From assembly GCF_041821065.1 (NCBI RefSeq), contig NZ_JBGUAX010000004.1, positions 310,001-374,000 on the forward strand: a stretch of 64,000 nucleotides of DNA, read 5' to 3'. The stretch is from Egicoccus sp. AB-alg2 (GTDB lineage: Bacteria > Actinomycetota > Nitriliruptoria > Nitriliruptorales > Nitriliruptoraceae). Every line of letters begins with the position of its first letter. The first letter of the stretch is position 1. Shown piece by piece: positions 1 to 64,000 of the stretch. The notes under the pieces were generated by a model that was not told where the DNA came from, did no database searches, and saw nothing but the letters and a program-made list of their open reading frames with translations. The position numbers and the translations under genes were made by a program.

Positions 1-2
1 AC

Positions 3-785
3 CGCCCGCTGCCCCGCCGGATCGCGCTGCGGTTGCTGCGGGAGGGCGGCGAGGTGCGTGCGTTCGCCGACGGCGACACCTCGGCGCTGCGGACGGCCGG
101 CGCATTCGTCGCGACCGGCACCCCCGACGACGAGGGCCGCCTCGAGGCAGCGCTGGCCGAGGTGCACACCGTGGTCCACGTCGGTGGCGGCCTGCTGGGG
201 CGGGACGCCGACCGGGACGTGGCTGCGGCGGAGGTCATGACCCGTGCGGCGACCAACGCCGGGGTGCGGCGGATCATCGTGCTGTCGCTGCCCGGCGCCG
301 CCCCGCAGGCGGACGAGCCCTACCGCCGTGCCCGCGGCCGCATCGAGGAACTGGTCGAACACGCGCCGTCGCCGAGCATCGCGCTGCGCGTGTCCCTGCT
401 GGACACCCCCGCCGTCCGCGACGCCCTGGCCACGGCCGGCCTCGGCCCGCGCCATCTGGACACCCCGGTCGCGCCGGTGGCGGTTGACGACCTGGTCGAG
501 CTCGTCGCCGCCTTCGACCGGGCGCGCTCGCGGGCAGGGACCGGGCACCTGGTCGTCGGCGCGGACGGTCCGGTGCGCCTGTCGCTGGGGGAGTGGTTGG
601 ACCGGGTCGGGGTCGCCCGGCCCGGCCGTGGCTCGCTGGTCGGGCGGCGGCTCGCCGACCCGACACGGGCACCATTGCTGGCCGACGCGATCGGCGCCGG
701 CCCGTGGTGGAGTGCGCCGCCGGCGGTCCTCGACGGCTGGCAGTTCGCCGGACTGCACCCGCGACCACCGGCGGTCGTGGGCTGA
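3..785 (+). CDS. NAD(P)-binding SDR/NmrA-like protein, 5'-partial
   Basis: The frame is open from the window edge and ends in TGA at 783-785; about 260 codons are visible. The N-terminal Rossmann glycine loop lies outside the window. What remains looks like an atypical short-chain dehydrogenase: a GEVRAFADGD segment after the first helix, a VHTVVHVGGGLLG strand-loop, and GVRRIIVLSLPGA where the family has its strand 5. The tail (LVVGADGPVRLSLGEWLDRVG) resembles the C-terminal substrate domain of NmrA-like sugar-nucleotide epimerase relatives. Substrate unknown. It is convergent with the DUF3105 lipoprotein gene, separated by about 30 bases. A TTG inside the frame at 33 is not taken as the start because coding sequence clearly continues upstream. 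Confidence 0.7.
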   Translation, partial: RPLPRRIALRLLREGGEVRAFADGDTSALRTAGAFVATGTPDDEGRLEAALAEVHTVVHVGGGLLGRDADRDVAAAEVMTRAATNAGVRRIIVLSLPGAAPQADEPYRRARGRIEELVEHAPSPSIALRVSLLDTPAVRDALATAGLGPRHLDTPVAPVAVDDLVELVAAFDRARSRAGTGHLVVGADGPVRLSLGEWLDRVGVARPGRGSLVGRRLADPTRAPLLADAIGAGPWWSAPPAVLDGWQFAGLHPRPPAVVG

Positions 786-814
786 CCTCGCCCGGCCGGT
801 CGCCCCGCCCGGGA

Positions 815-1462
815 TCAGCCGACGCGCTGCAGCACCCGCCCCACGTCCGGCGCGAGGTGGCCCTCGGGGGCTTTGCCGGCCCGGCCGAAGTGGTCCAGCA
901 GGAACCCGTCGGCGAACGCCTCGTCGAAGCGCTGACAGTCCGCACCGACCAGCCAGCCGCGCAGCGCGAGCGGCGCCGACAGCGGCGCGTCCGTGAACGG
1001 CGCGACGATCAGCCCACCGCCGGCGCGATTGGCCAGTCCCGCGCTGTTGCGGTCCTCGGCCCAGTCCTCGAGCGCCGCGACGTCCGGTTCGGACAGCGCG
1101 TCGGGGTCGTACCACGCCACGACGCCACCGTGTTCGAGGTTGTGGACGGCGGCGCGTTCGTCCACCGCGCCGCGGTAGACGCCGACGGCCAGCCAGGAGC
1201 CGAAGTGGGCGCCCGAGGCCGGCGGCCGCTCCGCGTACAGCTCGTCAGGATCCGGCGCGCCGGCCTGATCGAGGTGGGCGGCCCCGCCCTCCGGCGCGCG
1301 CTCGTCGACCGTGCAGCCGGCGTCGTTCGCGCCCGCCGCGGCCGCTTCGGCGTCGATGGTGCGCGTCGCCGAGCACCCCGCCACGGCGGCCAACGCCAGC
1401 ACCAGCGTGCCCACGCCCAGACCCCGCCGTGCCCCCCGCACGGCCACCCTGCCCCAACGCAT
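815..1462 (-). CDS. DUF3105 family lipoprotein
   Basis: 215 aa. The N-terminus is basic, then hydrophobic (LVLALAAVAGC), giving a lipobox with Cys at residue 30, so a membrane-anchored lipoprotein is expected. The body carries the DUF3105 signature: PPASGAHFG, then VHNLEHGGVVAWYDP, with conserved His residues that could bind a metal; the family's function is not established. The ATG at 1462 has a GAGGGAG Shine-Dalgarno just upstream on the minus strand. It reads away from the small lipoprotein gene that follows on the plus strand. Often found as a lone gene in actinobacteria; nothing here ties it to its neighbours. Confidence 0.8.
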   Translation of the reverse strand: MRWGRVAVRGARRGLGVGTLVLALAAVAGCSATRTIDAEAAAAGANDAGCTVDERAPEGGAAHLDQAGAPDPDELYAERPPASGAHFGSWLAVGVYRGAVDERAAVHNLEHGGVVAWYDPDALSEPDVAALEDWAEDRNSAGLANRAGGGLIVAPFTDAPLSAPLALRGWLVGADCQRFDEAFADGFLLDHFGRAGKAPEGHLAPDVGRVLQRVG

Positions 1463-1592
1463 CCCGCCACTCCCTCGTAGCCGGCGCGCAGCCTAGTGAG
1501 CGGCCCGGTGCCGCCCTGTCCGCATGCCCACGTCGGGCGCAGGCCGCCTCCCCGCCGGCCGGTTAGCGTCGACGGGCGACGAGGAGGCTTCC

Positions 1593-1739
1593 ATGCGACG
1601 GACGACCGGCGTGGCCCTGACGGCCGCCGCGGCCCTGGCGGTGGCCGGGTGCGAGACCACCAGCGAGGAGCCCGGCCCGGAGCTGGGCGAGCTGGACGAC
1701 TCGGCGATCGAACCGACCGACCCGCCCGAGGACCCGTGA
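1593..1739 (+). CDS. Small putative lipoprotein (48 aa)
   Basis: Starts at ATG 1593, preceded by a good GAGGAGG Shine-Dalgarno (1581-1587) and a TAGCGT -10-like box at 1564-1569. The product begins MRRTTGVALTAAAALAVAGC, a clean signal peptide with lipobox Cys20, followed by a short acidic, Pro-rich tail of about 28 residues. No domain recognised. It ends 10 bases before the stop of ilvC, which is convergent. The promoter, ribosome site and lipobox together make it a credible real small gene despite its length. Confidence 0.6.
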   Translation: MRRTTGVALTAAAALAVAGCETTSEEPGPELGELDDSAIEPTDPPEDP

Positions 1740-1749
1740 GGCCGTCCGC

Positions 1750-2760
<1,011 letters not shown>

Positions 2761-3052
2761 GAGTGCTCCTGGGGATGACCGGCGGTGTCGGCGGCGCGCC
2801 GCAGCCTACGGGTGGTGCGCGCAGCGGCCACAAACGGCCCCCCGACGCCGTGCGGGTTCCGGTACCCCGCGAGCGCCCCGGCCCACCGGGTCTCGGTCGA
2901 CGGTCCGCCTCCCGCGAGGTGGGGACAGCTGCCCCTGTGAGCGCCGCGGAGGCCGGCAGGACGCTGCGCTTCGTGGGACGAGGTCCCGCCGACGCGACGA
3001 GGCGGACGGGGAACGTCGCGGCGAGGCAGCACCGACCGAGCGACGATGCCGA

Positions 3053-4201
3053 ATGGATGCTCCAGCGTCACCACCCCCTGCCACCGACGCGTCGGCCGAC
3101 CGGCTGACCCTCTCCACCGCACGACAGGATCCGGCCTGGGACCGCTTCCTGCAGCAGTCCGGGGCCAGTCACACGCAGAGCGCCCTGTGGGGGGAGGTGA
3201 AGGCGGCGCTCGGTTGGCGCGCCGCGCGGGTGGTCGCCCGCCGGGGCGACACGATCGTGGGCGGTGCCCAACTGCTCATCCGGCCCGTCGCCGGCCTGGG
3301 CGCGATCGGTTACGTGGCCAACGGGCCGGTCCTCGCCGCCGACGACCCGGCCCTGGTCGGCGCGGTGCTGACGGGTCTGCGGCGGGCGGCCCGGCGTCTG
3401 CGGGTGCAGCACACCACGATCCAGCCCCCGCTGCACGGCGACGCGCTCGCGCGGACCATGCGGGAGCGTGGGTACCTGGTGAGCACCACCCGCGTCACCC
3501 CGCCGGCGAGCGTGCTGCTGGACTGCACCGTGGGGCGTGACACGCTGCTGGCCGCCATGAACCCCCGCACCCGCTACAACGTCCAGCTGGGCGCCCGTCG
3601 CGGTGTCGTCGTCCGTGAGGGCGACAGCGACGACCTCGACGTCTTCGCGCGGTTGCTGGAGGCCACGGCCCGCCGTCAGCGCTTCACCGCGCTGCCCGGC
3701 GACTACTTCCGAACGATGTGGGAGATCCTGCAGCCGTACGGCCACGTGCGGCTCACGTTGGCCGAGTACGACAGCGAGGTCGTCGCCGCGCAGCTCGCGG
3801 TCGTCTTCGGCGGCACGGTCACCAACAAGATGAGCGTGTGGTCGGGCCGTCACGGCAAGCACCGCCCCAACGAGGCCCTGCAGTGGGCCACGATCCAGTG
3901 GGCCGCGGAGCAGGGCCACCGCTGGTACGACCTCGAGGGCATCGACGTGAAGGCCGCCAGGGCCGTGCTGGCAGGGCGGCCGCTGCCCGAGCGGGCGCAC
4001 CAGTCCGTCACCTCCTACAAGCTCGGGTTCGGCGGGCGGGTCGTCGTCCTGCCCGACGCGTACGACGACCTCTACAACCCGCTGCTGCGGACCGCCTACG
4101 GCTGGACCTACCCCCTGGTCCGCGACCGGCGAGCCGTCCGGCGGCTCGTCAAGCAGGTCCGCAGCCGCCCGCGCCGCCCGTCCGCCCCGGCGCCGTCGTG
4201 A
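3053..4201 (+). CDS. FemAB-family aminoacyltransferase (GNAT fold)
   Basis: 382 aa from ATG 3053. Family members add amino acids to lipid II stem peptides or act on related substrates using aminoacyl-tRNA. Visible family features are the start SGASHTQSALWGEVKAALGW, the STTRVTPPASVLLDC strand, the basic RTRYNVQLGARRGV motif typical of FemAB/FemX, and the C-terminal half ending GHRWYDLEGID and TSYKLGFGGRVV. Upstream in-frame codons give a low-complexity Arg/Pro extension unlike the family, so ATG 3053 is preferred, although no strong Shine-Dalgarno precedes it. The stop overlaps the sulfotransferase GTG start by 4 bases, implying a two-gene operon acting on the cell envelope. The exact substrate is not readable from sequence. 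Confidence 0.8.
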   Translation: MDAPASPPPATDASADRLTLSTARQDPAWDRFLQQSGASHTQSALWGEVKAALGWRAARVVARRGDTIVGGAQLLIRPVAGLGAIGYVANGPVLAADDPALVGAVLTGLRRAARRLRVQHTTIQPPLHGDALARTMRERGYLVSTTRVTPPASVLLDCTVGRDTLLAAMNPRTRYNVQLGARRGVVVREGDSDDLDVFARLLEATARRQRFTALPGDYFRTMWEILQPYGHVRLTLAEYDSEVVAAQLAVVFGGTVTNKMSVWSGRHGKHRPNEALQWATIQWAAEQGHRWYDLEGIDVKAARAVLAGRPLPERAHQSVTSYKLGFGGRVVVLPDAYDDLYNPLLRTAYGWTYPLVRDRRAVRRLVKQVRSRPRRPSAPAPS

Positions 4202-5127
4202 CCGGGGTGCCGACGACCGTGCTGTTCATCGCCGGCAGCGGCCGCAGCGGCACCACGCTGCTGCAGAACGTGCTCGGCCAACTCGACGGGTTCTTCGCGG
4301 CCGGCGAGCTGCGCTACCTCTGGGACCGCGGCGCCGTGAAGGACCGGTTGTGCGCCTGTGGCGAACACTTCCATGCCTGCCCGACGTGGCAGTGCGTCCT
4401 CGCCCGCGCCTTCGGCGGCCTGGAGCCCGAGCACGCCCGGCGGACGGCAGCCGCCATCGAGACCTTCCGCATCGCCCACCTGCCCAGGACGTGGCTGCCG
4501 GCGACACGGCGCCGGGAGCTGCGACGGCTCGACGGGCTGCTGGCCGATCTGCGCCGGCTGTACGCCGCGATCGTCGACGTGACCGGCTGCCGGGTGATCG
4601 TCGACTCCTCCAAGAACCCCGCGTACGGCTACCTGCTGGCGCAGGCGGGTGTCGGCGAGCTGGCCGTGCTGCACGTCGTCCGCGACGCCCGCGCCGCGGC
4701 GTTCTCGTGGGGGCAGCGCAAGGAGTTCGAGCCCGGCCACCTCATGCGCCGGCGTTCGGCGGCCACGGCGGCGGTCGAGTGGGACGCGCACAACCTGGCG
4801 ACGGAGGCGTTCCTGGCCCCCGCCGCGACGCGCTTTCGGCGACTGCGCTACGAGGACCTCGTGGCGCGGCCGCGCGAGGAGCTGACCGCCGTCGTGGACT
4901 GGTTGGGGCACGGGACCGTGCCGCTGCCGCTGCGTTCCGACCACGAGGTCGAGCTGTCCGAGCGGACCCACGCCGTCTTCGGCAACGCGTCGCGGTTCCG
5001 CGACGGTGCGGTGCCGTTGCGGCGCGACGACCGCTGGCGCACGCAGATGCGCCGCCGCGACGTGGTGACGGTGTCCGCGCTGACCGGCCCGCTCGGCTCC
5101 CGCTACGGCTACCCGCTCTCGCGCTGA
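4198..5127 (+). CDS. PAPS-dependent sulfotransferase family protein
   Basis: 309 aa. GTG at 4198 overlaps the upstream stop (GTGA). The N-terminal loop GSGRSGTTLLQNVLGQ is the 5'-phosphosulfate binding loop; VIVDSSKNPAYGYLL and VLHVVRDARAAAFSW match the 3'-phosphate binding strand and helix, and RRLRYEDLVARPREELT is the usual C-terminal segment. The protein therefore should transfer sulfate from PAPS to a hydroxyl or amine of a small molecule, lipid or polymer. Coupling to the FemAB-like gene suggests an envelope or exported substrate; this is inference. A four-cysteine stretch (CACGEHFHACPTWQC) near residue 50 is shared by this actinobacterial subgroup and may be structural. Confidence 0.8.
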   Translation: MTGVPTTVLFIAGSGRSGTTLLQNVLGQLDGFFAAGELRYLWDRGAVKDRLCACGEHFHACPTWQCVLARAFGGLEPEHARRTAAAIETFRIAHLPRTWLPATRRRELRRLDGLLADLRRLYAAIVDVTGCRVIVDSSKNPAYGYLLAQAGVGELAVLHVVRDARAAAFSWGQRKEFEPGHLMRRRSAATAAVEWDAHNLATEAFLAPAATRFRRLRYEDLVARPREELTAVVDWLGHGTVPLPLRSDHEVELSERTHAVFGNASRFRDGAVPLRRDDRWRTQMRRRDVVTVSALTGPLGSRYGYPLSR

Positions 5128-5143
5128 GCGTCGCGGGGGCCGC

Positions 5144-5172
5144 GGCCACGGCGTGCACCCGCCGCCGTGGCC
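5144..5172. terminator. Bidirectional hairpin terminator
   Basis: GGCCACGGC at 5144-5152 pairs perfectly with GCCGTGGCC at 5164-5172 around an 11-base loop. It fills the short convergent gap between the sulfotransferase and pucR stops, so it can end both transcripts. No U-tract, as is common in high-GC actinobacteria. Confidence 0.6.
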
Positions 5173-5173
5173 C

Positions 5174-6841
5174 TCAGCCGTCCTGGCGCAGTCGGAGGAT
5201 CAGCAGCGCAAGCTGGACGTCCAACCGGCGCCGGGCATCGGTCATGAACGGCCCCAGGATCGACTCGAGCTTCTCGATCCGGTAGCGCAGCGTGTTGTAG
5301 TGGAAGTGCAGGCGACGGGCGGCCTCCGCCACGTTGCCGCCCGTGTCCAGCAGCGCCTGCAGCGTGCGGCGCAGGTCGCTGGTCGTGTCCGTGTCGTCGG
5401 CGAGTTCGCCCAGCACCTCGCGGGCGAACGCGTGCAGTTCCTCGCGGTCTTCGACGAGGGCCAGCAACCGGTAGGCCCCGAGGTCGTCGAAGTGCGTGAC
5501 GGCCCCGCGGCCGGCGATCTCCCGGCCCAGGGTCACGGCTCGCGAGGCCTGGTCGTAGGCCTGCGCCACGTCGCGCACGTCCTCGACCGGGCGGGACAGT
5601 CCGGCGGACACCGTGGCGCCCGCGGCCCGCCCGGCCCGCTCGACCAGTTCGCCGACGAACGCGCGCGCCTCGGCCCGGCCGTCGGCGGCGCTGCCGTTGG
5701 CGGGCGGCTCGAACGCGGCCGTCAGCACGACCACCTCGGAGCTGAAGCGGACCACCGCGGCGCGCGGATCACGTTCCAGGATGGGGCCCCGGATCGTGGA
5801 GGCCAGCGGCGGGCGGCGGCCGGTGTCGTCGGGGCGCTCGACGCCCGGACGCGCGTCCAGGCGCAGGACCAGCGCGATCAGGCGGCGGTCGAGGTCCCAG
5901 CCGAAGCCGGCCGCCCGGCGCAGCACGTCGTCGGGTTCGTCGACACGGCGCAGCAGGTCGTGGACCAGGTCGGACTGGTACTTGCTCTCGACCGCCTGCA
6001 CCTCCATCCGCTGCGTGAGGACGAGCGCGGCGACGGTCGCGGCCGACTCCAGCGCCAGCAGGTCGTCGGTCCGTCGGCCGTCGGGGGGCACGGCGACGAC
6101 GTGGCCGTGCTGGCGGGGCCCGGCGACGATGGGCACGGCCACGCACGGCAGCAGTTGGCCGGCGATCCGCAGGTGCCGGTCGTCCTGGGCGATCGAGACG
6201 GTGGCGTCGGCGGCGAGCGGGTCCGGCAGCGGCAGGTCCTCGAGGCGGGCCGCCCCGAGCAGCCGGCCCTCGAGGTCGACGACCACGGCCGGGCTCTCCA
6301 CGAGTGCGGCGAGGTCCTCCGCGATCCGCTGCACGCCCTCGCCACGCAGGACCACCTGCAGGAAGGCCCGGTGGATCCGCTCGGCGCGCGCGAGCCGCTG
6401 CGCCTGCGAGTCGAGCATCGTGCCGAGGACGTCGTTCAGGATGTCGTCGAACGCCACGCCCTCGGGCAGCCGCACGATCGGGAAGTCGCGGGCGTCGGCG
6501 ACCGCGAGCACCTCGTCGGGCAGGTCGTCGAGGTAGCGCCCGAGCTTGAGGCCCAGCCCCGCCAACCCGCGGTCGTCGAGGTCGGCGACCAGTTGCGGCA
6601 GCGCCTCGGGCCGCTCGCGCAACGGGTAGCCCGTCGTCAGCAGGAATTCGTCGGGCTTGACGAACGCCAGGACGTCGGGCACTTCCATGACGTTCAGGCG
6701 GGTCACGGTGCGATCCAACCCCCGCTCGCCTGCCAGCACGGTCGCGCCGGCGAGCACGGGGGTGGTCAGCACCCCGCGCAGGGGGAGCGCCGAGCGGGTG
6801 GCGACGGTCGCGGCCGGGGCGGATTCGTCGACGCGAGGCAT
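5174..6841 (-). CDS. pucR: PucR-family transcriptional regulator
   Basis: 555 aa. Residues about 20-140 form the PucR N-terminal sensing domain ([20 protein letters not shown], then [20 protein letters not shown]); a CdaR/GGDEF-like middle domain follows; the C-terminal HTH_30 has [19 protein letters not shown], the family's DNA-binding helix. PucR in Bacillus activates purine catabolism, and relatives control use of purines, pyrimidines and other nitrogen sources. It is divergent from the ring-opening amidohydrolase gene, the classic layout of a regulator beside its target. The shared control region has paired TAGCGT boxes and a palindrome, so it may also control itself. The ligand is unknown; a ring compound or ureide is likely from context. 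Confidence 0.85.
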
Positions 6842-6876
6842 GGGCGGACTCCCGGGACCGTGGTGGTTGGCAGGTG

Positions 6877-6944
6877 ACGCTAGCGAAGGTGCGGCCCGGT
6901 CGTCGGAAGTTCACATGTCAAGGCCCAGGGCACGCGACTAGCGT
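6877..6944. promoter_or_regulatory. Divergent pucR/amidohydrolase control region
   Basis: A TAGCGT -10 box lies at 6939-6944 for the plus-strand amidohydrolase gene, and another reads on the minus strand at 6882-6877 for pucR. Between them, TTCACATGTCAA (6910-6921) is a near-perfect palindrome centred on ACATGT, overlapping the expected -35 position of the amidohydrolase promoter. It is the best candidate operator for PucR. Boxes are seen directly; their use is inferred. Confidence 0.45.
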
Positions 6945-6984
6945 CGTGCGACGACGCCCCCAGTCGTGCGAAGAGGAGCCAACC

Positions 6985-8088
6985 ATGCCGTTCGAGGTAC
7001 GCAAGGTCGAGATCAAGAGCGTCACGGACGCCTCGGGCCTCGCCGAACTGATCGACGACGGGGTGTTCGCCGCCGACGACGTCATCGCCGTGATCGGCAA
7101 GACGGAGGGCAACGGCGGCGTCAACGACTACACCCGGATCCTGGCAGACCAGGCCTTCCGCGGCGTGCTGCTCGACAAGGGCAGCCGCTCGGAGGACGAG
7201 GTCAAGGAGATCCCGATGGCGTGGTCGGGCGGTTGCGACGGGGTCATCACGCCGCACGCCACGGTCTTCGCCCGCGTGCCCGACGACCAGGGGGTCGACA
7301 CCGACGAGAAGCGTCTGTCGGTCGGCATCGCGATGTCGGACGTGCTGCTGCCGGAGGACATCGGGCGGCCGGCGATGGTGGAGAAGGTCGCCGAGGGCGT
7401 GAAGCGGGCCATGGCCGAGGCCGGCATCACCGACGTCGCCGACGTCCACTACGTGCAGACCAAGACGCCGCTGCTGGTCCTGGAGACCATCCAGGACGCC
7501 CACCGCCGCGGCGAGACCGTCTACACCGAGGACACGCTGTACTCGATGGACATCTCCAACGGCACGACGGGCCTGGGCATCGCGTACGCGCTCGGCGAGA
7601 TCGACCGGGTGCCGGACCCCGAGGAGATCGGCAAGAACCACGACCTGTTCTCCTCGGTGGCCTCCTGCTCCTCGGGCGTGGAGCTCGACCGGGCCCAGAT
7701 CGTGGTGGTGGGCAACGCGCCCGGCGCGCGCAGCCGCTACCGCGTCGGCCACGGCGTCATGAAGGACGCGATCGACCAGGACGGCATCTGGGACGCCATC
7801 CGCAGCGCCGGGATCGAGCTGCCCGAGCGCCCGCACCACAGCGACCTCGACGGCCGGCTGGTGAACGTGTTCCTCAAGTGCGAAGCCGACCCGCGCGGGG
7901 AGGTCCGCGGCCGACGGCAGCTGCCACTGGACGACTCCGACGTGCACCACCACCGCCAGATCAAGGGCGCCGTCGGCGGCGTCACCGCCGCCACGGTCGG
8001 GGACACGGCGGTGTTCGTGTCCGTCGCCGCCCTGCACCAGGGACCGCTCGGCGGCGGCCCCGTCGCGGCGATCGTGCGCGCGGACTGA
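6985..8088 (+). CDS. Ring-opening amidohydrolase (barbiturase / cyanuric acid amidohydrolase family)
   Basis: 367 aa from ATG 6985 with an AGAGGAG site just upstream. The family is built from three repeats around a threefold axis, each giving a Ser-Lys pair. All three are present: Lys39 in VIGKTEGNG with Ser81 in AWSGGCDGV; Lys160 in VQTKTPLL with Ser229/Ser230 in ASCSSGVEL; Lys298 in VFLKCEA with Ser346 in [11 protein letters not shown]. The metal-binding tail [12 protein letters not shown] is intact. Members open barbiturate to ureidomalonate or cyanuric acid to carboxybiuret. The PucR regulator, NCS2 nucleobase permease and nearby molybdenum hydroxylase favour barbiturase; no atzE/atzF/atzG-like set adjoins it. 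Sequence alone cannot settle the substrate. Probably the first gene of an operon with the permease. Confidence 0.85.
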
Positions 8089-8141
8089 CCGCGTCGAGCC
8101 CCCGGCCCCGTCGCAGGGCGCCAACTTCGACCAAGTTCGAC

Positions 8142-8174
8142 CGGAGGCATCGGCACAATGTGCCGATGCCTCCG
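8142..8174 (+). terminator. Strong hairpin between amidohydrolase and permease genes
   Basis: A 15-bp perfect stem (CGGAGGCATCGGCAC at 8142-8156 with its complement at 8160-8174) closed by a 3-base AAT loop. It lies 54 bases after the amidohydrolase stop with no U-tract. It could terminate, attenuate or stabilise the upstream mRNA; which one is not decidable from sequence. Confidence 0.6.
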
Positions 8175-8358
8175 TCGTGTCGAGGTTCCTAGGTTTCGCG
8201 GGCACTCGGCCGGACACTGGCCGAAAGGGGAAGTACCGTTCCACGGGCGGCGGGGCGAATCGGGAGAAACGGACATCGCCGTCCCAAGGGGGGAGTGTGT
8301 CACCCGGCACACGCGGGTCGCGAGCAGCGGCCGGAGACGACCGCGAAGGAGAGGGAAC
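8175..8358 (+). promoter_or_regulatory. Leader region of the NCS2 permease gene
   Basis: About 185 bases without a credible gene, running from the hairpin to the permease ATG. It ends in a good GGAGAGG Shine-Dalgarno (8348-8354). It contains a small GTGT/ACAC hairpin near 8296-8311 and several purine-rich runs. It may be a structured leader or hold a separate promoter. I do not recognise a known riboswitch. Confidence 0.3.
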
Positions 8359-9819
8359 ATGAGCGCAGAGGCGCCCTCACGCCCCAACGGGCTGAACTAC
8401 GGACTCGACGACATCCCGAAGCCGTTCCCGAAGGCACTCGGCCTCGGGTTGCAGCACGTGCTGACCATGTTCGGCGCCACGATCGCGGTGCCGTTCATCC
8501 TCTCACCGTTCCTGGAGTTCGACGGCGGCCAGCTGGCGATCCTGATCAGCTCGGTGTTCATCTGCTCGGCCGTCGCCACGTTCCTGCAGGTGCAGTTCGG
8601 GTCACGGCTGCCGATCGTGCAGGGCGTGTCCTTCGCCTTCCTCGGCCCCTTCATCGGCCTGGCGTCCACCTACCAGGGTGTCGACGCCATGCGCTACATC
8701 GCCGGCGGCATCATGGCCGGCGCCGTCGTGGAGATGATCGTCGGCTTCGGCGGCATCGGCGGGCTGCTGCGGCGCTACGTGACGCCGATCACGATCGCGC
8801 CGGTGATCGCGTTGATCGGTCTGTCGCTGTTCGACGCCGCCACGTTCAACTCGTCACTGAACTGGTGGGTCGCGCTGAGCACGCTCGGCGTGATCTTCGT
8901 GTACTCGCTGATCCTGGCGCCCCGCGTCCGGATGTTCTCCCTGTTCCCGATCCTGCTGGCCGTGCTGACGGTCTACGCCGTGCTGCTGGTCATGTCGCTG
9001 GCCGGCGCCATCCCGGAGGACAGCGCCGCCTTCGTGTCGTTCGGGGCGGTCGGAACCACGCCGTGGATCCGCGGGCTGGTCCCCGGTGAGGGGGGCATCT
9101 TCCTGCCCTGGGGCTCGCCGCTGCTGCCGCCGCTCGGCTTCATCTTCGCCATCCTGGCGGCCTACCTGGCCTCCACGATCGAGTCCTTCGGCGACTACCA
9201 CGCCGTGTCGCGCATCGCCGGCGCCGGCGACCCCGACGCCCGCACCATCAACCGCGGCATCGGCTTCGAGGGCGTGGGCTGCTTCTTCACCGGGCTCCTC
9301 GGCGGGTTCTCCTCGACCTCCTACAGCGAGAACATCGGCCTCGTGGGGCTGACCAAGGTCGCGAGCCGCTTCGTCGTGCTGCTCGGTGCCGGCTTCCTGC
9401 TGGTCTTCGGTCTGGTCGCCAAGGTCGGTGCGGTGATCGCCTCGATCCCGACCCCGATCGTCGGTGGCGTGTACCTGGCGCTGTTCGGCCTGATCGCGGC
9501 CGTGGGCCTGTCGAACCTGCGCCGGGCCGACCTGGACTCGCAGCGCAACCTGATGATCGTCGGGTTCCTGCTGTTCATGGGCCTGGTCGTGCCCAACTAC
9601 TTCAACAACTACGTCGGCGAGGACTGGTCGCTGTTCGGCATCGACCTGCTGACCAGCATCGTGCAGGGCATCGGCAGCTCCGGCATCGCCGTCGCGGCCA
9701 TCCTCGGACTGCTCCTGGACAACCTGATCCCCGGCACCGACGAGGAGCGTGGCGTCGGCGTCTACGACCTCGGGACCAAGGCGCCCGTGATCCCGCCGGA
9801 GGACATGCGCGGCATGTGA
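8359..9819 (+). CDS. NCS2 family nucleobase permease (uracil/xanthine type)
   Basis: 486 aa, about 14 hydrophobic segments, ATG 8359 with a strong ribosome site. The fold markers of UraA-like proteins are clear: GLQHVLTMFGATIAVP in TM1, QVQFGSRLPIVQGVSFAFLG in TM3, the TM8 Glu275 in STIESFGDYHA and the TM10 Glu324 in TSYSENIGLVGLTKV. The two Glu residues sit 49 residues apart, as do Glu241 and Glu290 of E. coli UraA, so substrate binding should be intact. It imports a nucleobase or similar ring by proton symport. Position after the ring-opening amidohydrolase says it supplies that pathway's substrate or precursor: uracil, barbiturate, xanthine or uric acid are the candidates. Confidence 0.9.
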   Translation: MSAEAPSRPNGLNYGLDDIPKPFPKALGLGLQHVLTMFGATIAVPFILSPFLEFDGGQLAILISSVFICSAVATFLQVQFGSRLPIVQGVSFAFLGPFIGLASTYQGVDAMRYIAGGIMAGAVVEMIVGFGGIGGLLRRYVTPITIAPVIALIGLSLFDAATFNSSLNWWVALSTLGVIFVYSLILAPRVRMFSLFPILLAVLTVYAVLLVMSLAGAIPEDSAAFVSFGAVGTTPWIRGLVPGEGGIFLPWGSPLLPPLGFIFAILAAYLASTIESFGDYHAVSRIAGAGDPDARTINRGIGFEGVGCFFTGLLGGFSSTSYSENIGLVGLTKVASRFVVLLGAGFLLVFGLVAKVGAVIASIPTPIVGGVYLALFGLIAAVGLSNLRRADLDSQRNLMIVGFLLFMGLVVPNYFNNYVGEDWSLFGIDLLTSIVQGIGSSGIAVAAILGLLLDNLIPGTDEERGVGVYDLGTKAPVIPPEDMRGM

Positions 9820-9841
9820 CCCCGCCGGCGTCCCACCACCC

Positions 9842-9874
9842 CCGGGGCCGCGACCGTCATGGTCGCGGCCCCGG
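9842..9874 (+). terminator. Hairpin terminator after the permease
   Basis: A 14-bp perfect GC stem (arms 9842-9855 and 9861-9874) with a 5-base loop, 22 bases after the permease stop. It likely ends the amidohydrolase-permease transcript. Confidence 0.65.
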
Positions 9875-9987
9875 CCGCGTCCTGGAGCGCGAGCGGTGCA
9901 CGGCCGTGTCGCGTCCTCCCCTCGAACGGGGCCGACACGTCGCAAACCGCGGCCGGCGTCCGACCCTCCGCGTTACGCTCCGACGAC

Positions 9988-11025
9988 GTGGCCGTCCGAG
10001 GCCACCCGAGGCCAGGCCGGGGGTTGGAAGAGATCGCCGAGGCGGCGACGGCGCTGTTCCACGCGCTCGCCGACGGAGCCGCCGTGTTCGAGCTGCTGCC
10101 AGGGGGCGACGACCTGCGCGTCGTCGTGGCCAACGCGGCCGCGGCAGCCGTCTTCCAGCTGCCCGAGGCGCAACTGCGAGGTCGCCTGGGTAGCGAGCTG
10201 TACCCGCCGGACGAACTCGCCGACGTGCTGCGACGTGCCCGTGACACGCTCGCGGCGGGCGGGCCGGTCAGCTACCGGGCCGTCCGCGAGCAGCCGTATG
10301 GCCGCCGCGTCGTGGAGGCGACGATGATCCCGTTCGGTCGCGAGCGGGTCGTGGTCCACGGCCGCGACATCTCCGAGCGCGCCGAGGCGCTGCGCCGGCT
10401 CGACGAGCTGGAGCGCCTGGCCGACATCGGCAGCTGGGGCTGGAACGTCGCCGACGGCACCGTGACCTGGTCGCGCCAGTACCGCCGCATCCTCGGGATC
10501 GCCGACGACGAGCCCGCCTCGATCCCGCGCGTGCTGGACCTGGTCCACCCCGACGATCGCGACCGCGTCCTCGGCCGCATCGACGTGGTGGGGTCGGGAC
10601 GCGACATCGTGCGGGGGATCACCTACCGCATCGTGCGCCCCAGCGGCGAGGTCCGCGTCGTGCAGTCCCGGGGCGAGGTCGTCACGGATGCGGACGCGCG
10701 CCCGGTCCGCGTGTTCGGCACCATGCAGGACGTGACCGAGCAGCAGCGGGCCGAGCAGGCGTGCCGGCAACTCGATCGGGCGCTCGCGCGACAGCGGCAG
10801 GCGCTGGAGCTCAACGACAACGTCGTGCAGGGCCTCTCGGCGGCATGGCTGGCGTTCGAGCTGGGACAGCACCAGGAGGGCATCGACCTCGTCCAGCGCA
10901 CCACGCTCGATGCACAGGGGTTCATCAGCCGCCTGTTGCGCGAGGCCGCCGAGGACGAGCCGCTGCAGCCGGGCGCGCTGGCCCGCGTCGCACCCGCCAA
11001 CGTCGACCACCCGGAGGGCGGATGA
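9988..11025 (+). CDS. Two-PAS sensor protein without a kinase domain
   Basis: 345 aa from GTG 9988. A TACGCT -10-like box at 9974-9979 puts the transcript start almost on the GTG, so a leaderless message is likely; this decided the start. PAS 1 spans about residues 15-130 and ends VVHGRDISERAEAL; PAS 2 spans about 145-255 (IGSWGWNVADGTVTWS to FGTMQDVTEQQRAEQ). The remaining 80 residues hold a helical segment ELNDNVVQGLSAAWLAFELG that resembles the HisKA_3 phosphoacceptor helix but has Asn where His would be, and no ATPase domain follows. It overlaps the response regulator by 4 bases, so the two should work as a pair. The signal is unknown. Confidence 0.75.
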   Translation: MAVRGHPRPGRGLEEIAEAATALFHALADGAAVFELLPGGDDLRVVVANAAAAAVFQLPEAQLRGRLGSELYPPDELADVLRRARDTLAAGGPVSYRAVREQPYGRRVVEATMIPFGRERVVVHGRDISERAEALRRLDELERLADIGSWGWNVADGTVTWSRQYRRILGIADDEPASIPRVLDLVHPDDRDRVLGRIDVVGSGRDIVRGITYRIVRPSGEVRVVQSRGEVVTDADARPVRVFGTMQDVTEQQRAEQACRQLDRALARQRQALELNDNVVQGLSAAWLAFELGQHQEGIDLVQRTTLDAQGFISRLLREAAEDEPLQPGALARVAPANVDHPEGG

Positions 11026-11387
11026 GCTGGCGTCTGGTGCTGGCCGACGACGACGCGACCCTCCGGCGCCTGCTGCGGCTGCTGCTCGAACGCGACGGAC
11101 GGTTCGAGGTCGTCGGCGAGGCCGCGGACGGTCGCGAGGCGCTGACGGCGCTGACGGAGACCGACCCCGACCTGCTGCTGCTCGATCTGGCCATGCCGAA
11201 CATGGACGGCCTCGAGGTGCTGGCGGAACTCGACGGGACCGACCGTCCGGTCGTCGTCGTGCTGACGGGGTTCGCCGAGGACGACCTGTGCCGACAGGTG
11301 CTGTCGCTGGGCGCGCGGGCGTGCCTGCAGAAGGGCAACGACTTCGCGAGCCTGACCGAGCGGCTGGCCGCCGCCGTGGCGGCCTGA
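11022..11387 (+). CDS. Single-domain response regulator
   Basis: 121 aa; ATG 11022 overlaps the PAS gene stop (ATGA). It is a receiver domain only: acidic cluster LADDDATLRRL, phosphoacceptor Asp in DLLLLDLAMPNMDG, switch Thr in VVVVLTGFAEDD and Lys in CLQKGNDF. There is no output domain, so it must act through protein contacts, as CheY-like or phosphorelay regulators do. The upstream partner lacks a catalytic domain, so a kinase elsewhere may phosphorylate it. Confidence 0.85.
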   Translation: MSWRLVLADDDATLRRLLRLLLERDGRFEVVGEAADGREALTALTETDPDLLLLDLAMPNMDGLEVLAELDGTDRPVVVVLTGFAEDDLCRQVLSLGARACLQKGNDFASLTERLAAAVAA

Positions 11388-11392
11388 CGCGA

Positions 11393-12148
11393 CTACGGGC
11401 GGAGCCGGTCGGCCAGCGCCGGGAGCCAGTCGACGAGGTCGTCGGCGACGACCGCGTCGGCGACGCGGTCGTACGGCGTCGGTTCGGCGTTGGCGATCAC
11501 CAGCCGGGCACCGGCTTCCAGGGCGGTGCGCGGCAGCAACGCCACGGGATGCACGGTGAGCGAGGTCCCGAGCGCGAGGAACACCTCGCAGCCGATCGCG
11601 GCCTCGTGGGCCCGCTGCAACTGCCCGGGGTCCAGGGACTGGCCGAACGAGACCGTCGCCGCCTTCAGCAGTCCGCCGCAACGCTCGCAGTGCGGGTCGT
11701 CGTCGCCCGCGGCGACCCTCGCCAGCACGTCCGGCATCGGTCGGCGGTCGCCGCATTCGAGGCACCGGGTGAACCGGTTCGTGCCGTGCACCTCGACGAC
11801 GCGTGCGGGGTCGCTGCCGGCGTCCTGGTGCAGGCCGTCGGTGTTCTGCGTGACCAGCACGTCGAGGTGGCCGAGGCGTTCGAGGTCCGCGAGCGCCACG
11901 TGTGCCTCGTTCGGGCGTGGCCGCAGGTGGGCGTCGGCGGCGCGCTGCCGCCAGAGGTCCCGGCGCGTGTCCGGCTCGGTCAGCCAGACGTCGATGCTCG
12001 AGCGGCGCTCCGCGGCGGGGTCCCGGGTCCAGACACCCTGCGGCCCGCGGTAGTCGGGGATCCCGGAGGCCGTGGAGACGCCGGCGCCGGTCAGTGCAAC
12101 GACCCGGCGCGCGGTGCGGATCCACCCCGCGACCTCGTCGACATCCAC
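11393..12148 (-). CDS. Sir2-family NAD-dependent protein deacylase
   Basis: 251 aa from GTG 12148. Sirtuins remove acyl groups from lysine using NAD+. Visible motifs in order: NAD-binding TGAGVSTASGIPDYRGPQGVW, catalytic-site LVTQNTDGLHQDAG and VEVHGTN, four zinc cysteines (CLECGDRR and CERCGG), then ALGTSLTVHPVALLP and VIANAEPTPYD. An upstream in-frame ATG at 12229 would add a Cys/Arg-rich stretch foreign to the family, so the GTG, with a GGAAGG element upstream, is preferred. It is convergent with the response regulator, 5 bases away. Possible target: regulation of acyl-CoA synthetases or catabolic enzymes; this is family knowledge, not seen here. Confidence 0.85.
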   Translation of the reverse strand: MDVDEVAGWIRTARRVVALTGAGVSTASGIPDYRGPQGVWTRDPAAERRSSIDVWLTEPDTRRDLWRQRAADAHLRPRPNEAHVALADLERLGHLDVLVTQNTDGLHQDAGSDPARVVEVHGTNRFTRCLECGDRRPMPDVLARVAAGDDDPHCERCGGLLKAATVSFGQSLDPGQLQRAHEAAIGCEVFLALGTSLTVHPVALLPRTALEAGARLVIANAEPTPYDRVADAVVADDLVDWLPALADRLRP

Positions 12149-12287
12149 CGCTTTCGTCGCCTTCCCGCGTCCGCGTCGGGCGCACGGTAGGCGCCGGCCC
12201 CGCGGGCTGCAGATCCGGCATGGTCGCACAGCGCACCGGTACCCGGTTCGGCAGAGGTTGACGACGCCCCGGGGGTCCGGCCTTCGC

Positions 12288-12293
12288 TAGCGT
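12288..12293 (+). promoter_or_regulatory. -10 box of the Mo-hydroxylase operon
   Basis: TAGCGT, the same hexamer seen before several other genes here, 27 bases upstream of the coxM-type GTG start. A TTGACG lies at 12258-12263 but the 24-base spacing is too long for a standard pair. Confidence 0.4.
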
Positions 12294-12320
12294 CCCACGC
12301 TCGGAGGCGAGGGAGATCAT

Positions 12321-13232
12321 GTGAAGCCCCCGGTGTTCGCCTACCACGCACCGCGGTCGGTCGAGGAGACGCTCGAGCTGTTGGCGCAGCTCGGCGCCGA
12401 GGCGAAGGTGCTCGCCGGCGGCCAGTCGCTGGTGCCGATGCTCAACATGCGACTGGTGGCGCCGGCCGTCCTGGTCGACATCCGGCACCTCGACGACCTC
12501 GACACCGTCGAGGTCGCCGACGGCCGCGTCCGCGTCGGCGCCCGGGTGCGCCACCGCCGCCTGGAGCGTGACGACGCGGCCCATGCGGCCCAACCGGTGC
12601 TGCGCGAGGCGCTGGAGCTGGTCGCCCACCCCGTCATCCGCAACCGCGGCACCAGCGTCGGCTCCATCGTCCACGCCGACCCGGCCGCCGAGCTGCCGGC
12701 CGTCGTCGCACTGCTGGACGCGCGGCTGGAGCTGACGTCGCGTGACGGCGTGCGGCACGTGACGGGCGCGGACGCGTTCCTCGGCCCCTTGGAGAGCGCG
12801 CTGCGGCCCGGCGAGCTGGCGACGGCCGTGGAGTTCCCGGTCCGGTCCCCGTACGGCGGCGCCGCCGTCGAGGAGTTGGCGCGCCGGCACGGCGACTACG
12901 CACTCGCGGGCGTGGCGGCACAGGTCGACCTCGACGAGGACCGCCGGGTGACCGCGGCGAAGGCGGCGTTCTTCGGGGTCGGTGGCGAACCGGCCGCGAT
13001 CGACGTGGGCCAGGCGCTGGCCGGTCAGCCCGCCGACGCGCTGCGCGTCGACGACGCGGTCGGCCTCGCCCGCGACGGGCTGGACCCCGACGACGACATC
13101 CACGCGACCGCGTCCTACCGGCGCCACCTCGCCGGGGTGCTGCTGGGCCGGGCGCTGGTCCGCGCCGCCGCGGCCGCCACGACGCCGACCGCGGCCTCGA
13201 CGCCCGACCCGGCCCGGGAGGTGCACGCGTGA
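12321..13232 (+). CDS. coxM: Molybdenum hydroxylase FAD subunit (CoxM/XdhB type)
   Basis: 303 aa from GTG 12321, with GAGGGAG upstream. It carries FAD between the iron-sulfur subunit and an external acceptor. N-terminal FAD loop: AKVLAGGQSLVPMLNMRL; the second FAD loop: RNRGTSVGSIVHADPAAELPA; CO_deh_flav_C domain from about residue 180. First gene of an operon whose members overlap by 4 bases (coxM-coxS-coxL-coxG-amidase). Symbols follow family shape only; this is not a CO dehydrogenase (see the large subunit). Confidence 0.9.
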   Translation: MKPPVFAYHAPRSVEETLELLAQLGAEAKVLAGGQSLVPMLNMRLVAPAVLVDIRHLDDLDTVEVADGRVRVGARVRHRRLERDDAAHAAQPVLREALELVAHPVIRNRGTSVGSIVHADPAAELPAVVALLDARLELTSRDGVRHVTGADAFLGPLESALRPGELATAVEFPVRSPYGGAAVEELARRHGDYALAGVAAQVDLDEDRRVTAAKAAFFGVGGEPAAIDVGQALAGQPADALRVDDAVGLARDGLDPDDDIHATASYRRHLAGVLLGRALVRAAAAATTPTAASTPDPAREVHA

Positions 13233-13780
13233 CCGAGGAATTGCACGACGTCACCGTGACGGTCAACGGCGCGCTGCACCGCGCGTCCGTGCCGGCGCGG
13301 CGCCTGCTGTCCGACTTCCTGCGCCACGACCTGCGACTGACCGGCACCCACGTGGGCTGCGAGCACGGCGTCTGCGGGGCCTGCACCGTCCTGCTCGACG
13401 GAGAGCCGGTCCGTTCGTGCCTGACGTTCGCCGTGTCGGTCGACGGCGCGGCCGTCACCACCGTGGAGGGTCTGGCCGCCGAGGACGGCACGCTGCACCC
13501 GGTGCAGCAGGCGTTCCAGGACTGCCACGGCCTGCAGTGCGGGTTCTGCACCCCCGGCTTCGTGATGAGCGCCTGCGGGTTCCTGGCCGAGCACGCGGAG
13601 CCACGGCCGGACCAGATCCGCGAGGGCATGGCCGGCAACCTGTGCCGCTGCACCGGCTACGCCGGCATCCTGGCGGCCGTCGAGCAGGCCGCCGGGGTGC
13701 TGCGCGAGACCGGCGCCGACCCGCGGGACCGGCACGTCGCACGCGACCGCGGGCACGACGAGGCGGAGGTGTCGTCGTGA
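13229..13780 (+). CDS. coxS: Molybdenum hydroxylase [2Fe-2S] subunit (CoxS/XdhC-small type)
   Basis: 183 aa. Plant-type [2Fe-2S] domain with VGCEHGVCGACTVLLDGEPVRSC near residues 45-70, then the fused four-helix [2Fe-2S] domain with LQCGFCTPGFVMSA and GNLCRCTGYAGI. Both clusters are complete, so electron flow from the Mo site to FAD is intact. It ends with a charged tail of about 25 residues longer than most CoxS proteins. GTG start overlaps coxM stop; the end overlaps the coxL start. Confidence 0.92.
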   Translation: MTEELHDVTVTVNGALHRASVPARRLLSDFLRHDLRLTGTHVGCEHGVCGACTVLLDGEPVRSCLTFAVSVDGAAVTTVEGLAAEDGTLHPVQQAFQDCHGLQCGFCTPGFVMSACGFLAEHAEPRPDQIREGMAGNLCRCTGYAGILAAVEQAAGVLRETGADPRDRHVARDRGHDEAEVSS

Positions 13781-16158
13781 CCACGCGCCAGTTCGGGACC
13801 GCGGTCGCCCGCGTCGAGGACCCGCGTCTGTTGCGCGGCGAGGGGCGCTACCTCGACGACCTCGGCCACGACGCGCTGGCCGTGGCCATCCTGCGCAGCC
13901 CCCATGCGCACGCACGGATCCGCGACATCGACGTGACCGCCGCCGTCGACGTGGACGGGCTGGTCGCGATCTACACCTACGAGGACCTGCCGCCACGACT
14001 GCAGCAGGCGATGCCGCTGCTCATCCCGCACCCGTCGCTGACCGCGCCCGTGACCCAGAAGGTGCTGGCCGACGGCGAGGTCAACCACGTCGGCGAAGCG
14101 GTCGCGATGGTCGTCGCCAGCGACCGGTACGTCGCCGAGGACGTCCTCGACCGCATCCGCGTCGACTACGAGATCCTGCCGGCCGTCGTCGACCTCGAGG
14201 TGGCCGTCGGGAACGGGGGCGCCGTCCACGACGCCGTGCCGGGCAACGTGGCCGCGGAGATGGAGCAGACCATCGGCGACGCGCCGTCCGCGATCGAGGC
14301 GGCCCCGCACCGGCTCTCGCTGCGGCTGGACATCGAGCGTTCCGCGTCCACGCCGATGGAGGGCCGCGGCGTCCACGCCCGGTGGGACCCCGACGACCGG
14401 CGGCTGCGGGTCCACACCTCCACACAGGCCCCCACCAGCGTCCGCGCCGCCATCGCCACCTTCCTGGAGCTCGACTTCGCTCAGGTCGAGGTGGTCGTGC
14501 CCGACGTCGGCGGCGGCTTCGGCGTGAAGATCATGCACCCGTGGCCCGAGGAGATCCTCGTGCCCTGGGCGGCGCGGCTGCTGGGACACGACGTCAAGTT
14601 CACCGAGGACCGCCACGAGCACTTCGTCTCGGCCAACCACGAGCGCGGCCAGGTCCAGTGGGTCGAGGTCGGTTTCGACGACGACGGACGCATCCTCGGC
14701 CTGGACGTGCGGTTCCTCCACGACCACGGGGCCTACATCCCGTACGGCCTGATCGTGCCGATCATCACGTCCACGCAGCTGCTGGGGCCCTACCGGATCG
14801 AGCACTACCGGGTCCGCTTCCAGAGCGTCTACACGAACAAGACGCCCGTGACCCCCTACCGCGGCGCCGGCCGTCCCCAGGGCTGCTTCCTGATGGAGCG
14901 CACGGTCGACGCCATCGCCGCGCAGCTCGGCCTCGACCGCACCGAGGTGCGCGCCCGCAACTTCATCCAGCCCGACGAGATGCCCTACGCCTTCGGCCTG
15001 ACCTTCCAGGACGGCCGCGACTACACCTACGACTCCGGCGACTTCCCCGCCTCGCTGGCCAAGCTCAAGGAACTGGTCGACTGGGACGGCTTCGCCGCCC
15101 GCAAGGAGGCGGCCGCCGCCGAGGGTCGCCTGCTGGGCATCGGCCTCGCCTGCTACGTCGAGGGCACGGGCGTCGGTCCGTACGAGGGCGGCCACGTCCT
15201 GGTCGAACCCAACGGCACCGTGCAGGTCGCAACCGGCCTGGGCACCCAGGGGCAGGGGCACCAGACCGCGTTCGCGCAGATCGCCGCCGACGAGCTGGGG
15301 GTGCCGCTCGAGCAGGTGAAGGTCGTCACGGGCGACACGCGCCGGTTCCAGTACGCCGTCGGCACCTTCGCGTCGCGCGCCGCGGTCATGTCCGGCAACG
15401 CGATCCACCTCGCCGCCCGCAAGGTGCGGGAAAAGGCCCTGCAGCTGGCCTCCGACGCCCTGGAGGTCGACGTCGAGGATCTCGAGCTGGCCGACGGGCG
15501 CGTCCAGGTCGTCGGCAGCCCGGACACCGGTTTGCCGCTCTCCATGCTGGCGACGCTGTCCAACCCGCTGCGCTACGCCTTCGACGAGCACGCCAAGGCC
15601 GCGACCCAGTTCGCCGGCCCCAACGACCCGAACAAGCCGCCCGTCGCCGAAGGGCAGGCCCCGGGCCTGGAGGGCACGGACTACTACTCGCCGGTGCGCT
15701 CGACGTTCGCCAACGGCATGCACGCCGTCGAGGTCGAGGTCGACCCAGCCACCTCCGACATCCGCATCCAGCGCTACGCGGTGGTGCACGACTGCGGCAA
15801 CCTCATCAACCCCCGCATCGTCCAGGGCCAGGTCCTGGGCGGGGTGGCCCAGGGCGTCGGTGGCGCGCTGTACGAGCGCATGGCCTACGACGAGCACGGC
15901 CAGCTGCTCAACGCGTCGTTCATGGACTTCCTCATGCCCTATGCGACCGAAGTCCCGCCGGTGGAGATCGACCACCTGGAGACGCCGTCGCCGCTGAACC
16001 CGCTGGGGATCAAGGGTGCCGGCGAGGCCGGGGTCATCCCCGGCTCGGCCGCCATCGCCGCCGCCATCGAGGACGCGACGGGGGTCCCCATCCACGCCAT
16101 GCCGATCTCGCCGTCGCAGCTGCACGAGCTGCGCACGGCCGCAGGAGGTGCCCAGTGA
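13777..16158 (+). CDS. Molybdenum hydroxylase large subunit (not form I CO dehydrogenase)
   Basis: 793 aa from GTG 13777. It binds the Mo-cytosine-dinucleotide cofactor and hydroxylates a substrate carbon with water as oxygen source. Motifs include VRGEGRYLDDL-like start, DVGGGFGVKIMHPWPEE for cofactor binding, GLGTQGQGHQTAFAQIAADE, and the catalytic Glu750 in IKGAGEAGVIPG. The active-site loop at 360-366 reads PYRGAGR, not the AYxCSFR loop with the S-selanyl-cysteine copper site of aerobic CO dehydrogenase, so CO is not the substrate. Neighbours (barbiturase-type enzyme, NCS2 permease, amidase) make an N-heterocycle likely; uracil/thymine hydroxylation to barbiturate is my preferred reading. 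Overlaps both flanking genes. Confidence 0.9.
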   Translation: MTTRQFGTAVARVEDPRLLRGEGRYLDDLGHDALAVAILRSPHAHARIRDIDVTAAVDVDGLVAIYTYEDLPPRLQQAMPLLIPHPSLTAPVTQKVLADGEVNHVGEAVAMVVASDRYVAEDVLDRIRVDYEILPAVVDLEVAVGNGGAVHDAVPGNVAAEMEQTIGDAPSAIEAAPHRLSLRLDIERSASTPMEGRGVHARWDPDDRRLRVHTSTQAPTSVRAAIATFLELDFAQVEVVVPDVGGGFGVKIMHPWPEEILVPWAARLLGHDVKFTEDRHEHFVSANHERGQVQWVEVGFDDDGRILGLDVRFLHDHGAYIPYGLIVPIITSTQLLGPYRIEHYRVRFQSVYTNKTPVTPYRGAGRPQGCFLMERTVDAIAAQLGLDRTEVRARNFIQPDEMPYAFGLTFQDGRDYTYDSGDFPASLAKLKELVDWDGFAARKEAAAAEGRLLGIGLACYVEGTGVGPYEGGHVLVEPNGTVQVATGLGTQGQGHQTAFAQIAADELGVPLEQVKVVTGDTRRFQYAVGTFASRAAVMSGNAIHLAARKVREKALQLASDALEVDVEDLELADGRVQVVGSPDTGLPLSMLATLSNPLRYAFDEHAKAATQFAGPNDPNKPPVAEGQAPGLEGTDYYSPVRSTFANGMHAVEVEVDPATSDIRIQRYAVVHDCGNLINPRIVQGQVLGGVAQGVGGALYERMAYDEHGQLLNASFMDFLMPYATEVPPVEIDHLETPSPLNPLGIKGAGEAGVIPGSAAIAAAIEDATGVPIHAMPISPSQLHELRTAAGGAQ

Positions 16159-16835
16159 AGGTGTCCGGGACGTACACGCTCGCCGCGCCGCGCCAGCAGG
16201 TCTGGGAGGCACTGCAGGACCCGTCCGTGCTCGCACGCACGATCCCGGGCTGCGAAGCGCTGGAGGTCACCGGCGACGACGCGTACGCCGCCACCGTCAC
16301 GGCGGGGGTGGCCAGCGTGAAGGGCACCTACCAGGGGCAGGTCCAGCTGCGCGACAAGCAGGTGCCCTCCAGCTACCGGCTGCAGGCCGAGGGCGCCGGC
16401 GCGCCCGGCACCATCCGCGCGGACGCGCTGATCCGCCTCGAGGACCACGACGGCGACCGTACGCGGGTGACCTTCGACGCCGACGCCGTCATCGGCGGGA
16501 TGATCGGCGGGGTCGGCCAACGGATGCTCGCCGGCGTCGCGAAGAAGACGGCCGGCGAGTTCTTCGCCGCGGTCGAACGCGAGCTGCTCGGCGTCCCGGC
16601 CGAGGTGGCGGCCGAGGTACCGGCCGCGGCCCCCGCGGCCCCCGCGGCCCCCGCGGTCGCGGCGGCGGGCGAGGCGCCCGCCGCGGCCGCGCCCGTGGTC
16701 GGCCAGGTCTTCCGCGGGGCGCCGCGCCCGGCGGCGGCCGCCCCCAGCCGCCTGACCGAGCTGCTGGCGGCCTTCGGGCTCGGCGCGCTGGTCGCGATCG
16801 TCGGAGTGATCGTCGGCCGCCGGATGCGGCCGTGA
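16155..16835 (+). CDS. coxG: CoxG-like SRPBCC protein with membrane anchor
   Basis: 226 aa, GTG 16155 after a GGAGGTG ribosome site. Residues 1-145 are the CO_deh_subunit-G (SRPBCC) fold: KVSGTYTLAAPRQQVWEAL, then TIPGCEALEV and the GMIGGVGQRMLAG helix. An Ala/Pro linker (about 150-200) leads to a C-terminal transmembrane helix, LAAFGLGALVAIVGVIVG, ending in basic residues. CoxG in Oligotropha is proposed to tether the Mo-hydroxylase to the membrane and may bind small molecules. The same role fits here and suggests the enzyme passes electrons to the respiratory chain. Overlaps coxL and the amidase gene. Confidence 0.85.
   Translation: MKVSGTYTLAAPRQQVWEALQDPSVLARTIPGCEALEVTGDDAYAATVTAGVASVKGTYQGQVQLRDKQVPSSYRLQAEGAGAPGTIRADALIRLEDHDGDRTRVTFDADAVIGGMIGGVGQRMLAGVAKKTAGEFFAAVERELLGVPAEVAAEVPAAAPAAPAAPAVAAAGEAPAAAAPVVGQVFRGAPRPAAAAPSRLTELLAAFGLGALVAIVGVIVGRRMRP
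16626..16652 (+). repeat. Three 9-bp tandem repeats in the coxG linker
   Basis: GCGGCCCCC occurs three times in a row, in frame, encoding an Ala-Ala-Pro linker. A likely slippage site that can lengthen or shorten the linker without a frameshift. Confidence 0.7.
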
Positions 16836-18112
16836 GTCTCGTACGGGACACCGGCGTCCGGACCATCCGCGACCGGATCGCCGCCGGTGAGGCCTCGGTC
16901 GTCGAGGTGGTGCAGGACCACCTCGACGCCATCGTGGACCGCGAGGACGACCTGCACGCGTGGGCGCACCTCGACCCCGACCTCGCCCTCGCCCAGGCGC
17001 GGGCCCTCGACGCCCTCCCGGAGGACGAGCGCGGCCCGCTGCACGGCGTCCCGGTCGGGGTGAAGGACATCCTCGACACCCACGACCAACCGACCGCGCA
17101 CGGCTCGCCGATCTACGCGGGCCACCGGCCCGCCGCCGACGCGGTCGCCGTCGCACGGCTGCGGGCGGCCGGGGCCGTGGTGCTCGGCAAGACCGTCACC
17201 ACCGAGTTCGCGCTGTTCCAGCCCGGCCCGACCCGCAACCCGTTCGACCGCACGCGCACGCCGGGTGGCTCGTCCAGCGGTTCGGCCGCCGCGGTCGGTG
17301 CCGGGACCGTGCCGCTGGCGATCGGCACGCAGACGGCCGGCTCGGTCGTGCGGCCCGCGTCCTTCTGCGGGACCGTCGGCGCCAAGCCCACGTTCGGGGC
17401 GGTGCCGCTCGACGGCGTGAAGCTGTGCTCGCCGAGTCTCGACACGGTCGGCCTGCTCGGCCGCGACGTCGACGACGTCGCCCTCGGCCTGGGCGTCATG
17501 GCCGGCGACGTCGATCGCTTCCGCCCGGCCGAGCTCGGGGATCGTCCGGTCGTCGGCTTCCTGCGCACGCCCTGGTGGCACGAGGTCGAACGCCCGGCCC
17601 GCGGGGCCGTCGAGGCGGCCGTGACACGACTGGCCGGCGACGTCGACGTGGTCGAGGTCCGCCTGCCGGACGCGTTCGCGGGGCTCGTCGAGGCCCAGCA
17701 GGTCGTCATGGGTGTCGAGGTGCTCGACGCGCTGCGGCCGGAGATCGAGCAGCACACCTCACGGCTGAGCGCCCGGCTGCGGGCCTACCTCGACGACGCG
17801 CGCCGGCTCGTCGACGCCTACGACGACGCGATCGCGCTGCGTGACCGGTGCCGGGCCCAGCTCGACGAGGCCTTCGGCGACGTGCGGGTCGTGCTGGCAC
17901 CCAGCGTGCTCGGCGAGGCCCCCGACGCCGCGACCACCGGCGACCCGATGCTGTGCCGGCCCTGGACCCTGCTGGGTACCCCGACCGTCGCCGTCCCCGG
18001 GTTGACCGGCGCGGGCGGTCTGCCGCTGGGCGTGCAGACGGTCGCGCGACCCGGCGACGACGCCGGCGCCCTCGGCACCGCCCGCCTGCTCCACCGCCTG
18101 CTGACGGCGTAG
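16832..18112 (+). CDS. Amidase-signature enzyme (malonamidase/ureidomalonase candidate)
   Basis: 426 aa, GTG 16832 overlapping coxG by 4 bases. The Ser-cisSer-Lys triad is complete: Lys78 in PVGVKDILDT, cis-Ser147 in TPGGSSSGSAAAV and nucleophile Ser171 in TQTAGSVVRPA. Spacings of 69 and 24 residues equal those of malonamidase E2 (Lys62, Ser131, Ser155), whose usual length (about 412) is also similar. Being last in the Mo-hydroxylase operon, it should act on a product of that pathway. Malonamate to malonate plus ammonia, or direct cleavage of ureidomalonate, are the best guesses; an AtzF/AtzE-like or GatA-like role is less likely from context. The substrate is not readable directly because the triad spacing is shared across the family. 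Confidence 0.85.
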   Translation: MSLVRDTGVRTIRDRIAAGEASVVEVVQDHLDAIVDREDDLHAWAHLDPDLALAQARALDALPEDERGPLHGVPVGVKDILDTHDQPTAHGSPIYAGHRPAADAVAVARLRAAGAVVLGKTVTTEFALFQPGPTRNPFDRTRTPGGSSSGSAAAVGAGTVPLAIGTQTAGSVVRPASFCGTVGAKPTFGAVPLDGVKLCSPSLDTVGLLGRDVDDVALGLGVMAGDVDRFRPAELGDRPVVGFLRTPWWHEVERPARGAVEAAVTRLAGDVDVVEVRLPDAFAGLVEAQQVVMGVEVLDALRPEIEQHTSRLSARLRAYLDDARRLVDAYDDAIALRDRCRAQLDEAFGDVRVVLAPSVLGEAPDAATTGDPMLCRPWTLLGTPTVAVPGLTGAGGLPLGVQTVARPGDDAGALGTARLLHRLLTA

Positions 18113-18114
18113 CG

Positions 18115-19464
18115 TCAGGCGAACGCGAACAGCGGCGGGAGCACGACCACCACGGCCGCCGCCCACACCGCGAAGACCGGCAGGTAGCCGGTCTGCCACC
18201 GCTCGAGCCGGTTGACGCCGGCGCCGGCGGTGAGGAAGCGCGCGGACAGCCAGGCCGCGCCGGCGAGGTTCACGAGCAGCACGAGGTTGAGGCCGAGCGC
18301 CGCGGCGCGGTTCGGCGTGAAGCCGAGCTCGCCGATCCGGGCCAGCATGGAGGCCAGCACCATCCCGTCGAGGACCAGCGCGCACGCGACGGCGACGAGC
18401 TGGATGCGGTCCATCCAGCCCGGCGGGGCCGCCGGCTCGCGGGCGGACAGGCCGTAGAGGACCAGCCCGAGGACGACCACCAGCAGCGCGTCGAACGCGC
18501 CGAGGAGTTCGCGGTCGAAGTCGCCCATGATGCCCGTCGCGACGTAGACGATCGCGGCCCCGGCCAGCATCACCGCGAACAGCGGGGTGAAGACCATGGT
18601 GAGCACGGGGGCCATGTTCTCCACGACCCGCTGCTTCGACTCGACCAGCCACGCCGCCACGACCACCGCACCGGCCGCGCCGGAGGGCACCACCCACTCG
18701 ATGATCCGCTCCGCGACGTCCGCGCCCATCGGCTCGAGGATGAGGGACGTCAGCCCCATCAGCACGCCACCGCCGAGCGCGAGCAGCACGTAGTAGATGA
18801 ACCACTCGCCGGTGAAGCGGACGAAGTCCATCCGCCGCTCGTGCGATCGCAGGTCGCCACCCGTGTACGGGTGGGCGAGCGCGAACCACAGCACGACCGG
18901 CAGATGGGCGGCCACCAGCAGTTCCGTCGAGCCGCCGGCGTCGAAGGGGTAGAGATTGACCACCCCCGCCGCGAGCACGAACGGCACGGCGGCCACCAAC
19001 CATCGACGCGCCGGCAGTCGCCGTCGGTACGCGAAGAAGCCGGCGAGGAAGGGCAACACGAGCAGGCCGGCGTTGCGCACCAGCCACGTGGACTCCTCCT
19101 CGGGGAAACCCGTCGCCAGCCGCGCGAGCAGCACCGAGACGGCCGCCGCCACCGCGAACGCCAGCGCCGCCACCATCCCGTTCGACGTCCGCGTCGCCGG
19201 CGCGCCGCCCGCCAGCACGAGCTGCTTCCACAGACGTCCGCTGTGCTCGCGCGCGAACTCGCGCGACACCGCGTCGATGCTGCCCATCCGCTTCACGGCC
19301 ACGAGGAACGCCTCGTCGGCGGCCAGGCCGGCCGCCTCCAGTTCGGCGATCTGCTCGCGCAGGTGCGCCTCGAGCTCCTCGACCTCGTCCGCGGCGAGGA
19401 CCGAGTCACGCGCGACGAACCCGCGCCACTCGGCGATCTGCGCTTCCACGGCGCTCACGGTCAC
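18115..19464 (-). CDS. HAAS-domain polytopic membrane protein
   Basis: 449 aa from GTG 19464, overlapping the padR stop by 4 bases. Residues 1-85 form a HAAS/permease-prefix-type helical domain (VEELEAHLREQIAELEAAGLA, DEAFLVAVKRMGS, DAVSREFA). About ten transmembrane segments follow with no transporter ATPase motif. PadR-HAAS-membrane pairs are a recurring actinobacterial and firmicute layout in which the HAAS domain is thought to sense or relay membrane stress and PadR controls the pair. The membrane domain resembles DUF4153-like proteins but I cannot assign a substrate. The stop lies 3 bases beyond the amidase stop, so the two transcripts are convergent. Confidence 0.7.
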   Translation of the reverse strand: MTVSAVEAQIAEWRGFVARDSVLAADEVEELEAHLREQIAELEAAGLAADEAFLVAVKRMGSIDAVSREFAREHSGRLWKQLVLAGGAPATRTSNGMVAALAFAVAAAVSVLLARLATGFPEEESTWLVRNAGLLVLPFLAGFFAYRRRLPARRWLVAAVPFVLAAGVVNLYPFDAGGSTELLVAAHLPVVLWFALAHPYTGGDLRSHERRMDFVRFTGEWFIYYVLLALGGGVLMGLTSLILEPMGADVAERIIEWVVPSGAAGAVVVAAWLVESKQRVVENMAPVLTMVFTPLFAVMLAGAAIVYVATGIMGDFDRELLGAFDALLVVVLGLVLYGLSAREPAAPPGWMDRIQLVAVACALVLDGMVLASMLARIGELGFTPNRAAALGLNLVLLVNLAGAAWLSARFLTAGAGVNRLERWQTGYLPVFAVWAAAVVVVLPPLFAFA

Positions 19465-19817
19465 GCCCTCCCGACGGCCGGCAGTGGACCGGAGCCGTCC
19501 CACAGGTTCGCCAGGGTCTGCGCGACCGCCGCCCACTGCCGCTGGTGCTCCGCGAGCGCCGAGCGTCCCGCGTCGGTGATCGCGTAGTAGCGGCGCCGGC
19601 GGCCCTCGGGCGGCGTCCGCCACTCCGTCGTCACGTACCCGAGTCGCTGCAGGCGGTGCAGCAGGGGATAGAGCATCCCGTCGGTCCACTCCAGCTGACC
19701 GTCGGACAGGTCCCGCACGCGTTTGAGGATGCCGTAGCCGTAGTTCTCCCCGTCCGCCAGGATCCCCAGCACGAGCGGGGTCGCCGACGCCGCGACCAGG
19801 TCCTTCTCGATCCGCAC
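19461..19817 (-). CDS. PadR-family transcriptional regulator
   Basis: 118 aa, GTG 19817 with a GAGGTGG site. Winged helix: PLVLGILADGENYGYGILKRV, LEWTDGMLYPLLHRLQRLGYV, and the wing TEWRTPPEGRRRRYYAITDAG, all standard for PadR. The short C-terminal dimer helix makes it a PadR-s2-like repressor. First gene of a two-gene operon with the HAAS membrane protein, which it probably represses together with itself. Confidence 0.9.
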   Translation of the reverse strand: MRIEKDLVAASATPLVLGILADGENYGYGILKRVRDLSDGQLEWTDGMLYPLLHRLQRLGYVTTEWRTPPEGRRRRYYAITDAGRSALAEHQRQWAAVAQTLANLWDGSGPLPAVGRA

Positions 19818-19846
19818 CCGTCCACCTCACCCTCGGAGTGGAATGC

Positions 19847-19875
19847 ATAGAACTACAAGGTGTGAAGGCGGTCAA
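19847..19875 (-). promoter_or_regulatory. padR promoter
   Basis: On the minus strand TTGACC (19875-19870) is followed after 17 bases by TTCTAT (19852-19847). The -10 region contains the small palindrome TAGAACTA (reads TAGTTCTA on the other strand), a plausible PadR contact. It stands out because the surrounding DNA is locally AT-rich. Confidence 0.45.
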
Positions 19876-19919
19876 GCCTCCGGGTGTCGGCGGCGCCCGG
19901 CGAACGGCCGGTCGGCGGC

Positions 19920-20552
19920 CTAGTCGACCACCCGGTAGGTCACCCGGGCGCCGTCGGGCAGGTCGCGCAGTTGCCGCGCCAGGGCCCCGCGCCGGCGCAT
20001 CCCCTCGACCGCGTCGAGTGCGTGGAGATTCTCCACGGTGAACTCACCACCGAGGACGAACGGGATCTTCGGGACGAGACGCTGCCCTGCTTGGAGCGGA
20101 CCGTGCTGCGCCTGCCACGCGTGAGCGAGCGGGTGGCCGGTGAGGACCGCGTAGTCGTCGAGAACGGCCTCGGCCCAGCCCTCGAGGTCGGGGGCCAGCC
20201 AGTCCCTGGCTCCGGTCTCGGGGTCGAAGGTGGAAACCTCCCCGTGCAGCAGGACGAACTGACCGCCGAAGACGTCCTCGGCGAAGCAGAGCCCCTCCGC
20301 CGCGAGATCGTCGTAGACGGCGCGCCACAGCGCGGGTTCGTTCCAGGCCTGCATCGACCGTTCCCCGGCGGCGCCCGTCGCCAGCGGGTGGACGTACAGG
20401 GCGGACTCGAAGGCGTGGAAGCCGTCGCGCTGCGCCCACGGACGGGTGACGGGGGTGATCCGGTCCGCCCCGACCGCCGCCGCCCTGGGACGCCCGGGTG
20501 TCGCCAGGGCGACACCGGCGATCTCGAGCAGTCGGTCCAGTGGAGAGGTCAT
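19920..20552 (-). CDS. SMI1/KNR4-like protein, function unknown
   Basis: 210 aa from ATG 20552. Key segments: RSMQAWNEPALWRAVYDD, CFAEDVFGGQFVLLHGEVST, FDPETGARDWLAPDLEGW, and RLVPKIPFVLGGEFTVENL followed by HALDAVEGM. This Trp/Phe-rich pattern with a cytoplasmic single domain resembles SMI1/KNR4 or T6SS-immunity-like proteins, which bind other proteins. The assignment is from memory of the fold signature and is not certain. It reads away from the carbamate kinase operon. No toxin gene is adjacent, so an immunity role has no support here. Confidence 0.5.
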   Translation of the reverse strand: MTSPLDRLLEIAGVALATPGRPRAAAVGADRITPVTRPWAQRDGFHAFESALYVHPLATGAAGERSMQAWNEPALWRAVYDDLAAEGLCFAEDVFGGQFVLLHGEVSTFDPETGARDWLAPDLEGWAEAVLDDYAVLTGHPLAHAWQAQHGPLQAGQRLVPKIPFVLGGEFTVENLHALDAVEGMRRRGALARQLRDLPDGARVTYRVVD

Positions 20553-20735
20553 GGCGCGGACCTTGCCACAGCCGGCCGCGCGGCCGAGGCGGTCGCGTCG
20601 CCGACCTGCGGCGTCGCGCAGCCCGCGTAGCGACCTTCGCCGAACACCGCACGGCGCCTTCGGCGGAGAGTGCCGACGACCACCTCGCCGGCACGTCCTA
20701 CCGTGGGCGCGACGCCGAGGTGCCGAGGCAGCAGC

Positions 20736-21686
20736 GTGGGAGAGCGGACGGTCATCGCCCTGGGCGGCAACGCCATCGCCCCCGCGGGCACGGCGGGCAC
20801 GGCCGAGGAGCAGACGGTCAACATCTGGCGGACCATGCGCCAGATCGCCGAGCTGGTGGCCGACGGGCTCGACCAGCTCGTGTTGACCCACGGCAACGGC
20901 CCGCAGGTCGGCAACGTGCTCATCAAGAACGAGTTGGCCCGCGACGTGGTGCCGCCCGTGCCGCTCGACTGGTGCGTCGCGCAGACGCAGGCCACGATCG
21001 GCTTCACCATCGCCGACACCCTCGGACACGAGTTGCGACGTCTCGGGCACGAACGTCCCGTGGTCCCCGTGGTCAGCCGTGTGCTCGTGGCCGCCGACGA
21101 CCCCGCCTTCGCGCTACCCACCAAGCCGATCGGCCCCTACCTGGGCGATCCCGACGACGTCGCCCGTCGCGAGCGCGACGGCCAGCAGTTCGTCCGGGTC
21201 GGCGAGCGCGGCTGGCGGCGGGTCGTCCCCTCGCCGCAGCCGCTGGCGTGCGTGGACCGGCCGGCCGTCGACCTCCTCCTCGACGACGGGGCCATCGTGG
21301 TCGCCAACGGCGGTGGCGGCATCCCGGTCGTCGAGCAGCCCGACGGACCGCTCGGCGGCGTCGAGGCCGTCATCGACAAGGACCTCGCCGGCGCGCTGCT
21401 CGCCGAGGAGCTCGGCGCCACCACCTTCGTGATCCTCACCGACGTCCCGGCCGTCGCCATCGACTACGGCACGCCGCAGCAGCGCTGGCTCGGGGAGGTC
21501 TCCCTTGCCGAGCTGCGCGGGCTGCAGGACGGGGGCCACTTCTCCGCCGGTTCGATGGGCCCGAAGGTCGAGGCGGCCTGCCGGTTCGTCGAACGCACCG
21601 GCGGCCGGGCGGCGATCGCCTCGCTGGACGACGTGGTAGCGGCCGCCGGCGGGACGGCCGGCACCCGGATCCTGGCCTCGACGTGA
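20736..21686 (+). CDS. arcC: Carbamate kinase
   Basis: 316 aa from GTG 20736. It transfers phosphate between carbamoyl phosphate and ADP, giving ATP, CO2 and ammonia in the catabolic direction. Motifs: VIALGGNAIAP, LVLTHGNGPQVGNVL, PLDWCVAQTQATIGFT, the nucleotide loop GAIVVANGGGGIPV, VIDKDLAGALLAEEL and the HFSAGSMGPKVEAAC segment. Family length is about 310. A TACCGT -10 box lies at 20699-20704. It is translationally coupled to the next gene and heads an operon with DUF2877, FdrA and DUF1116 proteins, the same set that accompanies carbamate kinase AllK in the E. coli allantoin region. No arginine deiminase genes are near, so the carbamoyl phosphate must come from the partner genes. Confidence 0.93.
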   Translation: MGERTVIALGGNAIAPAGTAGTAEEQTVNIWRTMRQIAELVADGLDQLVLTHGNGPQVGNVLIKNELARDVVPPVPLDWCVAQTQATIGFTIADTLGHELRRLGHERPVVPVVSRVLVAADDPAFALPTKPIGPYLGDPDDVARRERDGQQFVRVGERGWRRVVPSPQPLACVDRPAVDLLLDDGAIVVANGGGGIPVVEQPDGPLGGVEAVIDKDLAGALLAEELGATTFVILTDVPAVAIDYGTPQQRWLGEVSLAELRGLQDGGHFSAGSMGPKVEAACRFVERTGGRAAIASLDDVVAAAGGTAGTRILAST

Positions 21687-22651
21687 CGCGGCCCGCGGAC
21701 GACGGATCCGCCGTGGTCGGGGCCACGGCCAGTACCGGTGTCGCCGACGTGCTGCGCGGTTCGCGTCGGCGGGCGCGTGTGCTGGCGGCCTTCCCGGCCG
21801 CGCTGTACCTCGAGCACGACGACGGACTGCTGGCACTGGTGAGCCCCGACGGGATCGCCCACCCCAACGCGGTCGTGCTGGCGCAGCCGGTGGCGTCTCC
21901 CGGGCTGACCGGCCACGCCCCCGGGACCGTCGGGCACGTCGGCGACCTCGGCGTGGCGTTGCCTGGACTGCACGCCCGCGTCACGCGCTGGTTCGACCCG
22001 CGCCCGCGATTGCGTCCGGTCCGGGCGTCGGTGCTGGCGACCCGCAGCGCCGCGGCGCTCGCGCTGGTCGAGCGACGTGCCGGACCGACGCCGGAGCTCC
22101 TGGCCACCCGCCTGCGCGAACTCGTCGCGGCATCCACGACCGGGGACGTCGCGGTCACCACGGCCGTCGCTCGGCGACTGGTCGGACTCGGGCCCGGCCT
22201 CACCCCGGCGGGCGACGACGTGCTCGCGGGCCTCTTCGCGGGCACGCCGGCCCTGGCCGCGGCGCTGGGCCGGCCCCACGCGCCGTCCGTGACGGCCCTC
22301 CGGGGCGTGGCCGACCGGGTGCTGCCCACCGTGGGGCACGCCACCACCGCCGTCTCGGCGGCGCTGCTGCGCCACGCCGCGCGCGGCGAGGTCGCCGCGC
22401 CCGCCGCCGCGGTGCTGCGGGCCCTGACGGCCGCGGAGGTGCCCGACGCCGTGCCGTCCGACGGCACCGCCGGCCCGGCACTGTGCACCGGGCTCGACGA
22501 CCTGCTCGCGGTCGGCTCGACGTCAGGGCGCGACCTCGCACTCGGGCTGCTGGCCGCGGCCGAGGTGCTGCTGCACGAGGCCGCCCCTCGCGCGGCGGCT
22601 GCTGCGTCGCGGCCCCTCCACGACCTCCCACCGATCCGAGGACGAACCTGA
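21683..22651 (+). CDS. DUF2877 protein (AllH/YlbF-like carbamoyltransferase subunit)
   Basis: 322 aa, GTG 21683 overlapping arcC by 4 bases. The DUF2877 signature LVGLGPGLTPAGDDVLAGLFAG sits near residue 170 and VLPTVGHATTAVSAALLRHAARGE near 215. In E. coli the family member YlbF has been renamed AllH, a subunit of oxamate carbamoyltransferase with AllF and AllG. All three subunits occur here in a row with a carbamate kinase. The protein is about 50 residues longer than the E. coli one, mainly in Ala-rich linkers. Confidence 0.8.
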   Translation: MTRPADDGSAVVGATASTGVADVLRGSRRRARVLAAFPAALYLEHDDGLLALVSPDGIAHPNAVVLAQPVASPGLTGHAPGTVGHVGDLGVALPGLHARVTRWFDPRPRLRPVRASVLATRSAAALALVERRAGPTPELLATRLRELVAASTTGDVAVTTAVARRLVGLGPGLTPAGDDVLAGLFAGTPALAAALGRPHAPSVTALRGVADRVLPTVGHATTAVSAALLRHAARGEVAAPAAAVLRALTAAEVPDAVPSDGTAGPALCTGLDDLLAVGSTSGRDLALGLLAAAEVLLHEAAPRAAAAASRPLHDLPPIRGRT

Positions 22652-24123
22652 TGGTCGACCACCTCGACATCCGCCGCGGGGTCTATGCCGACTCCGTCAG
22701 CCTCATGCAGGTCAGCCGCCGGGTCGCCGACGTCGACGGCGTCGACGGCGCCCTGGTCGCCATGGCCACCGAGTTGAACCTCGAACTGCTCGCCGGCATG
22801 GGCTTCGAGGCGACCGACGCCGGCCCGAACGACCTGGTCGTGGCGGTGCGCGCCGCCGACGACGACGTGCTGCAGGCCGCGCTGGCCGAGCTGGAGGCCG
22901 CGCTGGCCGCCAGCCGCGGCGGCGGCGCCGCGGCCAGCTTCGGGGACGCGCCACCGCCGCGCACGGTCCGCGACGCCGCCGCCCTCGGCGGCGACCTGGC
23001 GCTGGTGTCCGTCCCGGGCGAGCACGCCTACGTCGAGGCGCTCGACGCGTTGCGCGCCGGCCTGCACGTCATGCTGTTCAGCGACAACGTGCCGCTGGAC
23101 GCGGAGATCGACCTGAAGCGGCAGGCCGAGCAGCGCGGCCTGCTGGTCATGGGCCCCGACGCCGGGACCGCGATCGTCTCGGGCGTCGGGCTCGGCTTCG
23201 CCAACGTCGTGCCACCCGGCCCCGTGGGCGTGGTCGCCGCGTCGGGAACCGGCGCCCAGCAGCTGACCTGCCTCCTCGACGACGCGGGTGTCGGCGTGTC
23301 GCACGTGCTGGGCGTCGGCGGTCGCGACCTCAAGGAGGAGGTCGGGGGTCGCTCGACGCTGCAGGCGCTGCAGGCCCTGGACGCCGACCCGGCCACCGAG
23401 GTCGTGGTGATCCTCTCCAAGCCGCCCGCGGCGTCGGTCGCCGACCGGGTGCGCGCGGCCGCCGCCGAGTGCAAGACGCCGGTGGTCATGGGCCTGCTCG
23501 GTCCGGGCCAGGACGACCTCAGCGCGATCACGGCCGAGGTGCTGGGCCGGCTCGGCCGCGAGGTGCCCGCGTGGCGGACGTGGGGCGAGCCCGTCCGGGC
23601 CGGCGGCGGCGACCGGCTCGTCGGCCTGTTCGCGGGCGGGACGCTGTGCGCGGAGGCGTTGCTGATCGCCGAGGCGGCGCTCGGTCCCGTGACCGCCAAC
23701 GTCGGCGAGCGCGCCGACGCGGACGCGGCCGCCGACCCCACCGCCAGCGGGCACGTCCTGGTCGACCTCGGCGAGGACGAGTACACCCGCGGCCGGCCCC
23801 ACCCGATGATCGACCAGCAGCTGCGCCTCGAGCGCATCGCCGCGGAGGCCGCCCGGGACGACACGGCCGTGCTGCTGCTGGACGTCGTCCTCGGGCACGG
23901 CGCGCACCCGGACCCGGCCGGTGAGCTGGCGCCCGCCATCGCCGACGCCCGCCGGACGGCTGCCGCGGCCGGGCGGGAGCTGGCGGTCGTGGTCTCGTTG
24001 TGCGGCACAGTCGGCGACCCCCAGGGCCGCGACCGTCAGGCCGCCGCGCTGGCGGAGGCCGGCGCGCAGGTGTTCGTGTCGAACGCCGCCGCGGCCCGCG
24101 CCGCCGTCGCCTGCCTCGGCTGA
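22651..24123 (+). CDS. fdrA: FdrA-family protein (AllF-like carbamoyltransferase subunit)
   Basis: 490 aa; ATG 22651 overlaps the previous stop by one base (TGATG). Two succinyl-CoA-synthetase-like halves are visible: VRRGVYADSVSLMQVSR-like start, HVMLFSDNVPLDAEIDLKR, LLVMGPDAGTAIVSGVGLGF, then GVVAASGTGAQQLTCLLDDAG and GVGGRDLKEEVGG. The C-terminal half has GLFAGGTLCAEALLIAE and GRPHPMIDQQLR. FdrA is AllF of the E. coli oxamate carbamoyltransferase; these folds handle acyl-phosphate chemistry, fitting phosphorolysis of a ureido group to carbamoyl phosphate. Here it is about 65 residues shorter than E. coli FdrA. Then 96 bases of gap precede the DUF1116 gene. Confidence 0.85.
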   Translation: MVDHLDIRRGVYADSVSLMQVSRRVADVDGVDGALVAMATELNLELLAGMGFEATDAGPNDLVVAVRAADDDVLQAALAELEAALAASRGGGAAASFGDAPPPRTVRDAAALGGDLALVSVPGEHAYVEALDALRAGLHVMLFSDNVPLDAEIDLKRQAEQRGLLVMGPDAGTAIVSGVGLGFANVVPPGPVGVVAASGTGAQQLTCLLDDAGVGVSHVLGVGGRDLKEEVGGRSTLQALQALDADPATEVVVILSKPPAASVADRVRAAAAECKTPVVMGLLGPGQDDLSAITAEVLGRLGREVPAWRTWGEPVRAGGGDRLVGLFAGGTLCAEALLIAEAALGPVTANVGERADADAAADPTASGHVLVDLGEDEYTRGRPHPMIDQQLRLERIAAEAARDDTAVLLLDVVLGHGAHPDPAGELAPAIADARRTAAAAGRELAVVVSLCGTVGDPQGRDRQAAALAEAGAQVFVSNAAAARAAVACLG

Positions 24124-24219
24124 GCCACCGCCCAGTCTCTCCCTCCCGACCGCCGCACCCCACCCGGACCCGCCACGCGCCGGACCCGCGCCGTTCACCG
24201 CCCACGAATCGAGGGACCC

Positions 24220-25650
24220 GTGACCGACCAGACCGACACCGCCCCGCTCGCCGCGCTGCTCGACGGTCCGCCCCGGGTCGTGGCGGCCGGCGTCGAACTG
24301 TTCGAGACGACCCTCCGCGACCAGGGCGTCGACGTGGTGCCCGTGGATTGGCGCCCGCCGGTCGACGGGCTTGCGGCCGAGCTCGCCCGTGTCGCCGCCG
24401 ACCCCCGCACCGAGGAGGCCAACCGGGTGGCGCTGGAGCGGGTCATCGCCGCCGAGCCCCACTGGGTCGGCATCCGCACGGCCCGCGAGGCGGTCGGGAT
24501 CGAGACGGGCCAGTTCCTGCACGCCGGCCCGCCGATCACCTGGGAGCGGGCCTCGGGACCGCTGCGCGGCGCACTGATCGGCGCGATGCTCTACGAGGGG
24601 ATGGCGGAGACGCCCGAGGAGGCGCAGCGCATCGGCGAGCGCGGCGAGCTCGAGCTGGCGCCCTGCCACCACCACCGCGCCGTCGGACCGATGGCCGGTG
24701 TCGTATCGCCGTCGATGCCGATGTTCGTCGTGGAGAACGGCGCGTTCGGCAACGTGGCGCACTGCTCGCTCAACGAGGGCCTCGGCAAGGTGCTGCGCTA
24801 CGGCGCCTACGCGCCGGAGGTCGTCGAGCGCCTGCAGTGGATGGCGCAGGTGCTCGGCCCCGCGTTGGGCGCCGCGGTCGGCCGGCTGGGTTCGCTGGAC
24901 CTGCGGGCCGTCATCTCGCAGGCCCTGCAGATGGGCGACGAGCTGCACAACCGCAACCGGGCGGCGTCGGCCCTGATCGTGCGCGAGATCGTGCCGCCGC
25001 TGCTGGAGGCCGGCATCGACCCGGGCGACCTCGCCGACGTCGTGCGCTTCGTCAACGGCAACGAGCACTTCTTCCTCAACCTCGGCATGCCCGCGGCCAA
25101 GTCCGCCATGGACCCCGCGCGCGACCTGCCCGGCTCCACGATGGTCGTCGCCATGGCCCGCAACGGCACCGACTTCGGGGTGCAGGTGTCGGGCACCGGC
25201 GACCAGTGGTTCACCGGCCCCGCCGAGGTGCCCGACGGGCTGTTCCTCGGCAACTACACCGCCGAGGACGCCAACCCGGACATCGGCGACTCCACGATCA
25301 TGGAGACGGCCGGAGTCGGCGGGTTCGCCATGGCCGCCGCCCCCGCCATCGTCCGCTTCGTCGGCGGGCAGGCGTCCGACGCGCTGGACGCGACCCGCTC
25401 CATGTACTCGATCGCGCTCGGCGAGCACCCGCACTACCAGGTGCCGATCCTGGAGTTCCGTGGCACGCCGGTCGGCATCGACGTGACCCGCATCGTGCGC
25501 ACCGGGACGCTGCCGTTCGTCAACACCGGCATCGCGGGCAAGGAGGCCGGCACCGGGCAGGTCGGGGCGGGGCTGGTGTCGCCGCCGATATCGGCGTTCG
25601 CCGACGCCGTCCGGGCGCTGGCGGCCGCCGCCGAGGCGCCGGTGGGGTGA
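24220..25650 (+). CDS. DUF1116 protein (AllG/YlbE-like carbamoyltransferase subunit)
   Basis: 476 aa from GTG 24220 (GAGGGACCC before it). DUF1116 hallmarks: GLRT-like AREAVGIETGQFLHAGPPITWE, LIGAMLYEGMAETPEEA, CHHHRAVGPMAGVVSPSMP, VENGAFGNVAHCSLNEGLGKVLRYG, and HFFLNLGMPAAKSAMD with VVAMARNGTDFGVQVSGTG. Family name AllG in the E. coli enzyme. The His-rich CHHHRAVGP motif is a likely catalytic or metal site by its conservation, which is inference. Longer than YlbE (about 420) by an N-terminal extension. Overlaps the NmrA-like gene by 4 bases. Confidence 0.85.
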   Translation: MTDQTDTAPLAALLDGPPRVVAAGVELFETTLRDQGVDVVPVDWRPPVDGLAAELARVAADPRTEEANRVALERVIAAEPHWVGIRTAREAVGIETGQFLHAGPPITWERASGPLRGALIGAMLYEGMAETPEEAQRIGERGELELAPCHHHRAVGPMAGVVSPSMPMFVVENGAFGNVAHCSLNEGLGKVLRYGAYAPEVVERLQWMAQVLGPALGAAVGRLGSLDLRAVISQALQMGDELHNRNRAASALIVREIVPPLLEAGIDPGDLADVVRFVNGNEHFFLNLGMPAAKSAMDPARDLPGSTMVVAMARNGTDFGVQVSGTGDQWFTGPAEVPDGLFLGNYTAEDANPDIGDSTIMETAGVGGFAMAAAPAIVRFVGGQASDALDATRSMYSIALGEHPHYQVPILEFRGTPVGIDVTRIVRTGTLPFVNTGIAGKEAGTGQVGAGLVSPPISAFADAVRALAAAAEAPVG

Positions 25651-26513
25651 ACGCCGCGGACGACCGGCCGATCCTCGTCACCGGTGCCGGCGGCAAGACC
25701 GGCCGCGCGGTCCTGCGCGCGCTCGTCGACGCCGGTGCGCCCGCGCGGGCCCTGCTCCGCGGCCCCGACCGGCTGGCGGACGCCCCCGGACTGCACGGCA
25801 CGGTCGAGACGGTCGTCGGCGACCAGCGTGACCGCGACGACCTCGAAGCGGCACTGGACGGGGTGGCCGCCGTGTACGCGATCGCGCCGAACCTGCACCC
25901 CGACGAGGTCGTCATGGGCCGGGCGCTGGTCGACGCGTGCCGACGCCGTGGCCTGACGCGGGTCGTCTACCACTCGGTGATCCACCCGCAGGTGCGGGCC
26001 ATGCCGCACCACGCCGACAAGGGCCGCGTCGAGGAACTGCTGGTCACCAGCGACCTCGACTGGACGATCCTGCAGCCCAACGCCTACCTGCAGAACCTGC
26101 GCGGCTACGTCGACGGACTGCGCGACGGCGTCTACGCGGTGCCCTACGCCACCGACCGGCGCCTGGCGATGGTCGACCTGGACGAGGTCGCCGAGGTGGC
26201 CGCCCGGTGTCTCGTCGAGGGCCTGGGCGTCCACGCCAGCTTCGAACTGTCCGGGCCGGCCGAGGTGAGTGCCGATGACGTCGCGGCGGCCGCCGCGCGG
26301 GCGCTCGGGCGGCCCGTGACCGCCGTTCGCCGCGACCCGGCCACCTGGGTGGCCGGCCAGTCGGGGCTGTGCGAGGAGACGCGCCGCCGCCTGCTGGCGA
26401 TGCTCACCGCCTACGACCAACACGGCTCGCCGGGCGATGCCACCGTGTTGGGCGCCCTGCTCGGCCGCGCACCTCGCGGTCTCGACGACGTGCTCCCCGC
26501 GCTCCTGGCCTGA
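25647..26513 (+). CDS. NmrA-like NAD(P)-binding protein
   Basis: 288 aa; GTG 25647 overlaps the DUF1116 stop. Rossmann loop ILVTGAGGKTGRAVLRAL, VAAVYAIAPNLHPDE, RVVYHSVIHPQVRAMPHHADKGRVEE and LDWTILQPNAYLQNL place it with the NmrA/HSCARG-like atypical SDRs, which often sense NADPH or reduce small substrates. The usual catalytic Tyr-x3-Lys of classical SDRs is not clear. As the last gene of the carbamoyltransferase operon it may reduce a pathway intermediate or act as a redox sensor. No specific role is supported. Confidence 0.75.
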   Translation: MNAADDRPILVTGAGGKTGRAVLRALVDAGAPARALLRGPDRLADAPGLHGTVETVVGDQRDRDDLEAALDGVAAVYAIAPNLHPDEVVMGRALVDACRRRGLTRVVYHSVIHPQVRAMPHHADKGRVEELLVTSDLDWTILQPNAYLQNLRGYVDGLRDGVYAVPYATDRRLAMVDLDEVAEVAARCLVEGLGVHASFELSGPAEVSADDVAAAAARALGRPVTAVRRDPATWVAGQSGLCEETRRRLLAMLTAYDQHGSPGDATVLGALLGRAPRGLDDVLPALLA

Positions 26514-26700
26514 CCGGGGTCCCGACGGGGCAGGATGCAGGACACTCCCACCTCCTTCTCGGCAGATGTTGCCGAGCATCGCGTCCATACCGATGCATGA
26601 CTGCCAGTCACGGCCCGGTCGGCCCGCCATAGGGTGCCGGGGTGAGGGAGCGGCCCGCCGTGGCGCGGAGCCGGGCCGGCCGGACGAAGGAGCACAGCTC

Positions 26701-28821
26701 GTGAGACGCATCCGCATCGGCATCGACACCGGCGGCACCTTCACGGACGTCGTCGCGTTCGACGAGTCCACCGGCTCGCTGACCACGACGAAGACCCCGT
26801 CGACGCCCAGCGACCCGGGGGAGGGCTTCCTCAACGGGGTCGACAAGGTGCTCGGCCTGCTCGGCGCCGGCGGCGAGGAGGTCGCGGCCGTCTCGCACGG
26901 CACGACGGTGGCCACCAACGCCCTGCTCGAGGATCGCATCGAGCACATGGGGCTGATCACCACGACCGGCTACCGGTTCATCCTCGAGATCGCTCGCCAG
27001 TCCGTGCCCGACGGTTACGGCAACAGCTACTTCTGGGTGAAGCCCGACCGCATCGTCCCCGTCGACCGGGTCAAGGAGGTCGGCGGCCGGCTGGACGTCC
27101 GCGGCGAGGAGGTCGCCCCCTTCGACGAGGAGGACGCGGTCGCCGTCGCGCGCTGGTTCAGGGGCCGCGGCATCGAAACCATCGGGGTCTGCTTCCTGCA
27201 CGCCTACGCCAACGACGTCCACGAGCGGCGCATGCTCGAGGTGCTGCAGCGGGAGCACCCGGACGCAGTCGTCTCGCTGTCCAGCGAGGTGCTGCGCGAG
27301 TACCGCGAGTACGAACGCACCGTCACGACGCTGGTCGACGCCTCGGTCAAACCGCGTGTCGGGCGCTACATCCGCGGGATCGCGCAGCGCCTGGACGCCT
27401 ACACCACCGGCAACGGCGACGGCGGCGCCACCGAGGTCAGCGTCCCGTTCTACATCATGAAGTCCAACGGTGGGGTCATCAGCTCCAACGAGGTCGTGCA
27501 CCAGCCGATCACGACCGTGCTGTCGGGTCCCGCCGCAGGTGCCCTGGGTGCCGCGCTGGTGGCGGGCGAGGCCGGCTACGACCGCATCCTCACCTGCGAC
27601 GGCGGCGGGACCTCGACCGACGTGTCCGTGGTCCTCGGCGGCGAGCCGACGCTGACGACCGAGGGCTCGATCGGCCGCTTCCCGTCCAAGATCCCGATGA
27701 TCGACATCGTGACCGTCGGGGCCGGCGGCGGCTCGATCGCCTGGATCAGCCCCGAGGGCAACCTCAAGGTCGGGCCGCGCTCCGCCGGCGCCGACCCGGG
27801 ACCGCTGTGCTACGCCAAAGGCGGCACCGAACCGACCGTCACCGACGCGCACGTCTTCCTCGGGCGCATCCCGCCGCACCTGCTGGGCGGCGAGATCCCG
27901 CTCGACCGCGACGCCGCCCGGGCCGGCATCGAGCGGCTGGCCGGCGAGCTCGGCCTCAGCTCCGAGGACGCCGCCCGCGGCATCCTGGAGATCTCCGCCT
28001 GGAACCAGGCCAACGCCATCCGCCAGATCACGGTCAAACGTGGCCTGGACGTGCGCGAGTTCGCGATGGCCGCGTTCGGCGGCTCCGGGCCGCTGCTGGT
28101 CTGCCGGCTCATCGACATCCTCGGCCTGCAGGCCGTGGTCGTGCCGCTCGATCCCGGCAACCTGTCGGCCTTCGGCCTGCTCACGGTCGACGTGAAGAAC
28201 GACTACGTGCAGACCCACGTGGTCCCGGACGCGAGCCTCGACCTCGACCAGATCGCCGCGGTCTACGGCGCCCTGGAGGAGCGGGCCGCCGACGCGCTGG
28301 ACCGCGAGGGCTTCGACCCCGCCGACCATCGCTTCGTGCGCACCGCCGACCTGCGCTACGACGGGCAGGCCTTCGAGGTACGCGTGCCGGCCTCCGCCGG
28401 ACCCGTCGACGCCGACTTCCAGCGCGCCGTCGTCGCCGCCTTCCACGACGAGCACGAACGCCTCTACGGCTACTGCTACCGCGACGAGCCGCGCCACGGC
28501 GTGGAGTGGGTGAACCTGCGCGTCAGCGGCGTCGGCCCGATCCAGCGGCCGAGCCTGCGGCGCCTGGAGCCGGGCGACGGCGACACCTCGGGGGCCCGCA
28601 CCGGGACCCGCCCGGTCGTCTTCGGCGGTGACGCCGTCGACACCCCGATCTACGCCCGCGAGCGGCTGCGCGCCGGCGACCTCGTCGAGGGACCGGCGAT
28701 CGTCGAGGAGTTCGGGTCCACGGTCCCGATCCACCCCGGCTTCTCCGCGCGCGTGGACGAACTGGCCAACCTCGTCGTCACCTCGGTGCACGCCGACACG
28801 ACCGCCGAAGGAGCGCGGTGA
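26701..28821 (+). CDS. hyuA: Hydantoinase/oxoprolinase A subunit
   Basis: 706 aa, GTG 26701 with an AAGGAG site; a TAGGGT box lies at 26630-26635. N-terminal ASKHA ATPase fold: IGIDTGGTFTDVVAFDE, VSHGTTVATNALLE, and later TCDGGGTSTDVSVVLGGEPT and VGAGGGSIAWISPEG. The family hydrolyses ATP to open cyclic amides such as N-methylhydantoin or 5-oxoproline, or to activate ketones for carboxylation. It is coupled to hyuB. Length matches N-methylhydantoinase A (about 700). Position just after the ureide genes suggests a cyclic ureide substrate; N-methylhydantoin would yield carbamoylsarcosine and link to the C1 genes further on. Both ideas are inference. Confidence 0.88.
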   Translation: MRRIRIGIDTGGTFTDVVAFDESTGSLTTTKTPSTPSDPGEGFLNGVDKVLGLLGAGGEEVAAVSHGTTVATNALLEDRIEHMGLITTTGYRFILEIARQSVPDGYGNSYFWVKPDRIVPVDRVKEVGGRLDVRGEEVAPFDEEDAVAVARWFRGRGIETIGVCFLHAYANDVHERRMLEVLQREHPDAVVSLSSEVLREYREYERTVTTLVDASVKPRVGRYIRGIAQRLDAYTTGNGDGGATEVSVPFYIMKSNGGVISSNEVVHQPITTVLSGPAAGALGAALVAGEAGYDRILTCDGGGTSTDVSVVLGGEPTLTTEGSIGRFPSKIPMIDIVTVGAGGGSIAWISPEGNLKVGPRSAGADPGPLCYAKGGTEPTVTDAHVFLGRIPPHLLGGEIPLDRDAARAGIERLAGELGLSSEDAARGILEISAWNQANAIRQITVKRGLDVREFAMAAFGGSGPLLVCRLIDILGLQAVVVPLDPGNLSAFGLLTVDVKNDYVQTHVVPDASLDLDQIAAVYGALEERAADALDREGFDPADHRFVRTADLRYDGQAFEVRVPASAGPVDADFQRAVVAAFHDEHERLYGYCYRDEPRHGVEWVNLRVSGVGPIQRPSLRRLEPGDGDTSGARTGTRPVVFGGDAVDTPIYARERLRAGDLVEGPAIVEEFGSTVPIHPGFSARVDELANLVVTSVHADTTAEGAR

Positions 28822-30710
28822 TGAGCAACCACGAACCGCTCGCACCCGAAGCCCCGCACGCCGCATCCAAGGGCGTCGACCCGATCGTGCTGGAGATCGT
28901 GCAGGGCACGCTCGCCTCGATCGAGAAGGAGGTCGAGGACGCGATCGGCCGGACGTCGCGCTCGCCGATGATCCGCGACGCGCACGACTACCGCGCCGGC
29001 ATCCACGACGCGAAGCTGCGCAAACTCACGGGCCGGTCGTACTCCGCGCTGGTGCACCCGGTCGCGCGCGACTTCCCGCCGGAGACCATGCACCCGGGCG
29101 ACGTCTTCTTCCACAACGACGTCTACCTCTCCGAGGGCGGCATCGGCCACCTGCCGGACCTGTGCGTCACCGTGCCGGTGTTCCACGAGGACCGCGTCGT
29201 CGCCTACGTGCAGGCCTTCGGCCACCACGACGACATCGGTGGTTGCGTGCCCGGCTCCATGCCCTCGGGCGCACGTAGCGTCTTCGAGGAAGGCTTGATG
29301 GTCCCGCCCATCAAGCTGTGGGACCGGGGCGTTCCCAACCGTGCCGCGCTCACCATCATGACCCGCAACTCGCGCATGCCCGACTCGCTGGCCGGTGACC
29401 TCGACGCGGAGTGCTCCGCCTGCCTGATGGGCTCGCGGCGCCTGTCCGAGCTGTTCGAGCGCTACGGCCTGGAGACCGTCGAGGCCTGCTTCGACGCGAT
29501 CATCGCCAACAACGCGGAGACCTACCGGCGAGAGATCCTGCCCAAGATCCCCGAGGGGACCTACGTGTGGGAGGACTACGCGGAGCACGACGGCGTCGAC
29601 GAACCGAAGCTGCACCGCCAGCGCATCACGCTGACCAAGGTGCCGGACAAGCTGATCATCGACTTCACCGGGACCTCGCCGCAGGCCAAGGGCCCGATCA
29701 ACCACTGCGGCGACTACGCCGACGGCAACTTCCTCAAGAAGTGGCTCGGCCCGATCCTGCGCAACCTCGCCGACACGCCCGAGCGGATGGCGGAGCTCGA
29801 CGTCAACGAGGGCATCGTGGACCTGATCGAGATGCGCTTCCCGGAGAAGGGCACCCTGCTCACGCCGATCTTCCCGGCGCCGACCAACGCCCGCACGTTC
29901 GTGATCCTGCGGCTGCTCGGCGTGCTCGCCGGGGTGTTGGCCAAGGCCACCGACGGGCGCATGCCCGCCGACCAGGAGACGATCCGCTACACGGGCGTCT
30001 ACGGCCGGCGCGCCGACGGCAGCTCCTACCTCATGCGCGAGGTGCTCGGCGGCGGCTCGGGCGGGCGCTACTACAGCGACGGCGAGGACACGATCCACGT
30101 CGTGCCCGACTCGCGCAACCTGCCGACCGAGTTCACCGAGTCGCGCTTCCCGTTCCGGGTGGAGAAGCTCGGGCTGGCGGTCGACTCCGGCGGGCCCGGC
30201 CAGTTCCGCGGCGGGCTCGGCTACGACAAGTGGATCCGGATGCTCGAGCCGGCGTCGTTCATGTCGATCGCCGACCGCTCGATCCTGGCCTGCTGGGGGG
30301 TCAACGGCGGCCGCGCCGGCGCGCCGTTCCGGGTCACCGTCGACCCGGGCGGCCCCACCGAGCGCGAGCTCGAGGGCCTGGTCGACGACGAGCCGATCGC
30401 TGCCGGCGAGGTGATCCGGATCCGCACCACCGGCGGCGGTGGCTGGGGCGACCCCCTGGACCGCGACGTCGACCTGGTCGGCCGCGACGTGCTCTGGGGC
30501 AAGGTCAGCCGTGACGGTGCGCGGGAGGACTACGGCGTCGTGGTCACCGGCCCCGACGACGAGCCCGTGGTCGACCACGACGCCACCGTCGATCTGCGCG
30601 CCCGCCTGCGCGAGGAACGCGGCGAGCAGCCGGCGTTCTTCGACCGCGGCCCCGGCTACGCGCGGCTCGACCCGGACGGTCAGCCCTTCCCCGAGGTCGA
30701 CCGGCGCTGA
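28821..30710 (+). CDS. hyuB: Hydantoinase/oxoprolinase B subunit
   Basis: 629 aa from ATG 28821; a GTG at 28818 gives one extra residue and cannot be excluded. HydantoinaseB family throughout: [68 protein letters not shown], and the C-terminal [26 protein letters not shown] and [13 protein letters not shown]. It forms the catalytic partner of HyuA. The HyuA stop overlaps the start. The last 60 residues are charged and typical for the family. Confidence 0.88.
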
Positions 30711-30810
30711 CTCGGGGTCGGCACCGGGTACTCCCGGAGTGACCGTGGCCCGCGGACGGTGGATGCTCGTGATGTCGGACGAAACCGAGATCGCAGACAG
30801 GAGCACCACC

Positions 30811-31122
30811 GTGTCGCAGCAGCCGTCCTCCGGCGCCACCGGGTCCGTCCCGCCGGCCGCGCCGCAACCGCCGCGCCGCCTGTACCGCTCCCGCACCGAC
30901 CGCGTGATCGGCGGCGTGTGCGGTGGGCTGGCGGCCTACTTCGACGTCGACCCGACCCTGGTCCGCGTGCTGGCCGTCGTCTCGCTCGTGCTGCCGGGCC
31001 CGCAGATCCTGGCCTACCTCGTGGCCTGGATCGTCATGCCCGAGGAGCCGTGGCAGCCCGCGCCCGCCCCGCAGACCCCGGTCGCCTCGCCGCCCGCGAA
31101 CCCGCCGGCGGCCGACCACTAG
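30811..31122 (+). CDS. PspC-domain membrane protein
   Basis: 103 aa from GTG 30811, chosen because CAGGAG sits 9 bases before it; an ATG at 30772 would add 13 residues. The PspC domain covers residues 25-75: [22 protein letters not shown], then [15 protein letters not shown] and [14 protein letters not shown], with two membrane segments. A Pro/Ala-rich tail follows. PspC proteins respond to envelope stress. No other psp genes are nearby. Confidence 0.88.
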
Positions 31123-31125
31123 GCT
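31120..31125 (+). promoter_or_regulatory. -10 box of the CoA-transferase gene
   Basis: TAGGCT; its TAG is also the stop codon of the pspC-like gene. It lies 37 bases before the CoA-transferase ATG, which has its own AGGAG ribosome site. Confidence 0.35.
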
Positions 31126-31161
31126 CGAACGACGCCGACGTCGCCCGGACCAGGAGCCCCC

Positions 31162-32322
31162 ATGACCGAGCAGCGCACCGGACCCGGCCCCCTCGCGGGC
31201 ATCCGCGTCGTCGACCTGTCCCGCGCCCTGTCGGGCCCGTACGCGAGCATGATGCTCGCCGATGCCGGTGCCGAGGTGATCAAGGTCGAGCGCCCGGGAT
31301 CCGGAGACGACACCCGCGGGTGGGGGCCACCGTTCGTCGGCGACGACCAGGCGGAGTCGGCCTATTACCTGTCGATCAACCGCTCGAAGAAGTCCGTCAC
31401 GCTGGACCTGAAGGACGCCGACGACCTGGCGCGTCTGCGTGCCCTGATCCAGGATGCGGACGTGCTGGTGGAGAACTTCCGCCCCGGCGTGATGGACCGT
31501 CTCGGGCTGGGTGAGCAGGCGCTGGCCGAGCTCAACGACCGGCTGGTGATCCTCTCGATCACCGGCTTCGGCGAGGGTGGTCCCGACGGACAGCGCTCCG
31601 GCTTCGACCAGATCATCCAGGGCGAGGCCGGCCTCATGGGGATCACGGGCCCGGTCGGGGGCCCGCCCACGAAGATGGGCGTGCCGATCACCGACATCCT
31701 GTCGGGGATGTTCGGTGCCTACGGCGTGGTGGCCGCCCTGCACGAACGTGAACGGACCGGCACGGGGCAACGCGTCACCACCTCGCTGCTGGCCTCGGCG
31801 GTGGCCGTGCACACCTTCCAGGGCACCCGCTGGACGCTGGCCGGCGAGGTCCCCGAGCCGGGCGGCAACCGCCATCCCACCATCGCGCCCTACGGCGCGT
31901 TCACCTGCGCCGACGGCTGGGTCAACGTCGCGGTCGGCTCGGAGGGGCTGTGGCAGCGGTTCGCGCCGGTCGCCGGTCTGGACGTCGACGACCCGCGTTA
32001 CTCGACCAACCGTGACCGCGTCGCCAACTGGGACGAGCTGGAGGCGGAGATCAACGCCGTGCTGGCGAAGGACACCGTCGACGCCTGGATGGAGCGGTTC
32101 AACGAGGCCGGGGTGCCGGCCGGGCGTATCCGCACGATGGACCAGGTCTACGGCTGGGAACAGCTCGAGCACCTCGGCCTCGTCGACCGGGTCGCGCACC
32201 CGACCGCCGGCGACCTCGCGCTGCCGGGCGCGCCGGTGTCCTGGTCCCGATCGGGCCGCCGGCCCGCCACGCCGCCGCCGCTGCTGGGCGAGCACGACGA
32301 CGAGGTCTTCGACGAGCACTGA
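31162..32322 (+). CDS. CaiB/BaiF family (class III) CoA-transferase
   Basis: 386 aa, ATG 31162. It moves CoA between carboxylic acids with an enzyme Asp-CoA anhydride. Motifs: VDLSRALSGPYASMMLADAGAEVIKVE, LDLKDADDLARLRALI, LVENFRPGVMDRLGLG, FDQIIQGEAGLMGITG and the catalytic Asp in KMGVPITDILSGMFGAYG. Fewer than 20 such proteins have known substrates, so none is assigned. In this setting malonate, the end product proposed for the pyrimidine route, is an attractive candidate since malonyl-CoA would feed central metabolism. It stands alone between the hyu genes and a convergent mycothiol-type gene. Confidence 0.88.
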   Translation: MTEQRTGPGPLAGIRVVDLSRALSGPYASMMLADAGAEVIKVERPGSGDDTRGWGPPFVGDDQAESAYYLSINRSKKSVTLDLKDADDLARLRALIQDADVLVENFRPGVMDRLGLGEQALAELNDRLVILSITGFGEGGPDGQRSGFDQIIQGEAGLMGITGPVGGPPTKMGVPITDILSGMFGAYGVVAALHERERTGTGQRVTTSLLASAVAVHTFQGTRWTLAGEVPEPGGNRHPTIAPYGAFTCADGWVNVAVGSEGLWQRFAPVAGLDVDDPRYSTNRDRVANWDELEAEINAVLAKDTVDAWMERFNEAGVPAGRIRTMDQVYGWEQLEHLGLVDRVAHPTAGDLALPGAPVSWSRSGRRPATPPPLLGEHDDEVFDEH

Positions 32323-32336
32323 CGCACCCGGCCGGT

Positions 32337-33173
32337 TCAGAACAGCAGGCGTGTGCGCAGCAGTCCGGCGGCCTCGACCGGCGTGGCCTGCAAGGACACC
32401 GGTGTGCGTCCATCGGCGGCCCCGCCCACGTCAGCACGCCCGGACAGGACCCAGCAGAAGTCGAGCGCGTCCAGTTCGAGCTGCTGGGTCGCCGCGCCGT
32501 TCGTCACGCGCAACTCGACCGCGCCGGTGAGCGTGAGCAGGAGGGGCGCGCCGTGACGCTCCATCCACTCGCGTACGACGTCCTCCACGATGCGCCGGTC
32601 CAGGGTCGGTGCCTGGGGCCGTGGCCGGCCGGTGGCGCGGGCGACGTCGAGCGTGTGCATCCACACGTCGCGCGTGTAGATGACGTCCATCAGCCGTCCG
32701 AGCGCGAAGTGCGTCGGCATCCCGGCGGCCGTGGATCCCTGCGGCGCGATGGGCAGCCGCGCGCGTCGCAGCGGTGACGGCAGCCGCATCCGCCCCCGGA
32801 CGGCGGCCGGCGCCAGCGCCCGCAGCCGCGCCAGCCGCTGCTGCGGGGACAGGTGCGCGTGCTCGCGGACCTGCAGCGCGTTCGTGGCGTCCAGGCCGTT
32901 GCCGTCGAACTCGTCGGCGTGCCGGCGGCCCCACCACTGCTGGCGCACCAGCTCCGGCACGGACGCGCAGGACCGCGCCGCACCGATCACGTGACCGACC
33001 AGGTCGGCCACGTTCCAGGCCCGGCACACGGTCGGTGCGCGCCACTCGTCGGGTTCGAGCTGCTCCAGCAGAGCCACGAGTTGCGTGTAGGCCGCTGCCG
33101 CCAGCTCGGGGGCGTCGGTGTCGCGGGCGACCCGGTCGAGGTCCCCGGCGGAGCGGGTCGTCTCCAGCGTCAT
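32337..33173 (-). CDS. Maleylpyruvate isomerase-family (mycothiol/DinB fold) protein
   Basis: 278 aa, ATG 33173. N-terminal MDMPI/DinB four-helix domain: AAAAYTQLVALLEQLEPDEWRAPTVC, AWNVADLVGHVIGAA with the metal-ligand His, and later YTRDVWMHTLDVARATGR with the second His. A C-terminal SCP2-like domain runs from about residue 195. The family uses mycothiol, the actinobacterial thiol, in isomerase or S-transferase reactions. The substrate is unknown. Convergent with the CoA-transferase gene, 14 bases apart. Confidence 0.8.
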   Translation of the reverse strand: MTLETTRSAGDLDRVARDTDAPELAAAAYTQLVALLEQLEPDEWRAPTVCRAWNVADLVGHVIGAARSCASVPELVRQQWWGRRHADEFDGNGLDATNALQVREHAHLSPQQRLARLRALAPAAVRGRMRLPSPLRRARLPIAPQGSTAAGMPTHFALGRLMDVIYTRDVWMHTLDVARATGRPRPQAPTLDRRIVEDVVREWMERHGAPLLLTLTGAVELRVTNGAATQQLELDALDFCWVLSGRADVGGAADGRTPVSLQATPVEAAGLLRTRLLF

Positions 33174-33231
33174 CCTCTGCCCTCCGGCCGCGGGGCTCGT
33201 GGCGGCCTGGCGGCCCGGTCGCCGCGCCGGG

Positions 33232-34053
33232 CTACCGGCCCTGGGTGGCCAGGTCCCCGGTCGGTCCGAGCCAGCCCAATCGCCGCGAGACGGTGTCCGC
33301 GGTCTCGCGGACCAGCGCTCCCGCGTCCGCCAGTTGCCGCGGCTCGAGACGGTACTCCGGGCCCGAGGCGACGATCGCGGCGACCACGACGCCGTCCGGG
33401 TCGCGGACCGGTGCCGCCACCGCGTGCAGTCCCCGTTCGAGTTCGCCGATCGTCACCGCATAGCCGCGCGAACGCGCCCGCTCGAGGTCACGCCGCAGTT
33501 CGTCCGGATCGGTGATGGTCCGTTTCGTCCGTGCCTGGAGAGGCCGCCCCAGGACGTCCTGGCGCAGGTCCGCCGGCCCCCACGTGAGGAAGACCTTCCC
33601 GCTCGCGGTGGCGTGCAGCGGATGACGTTGCCCGATCCAGTCCACGGAGATCAGCGACGTGGAGAGGTCCGCCTGCACAATGCTGATGACCTCGCCCTCC
33701 TCGAGCACGGCGAGGTTCACCGGCTCGTCTAGCCGTTCGCTGAGCTGCTCGCAGGCCGGGCGGGCCACCTCGACCAGGTCGATCTCGCCACGGATGCCGG
33801 CCGCGAGCCGCGCCATGGCGAATCCGAGGCGGTACTTGTTGCTCGACGGGTCCTGCTCGACGATGCCGCGGGCCTCGAGCGTGGAGACGAGCCGGAACAC
33901 GGTCGACTTGTGGACGTCCAGTTCCCGGGCGATCTCGGTGACGCCCGACCAGCCGTCACGGGCGAGGATCTCCATGATCGAGACGGCACGGTCGACCGAC
34001 TGCACGGCAGCGGCCCGCCTCCGAGGGTCGCTCGCCGTTCCGTCGCTGGCCAT
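33232..34053 (-). CDS. IclR-family transcriptional regulator
   Basis: 273 aa, ATG 34053. N-terminal winged helix: AVQSVDRAVSIMEILARDG, VTEIARELDVHKSTVFRLVSTLE and GIVEQDPSSNKYRLG; C-terminal GAF-like effector domain includes RHPLHATASGKVFLTW and GYAVTIGELERGLHAVAAPVRD. It is divergent from formate-THF ligase, and the gap contains a 29-bp element repeated upstream of the corrinoid methyltransferase operon. It is therefore the likely regulator of the C1 genes on both sides. The effector may be betaine, dimethylglycine or a related acid (inference). Confidence 0.9.
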   Translation of the reverse strand: MASDGTASDPRRRAAAVQSVDRAVSIMEILARDGWSGVTEIARELDVHKSTVFRLVSTLEARGIVEQDPSSNKYRLGFAMARLAAGIRGEIDLVEVARPACEQLSERLDEPVNLAVLEEGEVISIVQADLSTSLISVDWIGQRHPLHATASGKVFLTWGPADLRQDVLGRPLQARTKRTITDPDELRRDLERARSRGYAVTIGELERGLHAVAAPVRDPDGVVVAAIVASGPEYRLEPRQLADAGALVRETADTVSRRLGWLGPTGDLATQGR

Positions 34054-34101
34054 GCCCGGCACCCTAGCGATCCTTGACCGCGTGGCGCGTGTGCCGCAGA
34101 C

Positions 34102-34130
34102 TGTTGCGCATGACGAGAAACGTTGTCCAT
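34102..34130. promoter_or_regulatory. Conserved C1-regulon element (copy A)
   Basis: Begins TGTTGCGCATGAC and ends CGTTGTCCAT. It lies in the gap between the IclR gene and formate-THF ligase. The reverse-complement copy at 55822-55849 shares ten bases exactly at one end (ATGGACAACG) and GC-rich CAACA at the other. An outer inverted repeat GTTGCGC (34103-34109)/GCGCAAC (34132-34138) brackets it. Confidence 0.55.
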
Positions 34131-34161
34131 CGCGCAACTCGGTCGGTCGGCGCATGAACGC

Positions 34162-35862
34162 ATGAGTCAGCCGAGCGACCTCGACATCGCCCGTCGGGCG
34201 CGGCTCGAGCCGCTGACCTCGATCGCCGCGCAGATGGGCATCGGCCCGCACCTGCTGGAGCACTACGGCGAGGGCGTGGCCAAGATCAAGCTGGCCGCGA
34301 TCGAGGAGCTGGCGGACCGCCCGCGCGCGAAGTACGTGGTCGTTTCCGCCATCACCCCCACACCGCTGGGGGAGGGCAAGACCACCACGACCGTTGGCCT
34401 CGGGCAGGGGTTCACCCACGTCGGGCGGCGCGCCACGGTCGCGATCCGGCAGCCCTCCATGGGTCCGACGTTCGGTATCAAGGGCGGTGCCGCCGGTGGC
34501 GGTCACAGCCAGGTAGTACCGATGGAGCTGCTCAACCTCCACCTCACGGGCGACATGCACGCGGTCACCGCGGCCCACAACCTGCTGGCCGCGATGATCG
34601 ACAACCACGTGCACCACAGCGACGACTTCTTCCACGTCGACCGTCACTCCATCACCTGGCGTCGGGTGCTGGACGTCAACGACCGGGCGCTGCGCAACAT
34701 CATCACGGGCCTCGGCACCCGGACCGACGGGGTGATCCGCGAGACCGGCTTCGACATCACCGCGGCGTCCGAGGTCATGGCGGTGCTGGCGCTGGCGACC
34801 TCGCTGCGGGACCTGCGCGAGCGCATGGGTCGCATCGTGATCGGCGCCACCACCGAGGGCAAACCCATCACGGCCGAGGACCTCAAGGCCGCGGGCGCCA
34901 TGACCGTGATCATGCGCGAGGCCATCAAGCCCAACCTGATGCAGACGCTGGAGCACACGCCGGTACTGGTCCACGCCGGCCCGTTCGGCAACATCGCCCA
35001 CGGCAACTCGTCGGTCGTCGCCGACCTGATCGGCATCCACACCGGCGACTACCTCGTCACCGAGGCCGGCTTCGGCGCCGACATGGGCGCCGAACGGTTC
35101 TTCAACATCAAGTGTCGGACCTCCGGCCTGGAGCCGGACGCCGCGGTCCTCGTCACCACCGTCCGCGCCCTCAAGGCCCACTCGGGTCGCTACGAGATCG
35201 TGGCCGGGCGTCCCCTGCCCGACGCCCTGCTGCGCGAGGCGCCCGACGACGTCCACGCCGGGGCCGCCAACCTGCGCAAGCAGGTGGACAACATCCGTCT
35301 CCACGGGGTCCCGGCCGTCGTCGCCATCAACGCGTTCCCGACCGACCATCCCAGCGAGCACCAGGCGATCCGCGAGATCGCGCAGGAGCTGGGCGTGCGG
35401 GTGGCGGTGAGCACCCACTTCGCCGACGGTGGCCGCGGCGCCGCTGAACTGGCCGAGGCCGTGGCCGAGGCCGCCGACGAGCCCAGCGAGTTCCGCCTGC
35501 TGTATCCGGACCATGCCAGCCTGCGTCAGAAGATCGAGACGGTCGCGACCCGCGTGTACGGCGCGGACGGGGTCGCCTACGACCTGGCGGCCCAGCGTCA
35601 ACTGGACCGCTACGAGGCCAACGGGTTCGGCGCCCTCCCGGTCTGCATCGCCAAGACGCACCTGTCGATCTCCTCGGACCCGCTGCTGAAGGGGGCGCCG
35701 AGCGGCTGGACGCTGCCGGTCCGTGAGGTCCGAGCCTCGGTGGGTGCCGGCTTCGTCTACCCCATCTGCGGTGACATGCGCACGATGCCGGGGCTGAGCT
35801 CGCACCCGGCCGCCCACCGCATCGACATCGACGCGAACGGCGAGATCGTGGGGCTGTCCTGA
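34162..35862 (+). CDS. fhs: Formate-tetrahydrofolate ligase
   Basis: 566 aa, ATG 34162. It makes 10-formyl-THF from formate, THF and ATP, and can run in reverse to yield ATP from one-carbon units. Motifs: SAITPTPLGEGKTTTTVGLGQG (P-loop), RQPSMGPTFGIKGGAAGGG, MGRIVIGATTEGKPITAEDL and the C-terminal VREVRASVGAGFVYPICGD. Length matches the family (about 557). Followed by a cyclodeaminase-family gene with a 4-base overlap. In an aerobe with betaine demethylation next door, the reverse, formate-releasing direction is plausible. Confidence 0.95.
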   Translation: MSQPSDLDIARRARLEPLTSIAAQMGIGPHLLEHYGEGVAKIKLAAIEELADRPRAKYVVVSAITPTPLGEGKTTTTVGLGQGFTHVGRRATVAIRQPSMGPTFGIKGGAAGGGHSQVVPMELLNLHLTGDMHAVTAAHNLLAAMIDNHVHHSDDFFHVDRHSITWRRVLDVNDRALRNIITGLGTRTDGVIRETGFDITAASEVMAVLALATSLRDLRERMGRIVIGATTEGKPITAEDLKAAGAMTVIMREAIKPNLMQTLEHTPVLVHAGPFGNIAHGNSSVVADLIGIHTGDYLVTEAGFGADMGAERFFNIKCRTSGLEPDAAVLVTTVRALKAHSGRYEIVAGRPLPDALLREAPDDVHAGAANLRKQVDNIRLHGVPAVVAINAFPTDHPSEHQAIREIAQELGVRVAVSTHFADGGRGAAELAEAVAEAADEPSEFRLLYPDHASLRQKIETVATRVYGADGVAYDLAAQRQLDRYEANGFGALPVCIAKTHLSISSDPLLKGAPSGWTLPVREVRASVGAGFVYPICGDMRTMPGLSSHPAAHRIDIDANGEIVGLS

Positions 35863-36425
35863 ACCTGCGTGACCTCACCCTCGAGCGGTTCCTCGACCAG
35901 GTCGCGGCGCGCGAAGCCGCGCCGGCCGGTGGGGTCGTCGTCGCGACGACGATCGCCGCTGCGGCCGGGCTGGTGGCGATGGCCGCCCGCTTCGCCGACG
36001 ACCTCGAGGACGGCCAGGAGCTCGCCGCCGCGGCCGACCGGACCCGCGACGAGTCGCTCGACCTCGGAGAGCAGGACGCCGTCGCCTATGGCGAGGTGCT
36101 GCGGGCTGCGCGTTCGGCGCAGGACGGGGACCGTCGTCAGCGCATCCGCGCGGCGCTGACGACCGCCGCCGAGGTGCCACTGGGCATGATCGCCCGCGCC
36201 CAGGACGTCGGTCGGCTCGCCGCGCGGCTCGCACGCGAGGGCAACCCCAACCTCCGGGGCGACGCCCTCACGGCGCTCACCCTCGCCGAGGCGGCGGCGC
36301 GCAGCGCCGCGCTGCTGGTCCGGCTCAACGTCGAGGCGGGGGCCCTGGACCCCGACCTGCTGTCCCGGGCATGGGGCGGCTGCCGCGACCTGGCTGCCGA
36401 GCTCGACGGGGCTCTGGGGGAGTAG
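35859..36425 (+). CDS. fchA: Cyclodeaminase/methenyl-THF cyclohydrolase (FchA-like), probable CTG start
   Basis: 188 aa. The family N-terminus is visible from position 35862 on (LRDLTLERFLDQVAAREAAP, then AGGVVVATTIAAAAGLVAMAARF), yet no ATG, GTG or TTG precedes it in frame. The CTG at 35859 overlaps the fhs stop as CTGA, exactly like the GTGA and ATGA junctions elsewhere here, so I take CTG as the start. The first standard codon, GTG 35973, would delete the substrate-site helix. The rest is the FTCD_C helical fold. It should interconvert methenyl- and formyl-THF beside Fhs. The usual PGGG loop reads PAGG. An undetected sequencing error is the main alternative. Confidence 0.75.
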   Translation: MNLRDLTLERFLDQVAAREAAPAGGVVVATTIAAAAGLVAMAARFADDLEDGQELAAAADRTRDESLDLGEQDAVAYGEVLRAARSAQDGDRRQRIRAALTTAAEVPLGMIARAQDVGRLAARLAREGNPNLRGDALTALTLAEAAARSAALLVRLNVEAGALDPDLLSRAWGGCRDLAAELDGALGE

Positions 36426-36436
36426 AACGCCGGATC

Positions 36437-36500
36437 GTGTTGCGGAACACGGAACGGTTCTGGCATACGCATTGACGACGCACGGATATATCTCTACCGT
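36437..36500 (+). promoter_or_regulatory. GntR-operon promoter and operator
   Basis: TTGACG (36472-36477), 17 bases, TACCGT (36495-36500): the best sigma-70-like pair in the window. Just upstream, GTGTT-GCGG-AACAC (36437-36450) is an inverted repeat with 5-bp arms, and 36438-36466 begins TGTTGCG and ends CAT like the element at 34102. It controls the GntR-dehydrogenase-ETF operon. Confidence 0.55.
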
Positions 36501-36520
36501 CGGCAACGGAGGGGATCGGA

Positions 36521-37243
36521 GTGCCCGTGACCACCGATGCCGCGTCACCGCTCGTCACGGGCGCGCCGGCGTCCCTGGACCGACTCACTGTCCTGGTCCC
36601 CGAAGACGCCGCGACGGCGTCGCTGAGCGAGCAGGCGTACTACGTCCTTCGCGACCGGATCGTGACGCTGCAGCTGGCGCCGGGCACGCTCGTCAACGAG
36701 CGCACGCTGATGGCCGAGACCGGATTCGGGCGCACGCCGATCCGTGAGGCGCTGCGACGACTGGCCGACGAGGACCTCGTGGAGGTCCACCCCCGCCGGG
36801 CGATCCACGTCACCCCGGTCGACGTCGGAGACCTGCGCGCCATCTCCGAGCTCCGGGTCGAGCTCGAGGGGTTCGTCGCACGGCTGGCCGCCCGACGCGG
36901 CAACGAACGCGACCGCACCGATCTCGCGCGCCTGCTGGAGGAGACGTCGGGAACCGACGGCGCCGCCGCGCAGCGGGACCTGATCGAACTCGACCAGCGG
37001 ATCCATCGGGTGATCCGCCGGGCGGCGCACAACCCGTTCCTGGAGGCGGCCCTCGACCGCAGTTACGTGCTGGCGCTGCGGCTGTGGTTCCTCGCCCTCG
37101 ACCGGGTTCCACGCCTCGAGGACGCCGTCCACGAGCACGAGCAGTTGCTGCGGGCCATCCTGGCGGGCGAGGCCGACGCCGCCGAGGCGATCGCGCGCGA
37201 CCACGTCGCCGGGTTCGAGCACCAGATCCGTCAGCTGTTGTGA
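36521..37243 (+). CDS. GntR-family (FCD) transcriptional regulator
   Basis: 240 aa, GTG 36521 with GGAGGGG upstream. N-terminal winged helix: LSEQAYYVLRDRIVTLQLAPG, LVNERTLMAETGFGRTPIREAL and RRLADEDLVEVHPRRAIHV; C-terminal FCD domain with metal/ligand residues in ISELRVELEGFVARLAA, HRVIRRAAHNPFLEAAL and EHEQLLRAILAGEADAAEA. FCD regulators bind organic acids. As the first gene of the dehydrogenase-ETF operon it is likely autoregulatory and controls those genes. Confidence 0.92.
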   Translation: MPVTTDAASPLVTGAPASLDRLTVLVPEDAATASLSEQAYYVLRDRIVTLQLAPGTLVNERTLMAETGFGRTPIREALRRLADEDLVEVHPRRAIHVTPVDVGDLRAISELRVELEGFVARLAARRGNERDRTDLARLLEETSGTDGAAAQRDLIELDQRIHRVIRRAAHNPFLEAALDRSYVLALRLWFLALDRVPRLEDAVHEHEQLLRAILAGEADAAEAIARDHVAGFEHQIRQLL

Positions 37244-37276
37244 CCGGCGCCCCACGGGGGCAGGAGGTGGCAGACC

Positions 37277-39793
37277 GTGGCCGAGCTCCCGGAGCAGGCG
37301 CACGTCGTCGTGATCGGTGCGGGCATCGTCGGCAACTCGCTGGTCGGGCATCTCGCCGACCTCGGGTGGCGGAATCTGCTGCTCGTGGACAAAGGGCCGT
37401 TGCCCGACCCGGGCGGGTCGACGGGCCACGCGTCGAACTTCATCTTCCCGGTCGATCACGGCAAGGAACTGGCGCTGCTCACGCTCGACTCCCAGCGCCA
37501 GTACGAACAGCTGGGCGTGCAGACCACCTGTGGAGGGATCGAGGTCGCCCGGACGCCGGAACGCATGGAGGAGCTACGCCGCCGGATGGCCTCGGCGCGG
37601 GTCTGGGGGGTCGACGCCGAGCTGATCGGGCCCAAGGAGGTCGGCGAACTGGTCCCGTTCGTCGACACCGACATCCTTCTCGGCGGCTTCTACACGCCGT
37701 CGGTGTCGGTCGTCGACTCGCTCCAGGCGGGCACGATCATGCGGCAGCGCGCGATCGACGCCGGTGCCCTGCAGGTGTCGCCGTGGACCGAGGTGTCGGG
37801 CGTCGACGTCGAACGGGGCCGCGTGACGGCCGTGCGCACCGACAAGGGCACGGTGCGATGCGAGCTGGTCGTGATCGCCTGCGGCGTGTGGAGCCCGCGG
37901 ATCGCGGCGATGGCCGGGGCCAGCATCCCGCTCACGCCGGCGGTGCACCAGATGATCGACGTCGGACCGATCCCGCTGCTCGAGCAGACGCGCGCGGAGA
38001 TTGCCTTTCCGATCGTCCGCGACGTCGACACCAACATGTACGAGCGCCAGAACGGCGGCGACATGGAGGTGGGCTCCTACGCGCACCGGCCGATCCTGCA
38101 CTGGCCGGACGAGATCCCCTCGATCGAGCAGGCGGCGCTGTCGCCGACGCAGCTGCCGTTCACGGCCGAGGACTTCGACCCGCAGATGGAGGACGCGCTC
38201 GCGCTGATGCCGACGCTGCTGGACACCCCGGGTGCCGGCATCAAGCACGCCATCAACGGGCTGCTCTCGCTGACCCCGGACGGCTCGCCGCTGCTGGGCG
38301 AGACGCCGGAGGTGAAGGGGCTGTGGTCGGCGGCGGCCGTCTGGATCAAGGAAGGTCCCGGGGTCGGGCGGGCGCTGGCCGAGTGGATGACGCAGGGACA
38401 GCCGGAGCTCGACCTCCACGGCGCCGACATCGCCCGGTTCACGCCCAACCGCCGGACCCCGACCCACGTCCGCGCCCGCGCCGCGGAGGGCTTCAACAAG
38501 ACCTACGGGATCGTGCATCCCCGCGAGCAGTGGGCGTCGGACCGTGGCAGCCGGCTCGCGCCCTTCCACCGACGTACCGAGGCGCTGGGCGCCGTCTACT
38601 TCGAGGCCGGCGGGTGGGAACGCCCGCAGTGGTACGCGTCCAACGAGCACCTGCTCGACGAGTTCGGCGACCGCGTCACCCGCCGCGAGCACGAGTGGGA
38701 CGCCCGCTGGTGGTCACCGATCATCGACGCCGAGCACCTGGCGCTGCGCGAACGCGTGGCGATGATCGACCTCACGGCCTTCACGATCTTCGAGGTCACG
38801 GGACCGGGCGCGCTCGACTACCTGCAGTACCTGACGGTCGCCAACCTGGACCGCCCGGTCGGCCGCATCGTCTACACGCCCGTGCTGACCTCCAACGGCG
38901 GCTTCCGCAGCGACCTCACGATCGTCAGGCTCGGCTGGGACCACTTCCGCATCATCACGGGCGGTGCCGACCGGGGGCGCGACCTGAAGTGGTTCCGTGA
39001 CCACCTGCCCGCCGACGGCTCGGCGCACCTGGTGGACGCGACCGGGGCCTGGACCACGATCGGGGTGTGGGGGCCACAGGCACGCGCGATGGTTTCCAGC
39101 ATCACGAACGCCGACGTGTCGAACGAGGGCTTCCCCTTCGGCGCCGCGCGCTGGGTCGACCTCAACGGCGTGCAGACCCTGATGGTGCGCATCTCCTACG
39201 TCGGCGACCTCGGCTGGGAGCTGCACGCGCCGATCGAACAGGGCGAACGGCTGTGGGACACGCTGTGGGAGGCGGGCCAGCCGTTCGGGGTCGTGCCCGC
39301 CGGCGCCGGCGTGTACGGCACGACGGGACGGCTGGAGAAGGGCTACCGGCTCGTGGGCGCCGAACTGGAGGCAGAGTACGACCCGGTCGAGGCCGGGCTC
39401 GCCCTGCCGAAGGTCAAGGACGCCGACTTCGTCGGCAAGCAGGCCTACCTGGCCGCGCGCGAACGGGAACCGGTCGCGGTGCTGTGCACGCTGACCGTCG
39501 AGGACCACGTCTCGGCGTCGGGGATGCGCCGCCATCCCCAGGGCGGCGAGCCGATCCTGACGCTCGGTGGCGGCCGGATCGTGGACCGGCGCGGCCGCCC
39601 GTCACGGGTCACGTCGACGGGCTCGGGACCGTCGGTGGGCAAACAGTTGATCCTCGCGTACCTGCCACCGGAGCACGCGGCGGTCGGCACCGACCTGCTG
39701 GTCGAGTACATGGGCGAGCGGTATCCCGTGAAGGTCGCCGTCGCGGGCCGCACGCCGCTGTTCGATCCCGAAGACGCGCGCATGAAGGCGTGA
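37277..39793 (+). CDS. Dimethylglycine/sarcosine dehydrogenase-type FAD-GcvT fusion
   Basis: 838 aa, GTG 37277 after CAGGAGG. Residues 8-390 are a DAO-type FAD domain (VVVIGAGIVGNSLVGHLADLG) with His51 in GSTGHASNF at the place where mammalian dimethylglycine dehydrogenase binds FAD covalently. An FAO_M linker follows, then GcvT N and C domains (about 470-830) that bind THF, seen in IDLTAFTIFEVTGPGALDYL and DLGWELHAPIEQG. The enzyme strips N-methyl groups, passing carbon to THF as methylene-THF and electrons to ETF, whose genes follow directly. Dimethylglycine fits best given the betaine genes; sarcosine is the alternative. Confidence 0.88.
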   Translation: MAELPEQAHVVVIGAGIVGNSLVGHLADLGWRNLLLVDKGPLPDPGGSTGHASNFIFPVDHGKELALLTLDSQRQYEQLGVQTTCGGIEVARTPERMEELRRRMASARVWGVDAELIGPKEVGELVPFVDTDILLGGFYTPSVSVVDSLQAGTIMRQRAIDAGALQVSPWTEVSGVDVERGRVTAVRTDKGTVRCELVVIACGVWSPRIAAMAGASIPLTPAVHQMIDVGPIPLLEQTRAEIAFPIVRDVDTNMYERQNGGDMEVGSYAHRPILHWPDEIPSIEQAALSPTQLPFTAEDFDPQMEDALALMPTLLDTPGAGIKHAINGLLSLTPDGSPLLGETPEVKGLWSAAAVWIKEGPGVGRALAEWMTQGQPELDLHGADIARFTPNRRTPTHVRARAAEGFNKTYGIVHPREQWASDRGSRLAPFHRRTEALGAVYFEAGGWERPQWYASNEHLLDEFGDRVTRREHEWDARWWSPIIDAEHLALRERVAMIDLTAFTIFEVTGPGALDYLQYLTVANLDRPVGRIVYTPVLTSNGGFRSDLTIVRLGWDHFRIITGGADRGRDLKWFRDHLPADGSAHLVDATGAWTTIGVWGPQARAMVSSITNADVSNEGFPFGAARWVDLNGVQTLMVRISYVGDLGWELHAPIEQGERLWDTLWEAGQPFGVVPAGAGVYGTTGRLEKGYRLVGAELEAEYDPVEAGLALPKVKDADFVGKQAYLAAREREPVAVLCTLTVEDHVSASGMRRHPQGGEPILTLGGGRIVDRRGRPSRVTSTGSGPSVGKQLILAYLPPEHAAVGTDLLVEYMGERYPVKVAVAGRTPLFDPEDARMKA

Positions 39794-39813
39794 CCCGGGG
39801 AGGAACCCACACG

Positions 39814-40578
39814 ATGAGGATCCTGGTGTGCGTCAAGCGAGTGCCGGCCCCCGGGGCCAGGATCGTGCTGAGCGAGGACGGCACGGCGATCGACGACCGG
39901 CATCTCGCCTACACCGTCAGCCCGCACGAGGAGTGCGCCGTCGAGGAGGCCGTGCGGCTGGCCGCCGAGCACGGCGGCAGTTCGACCGTGCTCACGCTCG
40001 GTCCGCCCGCCGCCGAGGAACAACTGCGCACGGGGATTTCGATGGGGATCGACCACGCGGTGCTGCTGCCGACCGAGGAACCCGAATGGGATCCGCGGGC
40101 GGTGGCCACCGCGATCGCCGAGGCCGTCCGGCTCCTCGAGGCGGAGGGCGGCACGTTCGACCTCGTGCTCTTCGGCAACGAGTCCGCGGACGCCGCGAAC
40201 TACCAGGTCGGCATCCGCGTGGCGACGGTGCTGGGCCGCCCCGTGGTCGGTGGCGTGAAGCGGATCGAGCTGACCGCGGCCGGGGCGGCCTTCCACCGGG
40301 GCGTGAGCGACGGGTTCGAGCGCTGCGACGTCCCGCTGCCGGCGATCGCCGCGGTCAAGGAGGGCATCAACGTGCCGCGCTACCCGGCCATGCGCGGGCG
40401 ACTGCTGGCCCGGAAAGCGGAGATCCGCCGGTTGGCGCCGACGCGGCGGCCCGACGCGCTACGGCTGGTGCGACTCCGGCAGCCGGTCCAGGCCGAGACG
40501 ACGACCGTCGTGCTGGGCGCCGGCGCCGAGGCGGCGCCGGCGGTCGCGACGCTGCTGGAGGAGGTGGGGTTGCTGTGA
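39814..40578 (+). CDS. etfB: Electron transfer flavoprotein beta subunit
   Basis: 254 aa, ATG 39814 with a strong GGGGAGGA site. Motifs: MRILVCVKRVPAPGARI, SPHEECAVEEAVRLA, TLGPPAAEEQLRTGISMGIDHA, LFGNESADAANYQVGIRVA and the recognition-loop segment CDVPLPAIAAVKEGINVPRYPAMRG. It binds AMP and docks the dehydrogenase. Lies 20 bases after the dehydrogenase and overlaps etfA, so this ETF pair is probably dedicated to the demethylating enzyme. Confidence 0.95.
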   Translation: MRILVCVKRVPAPGARIVLSEDGTAIDDRHLAYTVSPHEECAVEEAVRLAAEHGGSSTVLTLGPPAAEEQLRTGISMGIDHAVLLPTEEPEWDPRAVATAIAEAVRLLEAEGGTFDLVLFGNESADAANYQVGIRVATVLGRPVVGGVKRIELTAAGAAFHRGVSDGFERCDVPLPAIAAVKEGINVPRYPAMRGRLLARKAEIRRLAPTRRPDALRLVRLRQPVQAETTTVVLGAGAEAAPAVATLLEEVGLL

Positions 40579-41564
40579 GTGGGGTGCTGGCGCTGCTCGA
40601 CCTCGATCGGGAGGGGCTCGCCGCCGGTCCGACCGAGCGGCTGCTGACCTTCGCCCGCCGGGTCGCCGAGGCGGACGGCGTGCCGCTGGAGGCGGTCATG
40701 ATCGGCGCCCTGGACGGGCGCGGGCCCGCGATCCTGGCCGCGCAGGGGGTCGAGGTGGTGCACGTGGTCGACGCCCCGCTGCTGGCCGACTATGCGCCGG
40801 CGGCCTGGGCTGCGGCGGTCGTGCAGGTCCTGGGTGCCAGCGCGGCGCGGGTGCTGCTCGCCCCGGCCAGCGCCCGCGGCAACGAGGTGCTCGCGCACCT
40901 CGCCGCCCGCACCGACCTGCCGATGGCCGCCAACGTCGTCGCGTTGCAGCCGGCCGCCGACGGCTGGGAGCTGACGCGGCACCGGTGGGGCGGGATCCTG
41001 CTCGAGGACGCCCACCTCGCCGCGGAGGTCGCGCTGGCCACGGTGGTCGCGCACACGGTCACCGCCGAGCCGGCCGCGTCCCCCGGTTCGGCCGAGGTGC
41101 GGGCGACCACCCCGGAGCTGACCGACGAGTTGACGGTGGGACGGGTCCGTGAGCACGTCCGCCGCACGGCCGGGGTCGGTCTCGCGACCGCGTCGGTCGT
41201 GGTCGCCGGCGGCCGAGGGGTCGGCAGCGCCGAGGGGTTCGCCGCCCTGGAGGAGCTGGCCGAGCTGCTCGGCGGCGCGGTCGGCTGCTCGCGTGTCGCG
41301 ACCAACAACGGCTGGCGCTCGCACAACGACCAGGTCGGCCAGACCGGCACCCGGGTCGCCCCCGACCTCTACATCGCGCTGGGCATCAGCGGTGCGACCC
41401 AGCACTGGGTCGGTTGCATGGCTGCCAAGCGCATCCTGGCGGTCAACACCGATCCGGACGCGCCAATGGTGACGCGCGCCGATTACGCGGTGATCGGCGA
41501 CCTCCACCCCTTCGTGGCCGCGCTGGTCGAGGAGGTCCGCAAGCGCAAGTCGGTGCCGGTTTGA
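40575..41564 (+). CDS. etfA: Electron transfer flavoprotein alpha subunit
   Basis: 329 aa, GTG 40575 (GTGA overlap). The FAD domain is intact: ASVVVAGGRGVGSAEGF, CSRVATNNGWRSHNDQVGQTG, VAPDLYIALGISGATQHWVG and ILAVNTDPDAPMVTRADYAVIGD. It passes electrons from the demethylating dehydrogenase to ETF-quinone oxidoreductase (not in the window). Last gene of the GntR operon; decayed sequence follows. Confidence 0.95.
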   Translation: MSGVLALLDLDREGLAAGPTERLLTFARRVAEADGVPLEAVMIGALDGRGPAILAAQGVEVVHVVDAPLLADYAPAAWAAAVVQVLGASAARVLLAPASARGNEVLAHLAARTDLPMAANVVALQPAADGWELTRHRWGGILLEDAHLAAEVALATVVAHTVTAEPAASPGSAEVRATTPELTDELTVGRVREHVRRTAGVGLATASVVVAGGRGVGSAEGFAALEELAELLGGAVGCSRVATNNGWRSHNDQVGQTGTRVAPDLYIALGISGATQHWVGCMAAKRILAVNTDPDAPMVTRADYAVIGDLHPFVAALVEEVRKRKSVPV

Positions 41565-41649
41565 ACCGCCGGGACCCGTGTGCTCGCGTCGCTTCGGCGG
41601 GGACGCCGCGGCGGTCGTGGACCGGGCCCCAACCGACGCAGGCGGGCGG

Positions 41650-41850
41650 AAGATCCGGCATTCGAGTTGTTGGTGCCGCGGCTCGTCGCGGACGAGCTCG
41701 TGGAAGCGGATGCCGCTGGGTGCGTGACCGCGCCGCTCGTGGAAGGTGCGCGCGGGGGCGGTGGTTGTCGGAGGTGATCTCGGGCCGCCATGCGCCGGCG
41801 TCGAAGGCCCAGGTCTCGAACTCGGTCACCAGGCGTGAGCCCACGCCCAT
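41650..41850 (-). pseudogene. Truncated, frameshifted GNAT acetyltransferase remnant
   Basis: On the minus strand from 41850, GVGSRLVTEFETWAFDAGAW and ITSDNHRPRAH match the acetyl-CoA loop and following strand of GNAT enzymes. At 41745 one extra base shifts the frame; the family continues in the new frame as FHERRGHAPSGIRFHELVRDEP. The N-terminal half is missing: further upstream (41851-42032) only another remnant is visible, ending RDERFALVARALVT before a stop and itself frame-shifted. The 41565-42032 stretch has no intact gene. Confidence 0.6.
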
Positions 41851-42032
41851 ACCCGCGGCCTCCCTCCTGCGTCAGGTCACGAGGGCGCGGGCGACGAGCG
41901 CGAACCGTTCGTCACGTACCCGACGGCCCCCACAGCTGGGGGACGTCGCTGAGGTCGTGCACGGTGAGCGTGTCGACCAGCGGTGCCACCACGGCAGTCA
42001 GGGTGCATGCAGGGCGGGGCTCGCGGCGGTGG

Positions 42033-42980
42033 TTACGGACGGAGGATGACGTTGCCGACCTTGCGTCCGCTGTCGACGCGCTGGTGAGCCTCGACGACGT
42101 CGTCCAGCCCGTAGGTGCGGTCGTTCACGACGGTGAGTGCACCTTCGGCGACCAGTTGCAGTAGGAACCGGAAGTCGTCCGTGCGCTCGGGTGAGGTGCC
42201 GGTGACGACCTGGCCGCGGGCGCGGATCGTGTCGCCGAGGTTCGCCACGGCGAGCAGCAGCATCCCGTTCGTGCGCAGCAAGCGCCGTGCGGCGGTGACG
42301 GGCAGGTTGCCGACCGTGTCGAGCACCACGTCGAAGCGCTCGGTCGTCGCGAGCAGGTTCTGCCGTGTGTGGTCGATGAGGTGGTCGGCTCCGAGTTCAC
42401 CCACCAGGGTCAGGTTCGGGGTGCTGGTGACACCGGTGACCGTCGCACCGAGGTGTTTCGCGAGCTGGACGGCGTTGGTGCCGATCGCCCCGGAAGCGCC
42501 GTTGACGAGCACGGTGGTGCCGGGCCGCACGGCTGCCTTGTCGCGCAGGAAGAACGACGCGGTGGTGCCTCCGAACAGCACTCCGGCCGCGTCGTCGTGG
42601 CTGACCGCTGGAGGCTTGGCCACGAGCCGGCTTGCGGGGACGGCCACGTACTGCGCGTGTGCGCCCATCGCGAGGCCGCTCATGCCGCACACCTCGTCGC
42701 CAGGCATGAAGCCCTGCACGCCGGGACCGACCGCTTCGACCGCTCCGGAGACGCAGCTGCCCAGGATCGGGCGGCGAGGCCGGCGCACACCGAACACCAG
42801 CCGGGCGGGTAGCCCGAACCCATCAGGGAACCGCGCACCGCGGACACGCGAGTCCGCCGAGGTCACCGCTGCCGCTCGGATGCGAACCAGCACCTGACCG
42901 GTCCGCGGAGCGGGGCGTGGGACCTCGAGGACGCGAACGACCTCGGGTGGGCCGTATGCGTCGATGACCGCTGCCTGCAT
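42033..42980 (-). CDS. MDR-family (quinone oxidoreductase-like) dehydrogenase
   Basis: 315 aa, ATG 42980 with GAAGGACG upstream. N-terminal GroES-like domain (MQAAVIDAYGPPEVVRVLEVP, MPGDEVCGM) and Rossmann half with TVLVNGASGAIGTNAVQLAKHLGA, LGADHLIDHT and FDVVLDTVGN. No structural-zinc cysteines, so a zinc-independent NADPH quinone/enone reductase type (zinc_ADH_N fold). Substrate unknown. It borders the decayed GNAT region and is not linked by function to the C1 genes around it. Confidence 0.85.
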   Translation of the reverse strand: MQAAVIDAYGPPEVVRVLEVPRPAPRTGQVLVRIRAAAVTSADSRVRGARFPDGFGLPARLVFGVRRPRRPILGSCVSGAVEAVGPGVQGFMPGDEVCGMSGLAMGAHAQYVAVPASRLVAKPPAVSHDDAAGVLFGGTTASFFLRDKAAVRPGTTVLVNGASGAIGTNAVQLAKHLGATVTGVTSTPNLTLVGELGADHLIDHTRQNLLATTERFDVVLDTVGNLPVTAARRLLRTNGMLLLAVANLGDTIRARGQVVTGTSPERTDDFRFLLQLVAEGALTVVNDRTYGLDDVVEAHQRVDSGRKVGNVILRP

Positions 42981-43027
42981 CGTTCGTCCTTCGCTGAGAG
43001 TCACACGTGGAAGCCAGAGTGGTGCCG

Positions 43028-45865
43028 TCACCCAGTCGTGCGCAGTGCCGTCGCAGGTTGGATCGCGGCGGCGCGCGACGCGGGCCATGCGGTGGCCGCG
43101 AGGGCCGCGGCCAGCGGTAGGGCGATGATGAGCAGCAGTGCAGCCCATGGGGTGTGGAAGGGCAGCTGCCCGTCGCCGAACGCCTCCGCGCCGGCCAGCA
43201 GCTGCCGCGTGGTGAGCAGTCCGAGCACGACGCCGATGGCCGTGCCCTGCACGGCGATCATCCCGGCCTCGATGAGCAGCGCGGCACGCACCGTCCGCGA
43301 TGGGACGCCCATCGCGCGCAGCATGCCGATGGCTCGGCGTCGCTCGCGAACCGCGCGGACCATCACGACGGCGAGGCCGGAGATCCCCACGAGAAGCCCC
43401 GACGCGAGGAAGCCCTGCACGAGCGCCATGAACCCCAGCTGCTGGCGCACTCCAGCGGTCACCAGGGTCGCGAAGCTCACCGCCTCGGCGCCGTTGGGTA
43501 GGAACGCCGAGTCCACCGCGGCGGCGACGACCTCCGCGTCAGCGCCGTCGGCCACAGCGAGGTAGCTGCGGGAGTCAGCGCCGCGGTCGCCGAGCACCTC
43601 GTCAGCCGTGCTGCGGCTGACGAGCGCGCCGTTGCCGAGCCAGTCGATGTCTGCGAGCGCAGCTATCCGCAGCTCGCGCTGCTGCCCGTCGGCCCCGACG
43701 ACGGTGAACGTGTCACCCACGCCGAGCGCCGCGGTGCCCATCGTGGTCACGAGGAAGCCCTCCGGCACGATCACCAGCTCCGGGTCGTCCAGCACCGCAC
43801 GGAACACCTCGGTGTCGGTGGCGTAGGCGGGATCGCGGCGGAACAGTGCGGGCGTGCCCCGCTCGAGGAGCCCGGCATCGATGCCGGTGAGCGGCGCGGG
43901 CAGCGCGCCCGGCAGGTGCGGGGCCTCGAAGGCGGCGACGCCGCGCGTGAAGCTGGTGACAGCCGCGACGTCCTCGCGGGCGAGCAGGTCATCGGCTGCC
44001 ACGGGATCGGCGGGGCTGCTGTCGAGTAGCACGTCCCAGCCTGCAGCAACGTCGGCGACCATGTCGTCGATCGTGCGCTCGAAGGTCGCGGTGACGGCCG
44101 AGATGATCGTCACGGTGAACAGGACGAGGGAGAACATCGCGAGCAGCATCCCGGTGCGGAAGCGGCGCGCCAGCGGGTAGGCGACGCCGAGCCGCGTGGC
44201 GAGCCCTCGCCGGCCGCCGAGCCGGTCGAGCAGCAGGCTCCACACGCCGTCCAGGGCGACGGCCATCGCCACCGCACCCGCGGTGAGCACGACACCCTGG
44301 GTGACGAAGGCCGCATCGTCGAGACCGCCCATGATGTCGGGGAACAGCGGCAGCGCACCGAGCCCCCAGCCGAGGACGGCCCCGGCGACGAGCAGCCGCG
44401 CGACCCGCTCGGGTAGCACCCGGCGCAGGAGCGGACCCGCCGAGAACGCTGCGGCAGGGACGCCGAGCAGCAGGGCGACCGGATCCTCGCTGAGATAGCC
44501 GAGGACGCCGACGGCGGCGCCGAGCAGCACGCCGAGGCCGCCGAGCACGAGCGTGGACCGGCGCAGCCGGACCGCCCGCGGCTCGGGCAGCTCACGGATG
44601 GCACGGATCACGTTGAGCCGGGCGATGCGCACGCTGGTGAGCCAGATCGTGGTCAACGAGATGACGAGGCCGGCGAGGGCGCCGACGGCGAGGCTCGTCG
44701 GCTCGACCACCAGCGGCAGGTCCAGGCTGCGGCCAGGCTGCGCGAACAGCCCGCCCGCGGCCAGCGCCACGAGCCAGCCGACACCGACGCCGGCGAGTGC
44801 GCCCAGCACGGCGGCGGGCAGGGCGTACAGCGCCCCTTCGATGGCGAACGTGCGCGACAGCCGCCGGCGGGTGAAGCCGAGCGCGCGGAGCATCCCGAGC
44901 TCCGCTCGGCGCTCCTCGGCGAGCATGACGAACAGGTTGACGAGCAGCAGGATCCCGGCGAGGACGCTGAACGCGCCCACGGTGGTGAACAGCTGGGTGA
45001 TCGCGGCGCCGTCACGGCGGGCGGCGTCGATGATCGTGGCCTTCTCCGCGGTGACCTCCACGGGGTCGCCCGGCAGCGCGGCAACGGCGGCACGCACCTG
45101 CGCGGCGGCATCGTCAGTGGCGTCCCTCGTGTCGAGGACCCCGCCGGACAGTGAGATGAGCAGGTGCTCACGTGGCGGCTCGCCGGCGGCGACGTCGACC
45201 GCGAGGCGGGCGATCGTGCCAGGCGCCACGACCGCGCCGCCGTGGCCGGCCAGGCCGACCTCGTCGCGGACGTCGGCGACGGTCAGGTCGACCGTCGATC
45301 CGTAGGCGTGCAGGCGCACGACGTCCCCGACGGTGACGTCGAGCCGATCGGCCACGGCGGTGTTGACCAGCAACGCGTCGCCGGCGACCGCAGGTGCGTC
45401 GGCGAGGCCCGTGATGGCGGGTTGGCTGCCGAAGCCGCGGGCCGCGTCCAGGTCGACCTCGAGGAGGCGAACCCGCGGTGCGGCCGTGCTCCCGTCTGCG
45501 GCGGCGATCGTCGCCGTCGCGGTGACGGCCGGCAGGACGTCCTCGATCGCGGGGATGGCGGCCTGGTCGATGGCGGCGCGGACCGGCGCGGTGCTCGTGC
45601 CGGCGGGCACGGTGACGGTGAGGTCGATGGGGCCGTGCTGGGTCCGCGCGACGTCGGTGAGGGAGCCTTCGAGGACGTCGCCGACGACCAGCGAGGAGGT
45701 GATGATCGCGGTGCCGAGCAGGGCTCCGCCGACGACGAGCAGTGCCTCTGACGGCCGGCGGCGGATGTTGCGGACGGCCAGCGCGGCGAGTGTGCGCTGG
45801 CGCGCAGCAGCGAACGCGAGCGGCGCCAGGAGCGCTGCGGCGAGGGCGGTGAGGACGGCGGTCAT
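43028..45865 (-). CDS. FtsX-type ABC transporter permease
   Basis: 945 aa, ATG 45865 overlapping the ATPase stop. Layout: an N-terminal membrane helix, a large extracellular MacB-like domain, four-helix FtsX domain 1 ([35 protein letters not shown]), a hydrophobic middle, a second extracellular domain, and FtsX domain 2 ([35 protein letters not shown]). Such permeases export antibiotics or lipids or drive envelope processes by mechanotransmission. Paired with its ATPase and next to a two-component system, a drug-response module is likely. Confidence 0.85.
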
Positions 45866-46632
45866 GCACTCACCTCGGCGGTCGCGGTGGCGCTGGCGTC
45901 GGGCGCGCCGTCGAAGACGACGCGGCCGTCGCGGACCTCGACGAGGCGCTGTCCCGTCCGGCCGAGCGTCTCGTCATGGGTGACGACGACGAGGGCCTGG
46001 CCGGCGGCGTGGACCTCGCGGAGCAGGTCGACGACTCCAGCGGCCGTGCGACTGTCGAGGGCACCGGTCGGCTCGTCGGCCCACACGAGGGCGGGCTCGG
46101 CGACGAGCGCGCGAGCGACGGTGACGCGCTGCTGCTCGCCACCGGAGAGCTCACCGGGTCGGTGGCCACCACGGTCGGCCAGGCCGACCCGGGCGAGCAT
46201 GTCGGCCGCCCGCTTGCGGGCCTGCGTCGGCGACGCGCCGGTGAGGAGCAGGGGCAGTTCGACGTTCTCGGCGGCGGACAGCACGGGGATGAGGTTGAAC
46301 GCCTGGAAGATGAACCCCATGCGTCGTGCCCGGTGGCGGGTGCGGTCGGCGTCGGACATCGCGAACAGGTCGACGCCGTCGACGGAGACGGTGCCGGCGT
46401 CGATGTCGTCGAGACCCGACAGGCAGTTGAGCAGCGTCGTCTTGCCGTTGCCGGAGGGACCCATGACCATCACGAGCTCGCCAGGGTGGACGTCGAGGTC
46501 GATACCCAGCAGCGCGTGCACGTCCTCGCCGCCGGTCCGGTAGGTCTTCGCCACGCCGCGAGCGGACAAGATGGGTGCGGGCGAGGTCGTCCTGCCGGCA
46601 GTTCGGGCCGGGTCGCGCCGGGTGGTGCGCAT
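45862..46632 (-). CDS. MacB/LolD-type ABC transporter ATPase
   Basis: 256 aa, ATG 46632 with GAGAGGAAC before it; an upstream ATG at 46713 is poorer. Walker [22 protein letters not shown]-loop [12 protein letters not shown], signature [16 protein letters not shown], Walker [14 protein letters not shown] and switch His in VVVTHDE. It powers the FtsX-type permease that follows. Divergent from the sensor kinase, a common arrangement for LiaSR/BceRS-like detection modules. Confidence 0.93.
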
Positions 46633-46800
46633 CGTGTCGTTCCTCTCGTCGGGCGACGTCGCGGCGGATGGCGACGGCATGCACCGACGTTGGGGGAACG
46701 GGCGGGCACGCACATCGGTCCCGGGGCTGGACCTGCACCGGCCGGACGAGGGGCACCGAGGTCATGCTTTCGGCTGACGCACCAGCACACAGCTCCTCCG

Positions 46801-46806
46801 TAGGCT
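46801..46806 (+). promoter_or_regulatory. -10 box for leaderless sensor-kinase transcript
   Basis: TAGGCT ends 6 bases before the ATG at 46813, so transcription should start at or next to the start codon. No Shine-Dalgarno is present, consistent with leaderless translation. Confidence 0.45.
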
Positions 46807-46812
46807 GACGCG

Positions 46813-47997
46813 ATGGTGAACACGGTGCGATCACTGCTGGCAGAACCTCGGCCTGACCAGCCGCCGGTGCCCCGATGGCGGGACTTCGCGCTGGTCGCCG
46901 GGCTGCTCGCCTCGTCGGCGATCGAGGTCGCCGTTCGCGATGGGGTCTCGTGGGGGCCGGCGAGGGTGTCCTTCGTGGCGCTGCTGGCGGTCTGTCTGCT
47001 CCGACGGCGGGCGCGACCGCTGGGTGCGGTAGCGGTGATGTGGAGCGCGGTAGGGGTGCTGGCAGCGCTTGCCCTGCTCGGGGTCGATACGACCGCCTAC
47101 GAGTTGAACTCCTACGTGTGGATCCTCGTCCTGCCCTACGCCCTGGTCCGTTGGGGCTCGGGGGTCGAGGTCGCCACCGGGATGGCGATCGTGCTGGCAG
47201 CTGGTGTGTTGGGTTTCGCCAGTGATCCCCCGACGGCCGAGGACGCGATCGGCGGGTCGGTCGCGCTCGCCTTCCCGGCTGTGCTCGCTGCGTCGACCAG
47301 GTTCCGCGCGATGGCGCGCCGCCGGGAGCTCGACGAGGTGAAGCTGCGGGAGCGCGAGCAGATCGCCCGGGACCTGCATGACACCATCGCGCACCACGTG
47401 GCGGCCATCACCATCCAGGCGCAGGCCGGGCGGGCGGTGGCGGCGAGGGCACCAGACCGGGCGGTCGAGGCGCTGGCGGTGATCGAAGAGGAGGCGTCGC
47501 GGACGCTCGAGGAGATGCGGTCGATGGTCGGCGTGCTTCGTGATCGCGAGGGGCGGGAGGACCCTCACGGCTCCGACGTCCGTGAGGCTCCGACGGCGCC
47601 GCGGCCGGGGGTGGGCGAGATCCCGGCGCTCGCGCGTGTGGGCGGGGACTGGCCGCGCATCGAGGTGGCGCTGCGCGGCGAGCTCGAGGACCTGAGCCCC
47701 ACGGTGGACGCGGCGGTGTACCGGCTCGCACAGGAGTCGATCACCAACGCGGTGCGCCACGCCCGCCACGCGACCCGTGTCGAGGTCGTCGTCGAAGGCG
47801 ACGCGGACGCCGTGCGCCTCACGGTCCGCGACGACGGGGACGTGCGGACGGGAGACCGCGGAGTTCGGCAGGGCTACGGGCTGGTCGGGATGACCGAGCG
47901 CGCGACCTTGCTCGGAGGGACGTTGTCGGCCGGGCCGGGTGCGGATGGCGGCTGGACGGTTCGGGCGGTGCTGCCGCGGGCAGGTGCACGCCCATGA
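46813..47997 (+). CDS. NarL-type sensor histidine kinase
   Basis: 394 aa, ATG 46813. Four to five membrane helices fill residues 25-165. Then HisKA_3 with the phosphoacceptor His in REREQIARDLHDTIAHHVAA, and an HATPase domain with N-box AQESITNAVRHARHA and GYGLVGMTERATLLGG. There is no large sensory loop, so it is an intramembrane-sensing kinase, commonly of cell-wall or membrane stress, or of the adjacent transporter's state. The stop overlaps the response regulator start (GTGA-type junction, ATGA here). Confidence 0.92.
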   Translation: MVNTVRSLLAEPRPDQPPVPRWRDFALVAGLLASSAIEVAVRDGVSWGPARVSFVALLAVCLLRRRARPLGAVAVMWSAVGVLAALALLGVDTTAYELNSYVWILVLPYALVRWGSGVEVATGMAIVLAAGVLGFASDPPTAEDAIGGSVALAFPAVLAASTRFRAMARRRELDEVKLREREQIARDLHDTIAHHVAAITIQAQAGRAVAARAPDRAVEALAVIEEEASRTLEEMRSMVGVLRDREGREDPHGSDVREAPTAPRPGVGEIPALARVGGDWPRIEVALRGELEDLSPTVDAAVYRLAQESITNAVRHARHATRVEVVVEGDADAVRLTVRDDGDVRTGDRGVRQGYGLVGMTERATLLGGTLSAGPGADGGWTVRAVLPRAGARP

Positions 47998-48650
47998 CCA
48001 TCCGCGTCCTCGTCGCCGACGATCAGGACATCGTGCGCAGCGGGCTCACCATGCTCCTCGACGCCCAACCGGACATCGCGGTGGTCGGGCAGGCCCGCGA
48101 CGGCCGGGAAGCGGTACGCCTGGCGCGGGAGCTGCAGCCCGACGTTTGCCTGTTCGACATCCGCATGCCGGAGCTCGACGGGATCGAAGCGACACGACAG
48201 CTCGCCGGTCCAGAGGTCGACGACCCCCTGGCGGTCGTCGTCATCACGACGTTCGACCTCGACGAGTACGTCCACGGCGCCCTCAAGGCCGGCGCCCGCG
48301 GGTTCCTCCTCAAGGACGCTGGCCCTGACCTGCTGGCTCAGGCCGTGCACGCGGCGGCCAACGGCGACGCACTCATCGCGCCGAGCGTGACGGCGCGGCT
48401 GCTCTCGACCTTCTCGCGCGTCGAGCCGCAGCGTCCACCGGCACAGCCGATCGAGCCGCTGACCGCTCGCGAGGAGGAGGTCCTCCTGGCCGTGGCCCGA
48501 GGCTGGACGAACGTCGAGATCGCCGACGGGCTCTTCATCAGCCTGTCCACCGTGAAGACCCACATCGCGAGCCTCATGCGCAAGCTCGGTGCACGCAACC
48601 GCGTCGAGATCGCCATGTGGGCCTACGAGAGCGACCGCATCCGCGGGTGA
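47994..48650 (+). CDS. NarL/FixJ-type response regulator
   Basis: 218 aa, ATG 47994. Receiver: LVADDQDIVRSGLTMLL, phosphoacceptor Asp in DVCLFDIRMPELDG, Thr in VVVITTFDLDEYV and Lys in GFLLKDAGPD. C-terminal LuxR-type HTH: LTAREEEVLLAVARGWTN then LSTVKTHIASLMRKL. It pairs with the kinase just upstream and probably controls the divergent ABC exporter. Confidence 0.95.
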   Translation: MTIRVLVADDQDIVRSGLTMLLDAQPDIAVVGQARDGREAVRLARELQPDVCLFDIRMPELDGIEATRQLAGPEVDDPLAVVVITTFDLDEYVHGALKAGARGFLLKDAGPDLLAQAVHAAANGDALIAPSVTARLLSTFSRVEPQRPPAQPIEPLTAREEEVLLAVARGWTNVEIADGLFISLSTVKTHIASLMRKLGARNRVEIAMWAYESDRIRG

Positions 48651-48827
48651 CGCCAACCGATCGGGCCGTCTCTCGGTCCATCAGCCGGAAGGATGAGCTG
48701 CGTACCGGCCCTCCGGCTGGCCAGGTCGAGCCCGCAGACCGATGTGCCCGGCGGCTCCGCTGGCCATCGTGAACTCCCCGGCGATCACTGCTCCGAGCCT
48801 GCCGCTCGACGAGAAGGAGGAAGCACG

Positions 48828-49301
48828 ATGAGTGCACCCCAGAAGCCAGACGCAGCCCAGCTCGATGACCCGCAGGTCCCAGTGCCGTTGAAGCTCGCGG
48901 CAGCCTGGACCAGCTTCATGTTCCTCTACATCTACGTCGACTACCTCACCCTGTACGAGCCCGGCTTCATCGACGACATCCTGGCCGGCATCGTCTGGGA
49001 GTTCGACGTCAGCCAAACCTTCGTCGTCAGTGCGCTCACGCTCGTGGCGATCCCGATCCTGATGGTGGTCCTGTCGGTGACGCTGCCCGCGCGGGCGAAC
49101 CGCGCGACGAACCTCGTGGTGGCGTCCATCTACGTCCCCGTCTCGGTCTTCAACGTGGTGGGCGAGTCGTGGACGTACTTCTTCGGCCTCGGCGTGGCGC
49201 TCGAGGTTCTCTTGCTCACCGGGATCATCCGCTGCGCCTACCGCTGGCCCAGGACCGCTCGAGTCGCTGTTCGGACTGCACACGTCGAGGCGTGGGGGTG
49301 A
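48828..49301 (+). CDS. DUF6326-like four-helix membrane protein
   Basis: 157 aa, ATG 48828 after AAGGAGGAA. Four hydrophobic segments with LKLAAAWTSFMFLYIYVDYL, DDILAGIVWEFDVSQTFVVSA, LPARANRATNLVVASIYVPVS and a last helix ending IIRCAYRWPR. I recognise the DUF6326 pattern from family memory; function unknown. It is separated from the response regulator by 177 bases and is a likely target of it. The 221-base gap after it holds a hairpin but no gene. Confidence 0.75.
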   Translation: MSAPQKPDAAQLDDPQVPVPLKLAAAWTSFMFLYIYVDYLTLYEPGFIDDILAGIVWEFDVSQTFVVSALTLVAIPILMVVLSVTLPARANRATNLVVASIYVPVSVFNVVGESWTYFFGLGVALEVLLLTGIIRCAYRWPRTARVAVRTAHVEAWG

Positions 49302-49445
49302 CAGCACACCACCCTTCGCGGCGCCGGCCGGTGACCGCTCTCGCGCTCTGGCTGGCGTAACGGAGAGGCGCGCGCGTCCGACCTCGTGCCCGACGGTTCG
49401 GCGCGCGTTCCGGCCCGGGCGCGGTCGTAGACGGTCGCGTGACCA

Positions 49446-49463
49446 CATGGCGGCAGCGCCATG
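49446..49463 (-). terminator. Hairpin downstream of the corrinoid operon
   Basis: CATGGCG and CGCCATG pair perfectly around a GCAG loop. It lies about 60 bases past the methyltransferase stop (minus strand) in the convergent gap, so it may terminate that long operon. Confidence 0.4.
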
Positions 49464-49522
49464 ATGCGCCGATCTCGCGCCCGCCCAGCCCGATCACACG
49501 GGGCGCACCTCGGCCCGGGTGG

Positions 49523-51076
49523 TCAGCCGAGTTCGTCGGGCATCTCGGCCTTGCGGCGCGAGACGAACTCCCGCAGCTCCTCGTCGACCGCCTCGTCGAT
49601 CGGCGGGGGCTCGTAGGCGGCGAGCTGCCGCTTCCACACCGCGTTCGCGCGCTGCGCGGCGTCGAGACGGCCTTCCTCCTCCCACTGCTCGAAGCTGGTG
49701 TTGTCCGCGATGGTCGAGCGGTAGAACGCCTGCTCGAAGTTCGCGAGGGTGTGCGCGCTGCCCAGGAAGTGTTGGCCCGGGCCGGTTTCACGGATCGCGT
49801 CGAGGGCCTGGCCGTTCTCGCTCAGGTCCACGCCGCGGACGAAGACCTCCATCATCCCGAGCTGGTCGGCGTCCATGACGAACTTCTCGAAGCTGAGCGC
49901 GAGCCCCCCCTCGAGCCACCCGGCAGCGTGGAGGACGAAGTTGACGCCGGCGAGGATCGTCGGCAGCAGCGTGTTCGCGCTCTCGTAGGCCGCCTGCGCG
50001 TCGGGCAGCTTCGAAGCCGTCAGCGAGCCGCCCGAACGGAACGGCACGCCCAGCCGCCGGGCGAGCGCCGCGACCACGTAGAGCACCAACGCCGGTTCGG
50101 GGGTGCCGAAGGTCGGCGCGCCGGTCTGCATCGACATCGAGCTGGCGAACGAGCCGAACACGACCGGCGCCCCCGGCCTGACCAGCTGCACGAACGTCAT
50201 GCCGGCCAGCGCCTCCGCGAGGGTCTGGGCGGCGACGCCCGCGGTCGTCACGGGCGCCATCGCGCCGGCGAGGATGAAGGGGGTGATGATGCAGGCCTGC
50301 TTCTGCTCGGCATAGACCTGCGCGGCCGCGAGCATCGACGCGTCCCAGACCAGCGGGGACGACGCGTTGATGAGGCTCGTCAGCACCGTGCGTCCGGCGA
50401 GGTCGCCGCCGAAGGCGATCCGTGCGAGCTCGACGCTGTCTGCGGCCCGTTCGCCCGACGTCACCGAGCCCATGAACGGCTTGTCGCCGTAGCGCAGGTG
50501 GGCGTAGACCATGTCGAGGTGCCGCTTGTTGACCGGCACGTCGACCGGCTCGCACACGGTCCCGCCCGAGTGGTGGATCGTCGGCGTGAGGGAGACCAGC
50601 TTCACCAGGTTCTGGAAGTCCTCCAGGGTCGCGTAGCGCCGGCCACGGTCGAGGTCGGTCACGAACGGTGAGCCGTAGTTGGGCGCGAACACGGTCGCGT
50701 CCCCGCCGATCGTGACGCTGCGCTGGGGGTTGCGGGCGTGCTGCACGTAGGAGGCCGGGGCGTGTTCGCCGACGATCCGACGGCACAGCCCGCGCGGAAA
50801 GTGCACCCGTTCGCCGTCGACCTCGGCGCCGGCGTCGGCCAGCAGCCGCAGGGCCTCCGGGTGGCCGCGGAACTCGATGCCGACCTCCTCGAGGATCGTG
50901 TCGGCGTTGTGCTCGATCAGCTCGAGGCCCTCGTCGCTCAGCACCTCGAACGGGCGCATCGTCCGGGTCAGGAACGGCGGATGCGTGGCCGTCGCCGCGC
51001 TGCGGCTGGCCCGCCGTGCCTCGCGGCCACCGCCGCGACGTCCGCGGCCACGCGCATCGGTCACCGAGGGCTCCAT
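49523..51076 (-). CDS. MttB-family glycine betaine (non-pyrrolysine) methyltransferase
   Basis: 517 aa, ATG 51076 with GGAGGTGAG in front; GTG at 51091 is less likely. MttB TIM-barrel features: GLELIEHNADTILEEVGIEF, FAPNYGSPFVTDLDRGRRYAT, HHSGGTVCEPVDVPVNKRHL, SFASSMSMQTGAPTFGTPEP and ESANTLLPTILAGVNFVLHAAGW. The frame has no in-frame UAG, so this is the non-pyrrolysine branch, whose known members (MtgB, MtpB) demethylate glycine or proline betaine onto a corrinoid protein. Last gene of the six-gene operon, so all partner components are present. Betaine importer genes face it across the promoter region. Carnitine or another quaternary amine remains possible. Confidence 0.85.
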   Translation of the reverse strand: MEPSVTDARGRGRRGGGREARRASRSAATATHPPFLTRTMRPFEVLSDEGLELIEHNADTILEEVGIEFRGHPEALRLLADAGAEVDGERVHFPRGLCRRIVGEHAPASYVQHARNPQRSVTIGGDATVFAPNYGSPFVTDLDRGRRYATLEDFQNLVKLVSLTPTIHHSGGTVCEPVDVPVNKRHLDMVYAHLRYGDKPFMGSVTSGERAADSVELARIAFGGDLAGRTVLTSLINASSPLVWDASMLAAAQVYAEQKQACIITPFILAGAMAPVTTAGVAAQTLAEALAGMTFVQLVRPGAPVVFGSFASSMSMQTGAPTFGTPEPALVLYVVAALARRLGVPFRSGGSLTASKLPDAQAAYESANTLLPTILAGVNFVLHAAGWLEGGLALSFEKFVMDADQLGMMEVFVRGVDLSENGQALDAIRETGPGQHFLGSAHTLANFEQAFYRSTIADNTSFEQWEEEGRLDAAQRANAVWKRQLAAYEPPPIDEAVDEELREFVSRRKAEMPDELG

Positions 51077-51091
51077 CGCGCTCACCTCCAC

Positions 51092-53137
51092 TCAGCTCGG
51101 TCGGGGTCGGGCACGGTGCCCGGTGCGTCGCCGTCGGGCCGGGGCACCCACCGCGCCGTGTTCGGCCCGCTCGGGCAGCGGAACGACCTCGGCGAGGTGC
51201 GGCGACGCGGCGTCGCGGTGCGGGAACGCGAGGGCGGCGACGAACAGCTCCTGGAAGCGGGGCTCGGTGGCGGTCTCGATCTTGGTGATGCCGCGCACGA
51301 CGGCCTCGACCTCGGCACGCTGTGTGCCGGACAGCAGCGCCCGGACGGCGCCGGAGCCGGCGGCGTTGCCGACCGAGCGCACGGCGGCGAGCGGGACGTC
51401 GGGCACCAGCCCGAGCACGAGCGCGTACAGCGGGTCGAGGTGGGTGCCGAAGGCGCCCGCCAGGCGGACGTCGTCGATCCGGTCCAGCGCGGCACGCTCA
51501 CGCAGCAGGTCGACCCCGGCGCGCAGCGCCGCCTTCGCGAGCTGGATCGCGCGTACGTCGGCCTGCGTGATGCGCAACTCGGGGCCGCCGTCGGTGGGCC
51601 GGTGGAGGACGTAGCTCGCGGTGCGGCCGTCCGGAACGACCCGGTCGGTGCGGGCCGCGAGCTCGGGACGGATGACGCCCTGCGCGTCGATCACCCCCGC
51701 GAGGAACAGCTCGCCGATGACCTCGACGATGCCCGAACCACACACGCCGGTGACGCCGGTGGCGGCGACGGCGCGCGGGAAGTCGACCTCGTCGGACCAG
51801 CGCTCGCAACCGATCACCTTGACGCGCGGCTCCAGCGTGCTGCGGTCGATCCGTACCCGTTCGATCGCGCCGGCGGTCGCGCGCTGCCCGCAGCTGATCT
51901 GCGCCCCCTCGAAGGCGGGGCCGGTCGGACTGGAGGCGGCGAACAGCGCCCGGTCGTTGCCGAGCACGATCTCCGCGTTGGTGCCGACGTCCACGAGCAG
52001 CTGGACCGCCGAGCTGCGGTGCGGTCCCTCGGCGAGGATCGCAGCGGCCGTGTCCGCACCGACGTGACCGGCGACGCACGGCGCGACGTAGAGCCGCCCC
52101 GCCGGCGCGTCGATCCCCACGTCGGTGGCACGTGCCTCGACCCGGTCGCTGGTCGCCAGCGCGAAGGGCGCCTGACCGAGCGGGGTGGGGTCGATGCCCA
52201 GCACGAGGTGGTGCATGATCGGGTTGCCGACGACCACGACCTCGAGCAGCTGCGAACGCGGCAGGTCCGCGGCGTCGAGGAGTTCGCCGACGAGCCCGTC
52301 CAGCGCCTCGCGGACCACCGCCGTCAGCGCGCCGGCGCCGTCCGGGTGCAGCATCACGTACGACACCCGGCTCATCAGGTCCTCGCCGAACCGCAGCTGG
52401 GGGTTCATCAGGCCGGCGCTGGCGAGCACCTCGCCGCTGGCCAGATCGCACAGGTGCCCGGCGATCGTGGTCGAGCCGACGTCGATCGCCACGCCGGCGA
52501 TCCGGTCGACGTAGCCGGGCCACACCGCGACCAGCCGCTGGTCCCGGAGCGCGACCGTGACGCGACCGTCCTCGGCGGCCACCGCCGCGTACAGCGTGCG
52601 CAGGACCTCGGTCGTCGGTTCGAAACCGGCAACGCCCCACGTGCGCGCCAGCGCCCGGCGCAGGCCGTCCAGCACGTTCGGGGCCGTCTCCCCGGGCTGC
52701 AACTCGACGTAGCGGGCCACGACCACCGGATCGATCGTCACCCCCTCGAGCCCGATCTCCTTGCGGACCACCTGCTTGTGGATCTGACTGGCCGGCGGGA
52801 CGTCGACCACCAGGTCGCCGACGATCCGCAGGGCGCAACCGAGGCGGTGCCCCTCGACGAGGGGGCGGCGCCCCCGGTAGCCGGCCTCGATCGCGTCCGG
52901 GTCGGTGACGTGGTCGGGCTGCACGATCACGCCCCACTTCGGGAACGACCCGATGCTCGGCACCACCTGGCAGCGACCGCAGATTCCGCGCCCGCCGCAC
53001 ACGGAGTCGAGGTCGACGCCCAGCTGCCGGGCGGCCTCGAGGACCGTGGTCCCGGCCGCGACCCGGCCGCTGAGCCCGGACGGGGTGAACACGACGCGAT
53101 GCTGGTCGTGTCCGCTCCCGTTCGTGCGGATCGTCAT
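51092..53137 (-). CDS. Corrinoid reductive-activation protein (RACo/RamA-like, DUF4445)
   Basis: 681 aa, ATG 53137 (ATGA overlap). N-terminal [2Fe-2S] ferredoxin domain with VCGGRGICGRCQV around residue 45, a linker, then an ASKHA ATPase: AIDVGSTTIAGHLCDLA, NPQLRFGEDLMSRVSYV, VGNPIMHHLVLGIDPTPLGQAPF, LLVDVGTNAEIVLGN and GVCGSGIVEVIGELF. It uses ATP to reduce inactive Co(II) corrinoid back to Co(I). A member of every corrinoid methyltransferase system, placed between the methyltransferase genes. The last 40 residues are Arg-rich and unusual. Confidence 0.92.
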   Translation of the reverse strand: MTIRTNGSGHDQHRVVFTPSGLSGRVAAGTTVLEAARQLGVDLDSVCGGRGICGRCQVVPSIGSFPKWGVIVQPDHVTDPDAIEAGYRGRRPLVEGHRLGCALRIVGDLVVDVPPASQIHKQVVRKEIGLEGVTIDPVVVARYVELQPGETAPNVLDGLRRALARTWGVAGFEPTTEVLRTLYAAVAAEDGRVTVALRDQRLVAVWPGYVDRIAGVAIDVGSTTIAGHLCDLASGEVLASAGLMNPQLRFGEDLMSRVSYVMLHPDGAGALTAVVREALDGLVGELLDAADLPRSQLLEVVVVGNPIMHHLVLGIDPTPLGQAPFALATSDRVEARATDVGIDAPAGRLYVAPCVAGHVGADTAAAILAEGPHRSSAVQLLVDVGTNAEIVLGNDRALFAASSPTGPAFEGAQISCGQRATAGAIERVRIDRSTLEPRVKVIGCERWSDEVDFPRAVAATGVTGVCGSGIVEVIGELFLAGVIDAQGVIRPELAARTDRVVPDGRTASYVLHRPTDGGPELRITQADVRAIQLAKAALRAGVDLLRERAALDRIDDVRLAGAFGTHLDPLYALVLGLVPDVPLAAVRSVGNAAGSGAVRALLSGTQRAEVEAVVRGITKIETATEPRFQELFVAALAFPHRDAASPHLAEVVPLPERAEHGAVGAPARRRRTGHRARPRPS

Positions 53138-54054
53138 AGGGCCTCGCCCGCCATCCGTGCCCGCCGGCCGCCGCGACGCCGTGCGCCCTCGGCGCCGGCA
53201 CCGTCGCCGCCGGGCGCACGGTGCGTGGCGATCCACGTGGCGCAGTTGACGTCGTGACCCGCCAGCACGTCGGCCGCCATGACCGCCGAGCGGACCTCGG
53301 GGTGCAGCGGGTTCATGATCGCCGAGGTCAGGCCGTGCCCGATCGCCATGGCCAGGAAGGTTCCCGTCACCGTGTGCCGGTCGGGGAGCCCGAAGCTCAC
53401 GTTGGAGGCCCCACAGGTGGTGTTCACCCGCAGTTCCTCGCGCAGCCGCCGGACGAGACGGAAGACCTGCTGCCCGGCGCTGGCCATCGCCCCGATCGGC
53501 ATCACCAGCGGGTCCACGACGACGTCGGCGCGTGGGATGCCGTGATCGGCGGCGCGCTCGACGATGCTTCGTGCCACCTCGAAGCGGACGTCGGGGTCCT
53601 CGGAGATGCCGGTCTCGTCGTTGGAGATGGCCACGACCGCCGCGCCGTGCCGGGCGACCAGCGGCAGGACGCGCTCGAGCACGGCCTCCTCACCGGTCAC
53701 CGAGTTGACCAGCGGTTTGCCCTGGTAGACGGCGAGGCCCGCCTCGAGCGCCTCCACGATCGACGAGTCGATGGACAGGGGGACGTCGGTCACCGACTGC
53801 ACGAGTTGGACGGCGCGGGCCAGCAGCGCCGGCTCGTCGGCCAGTGGGATGCCGGCGTTGACGTCCAGCATGTGGGCGCCACCGGCCACCTGGGCGACCG
53901 CGTCGGCCTCGACCCGGGTGAAGTCGCCGGCCTTCATCTCCTCGGCCAGGATCGAGCGCCCGGTCGGGTTGATGCGCTCGCCGATCATCACGAACGGCCG
54001 CCCGAACCCGAGGACGACCTCCCGGGTCGCGGAGCTGACGACGGTGTCGGTCAC
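53134..54054 (-). CDS. Methylcorrinoid:tetrahydrofolate methyltransferase (MtgA/MtvA-like)
   Basis: 306 aa, GTG 54054. Pterin-binding (DHPS-like) TIM barrel: RPFVMIGERINPTGRSILAEEM, GAHMLDVNAGIPLADEP, VPLSIDSSIVEALEAGL, LVNSVTGEEA and NTTCGASNVSFGLPDRHTV. It moves the methyl group from the corrinoid protein to THF, the aerobic/acetogen style of betaine use. A C-terminal Gly/Arg-rich tail follows residue 285. Its start overlaps the small 'virulence factor' gene, and its stop overlaps the activator gene. Confidence 0.9.
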   Translation of the reverse strand: MTDTVVSSATREVVLGFGRPFVMIGERINPTGRSILAEEMKAGDFTRVEADAVAQVAGGAHMLDVNAGIPLADEPALLARAVQLVQSVTDVPLSIDSSIVEALEAGLAVYQGKPLVNSVTGEEAVLERVLPLVARHGAAVVAISNDETGISEDPDVRFEVARSIVERAADHGIPRADVVVDPLVMPIGAMASAGQQVFRLVRRLREELRVNTTCGASNVSFGLPDRHTVTGTFLAMAIGHGLTSAIMNPLHPEVRSAVMAADVLAGHDVNCATWIATHRAPGGDGAGAEGARRRGGRRARMAGEAL

Positions 54055-54431
54055 GTGATCCCTCCCGCGGCGCGCCGCCCCGCGTCGTGGTCGGTGCCGC
54101 CGCCATGGGCGTCCGTGCTCGGCTCCAGCCCGCCGTTGCGGACGAGGTCGGCCAGCCGCGTCCGCGAGTAGCTCCGGTCGAGCTCCGCGACCCGGGCCGT
54201 CACGACGTCGCCCGGGTCGCCGGCGAGCGGCTCCTCGCGGCGCCGCCACTCGGCCACGTAGGCGTGCAGCTCGGTCTTGCCGGCGACCCTGGCGGCCCGG
54301 TCGATCGCCCGTTGGAAGCGGGTGGGCAGCAGCGCCTTCTCGTGCCGCGCACCGTCGGTGGCCGTCACCTGCGCCGGGATGTCGCGCCACAGGATCGTCA
54401 CCAGGGACGGAGCGCTTCGCCGCCGGCTCAT
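54051..54431 (-). CDS. Small 'Virulence_fact' family protein in a corrinoid operon
   Basis: 126 aa, ATG 54431 (ATGA overlap). The conserved block LVTILWRDIPAQVTATDG, then KALLPTRFQRAIDRAARVAGK, matches PF13769, named for no solid reason. C-terminal third (after about residue 85) is polar and low complexity. Its place inside the operon, coupled on both sides, shows it belongs to betaine demethylation, probably as an assembly or delivery factor. That is inference; no enzymatic motif is visible. Confidence 0.75.
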   Translation of the reverse strand: MSRRRSAPSLVTILWRDIPAQVTATDGARHEKALLPTRFQRAIDRAARVAGKTELHAYVAEWRRREEPLAGDPGDVVTARVAELDRSYSRTRLADLVRNGGLEPSTDAHGGGTDHDAGRRAAGGIT

Positions 54432-55033
54432 CGCGGCGCCCCGACGGCGTGCAGGCTGCGTCGCAGCCCGTCGACGCCGGTCGCTCGCCGTTCGTGGACG
54501 AGCCCGAGCCGCTTCGCCGCCGCGCGGGCGCGTCGGTCGAGGTCGTCGTCCTCGTGCTGTGCGAGGTGGACCAGGCGGCGATAGTTGCCGAAGTAGACCG
54601 CCTGCAGCTCGGGGTGCCGGTCGAGCCCCAGACCGGCGACCACCAGGCGATCGAAGTTCCGTACCAGGTAGTCGGTGACGTAGAAGGTGCCCGGTTCGCG
54701 CTCGTGCAGGGCGGCGAACACCTCGGGCCCGGCGAACAGCTCGTAACAGTGGGCACCGGGCAACCGCTCGACGCCCTCCTCCGCGCAGACGGCGTCGAGC
54801 CGCCCTCCGGTCCCGCAGTCCGCGTAGCCGACCAGCACGTGCTCCCCGGCGGCCTTCGCCGACCGAACCCGGGCACGGACCAGGTCGGGGATGCGCTCGG
54901 GTCGGTCGTGCAGCGCGGCCGGCAGACACTCGACGCGGACGTCGCCGAGGGCCGCGTCGCGCAGCACCTCGGTCAGCTCGCGGGCGAGCGCGCCGCAGGC
55001 GATGATCCGGACCCGCGATCGCCGCGCACCCAT
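54428..55033 (-). CDS. DUF1638 protein
   Basis: 201 aa, ATG 55033, overlapping the corrinoid gene by one base (TGATG) and the next gene by four. DUF1638 hallmarks: RIIACGALARELTEVL, VECLPAALHDRPERIPDLVRA, LVGYADCGTGGRLDAVC, LPGAHCYELFAG and TFYVTDYLVRNFD. Several cysteines (ACG, ADCGTGG, GAHCYE) could bind a metal or the cobalt of a corrinoid. The family recurs in MttB/corrinoid operons; function unknown. Confidence 0.85.
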   Translation of the reverse strand: MGARRSRVRIIACGALARELTEVLRDAALGDVRVECLPAALHDRPERIPDLVRARVRSAKAAGEHVLVGYADCGTGGRLDAVCAEEGVERLPGAHCYELFAGPEVFAALHEREPGTFYVTDYLVRNFDRLVVAGLGLDRHPELQAVYFGNYRRLVHLAQHEDDDLDRRARAAAKRLGLVHERRATGVDGLRRSLHAVGAPR

Positions 55034-55734
55034 CAGGGGACCAGTGCTCGTCGTTCGCGGACCAGCCGCGTGGCCGTCTCGGCCGCCACGGCCGCGTCGC
55101 GGCAGTAGGCGTCGGCGCCGATGGCGGCGCCGAACTCCTCGTTGAGCGGCGCACCGCCGACCAGGACGATGAACTCGTCGCGCCGGCCCTTGGCCTGCAG
55201 GGTGTCGATCACGACCTTCATGTACGGCATCGTGGTCGTCAGCAGCGCCGACATGCCCAGGATGTCGGGCTGATGCTCGTCGAGCGCGGCGAGGTAGGCG
55301 TCGACGTCCGTGTTGATCCCGATGTCGACGACCTCGAACCCCGCACCCTCCAGCATCATGGCGACGAGGTTCTTGCCGATGTCGTGGATGTCGCCCTTGA
55401 CCGTCCCGATCACCACCTTGCCGATCGGCTGCGCACCGGTCTCCGCCAGCAGCGGCCGTAGGATCGCCATGCCGGCCTTCATGGCGTTGGCGGCGAGCAG
55501 GACCTCGGGCACGAACAGCACGCCGTCGCGGAAGTCGATCCCGACGATGCGCATGCCTTCCACGAGAGCGTCGTCGAGCACGCGCTTCGGGTGCCACCCT
55601 CGCTCGAGCAGGATCGTCGTGCCCTCGGCGATCTCGTTCGCGAGCCCGTCGTAGAGGTCCTCGTGCATCTGCTCGGCGAGCTCGGCGTCGTCGAGTTCGC
55701 GGAGGTCGAGGTCGTCGTCGGGCGGGTCGGCCAT
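55033..55734 (-). CDS. Corrinoid methyl-carrier protein (MtgC/MtbC-like)
   Basis: 233 aa, ATG 55734 with AAGGA upstream. N-terminal four-helix cap (about 20-100) and C-terminal B12-binding Rossmann domain with Asp115-x-His117-x-x-Gly120 in VKGDIHDIGKNLVAMML; His117 is the lower cobalt ligand. Further signatures are GMSALLTTTMPYMKVVI and VLVGGAPLNEEFGAAIGAD. It shuttles the methyl group between the MttB-type and MtgA-type enzymes. First gene of the operon, under the shared control region. Confidence 0.93.
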   Translation of the reverse strand: MADPPDDDLDLRELDDAELAEQMHEDLYDGLANEIAEGTTILLERGWHPKRVLDDALVEGMRIVGIDFRDGVLFVPEVLLAANAMKAGMAILRPLLAETGAQPIGKVVIGTVKGDIHDIGKNLVAMMLEGAGFEVVDIGINTDVDAYLAALDEHQPDILGMSALLTTTMPYMKVVIDTLQAKGRRDEFIVLVGGAPLNEEFGAAIGADAYCRDAAVAAETATRLVRERRALVP

Positions 55735-56056
55735 CGGCGATCCTTCGCTGCTGGCGATGCGTCCGGGCACCGGTCGGAATCCCGGAGTGCGCGGTGCCCG
55801 TGTCCACGCCGTCGTCGCAGTATGGACAACGGTTGCGTTCAGCACAACATGTTCATGGCCGTGTCACGCGTTGGCGTCCACCTGTGCTGCCCGAGGCGAC
55901 TGGCCGGGCGCCTGGCGCGGCAACCGGGACGCCCGTGTGCGCGGGCGCCCACGACCCCGGCCGGGTCTGCGTGTTCCGTGACGGTTTGCCCCGCTCGGGG
56001 GCCCCTCCGAGGGGTATCGTCGACGGCGGAACGCGCCGCCGAGCAGGGAGAGCGGG
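55735..56056. other. Divergent control region, corrinoid operon / betaine importer
   Basis: 322 bases with no gene. It holds the conserved C1 element (55822-55849), the perfect 8-base palindrome AACATGTT (55845-55852), a CCCCT/AGGGG hairpin (56003-56014), and a TATCGT -10 box at 56015-56020 for the importer operon. The importer GTG follows a GGGAGAG site. Confidence 0.5.
55822..55849. promoter_or_regulatory. Conserved C1-regulon element (copy B)
   Basis: Starts ATGGACAACG and ends AGCACAACA on the plus strand, matching the inverted copy between the IclR gene and fhs (34102-34130) with a one-base gap. It lies 88-115 bases upstream of the corrinoid gene. Likely operator for the IclR-family protein. 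Confidence 0.55.
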
Positions 56057-57133
56057 GTGTCCGACAGTCGTGTGCCGGTCGACGGCCGGGAGAAGGTCGT
56101 CTGCGACGGCTTGTGGAAGGTCTTCGGCAGCCGGCCCGAGCGGGTGGTCGGCACCCCCGAGGGCGAGCTTCCGCGCGATGAGCTGCTGGCGATGACCGGG
56201 TGCGTCGCCGCGGTCCGTGACGTCTCGTTCACCGTTCGCGCCGGCGAGGTGTTCGTCGTCATGGGGCTCTCGGGCAGCGGCAAGTCCACGCTCGTGCGCT
56301 GCCTGACCCGGCTGATCGAGCCGACCGCCGGACGCATCGTCCTCGACGGGCACGAGGTCACGGCGTGCTCGCCGGCGCAACTGCGCGAACTGCGCCGCCA
56401 CAACGTCAGCATGGTCTTCCAGCACTTCGGGCTGCTACCGAACCGTCGGGTCATCGACAACGTCGCCTACGGGCTCGAGATCCAGGGGGTCGACCGCCGG
56501 GCCCGCCGTGAGCGCGCCGGCGCCGTGATCGACCTGGTCGGGCTCACCGGCTTCGCCGACCACTACCCCGACGAGCTGTCGGGCGGCATGCAGCAGCGGG
56601 TCGGCCTGGCCCGGGCCCTGGCCACCGATCCCGGCCTGCTCCTGCTCGACGAGCCCTTCAGCGCGCTCGATCCGCTGATCCGCCGTGACATGCAGGCCGA
56701 GGTCTGTCGGCTCCAGGAGCAGATGGGCACGACGATGGTGTTCATCACGCACGACCTGCACGAGGCCCTGCGGCTGGGCGACCGTGTCGCCGTGATGCGC
56801 GACGGCGCCATCGTCCAGATCGGCACGCCGGCGCAGTTGTTGGCCGCGCCGGCCGACGACTACGTCGCCGACTTCACCCGCGACGTCCCACGGGCGCTGG
56901 TCCTCACCGCCGGTGACCTGTGCCGGCCGCCACTCGGCGACGCCGTCGGTCCGCTCGACAGCCCGACCGAAGGCGACGTCGGGGCCGCGACCCTCCTGCG
57001 CGATCTGATCCCCCGGGTCGCGAACGGTGGCTCGCTGCGGGTGGTCGACGGCGACGGCACGGTCGGCATCGTCACGCGCGACCAGGTCCTGCGTGCCATG
57101 TACGGGGGCACGCTGCCAGAGCCGGCCCGCTGA
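56057..57133 (+). CDS. proV: Betaine ABC importer ATPase (ProV/OpuAA type)
   Basis: 358 aa, GTG 56057. Walker [22 protein letters not shown]-loop [22 protein letters not shown], signature [16 protein letters not shown], Walker [15 protein letters not shown] and [10 protein letters not shown]. The N-terminal extension [16 protein letters not shown] is typical of betaine/proline importer ATPases. C-terminal part (about 280-350) is a reduced CBS-like domain with one motif ([21 protein letters not shown]). Heads a three-gene operon facing the demethylase operon, so uptake and use are linked. Confidence 0.92.
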
Positions 57134-59070
57134 TGGCCGCCGTCACCGAGGCCCGCCGACTGTCGGTGCCCCGCTGGGTCGGCGACCACCGCTGGCTGCT
57201 GCTCGCCGTCGTCCTGCTGGCCGCCGGCGCGCTCGCCAGCGGCTGGGCGTCGGGGTACGCGGCGGACTTCTACCTGCCCGTACGGGAGCGGTTCGACGCG
57301 CTGCAGGTCTGGATCATCGACAACCGCGGCAGCCATCCGCTGTTCACGGGCGTGTTCCGGCCGATGGCGGTCGGAGCCGCGTACGGGCTCGCCGAGCTCG
57401 AGGCGCAGCTGCGCCTGCTCGGATGGCCGGGCGTGCTGCTGGTGTTCGGCGCGATCGCGGCCGCCGTCGCCGGCTGGCGGATCGCGGCGGTCGTCGTGGC
57501 CGCGCTCGCCGGCATCGCGCTGCTCGGTCAGTGGGACGACGCGATGACCACGCTCGCGTTGATGGGGGTCGGCGTGCTGGCGTCGGTCGCGATCGGCGTG
57601 CCGATCGGGATCCTGGCCGCGCGTTCGCCAGCCGTCGCGACGGTGGTTCGGCCCGTCCTCGACGCGATGCAGACCGTCCCCGTCTACGTCTACCGGCTGC
57701 CGCTGGTGTTCGTGTTCGGGCAGGGCAACCCTGCGGCGATCGTCGCGACCGTCATCTACGCCGTGCCGCCGGCCGTCCGGCTGACCACGCTCGGTATCCA
57801 GCAGGTGCCGCCGGTCAAGCTGGAGGTCGGCCGCTCGCTCGGGGCGACCAGCCGGCAGCTGCTGCGGACCGTGCAACTCCCGCTGGCGATGCCGTCGATC
57901 CGCGTGGGCGTCAACCAGACCATCATGATGGCGCTGTCGATGGTGGTGATCGCCTCGCTGGTCGGGGCCACCGGTCTCGGTCGCGAGGTGCTGCGGGGAC
58001 TGCAGACCCTCGACGTGGGCCGCGCCCTGGACGCCGGACTCGCCATCGTGCTGCTGGCGGTCGTCCTCGACCGCATCACCTTCTCCGCGGGCGCCCGCGG
58101 CCGGCACCTGCTGCGTGGCTGGTGGCTGGTGGCCGCGATCGCCGGCGCACTGGTCGTCGGCCGCGGACTCGGAATGCTGCCGTTCGCCGACGAACCGCCG
58201 TTCGCGGGCGCCCTGTCGGTCGCGCAACTCGCGGACCAGGCGTTCGCCTGGGCCCGGACCGAGCTGTTCGGGTTCACGTCGGCGTTCAGCGAGTGGACCA
58301 TCCGCTACGCGCTCGACCCGCTGCGGTTCGTGCTGAGCGTCCTGCCGTGGTGGCTCCTCGCCGGCCTGGTCGCCGCCGTGGCCTGGCGAGTCGTGGGGCA
58401 GGGCCTCGCCCTGTTCGTCGTCGTGGCCGCCGCCGTGATCGGGGCGATGGGTGCCTGGCCGGACACGATGAACACCCTCAGCCAGGTCCTCGTGGCCGCG
58501 GTCGTCTCGATCGCGCTGGCCGTGCCGCTCGGCGTGCTGGCGAGCCAGAGCGACGCGTTCGACCGCGCCCTGCGCCCGATCCTGGACGGGATGCAGACGC
58601 TGCCGGCGTTCGTCTACCTCATCCCGGTCGTCGCACTGTTCACGATCGGCCGCGTCCCCGGCCTGATCGCCTCGGTGATCTACGCGCTACCTCCCGGCGT
58701 GCGCATGACCGACGCCGGCATCCGCGAGGTGCCCCACGAGACCGTCGAAGCCGCCCGGTCCCAGGGCGCCACCCGGTGGCAGGTGCTGCGCACGGTGCAG
58801 CTGCCGCTGGCACGTCCGACGATCCTGATGGGTGTGAACCAGACCACGATGATGGTGTTGGCCGGCGTCATCATCGCCGGGCTGATCGGCTCGGGAGGCC
58901 TCGGCATCGAGGCCGTCCGGGGCCTGACCCGCAGCGAGATCGGTCGCGGCGCCGTCGCCGGCATCGCGATCGTGCTGCTCGGCATGGTGTTGGACCGCAT
59001 CACCCAGGCGCTGGGCGGCGGTGACGACGAGTTCGTCGAGACCCAGCGCGCGACGATGAAGACCGCCTAG
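57133..59070 (+). CDS. proW: Betaine ABC importer permease, two fused copies
   Basis: 645 aa, ATG 57133 overlapping proV by one base. Two BPD_transp_1 (ProW-like) domains lie in tandem. Copy 1 has DAMQTVPVYVYRLPLVFVFG and EVGRSLGATSRQLLRTVQL; copy 2 has DGMQTLPAFVYLIPVVALF and EAARSQGATRWQVLRTVQL. The EAA loop that contacts ProV is present twice, so one polypeptide can form the whole channel. An extracellular loop of about 100 residues separates the copies. Most ProW proteins are single-domain homodimers, so this is a fusion form. Confidence 0.93.
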   Translation: MAAVTEARRLSVPRWVGDHRWLLLAVVLLAAGALASGWASGYAADFYLPVRERFDALQVWIIDNRGSHPLFTGVFRPMAVGAAYGLAELEAQLRLLGWPGVLLVFGAIAAAVAGWRIAAVVVAALAGIALLGQWDDAMTTLALMGVGVLASVAIGVPIGILAARSPAVATVVRPVLDAMQTVPVYVYRLPLVFVFGQGNPAAIVATVIYAVPPAVRLTTLGIQQVPPVKLEVGRSLGATSRQLLRTVQLPLAMPSIRVGVNQTIMMALSMVVIASLVGATGLGREVLRGLQTLDVGRALDAGLAIVLLAVVLDRITFSAGARGRHLLRGWWLVAAIAGALVVGRGLGMLPFADEPPFAGALSVAQLADQAFAWARTELFGFTSAFSEWTIRYALDPLRFVLSVLPWWLLAGLVAAVAWRVVGQGLALFVVVAAAVIGAMGAWPDTMNTLSQVLVAAVVSIALAVPLGVLASQSDAFDRALRPILDGMQTLPAFVYLIPVVALFTIGRVPGLIASVIYALPPGVRMTDAGIREVPHETVEAARSQGATRWQVLRTVQLPLARPTILMGVNQTTMMVLAGVIIAGLIGSGGLGIEAVRGLTRSEIGRGAVAGIAIVLLGMVLDRITQALGGGDDEFVETQRATMKTA

Positions 59071-59098
59071 CGCGGTGTGCCGATCGAACGGAGCGACC

Positions 59099-60136
59099 AT
59101 GGGCGCGACGAGCACTTCCCTCCGCCGGCTGGCGCCGGCACTGCTGGCCTTCGGCCTCGCGCTCAGCGCCTGTGCCGCCGACCCCGACCAGATCGACGCC
59201 GGCGAGCTCGGCGCCGACAGCGATGACGGGGGCGGCGCCGCTGACGGCGCCGCTGACGGCGGCGACGGCGGCGGCGAGGGCGCCGAGGGCGAGACCGTCC
59301 GGCTCGTCGCCAACCCGTGGCCGGGCTCGTACGCCAACGCGCACGTCGCCGCCATCGTCCTGGAGCAGGAGATGGGGGCCGACGTCGAGATCGTGGAGCT
59401 CGACGAGAACGCGCAGTGGGCCGGGCTCGACGACGGCAGCCTCGACGCGGTCCTGGAGATCTGGCCCTCGGGCCACGCCGAGAACCGGGCCACCTACATC
59501 GACGACCGCGGCACCGTCGAGGACATCGGCGAGCTCGGGGTCATCGGTCAGATCGGCTGGTTCGTCCCCAGCTACGTCATCGACGAGCATCCCGAGATGA
59601 CGAGCTGGGAGGGGCTGGAGGGCAACGAGCAGATCTTCGCCACGGCGGAGACGGGCAACGCGGGACAGTTCCTCGCCGCCGACCCGTCGTTCGTGCAGTA
59701 CGACGAAACCATCATCGAGAACCTCGGGTTGAACCTGCAGGTCGTGCAGTCCGGGTCCGAGGCCGCGCAGCTGACCGCGGTCGAATCCGCGATCGAGCGT
59801 GAGGAACCGGTGCTGTTCTACTTCTACACGCCGCACTGGATGCACGCCCAGTACGACCTGACCATGATCGAGCTGCCGCCGTACGAGGAGGGCTGCGAGG
59901 AACCGGCGGAGGAACGCACGTGCGGCTACCCGCCGGACGTGTTGTACAAGGCCGCGTCCGCCGAGCTGGCCGACCGGCTGCCCGACGTCCACACGTTCCT
60001 CAGCAACTTCCAGCTCGAGAACGAGGACCAGGACGGGATCGCCTACGCCATGGACGTCGAAGGCCAGTCGCCCGAGGGCGCCGCGCAGGCGTGGGTCGAC
60101 GAGAACGAGGACGTCTGGCAGGCCTGGCTGCCGTGA
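59099..60136 (+). CDS. proX: Betaine-binding lipoprotein (ProX/OpuAC type)
   Basis: 345 aa, ATG 59099. Signal peptide with lipobox LALSAC (Cys25), then an acidic Gly/Asp/Glu/Ala linker (about 30-65) built on a repeated GGCGCCGCTGAC DNA unit, then OpuAC: VRLVANPWPGSYANAHVAAIV, LEIWPSGHAENRATY, EDIGELGVIGQIGWFVPSYVI and VLFYFYTPHWMHAQYDL. Trp residues in NPWPGS, EIWPSG and PHWMHA are placed as in the aromatic box that holds quaternary ammonium. A CEEP...TC pair may form a disulfide. Surface acidity fits salt adaptation. Confidence 0.92.
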   Translation: MGATSTSLRRLAPALLAFGLALSACAADPDQIDAGELGADSDDGGGAADGAADGGDGGGEGAEGETVRLVANPWPGSYANAHVAAIVLEQEMGADVEIVELDENAQWAGLDDGSLDAVLEIWPSGHAENRATYIDDRGTVEDIGELGVIGQIGWFVPSYVIDEHPEMTSWEGLEGNEQIFATAETGNAGQFLAADPSFVQYDETIIENLGLNLQVVQSGSEAAQLTAVESAIEREEPVLFYFYTPHWMHAQYDLTMIELPPYEEGCEEPAEERTCGYPPDVLYKAASAELADRLPDVHTFLSNFQLENEDQDGIAYAMDVEGQSPEGAAQAWVDENEDVWQAWLP

Positions 60137-60217
60137 CCGGGTGGGTGCGGCGTGGCCATGCGAACGAGTAGCGTGGCCGGCCGTGCCCACTGACGAGTCG
60201 AGCAAGCGAGCACCGAC

Positions 60218-60958
60218 GTGCCCACGCCCACGCCCCACATCAGCGCTGCACCCGGTGACTTCGCCGAGGCGGTCCTGCTCCCCGGTGACCCGCTGCGGGC
60301 GAAGCACATCGCGGAGACCCACCTCGAGGACGCCAAGCAGGTCAACGCCGTCCGCAACGCGTTCGCCTACACCGGCACCCACCAGGGCATGCCCGTCTCC
60401 GTGCTGGGCACCGGCATGGGCATCCCGTCGGCGTCGATCTACTCCTCCGAACTGATCGTCGAGTACGGCGTCCGGCGCCTCGTACGCGTCGGCTCGTGCG
60501 GCGCCGTGCAGGACCACGTCGCGCTGCGCGACGTGATCCTGGCGGTCGGCGCGTGCACCGACTCCAACGTCAACCGCGCCCGCTACGGCGGCCTGGACTT
60601 CGCGGCGACCGCCGACTTCGGCCTGCTGCGCACCGCGGCGGAGGCCGCGGAGGCGCGTGGCATCGAGGTCCACGCCGGCAACGTGCACTCCAGTGACCTG
60701 TTCTACGACCCGCGCGCCGCCGCCGGCTACTTCGACCAGATGAACAAGATGGGCGTACTCGCCGTGGAGATGGAGGCCGCCGGCATCTACGGCGTGGCGG
60801 CGGAGAACGGCGCCCGGGCGCTGACGGTCCTCACGGTCAGCGACCACATCCGCAGCGGCGAGGCGACCACCTCCGACGAGCGGCAGACCACCTTCGACGA
60901 CATGGTCCGCATCGCGCTCGACGGCCTCGTCCTCGACGCCCAGCGCGGTGGCGCCTGA
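60218..60958 (+). CDS. deoD: Purine-nucleoside phosphorylase (DeoD type)
   Basis: 246 aa, GTG 60218; a TAGCGT box lies at 60168-60173. Hexameric NP-II family motifs: [77 protein letters not shown] and the catalytic Asp in [13 protein letters not shown]. It cleaves purine nucleosides with phosphate to the free base. It stands alone, but free bases are the sort of substrate that a molybdenum hydroxylase would use. Confidence 0.93.
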
Positions 60959-60973
60959 CGCCCACGCCCAGGC

Positions 60974-61375
60974 TCACGGCACCCGCAGTAACCACCGCGC
61001 GGGCACGATCTCGACGAGCACCTCGAAGTCCCCGTCCGGGTCGTCGGTCGCGGTGATGTCCCAGTCGAACTTCGCGCGGAACGCCCGCACCACCGCTTCG
61101 GGGTAGGGACGCGCGTGCACGATCGCGCGTCCCTCCGCGACGACGGGCCGATCGCCGTCCTGCAGCGCGAGCGCGACGCGAGGGTCGCGGCGCAGGTTGC
61201 GGGCCTTTGCCGTGTCGGAGCTGGTGCAGACCCAGAAGGCCCGACCGTCCCAGACGAACCAGATCGGGGTCAGGTGGGGCGACCCGTCGGGCCGCGGGGA
61301 GACGAACCAGACGTTGCGCTCGCGGGCCAGACGAGCCTCGAGGCCCCCGTCGCCCTCGGGGATGGTCGTGGTCAC
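60974..61375 (-). CDS. Pyridoxamine-phosphate-oxidase-fold FMN/F420 protein
   Basis: 133 aa, GTG 61375 overlapping the xdhC stop. Split-barrel motifs: LARERNVWFVSPRPDGSPHLTPIWFVWDG, FWVCTSSDTAKARNLRRDPRVALAL and VEGRAIVHARPY-like strands. TIGR-type F420-dependent or FMN-dependent reductase; too short for PdxH. Coupled to xdhC. The substrate is unknown. Confidence 0.8.
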   Translation of the reverse strand: MTTTIPEGDGGLEARLARERNVWFVSPRPDGSPHLTPIWFVWDGRAFWVCTSSDTAKARNLRRDPRVALALQDGDRPVVAEGRAIVHARPYPEAVVRAFRAKFDWDITATDDPDGDFEVLVEIVPARWLLRVP

Positions 61376-61908
61376 CGCGAGCCGCCGTCGTGGAAACCGC
61401 CGCGGCGGCCGTTGCGGTCGGCCAGGAGGCCGGCGAGCGTCGACAGGGCGATCTCGGCCGGCGCCTTCGACCCGATGTCCAGGCCGATGGGGCGGCGCAC
61501 CGTCGCGATCAGGTCCTCGTCGACGGCCTGCTCGCGCAGCGCCGCCCGGTGCGGCCCCTCGTGGCGCGGCGAACCCATGATGCCGATCCACCGTGGCCGC
61601 GCCCGCACGAGCGGTGCCAGGACACCGCCCAGGTCGTCGCGATGGTGGTCGGTCACCACCACGTCGGCGTCGGCGAGCGAGACGCCCTCGGGGCGGTGCA
61701 GGACCGCGTCGGCCCCGGCGCGGTGGCCGCGCGTGACCCGCGCGGGATCCGGTTCCAGCAACACGGTCCGGAACCCCAGTTCGCGGCCCCAGTGCAGCAG
61801 GTACGACGACACGGCGTTGGCGTAGACGGCGACCAGCACCCGCTCGGCCGGGTCGGCGGCGGGCGCCGCCCCGTGGGCGACGTCGCACGCCGGGTCGGAC
61901 GTGGTCAC
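61372..61908 (-). CDS. XdhC/CoxF Rossmann-domain Mo-hydroxylase maturation protein
   Basis: 178 aa, GTG 61908 with GGAGGGG upstream. Only the C-terminal XdhC_C Rossmann domain is present (VLVAVYANAVSSYLLHWGRELGFRTVLLE, DADVVVTDHHRDDLGG, PRWIGIMGSPRHEGPHRAAL and RRPIGLDIGSKAPAEIALSTLAGLL); the N-terminal CoxI domain is missing. XdhC proteins bind the Mo cofactor and insert the sulfido ligand into Mo hydroxylases. It divergently faces coxD/coxE and would serve the Mo-hydroxylase near 12-16 kb. Confidence 0.85.
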   Translation of the reverse strand: MTTSDPACDVAHGAAPAADPAERVLVAVYANAVSSYLLHWGRELGFRTVLLEPDPARVTRGHRAGADAVLHRPEGVSLADADVVVTDHHRDDLGGVLAPLVRARPRWIGIMGSPRHEGPHRAALREQAVDEDLIATVRRPIGLDIGSKAPAEIALSTLAGLLADRNGRRGGFHDGGSR

Positions 61909-61984
61909 CTGCGTCCCCTCCGCTCGATCTGCGTTTCGGGCCCGCGGCGACGATACTGCCCGTTCCTCGACGAGGGAGCGTCAC

Positions 61985-62854
61985 GTGGGACTTCCCGACG
62001 GGCCGGCCGCGCTGGCCGACGCGCTGGCGCAGCGCGCGTACCTCGCGGACCGCGGCCTGGTCACCGCCCTCCACCTCGCCCACCGGCTGGGGCGACCGGT
62101 GCTGCTCGAGGGCGACGCCGGTGTCGGCAAGACGGAGGCCGCCAAGGCGATGGCGGACGTGTTGGGGGCGCGGCTGGTGCGCCTGCAGTGCTACGAGGGC
62201 ATCGACCGCGCCCAGGCCCTCTACGCCTGGGACCATCCCCGCCAGCTGCTGCACCTGCGCACGCTGGAGGCCTCGGGGGAGCGGCCCGACCAGCACGAGA
62301 GCGAGCTGTACACGCGCCGGTTCCTGCTGCCACGGCCGCTGCTGGAGGCGCTGGAGCTGGGGGACCGGGCGGTTCTGCTCGTCGACGAGATCGACCGCGC
62401 CGACGACGAGTTCGAGGCGTTCCTGCTGGAGCTGCTCAGCGACTTCCAGGTGACGATCCCGGAGCTCGGCACGATCCGCGCCGAGCAGCCGCCGACGGTG
62501 GTGCTGACCTCCAACCGGACCCGCGAGCTGTCGGAGGCGCTGCGCCGCCGCTGCCTGTACCACTGGATCGACCACCCCGACCAGGCGCGGGAGGCGGCGA
62601 TCGTGCGGGTGCGGGTGCCCGAGGTCCCCGATGGACTGGCCGAGCGCGTCGCCGGCGTCGTCGCGCAGCTGCGGACCCTCGACCTGCACAAGCCGCCCGG
62701 GGTGGCGGAGACGGTGGACTGGGCCCGGGTGGTGACCGACCTGGGCGGGCGCCTGGACATCGAGGTGGCCGCCGACACGCTGGGCGTGGTCGTCAAGGAC
62801 CGCGACGACCTCGACACGGTGCGCGCGCACCTCGACCGCGTCCTCGAGGCCTGA
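61985..62854 (+). CDS. coxD: CoxD-like MoxR AAA+ ATPase
   Basis: 289 aa, GTG 61985 after GAGGGAG. Walker A LLEGDAGVGKTEAAKAM, RLQCYEGIDRAQALYAWDHPRQ, Walker B VLLVDEIDRADDEFEAFLLELL, sensor 1 TVVLTSNRTRELSEALRRRC and HWIDHPDQAREAAI. CoxD unfolds or remodels the apo large subunit for active-site sulfuration in CO dehydrogenase; relatives accompany other Mo hydroxylases. Two bases separate it from coxE. Confidence 0.9.
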   Translation: MGLPDGPAALADALAQRAYLADRGLVTALHLAHRLGRPVLLEGDAGVGKTEAAKAMADVLGARLVRLQCYEGIDRAQALYAWDHPRQLLHLRTLEASGERPDQHESELYTRRFLLPRPLLEALELGDRAVLLVDEIDRADDEFEAFLLELLSDFQVTIPELGTIRAEQPPTVVLTSNRTRELSEALRRRCLYHWIDHPDQAREAAIVRVRVPEVPDGLAERVAGVVAQLRTLDLHKPPGVAETVDWARVVTDLGGRLDIEVAADTLGVVVKDRDDLDTVRAHLDRVLEA

Positions 62855-62856
62855 CC

Positions 62857-64000
62857 GTGCCGGCCGGTCCGGTGTCGCCACCGCCGCCCCGTGGGGGCGA
62901 GGCGCCTGCGCCGGGCGACGGTGCCGCGCACGTCGCCGCGCTGGCCGCCGGCCTGCGCCGGGCGGGGGTCAACGTCGGTACGGGCCAGGTCACCGCCTGC
63001 GCGGCGGCGCTGGCCGAGGTCGATCCGAAGGACGTTGCCGCGCGCTACTGGACCGGCCGCGTGTGCCTGTGCTCGGAGCCTGCCCATCTGCCCGTCTACG
63101 ACCGGGTCTTCGCCGCGGTGCTGTCCGGCGGGCAGCCCGAGCCGCCGACGGCGCCGGTACCGGCCCCGGCTGGTGGCGTCGACGCCGGCTCCGACCGGCC
63201 CGGTGGTGCCGACCCCGGCGGCGGGGACGAGGTGCATGCCGGCGGTCTCGCCATGGCCCACGAGCGACTGCGTCATCGCCGCTTCGACCGGCTCGACCAG
63301 GACGAGCGCGCCGAGGTCGACCGGCTGGTGGACGCCCTGCGGCTGCGGACGCCGGCCCGCCGGACCCGGCGGCGCATGCCGGGGCCCGGTGGCGACCTGG
63401 ACCTGGCGCGCACGCTCGACCGCGCGATGCGCTTCGAGGGCGAGGTGCTGCAGTTCGACCGCCTGACCCGGCGGCCGCGGCCCCGGCCGCTGGTGGTCGT
63501 GCTGGACGTGTCGGGGTCGATGGCCGCGTTCGCGCGTCCGCTGCTGCGCTTCGCCGTGGCGGCCGCCTCCGACACCGCCCGTCCGCGACGCCGTGTGGAG
63601 GTGTTCGCGTTCGGGACCCGGCTGACGCGGCTCACGGACGCGCTCGCGGTGCGCGATCCCGACGCCGCGCTGGCCGACGCCGCCGCCCGGGTCGTGGACT
63701 GGGACGGCGGCACGCGCATCGCGGCCAGCCTCGAGCAGCTGGTGCGCGTGTGGGGCCGGCGCGGGCTGCTGCGCGGGGCGGTCGTGCTGCTGTGCTCGGA
63801 CGGGCTGGAGCGGGGCGACGGGGCGCGCCTGGGAGCGACCGTGGCCCGGCTGCGACGCAGCGTGCACCGGCTGGTCTGGGTCAACCCGCTGGCGGGCGAC
63901 CCGCGCTACGCGCCGACGCAGCGCGGCATGGCGGCGGCGCTGCCACACGTCGACGTCTTCGTCCCGGGCCACGACCTGGCCAGCCTGGAGGACCTCGTCG
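62857..64000 (+). CDS. coxE: CoxE-like VWA-domain protein, 3'-partial
   Basis: GTG 62857, open to the window edge, 381 codons visible. N-terminal helical domain (HVAALAAGLRRAGVNVGTGQ, CAAALAEVDPKDVAARYWTGR, CLCSEPAHLPVYDRVF), a Gly/Pro-rich low-complexity linker, then LTRRPRPRPLVVVLDVSGSM: the MIDAS DxSxS is at residues 217-221. Later GGTRIAASLEQLVRVWG and VVLLCSDGLERGDGARL are standard VWA strands. Partner of CoxD in Mo-hydroxylase maturation. The C-terminus is outside the window. Confidence 0.9.
   Translation, partial: MPAGPVSPPPPRGGEAPAPGDGAAHVAALAAGLRRAGVNVGTGQVTACAAALAEVDPKDVAARYWTGRVCLCSEPAHLPVYDRVFAAVLSGGQPEPPTAPVPAPAGGVDAGSDRPGGADPGGGDEVHAGGLAMAHERLRHRRFDRLDQDERAEVDRLVDALRLRTPARRTRRRMPGPGGDLDLARTLDRAMRFEGEVLQFDRLTRRPRPRPLVVVLDVSGSMAAFARPLLRFAVAAASDTARPRRRVEVFAFGTRLTRLTDALAVRDPDAALADAAARVVDWDGGTRIAASLEQLVRVWGRRGLLRGAVVLLCSDGLERGDGARLGATVARLRRSVHRLVWVNPLAGDPRYAPTQRGMAAALPHVDVFVPGHDLASLEDLV

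Follow-up and report, generated by a model that had tools for sequence, protein, structure and literature searches.

What can a sensor protein do that carries neither an ATPase domain nor a phospho-acceptor histidine, when the gene next to it encodes a receiver without an output domain? Such a pair is encoded by two overlapping genes in a 64,000-nucleotide stretch of the Egicoccus sp. AB-alg2 genome, hereafter the window. An interpretation made earlier from the letters of the window (the sequence-only reading) had noticed the pair and proposed that it works either by direct binding that does not involve phosphorylation or by borrowing a kinase.

The reading frame of the PAS protein begins with a GTG at position 9988 and is open already from an ATG at 9859 (Table 1). 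The motif singled out by the sequence-only reading, ELNDNVVQGLSAAWLAF, corresponds to residues 274–290 in the frame from GTG 9988. C-terminal of the PAS regions Pfam reports neither HATPase nor HisKA at E≤1; about 90 residues are left blank, and 69 residues lie C-terminal of Asn276. The receiver gene starts at ATG 11022 and overlaps the PAS-gene stop codon TGA 11023–11025 (ATGA). Its product (P0002) consists of one Response_reg domain (Pfam, residues 6–115 of 121, E 8.7e-25). Judged by its sequence, it is a single-domain response regulator: the acidic pair, phospho-Asp, Thr and Lys are present at positions assigned by our own alignment, and there is no output domain. The proposals that Asn occupies the acceptor site, that no ATPase domain follows and that the next gene is a bare receiver were thus borne out. 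A frameshifted kinase was also considered and rejected, since the receiver gene follows at once.

Table 1. Features of the PAS protein–receiver locus (positions in the window)
Feature	Positions	Strand	Basis or remark
PAS-PAS-[pseudo-DHp, Asn type] sensor protein, 345 aa	9988..11025	+	start codon uncertain
First PAS region, residues 28–132	10069..10383	+	Pfam PAS_4
Second PAS region, residues 140–249 (PAS_3 159–246)	10405..10734	+	Pfam PAS and PAS_3, E 1e-15
HisKA_3-like helical hairpin (predicted): helix 1 residues 258–291, helix 2 residues 295–323	10759..10956	+	AlphaFold2, hhalign, DesK superposition
Asn276 at the phospho-His position	10813..10815	+	translation and family alignment
Asp277, D of the DxxxQ motif	10816..10818	+	family alignment, 88/88
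Gln281, Q of the DxxxQ motif	10828..10830	+	family alignment, 87/88
C-terminal tail PGALAR (family motif GxLxR)	10969..10986	+	family column conservation
Single-domain receiver, 121 aa, D9, D10, D55, T82 and K104 intact	11022..11387	+	Pfam Response_reg and alignment

The pair, together with the peptide ELNDNVVQGL, is kept in all four genomes of the genus examined. In the three relatives the hairpins are 60–68% and the PAS parts 59–66% identical to those of the window, and third codon positions vary most. Conservation of the pair in these genomes with such third-position-biased differences points to more than chance. The pair lies between genes for an AtzD-type ring-opening amidohydrolase and a xanthine/uracil permease (NCS2-type) on one side and SIR2 and a three-subunit molybdenum hydroxylase on the other. 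In two genus relatives (L132 and L133) the amidohydrolase and permease are found on one side, about 5 kb off, and the molybdenum hydroxylase on the other; SIR2 turned up in L133 and on a short contig (L134), but not in L132. The catabolic region containing the pair spans window positions 7000–16155, and the gene order round the pair is kept in two genus relatives. We regard a link between the pair and this neighbouring catabolic region as a lead only.

The sequence-only reading took the C-terminal helix for a HisKA_3 helix, and several comparisons agree with it. Profile-profile comparison (hhalign) of the family described below with true HisKA_3 kinases gave 98.1% (E 1.3e-13), with acceptor aligned to acceptor. 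HisKA_3 is also by far the commonest weak Pfam match: at E≤1 it appears in 20 of 38 members (best 7.9e-5), against four for the next family. It is below the cut-off in the two members with bit scores shown (L002 and L005), and the hairpin of the window protein itself has no Pfam HisKA_3 match at E≤1. AlphaFold2, run on the family alignment, predicted two helices (model residues 2–35 and 39–67) with a mean pLDDT of 91.3. Superposition of this model on DesK with VIA-align gave 2.0 Å over 67 residues (5iuj_A, Z 7.8) and, for another structure, a Z of 8.1 but 7.7 Å over 75 residues (3ehf_B); Z values of this size are common for helical hairpins, and other histidine kinases as well as unrelated helical bundles also match. 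Placing model residues 1–68 on DesK 176–242 aligns the turn and not the acceptor, so the hairpin appears to be about seven residues shorter per helix than that of DesK. Foldseek with the hairpin model returned no match at E≤0.001. The five matches from a search of solved-structure sequences with the family profile (four designed proteins and one CopG regulator) were set aside as chance composition. A model of a hairpin fused to its receiver reached a pTM of 0.55 and gave no docking information. Overall, these comparisons support HisKA_3 kinship of the predicted hairpin. By membership the PAS protein is nevertheless not a HisKA_3 kinase: DxxxQ is present, but two defining features, the phospho-His and HATPase, are absent.

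The Egicoccus genome encodes three further ATPase-less proteins like the PAS protein, all with His at the acceptor position. One of them (L002) is also PAS-PAS, 43% identical over 195 residues, and no receiver was found beside it. The second (L005) is followed by a bare receiver and the third (L008) by a receiver-HisKA-HATPase protein. The membrane parts of L008 (at about 447.8 kb) and of L102 show a resemblance, too weak to pass the Pfam cut-off, to the N-terminal domain of the ethylene receptor ETR1. A profile built from the four proteins gave 29 matches, spread over 11 of the 66 genomes searched in the window's class. Across the phylum, 30 of 396 genomes had matches at E≤1e-6; in 18 of them the best match (E≤3.5e-16) belongs to the same family, which we refer to as pseudo-DHp, and in the other 12 the only matches (2.8e-9 or weaker) are HisKA_3 kinases. 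In the classes of six other genomes, 4/18, 5/246, 2/3, 2/4, 12/300 and 28/393 genomes were matched at E≤1e-9. The family is patchy, yet spread over Actinomycetota.

Altogether, 88 ATPase-less relatives from Actinomycetota genomes form one family. They were defined as fetched loci scoring at least 37 with a common profile (A4, built from 38 of the 40 sequences of the initial set, with L050 and L031 left out), and several come from close relatives. On this scale the ATPase-less proteins score 37.4 or more and the HisKA_3 kinases 34.2 or less; the threshold was chosen by eye in the gap between these values. At most 60 residues follow the domain match in 79 members, and the remaining nine carry a fused receiver. 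The sequence-only reading had suggested a survey of ELNDNVVQGL and its gene neighbours; the profile searches yielded a single family, with a receiver partner in 49 of the 88 members. A peptide-pattern census of one genome per species (84,980 species) gave 64 fitting stretches, six of them confirmed and all six labelled actinobacterial, including one Nitriliruptorales and one Frankiales; this census, the sole search reaching outside Actinomycetota, is too narrow for counts. A plasmid collection gave no pseudo-DHp match. Literature searches, which covered few subscription papers, turned up no account of the family, and novelty is not proven by this.

The acceptor position itself is variable. It holds Asn in 53 members, His in 16, Gln in 15 and Ser in three (L121 is unaligned there), so that 71 of the 87 aligned members have a residue other than His. 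By comparison, the position following it (+1) is Asp in 88/88 members and position +5 is Gln in 87/88. Among 75 full-length rows no other well-filled column of the 84 is as conserved as these D and Q, while the acceptor column ranks 14th, two columns ahead being nearly empty. As the original profile favours D and Q, we repeated the search with the acceptor, D and Q masked. In the window's class the masked profile again found the same 29 places in the identical 11 of 66 genomes; in another class it matched 30 times, in 27 of 394 genomes, and the unmasked search had previously picked up many of these. From the 62 distinct aligned rows we removed three spurious second matches inside counted proteins (L161, L168 and L119). 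In the 59 genuine matches, which overlap largely with the 88 members, D and Q are each present in 59/59, and the acceptor is Asn in 29, His in 12, Gln in six and Ser in three, with nine trimmed.

True kinases provide the reference. Thirteen HisKA_3 kinases were recovered as weak matches, and H, D and Q are each present in 13/13. Twelve were scanned with Pfam (L067 was outside the scan): HisKA_3 was above the cut-off in 12/12 and HATPase_c was found in 11, above the cut-off in nine (it is below in L058 and L063, and the stretch with L061 ends within the gene). With H, D and Q all constant in the kinases, and the acceptor varying in the family where D and Q hardly do, D and Q outlive His; the Fisher value of 9.5e-9 ignores the relatedness of the sequences. 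Parsimony gave at least ten changes of the acceptor on a poorly resolved tree (75 of the 88 rows, 13 gappy ones having been dropped, plus the 13 kinases; 80 columns), of which the starred branches force only two acceptor changes for each residue. One member, L086 (HDEVVH), is the sole one without the Gln; its acceptor is still His, and a bare receiver adjoins it. A Gln-acceptor branch (AQDDVVQAL, QDDLVQTL) comprises L116–L118, L120 and L122–L129 from 12 genomes of family code f125; an adjacent receiver was found in 0/12 of these members, two of which are near contig ends. The masked profile matched five more f125 genomes (L173, L175–L177 and L179).

To find the partners, we searched with one receiver as query (E<1e-5, up to 60 nt downstream), which can miss some. 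A receiver is directly downstream or fused in 49 of the 88 members: 28 are bare, 12 are longer and nine are fused C-terminally. The downstream matches start between −3 and +45 nt from the sensor stop. No directly downstream or fused receiver was found for the other 39 members (35 with enough DNA and four near contig ends), two of which have a receiver gene nearby that is otherwise placed, upstream on the same strand in L047 and on the opposite strand in L100. Similarity to P0002 was dropped as a marker of partnership, the comparison set having contained duplicate loci. The sequence-only reading had staked itself on the receiver Asp being functional in homologues. The phospho-Asp is indeed conserved in 49/49 partner receivers, as is the second acidic residue (49/49); the first acidic residue is Asp in 48 and Glu in one, and Lys and Thr/Ser are each present in 48/48 where aligned. 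The partners share no conserved Arg at the position of DesR Arg84. All nine fused proteins keep N, D and Q as well as the receiver catalytic residues. Together, the pairing, the fusions and the intact receiver catalytic residues suggest that the sensor likely controls the phosphorylation state of the receiver. All 12 longer partners have both Response_reg and HATPase_c, nine of them with Pfam HisKA in addition, and one protein (L052, 970 aa in the stretch) combines MASE1-PAS-pseudoDHp(Asn)-REC-HisKA-HATPase in one polypeptide. In some loci, then, the receiver may in turn control a kinase. The earlier suggestion of a borrowed kinase is plausible, given that in these 12 loci the partner receiver carries an HATPase domain of its own.

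What the sequence-only reading missed is that Asp277 and Gln281 make up a known phosphatase motif. In published work, DxxxQ is required for the phosphatase activity of NarX, as it is for CheZ (PMC3510030), and the acceptor His is nonessential for the NarX activity (PMC5231405). In the DesK–DesR phosphatase complex His188 faces away, contact with the receiver is made by Asp189, and Gln193 positions the water (PMC5231405). In RapH, a helical-bundle/TPR protein, Gln47 dephosphorylates the single receiver Spo0F (PMC3035606). The window pair has what a Rap/CheZ-like phosphatase calls for, a catalytic amide and a partner receiver with an intact phospho-Asp, as far as primary structure can tell. The PAS protein thus probably works like the phosphatase half of a HisKA_3 kinase. 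The fuller explanation we favour, with somewhat better than even confidence, is that the PAS protein is what remains of a HisKA_3 kinase, with phosphatase activity only and under PAS control, and that it acts in a Rap/CheZ-like manner on its receiver, the kinase being elsewhere. The kinase parts, the ATPase domain and here also the acceptor His, would have been lost and Asp277 and Gln281 kept. Another kinase or a small phosphodonor would put phosphate on the receiver. The hairpin presumably dimerises, and a signal sensed by the PAS regions would twist it, switching the hydrolysis of phospho-Asp55 on or off; Asp277 would contact the receiver and Gln281 would position the water for attack, on the model of NarX/DesK, CheZ and RapH.

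A phosphatase-only descendant would be expected to have lost His and the ATPase domain while holding D and Q fixed, as is seen here. Counting against this explanation are the 39 members for which no directly downstream or fused receiver was found, the missing Gln of L086, the lack of a DesR Arg84 counterpart and the apparently shorter hairpin. In addition, a Corynebacterium ChrS whose ATPase domain carries a frameshift behaved like a phosphatase-defective protein (PMC9491836), and DrBphP, which is of the HisKA type, depends on ATP for its phosphatase activity (PMC8292422), so a DHp without a CA domain need not be active. D and Q could also be held by docking or packing instead of chemistry.

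The strongest competitor, which we consider unlikely though worth taking seriously, is phospho-dependent docking without catalysis: the pseudo-DHp would bind the phosphorylated receiver and block or shield it, or read its state, with PAS tuning the affinity. Precedents exist, as the Q47N variant of RapH retains binding to Spo0F and prevents phosphotransfer (PMC3035606) and DivL, a kinase turned to a new use, senses the phosphorylation of a receiver (DivK~P) (PMC4211667). A candidate docking surface is present as well. Past the hairpin the family shares a GxLxR tail (+53 G in 58/70, +55 L in 63/69, +57 R in 64/68), found in its strict form in 55 of the 88 members, often as PGDLVRxxPA, versus 0 of 13 kinases; it is possibly a receiver docking element. 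Binding alone, however, does not account for D(+1) and Q(+5) being under the tightest constraint of all columns, and no output domain follows the hairpin to act on a reading.

The variable acceptor bears on an improbable alternative, that the hairpin is a phosphotransfer module, either a Spo0B/ChpT-like histidine phosphotransferase or, in a split kinase, the half that bears the acceptor, with the Asn members as inactive derivatives. Split histidine kinases reportedly exist (PMC3591291), His is kept in 16/88 members, and two of these (L008 and L011) adjoin receiver-HisKA-HATPase genes. Yet most aligned members, the window protein among them, have replaced the His, and within one small tree group (support 86, unstarred) His in L008, L011 and L013 alternates with Gln in L022 and L029 while D and Q(+5) stay constant. 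The receivers, in turn, tell against the main idea of the sequence-only reading, a constitutive sensor–receiver complex independent of phosphorylation. The overlapping genes and the fusions do suggest a physical complex, but with the phosphorylatable Asp in every partner receiver and the catalytic Lys in every aligned one, and with sensors that keep the residues acting on phospho-Asp while the acceptor varies, we give this idea little credence. Finally, a functionless, decaying kinase remnant would account for the missing His and ATPase domain of the window protein and is very improbable, given its retention in four genus genomes with third-position-biased differences and the presence of the family in several classes with identical conserved residues.

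If the phosphatase-only explanation is true, the family would point to signalling in which a sensor acts only by switching its partner off. Ordinary sensor kinases carry both activities, kinase and phosphatase, on a single helix, and it is difficult to take the two apart; many natural proteins of this family seem to have done so, with the kinase parts missing and the phosphatase residues fixed. The family would thereby allow a direct test of the residues that dephosphorylation requires when no ATPase domain is present, and it gives a name to a domain that Pfam leaves blank or scores below the cut-off. For Actinomycetota as a whole, we put at even chances the broader proposal that they harbour uncatalogued signal-controlled phosphatases derived from dismantled HisKA_3 kinases, whose receiver is bare, fused, or fronting a different HisKA-type kinase. 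Such an arrangement would turn the two-component scheme into an inverted system, with the stimulus read out only via removal of phosphate.

Among known systems, the family resembles the HisKA_3 kinases NarX and DesK in its predicted DHp-like hairpin, DxxxQ, sensor domains in front and a receiver encoded adjacently. It differs from them in having no ATPase domain, an acceptor His that is usually replaced and an apparently shorter hairpin, and in a partner receiver that either stands bare or is linked to a kinase. The pseudokinases DivL and ChrS are similarly kinase-derived and act in signalling without kinase activity of their own. DivL differs in that, as described, the catalytic output domain of a kinase has come to serve as an input sensor, and the ChrS form in being a laboratory-evolved frameshift mutant and not a natural family. 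CheZ, unlike the PAS protein, is not known to have a PAS sensor. It is alike in that DxxxQ acts on a single receiver (PMC3510030), and the likeness here is one of motif. The sensor part of Rap proteins is TPR, and their likeness to the hairpin is of function: the PAS protein would be, as RapH has been shown to be, a sensor-controlled phosphatase of a single-domain receiver that acts through a helical-bundle Gln.

Follow-up and report, generated by a model that had tools for sequence, protein, structure and literature searches.

We propose, at a probability of roughly 80%, that a gene set encoding three AllFGH-like subunits and a carbamate kinase completes oxidative pyrimidine degradation by splitting ureidomalonate. 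The set lies in a 64-kb stretch of DNA (the window, by which we mean the whole stretch that was analysed), and it appears to be a sister form of the enzyme that carries out the final step of allantoin breakdown in E. coli. Our reading builds on direct observations of gene identities, cluster conservation, co-occurrence, a separate AllG clade and the absence of both allantoinase and urease; each reaction and substrate in the scheme is predicted.

The four-gene set and the barbiturase cluster

The preliminary description had placed genes for carbamate kinase, DUF2877, FdrA and DUF1116 in a consecutive and mostly overlapping run. Profile matches bear out the coordinates, the order and the near-overlap:

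20736..21686, + strand: carbamate kinase (AllK-like); GTG start; arcC and PRK12352 profile matches
21683..22651, + strand: AllH-like subunit (DUF2877); Pfam AllH 69.9 bits, cut-off 25
22651..24123, + strand: AllF/FdrA-like subunit; PRK06091 424.6 bits, cut-off 433; solved FdrA structure 3dmy, 241 bits
24220..25650, + strand: AllG-like subunit (DUF1116); Pfam AllG 322 bits, cut-off 27; solved structure 3clq matched

The kinase and AllH genes overlap by 4 bases, the AllH stop codon coincides with the AllF start site, and a gap of 96 bases separates AllF from AllG. The kinase scores slightly below the cut-off of the arcC model (346.8 versus 358 bits) and above that of the PRK12352 carbamate kinase model. 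Three adjacent subunit families recognised by Pfam and NCBIfam, together with an arcC-like kinase that overlaps AllH, mark this as an AllFGH-type set. Its content was also correctly likened to that of the E. coli oxamate carbamoyltransferase set (AllFGH plus AllK; PMC11326118): the same families and a kinase stand in one run, with identities to the K-12 proteins of 45% (AllF), 46% (AllG), 32% (AllH) and 44% (kinase versus AllK). More than 80 invariant positions are common to ten AllG proteins of distant origin, that of K-12 included, and a match through chance is excluded. There is a single AllG copy in the genome. A confident model was predicted for AllH (pLDDT 91); the fold search with this model gave no Foldseek match at E ≤ 0.001, and the best VIA-align result had Z 4.5 and rmsd 5.6 over 99 residues. 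The DNA here is 74% GC.

Genes for a barbiturase, a permease, a PucR regulator, a Mo-hydroxylase and an amidase lie 3–14 kb upstream of the four-gene set, with minus-strand genes breaking the cluster between the amidase and the carbamate kinase; further genes follow AllG:

5174..6841, − strand: PucR-family regulator; Pfam PucR 118 bits; divergent from barbiturase, which it also adjoins in relatives
6976..8088, + strand: barbiturase (AtzD/TrzD ring-opening amidohydrolase family); best structure match 5hwe
8158..9819, + strand: nucleobase permease (Xan_ur_permease); Pfam 256 bits; in relatives, between barbiturase and carbamate kinase
12321..13232, + strand: Mo-hydroxylase FAD subunit (CoxM-like); Pfam FAD_binding_5 148.7 bits
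13229..13780, + strand: Mo-hydroxylase 2Fe-2S subunit (CoxS-like); cysteine motifs CEHGVCGAC and CGFCTPG...CRCTGY, read in the open reading frame
13777..16158, + strand: Mo-hydroxylase large subunit, proposed uracil/thymine dehydrogenase; nearest structure quinoline 2-oxidoreductase
16155..16835, + strand: CoxG-like Mo-hydroxylase accessory protein; Pfam COXG 89 bits
16829..18112, + strand: amidase, proposed malonamate amidase; nearest solved structure malonamidase E2
25647..26513, + strand: NmrA-like NAD(P)-binding protein; overlaps AllG and is retained 3' of it in some relatives
26707..28821, + strand: HyuA-like subunit of an ATP-dependent amide/ring hydrolase; Pfam; nearest structure named N-methylhydantoinase, 469 bits
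28818..30710, + strand: HyuB-like subunit; Pfam Hydantoinase_B 467 bits
31162..32322, + strand: class III CoA-transferase, proposed malonate CoA-transferase; Pfam; nearest solved structure succinate-hydroxymethylglutarate CoA-transferase, 300 bits

The ring opener is nearer to barbiturase than to cyanuric acid hydrolase: it scores 551 bits against the barbiturase 5hwe and 300 bits against the best cyanuric acid hydrolase. For the large subunit of the Mo-hydroxylase, quinoline 2-oxidoreductase outscores CO dehydrogenase among solved structures (475 versus 415 bits), which by nearest structure would make it a heterocycle-type enzyme; uracil or thymine is suggested as its substrate by the position of the gene. 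The NCBIfam name of this CoxL protein is CO dehydrogenase. The form I enzyme of that name has AYXCSFR as its active-site loop; here the loop reads PYRGAGR, which does not fit that name. At 34–40 kb the window also holds a GCV_T/DAO oxidoreductase (dimethylglycine/sarcosine dehydrogenase-like) and a formate-tetrahydrofolate ligase (FTHFS).

AllG is present in 25 of the 66 genomes of the class. From fetched 20-kb stretches, we tabulated 35 related loci. Several genera (e.g., L039+L040, L043+L044 and L045+L046) carry a single cluster that comprises PucR, barbiturase, permease, carbamate kinase, AllH, AllF, AllG, CoxM, CoxL, CoxG, amidase, HyuA, HyuB and CoA-transferase. Gene order is altered in more distant actinobacteria, where barbiturase, if on the same contig, is usually within tens of kb; in L070/L071/L166, CoA-transferase, carbamate kinase and barbiturase are contiguous in that order. 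In one locus and its relatives (L056), barbiturase and permease are separated by a cytosine deaminase-like gene, which fits a pyrimidine source.

A proposed route from uracil to malonyl-CoA

In the scheme that we propose, the permease would take up uracil and the Mo-hydroxylase would oxidise it to barbiturate, which barbiturase would open to ureidomalonate (3-oxo-3-ureidopropanoate), the product described for this enzyme (PMC3758960). AllFGH would then convert ureidomalonate and Pi to malonamate and carbamoyl phosphate. In E. coli, the established activity of AllFGH is oxalurate + Pi <-> oxamate + carbamoyl phosphate (PMC11326118); since ureidomalonate is oxalurate plus one CH2, the chemistry presumed here (acylurea + Pi <-> amide + carbamoyl phosphate) would match the E. 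coli reaction, with a longer acylurea as substrate. Carbamate kinase would use carbamoyl phosphate and ADP to form ATP, with release of CO2 and ammonia; malonamate would be hydrolysed to malonate by the malonamidase-like amidase; and the CoA-transferase, whose nearest solved structure is a dicarboxylate enzyme, would yield malonyl-CoA. In this way the cell would gain ATP, and the energy would not be lost as urea. Both predicted products of AllFGH thus have an enzyme in the cluster: carbamoyl phosphate would go to the kinase, and malonamate to the amidase that resembles malonamidase E2.

Among solved structures, malonamidase E2 is by far the best match to the amidase (270 bits versus 143 for the next family), and malonamate, the substrate of malonamidase E2, is what AllFGH is predicted to make from ureidomalonate. 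The cisSer and nucleophile-Ser motifs are both in place (GTQTAGSVVRPA versus GTQTGGSVIRPA in malonamidase E2), as is an Arg after the nucleophile, which presumably binds the substrate carboxylate. In all nine cluster amidases this Arg lies three positions beyond the catalytic Ser, within TQTAGS(V/I)VRPA, a motif close to the TQTGGSVIRPA of malonamidase E2; two amidases of barbiturase-free clusters read TDTAGSIRIPA. The structure match and these motifs lead us to propose that the enzyme is a malonamate amidase.

The amidase might instead be a ureidomalonase that yields malonate and urea, as in the classical barbiturase route, with AllFGHK acting on some other acylurea, e.g., one delivered by HyuAB. 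We regard this as unlikely. Ureidomalonase activity, with malonate and urea as products, is indeed the described end of the oxidative pathway (PMC3758960), and HyuAB both resembles ring-opening hydrolases and adjoins AllF-AllG in clusters without barbiturase (e.g., family f6). On the other hand, barbiturase is immediately 5' of AllH-AllF-AllG in three loci (L074, L075/L076 and L159) from whose retrieved flanks HyuAB is absent, and the malonamidase E2 that the amidase most resembles is a malonamate enzyme. Moreover, no urease was found in the genome, which would leave urea as a dead-end product. Conserved as it is, HyuAB has no clear step in our phosphorolytic scheme; from its sequence and setting, it may act on another ring, e.g., 5-methylbarbiturate or hydantoin.

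Relationship of AllG to barbiturase and to allantoin genes

The same 396 Actinomycetota genomes were searched for AllG and for a ring opener of the AtzD family. AllG occurs in 52 and the ring opener in 28; both are present in 25, AllG alone in 27 and the ring opener alone in three. The association has a Fisher p of 5e-22 across the 396 genomes and of 2e-4 outside the window's class, in genomes that are not phylogenetically independent. Among the genomes of the class in this sample, the two sets are identical: 20 of 20 with AllG have barbiturase, as against 0 of 20 without it. The three genomes with a ring opener only have cyanurate-type enzymes; in the 25 with both, the enzyme is of the barbiturase type wherever its type was checked. 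Nearly all AllG-linked ring openers are 68–90% identical to the window's barbiturase and about 47% identical to the cyanurate type. An independent scan for the closest AllG proteins led to 80 genomes, again not phylogenetically independent; 79 have the ring-opener family (two of the 79 as short fragments only), and the one without it is a metagenome assembly. Since close relatives do not count as independent cases, this co-occurrence could stem from one origin followed by joint inheritance. Some close AllG relatives have no barbiturase (G095, G187 and G207 in family f6; G077 and G091 in family f17), so neighbouring lineages use AllG otherwise.

A phylogeny had been suggested at the outset as a way to see whether these subunits stand apart from allantoin-linked proteins, and AllG does fall in a well-supported clade of its own. 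The barbiturase-linked AllG proteins are on one side of a branch with support 98/96 (34 of the 55 rows), and the barbiturase label changes once on the tree, versus 17 times in shuffles. Allantoin-linked AllG proteins (E. coli, Salmonella, Enterococcus) form a separate clade with support 100/100, outside which the window's AllG lies. Outside both clades are the cysteine hydrolase-bearing sets of E. coli ColV-type plasmids and of Peptoclostridium, the cyanurate plasmid sets and the Yah set.

The absence of allantoin genes, first remarked for the window, also extends further. None of AllA, B, C, D or E is found within the 64 kb, and the whole genome, which is 98% complete, has no allantoinase above the cut-off (best 229 versus 358 bits). 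The search for allantoate amidohydrolase and ureidoglycolate dehydrogenase covered the window and the related loci; neither AllD nor AllE is in the cluster or in the barbiturase-linked relatives. For arginine deiminase, which the preliminary description had not seen in the window, the genome has two arcA-like genes at other sites (484 and 440 bits, cut-off 489). The set therefore has none of the linkage to allantoin pathway genes that would identify an oxamate carbamoyltransferase of allantoin degradation. That it is nevertheless an ordinary oxamate carbamoyltransferase, with oxalurate coming from outside or via an unseen route, is very unlikely in our judgement: the subunit families and carbamate kinase are common to it and E. 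coli AllFGHK, but allantoinase, AllD and AllE are missing, the AllG clade is distinct, and the linkage is to barbiturase. We dropped a creatinine route, in which HyuAB would open N-methylhydantoin (as the name of its nearest structure might suggest), AllFGH would free sarcosine from N-carbamoylsarcosine, and the sarcosine dehydrogenase-like protein and FTHFS at 34–40 kb would use it, as the least probable of all, because these last two genes accompany AllG in 0 of the 35 tabulated loci, whereas barbiturase does accompany it.

The carbamoyl donor, according to the preliminary description, had to be something other than oxalurate from allantoin, or else be made elsewhere. With no allantoinase and a separate AllG clade, the first part probably holds; the donor need not come from elsewhere, because barbiturase is about 13 kb away and belongs to the same cluster in relatives.

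Known systems and subunit lengths

Our ureidomalonate scheme resembles the known oxidative pyrimidine pathway (uracil dehydrogenase, barbiturase, ureidomalonase) in that barbiturase, a Mo-hydroxylase and a nucleobase permease occur together. It differs in its last step, which here seems to yield ATP through phosphorolytic carbamoyl transfer rather than urea through hydrolysis; oxidative pyrimidine degradation would thereby acquire an energy-conserving, urea-free ending. An independent parallel is found on enterobacterial plasmids (e.g., NZ_MZ753460), where a ring opener of the AtzD family is again paired with AllFGHK, in one run of ring opener, permease, AllH, AllF, AllG and carbamate kinase. 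In contrast to the window, the plasmid ring opener is of the cyanuric-acid-hydrolase type (47% identical), its AllG is of another clade, and Mo-hydroxylase, malonamidase and CoA-transferase are lacking. We lean, with less assurance than for the locus itself, towards a broader hypothesis: AllFGH would be a general acylurea phosphorylase module that various bacteria couple to various ring-opening steps (of allantoin, barbiturate, cyanurate and others), giving ATP from pyrimidine and triazine rings; the present locus would be its barbiturate form, a ureidomalonate carbamoyltransferase that has not been described before. We found no paper that joins ureidomalonate with carbamoyl phosphate or barbiturase with carbamate kinase, in a search that was thin on subscription journals, and an earlier notice is possible. 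The proposal assigns a specific candidate substrate to a widespread family whose members are annotated as acyl-CoA synthetase FdrA, DUF1116 and DUF2877. It also means that allFGHK should not by default be read as oxalurate use, as has been done for nitrifier genomes (PMC12625717).

The set differs from E. coli AllFGHK in its gene order (K-H-F-G here, F-G-H-K in E. coli), in its separate AllG clade, in its barbiturase cluster without allantoin genes, and in an AllG that retains an N-terminal module. This last feature bears on the subunit lengths, whose departure from those of E. coli had been taken as a possible sign of a different substrate. The difference is real: among the sets whose lengths were measured, those outside the allantoin clade have an AllG of 472–476 residues and an AllF of 489–519, as against 419–420 and 554–585, respectively, in allantoin-type sets. 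The substrate is not its cause, and length is ruled out as a substrate marker by the relocation of a module of about 45 residues between AllG and AllF. A profile of the AllG N-terminus matches the C-terminus of AllF in allantoin-type sets (K-12 residues 507–552, E = 4e-6; Salmonella 3e-8; Enterococcus 1.4e-4; best shuffle 0.19), and plain pairwise alignment of the module does not beat its shuffles (40 versus a maximum of 46). By this profile evidence, the module normally forms the start of AllG, and in allantoin-type sets it forms the end of AllF, which would make the allantoin-type sets the ones with unusual subunit lengths. In an actinobacterium (G358), AllF and AllG are encoded by a single reading frame that has the module at its centre. 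The profile search and this single frame therefore point to a moved gene boundary, one that probably shifted via fusion and fission.

Other possible front-end genes beside AllFGH

On plasmids, AllFGH subunits stand in a single gene run with a different type of ring opener, and a cysteine hydrolase takes a comparable place in a second arrangement:

L183 (plasmid NZ_MZ753460), 8989-16630: cyanuric-acid-hydrolase-type ring opener, permease, AllH, AllF, AllG, carbamate kinase, LysR
L082, 6816-14994, and L079, 13190-20351 (from ColV-type plasmids of E. coli and from Peptoclostridium): cysteine hydrolase, AllH, AllF, AllG, carbamate kinase, nucleobase permease

Neither a biuret hydrolase nor an allophanate hydrolase is annotated within the run of L183 and like plasmids, and a plausible use of this set is the phosphorolysis of biuret to urea and carbamoyl phosphate. 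The same run is carried by many plasmids of Citrobacter, Klebsiella, Leclercia and Enterobacter. The cysteine hydrolase of the second arrangement is a further candidate front end for AllFGH. In three loci of family f6 (L067, L072, L073), which are without barbiturase, a Mo-hydroxylase, HyuA, HyuB, AllF and AllG are adjacent; here HyuAB may be the ring opener in barbiturase's place.

AllH model and long AllF-AllG frames

The predicted model of the window's AllH (21683-22651) is of high confidence (pLDDT 91), with a beta-rich N-terminal part and a helical domain, and has no clear match among solved structures; the GxGPGLTPxGDD-like positions are invariant. Long reading frames (1036-1079 aa) with AllF and AllG occur in genomes G358 (L173+L174) and G362 (L191+L192), adjoined in both by ureidoglycolate dehydrogenase. 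In G358 a single frame was confirmed to encode both subunits, and the N-terminal module of AllG falls in its middle.

Probable methyl-group genes of the window

34123-41564: formate-tetrahydrofolate ligase, cyclodeaminase-like, GntR, dimethylglycine/sarcosine dehydrogenase-like and electron-transfer flavoprotein-like genes
49523-60136: MttB-family methyltransferase, RACo-like activator, corrinoid protein, glycine betaine ABC transporter

The first is a methyl-group oxidation block, which shows no AllG linkage in relatives; the second is likely a corrinoid quaternary-amine demethylation system.
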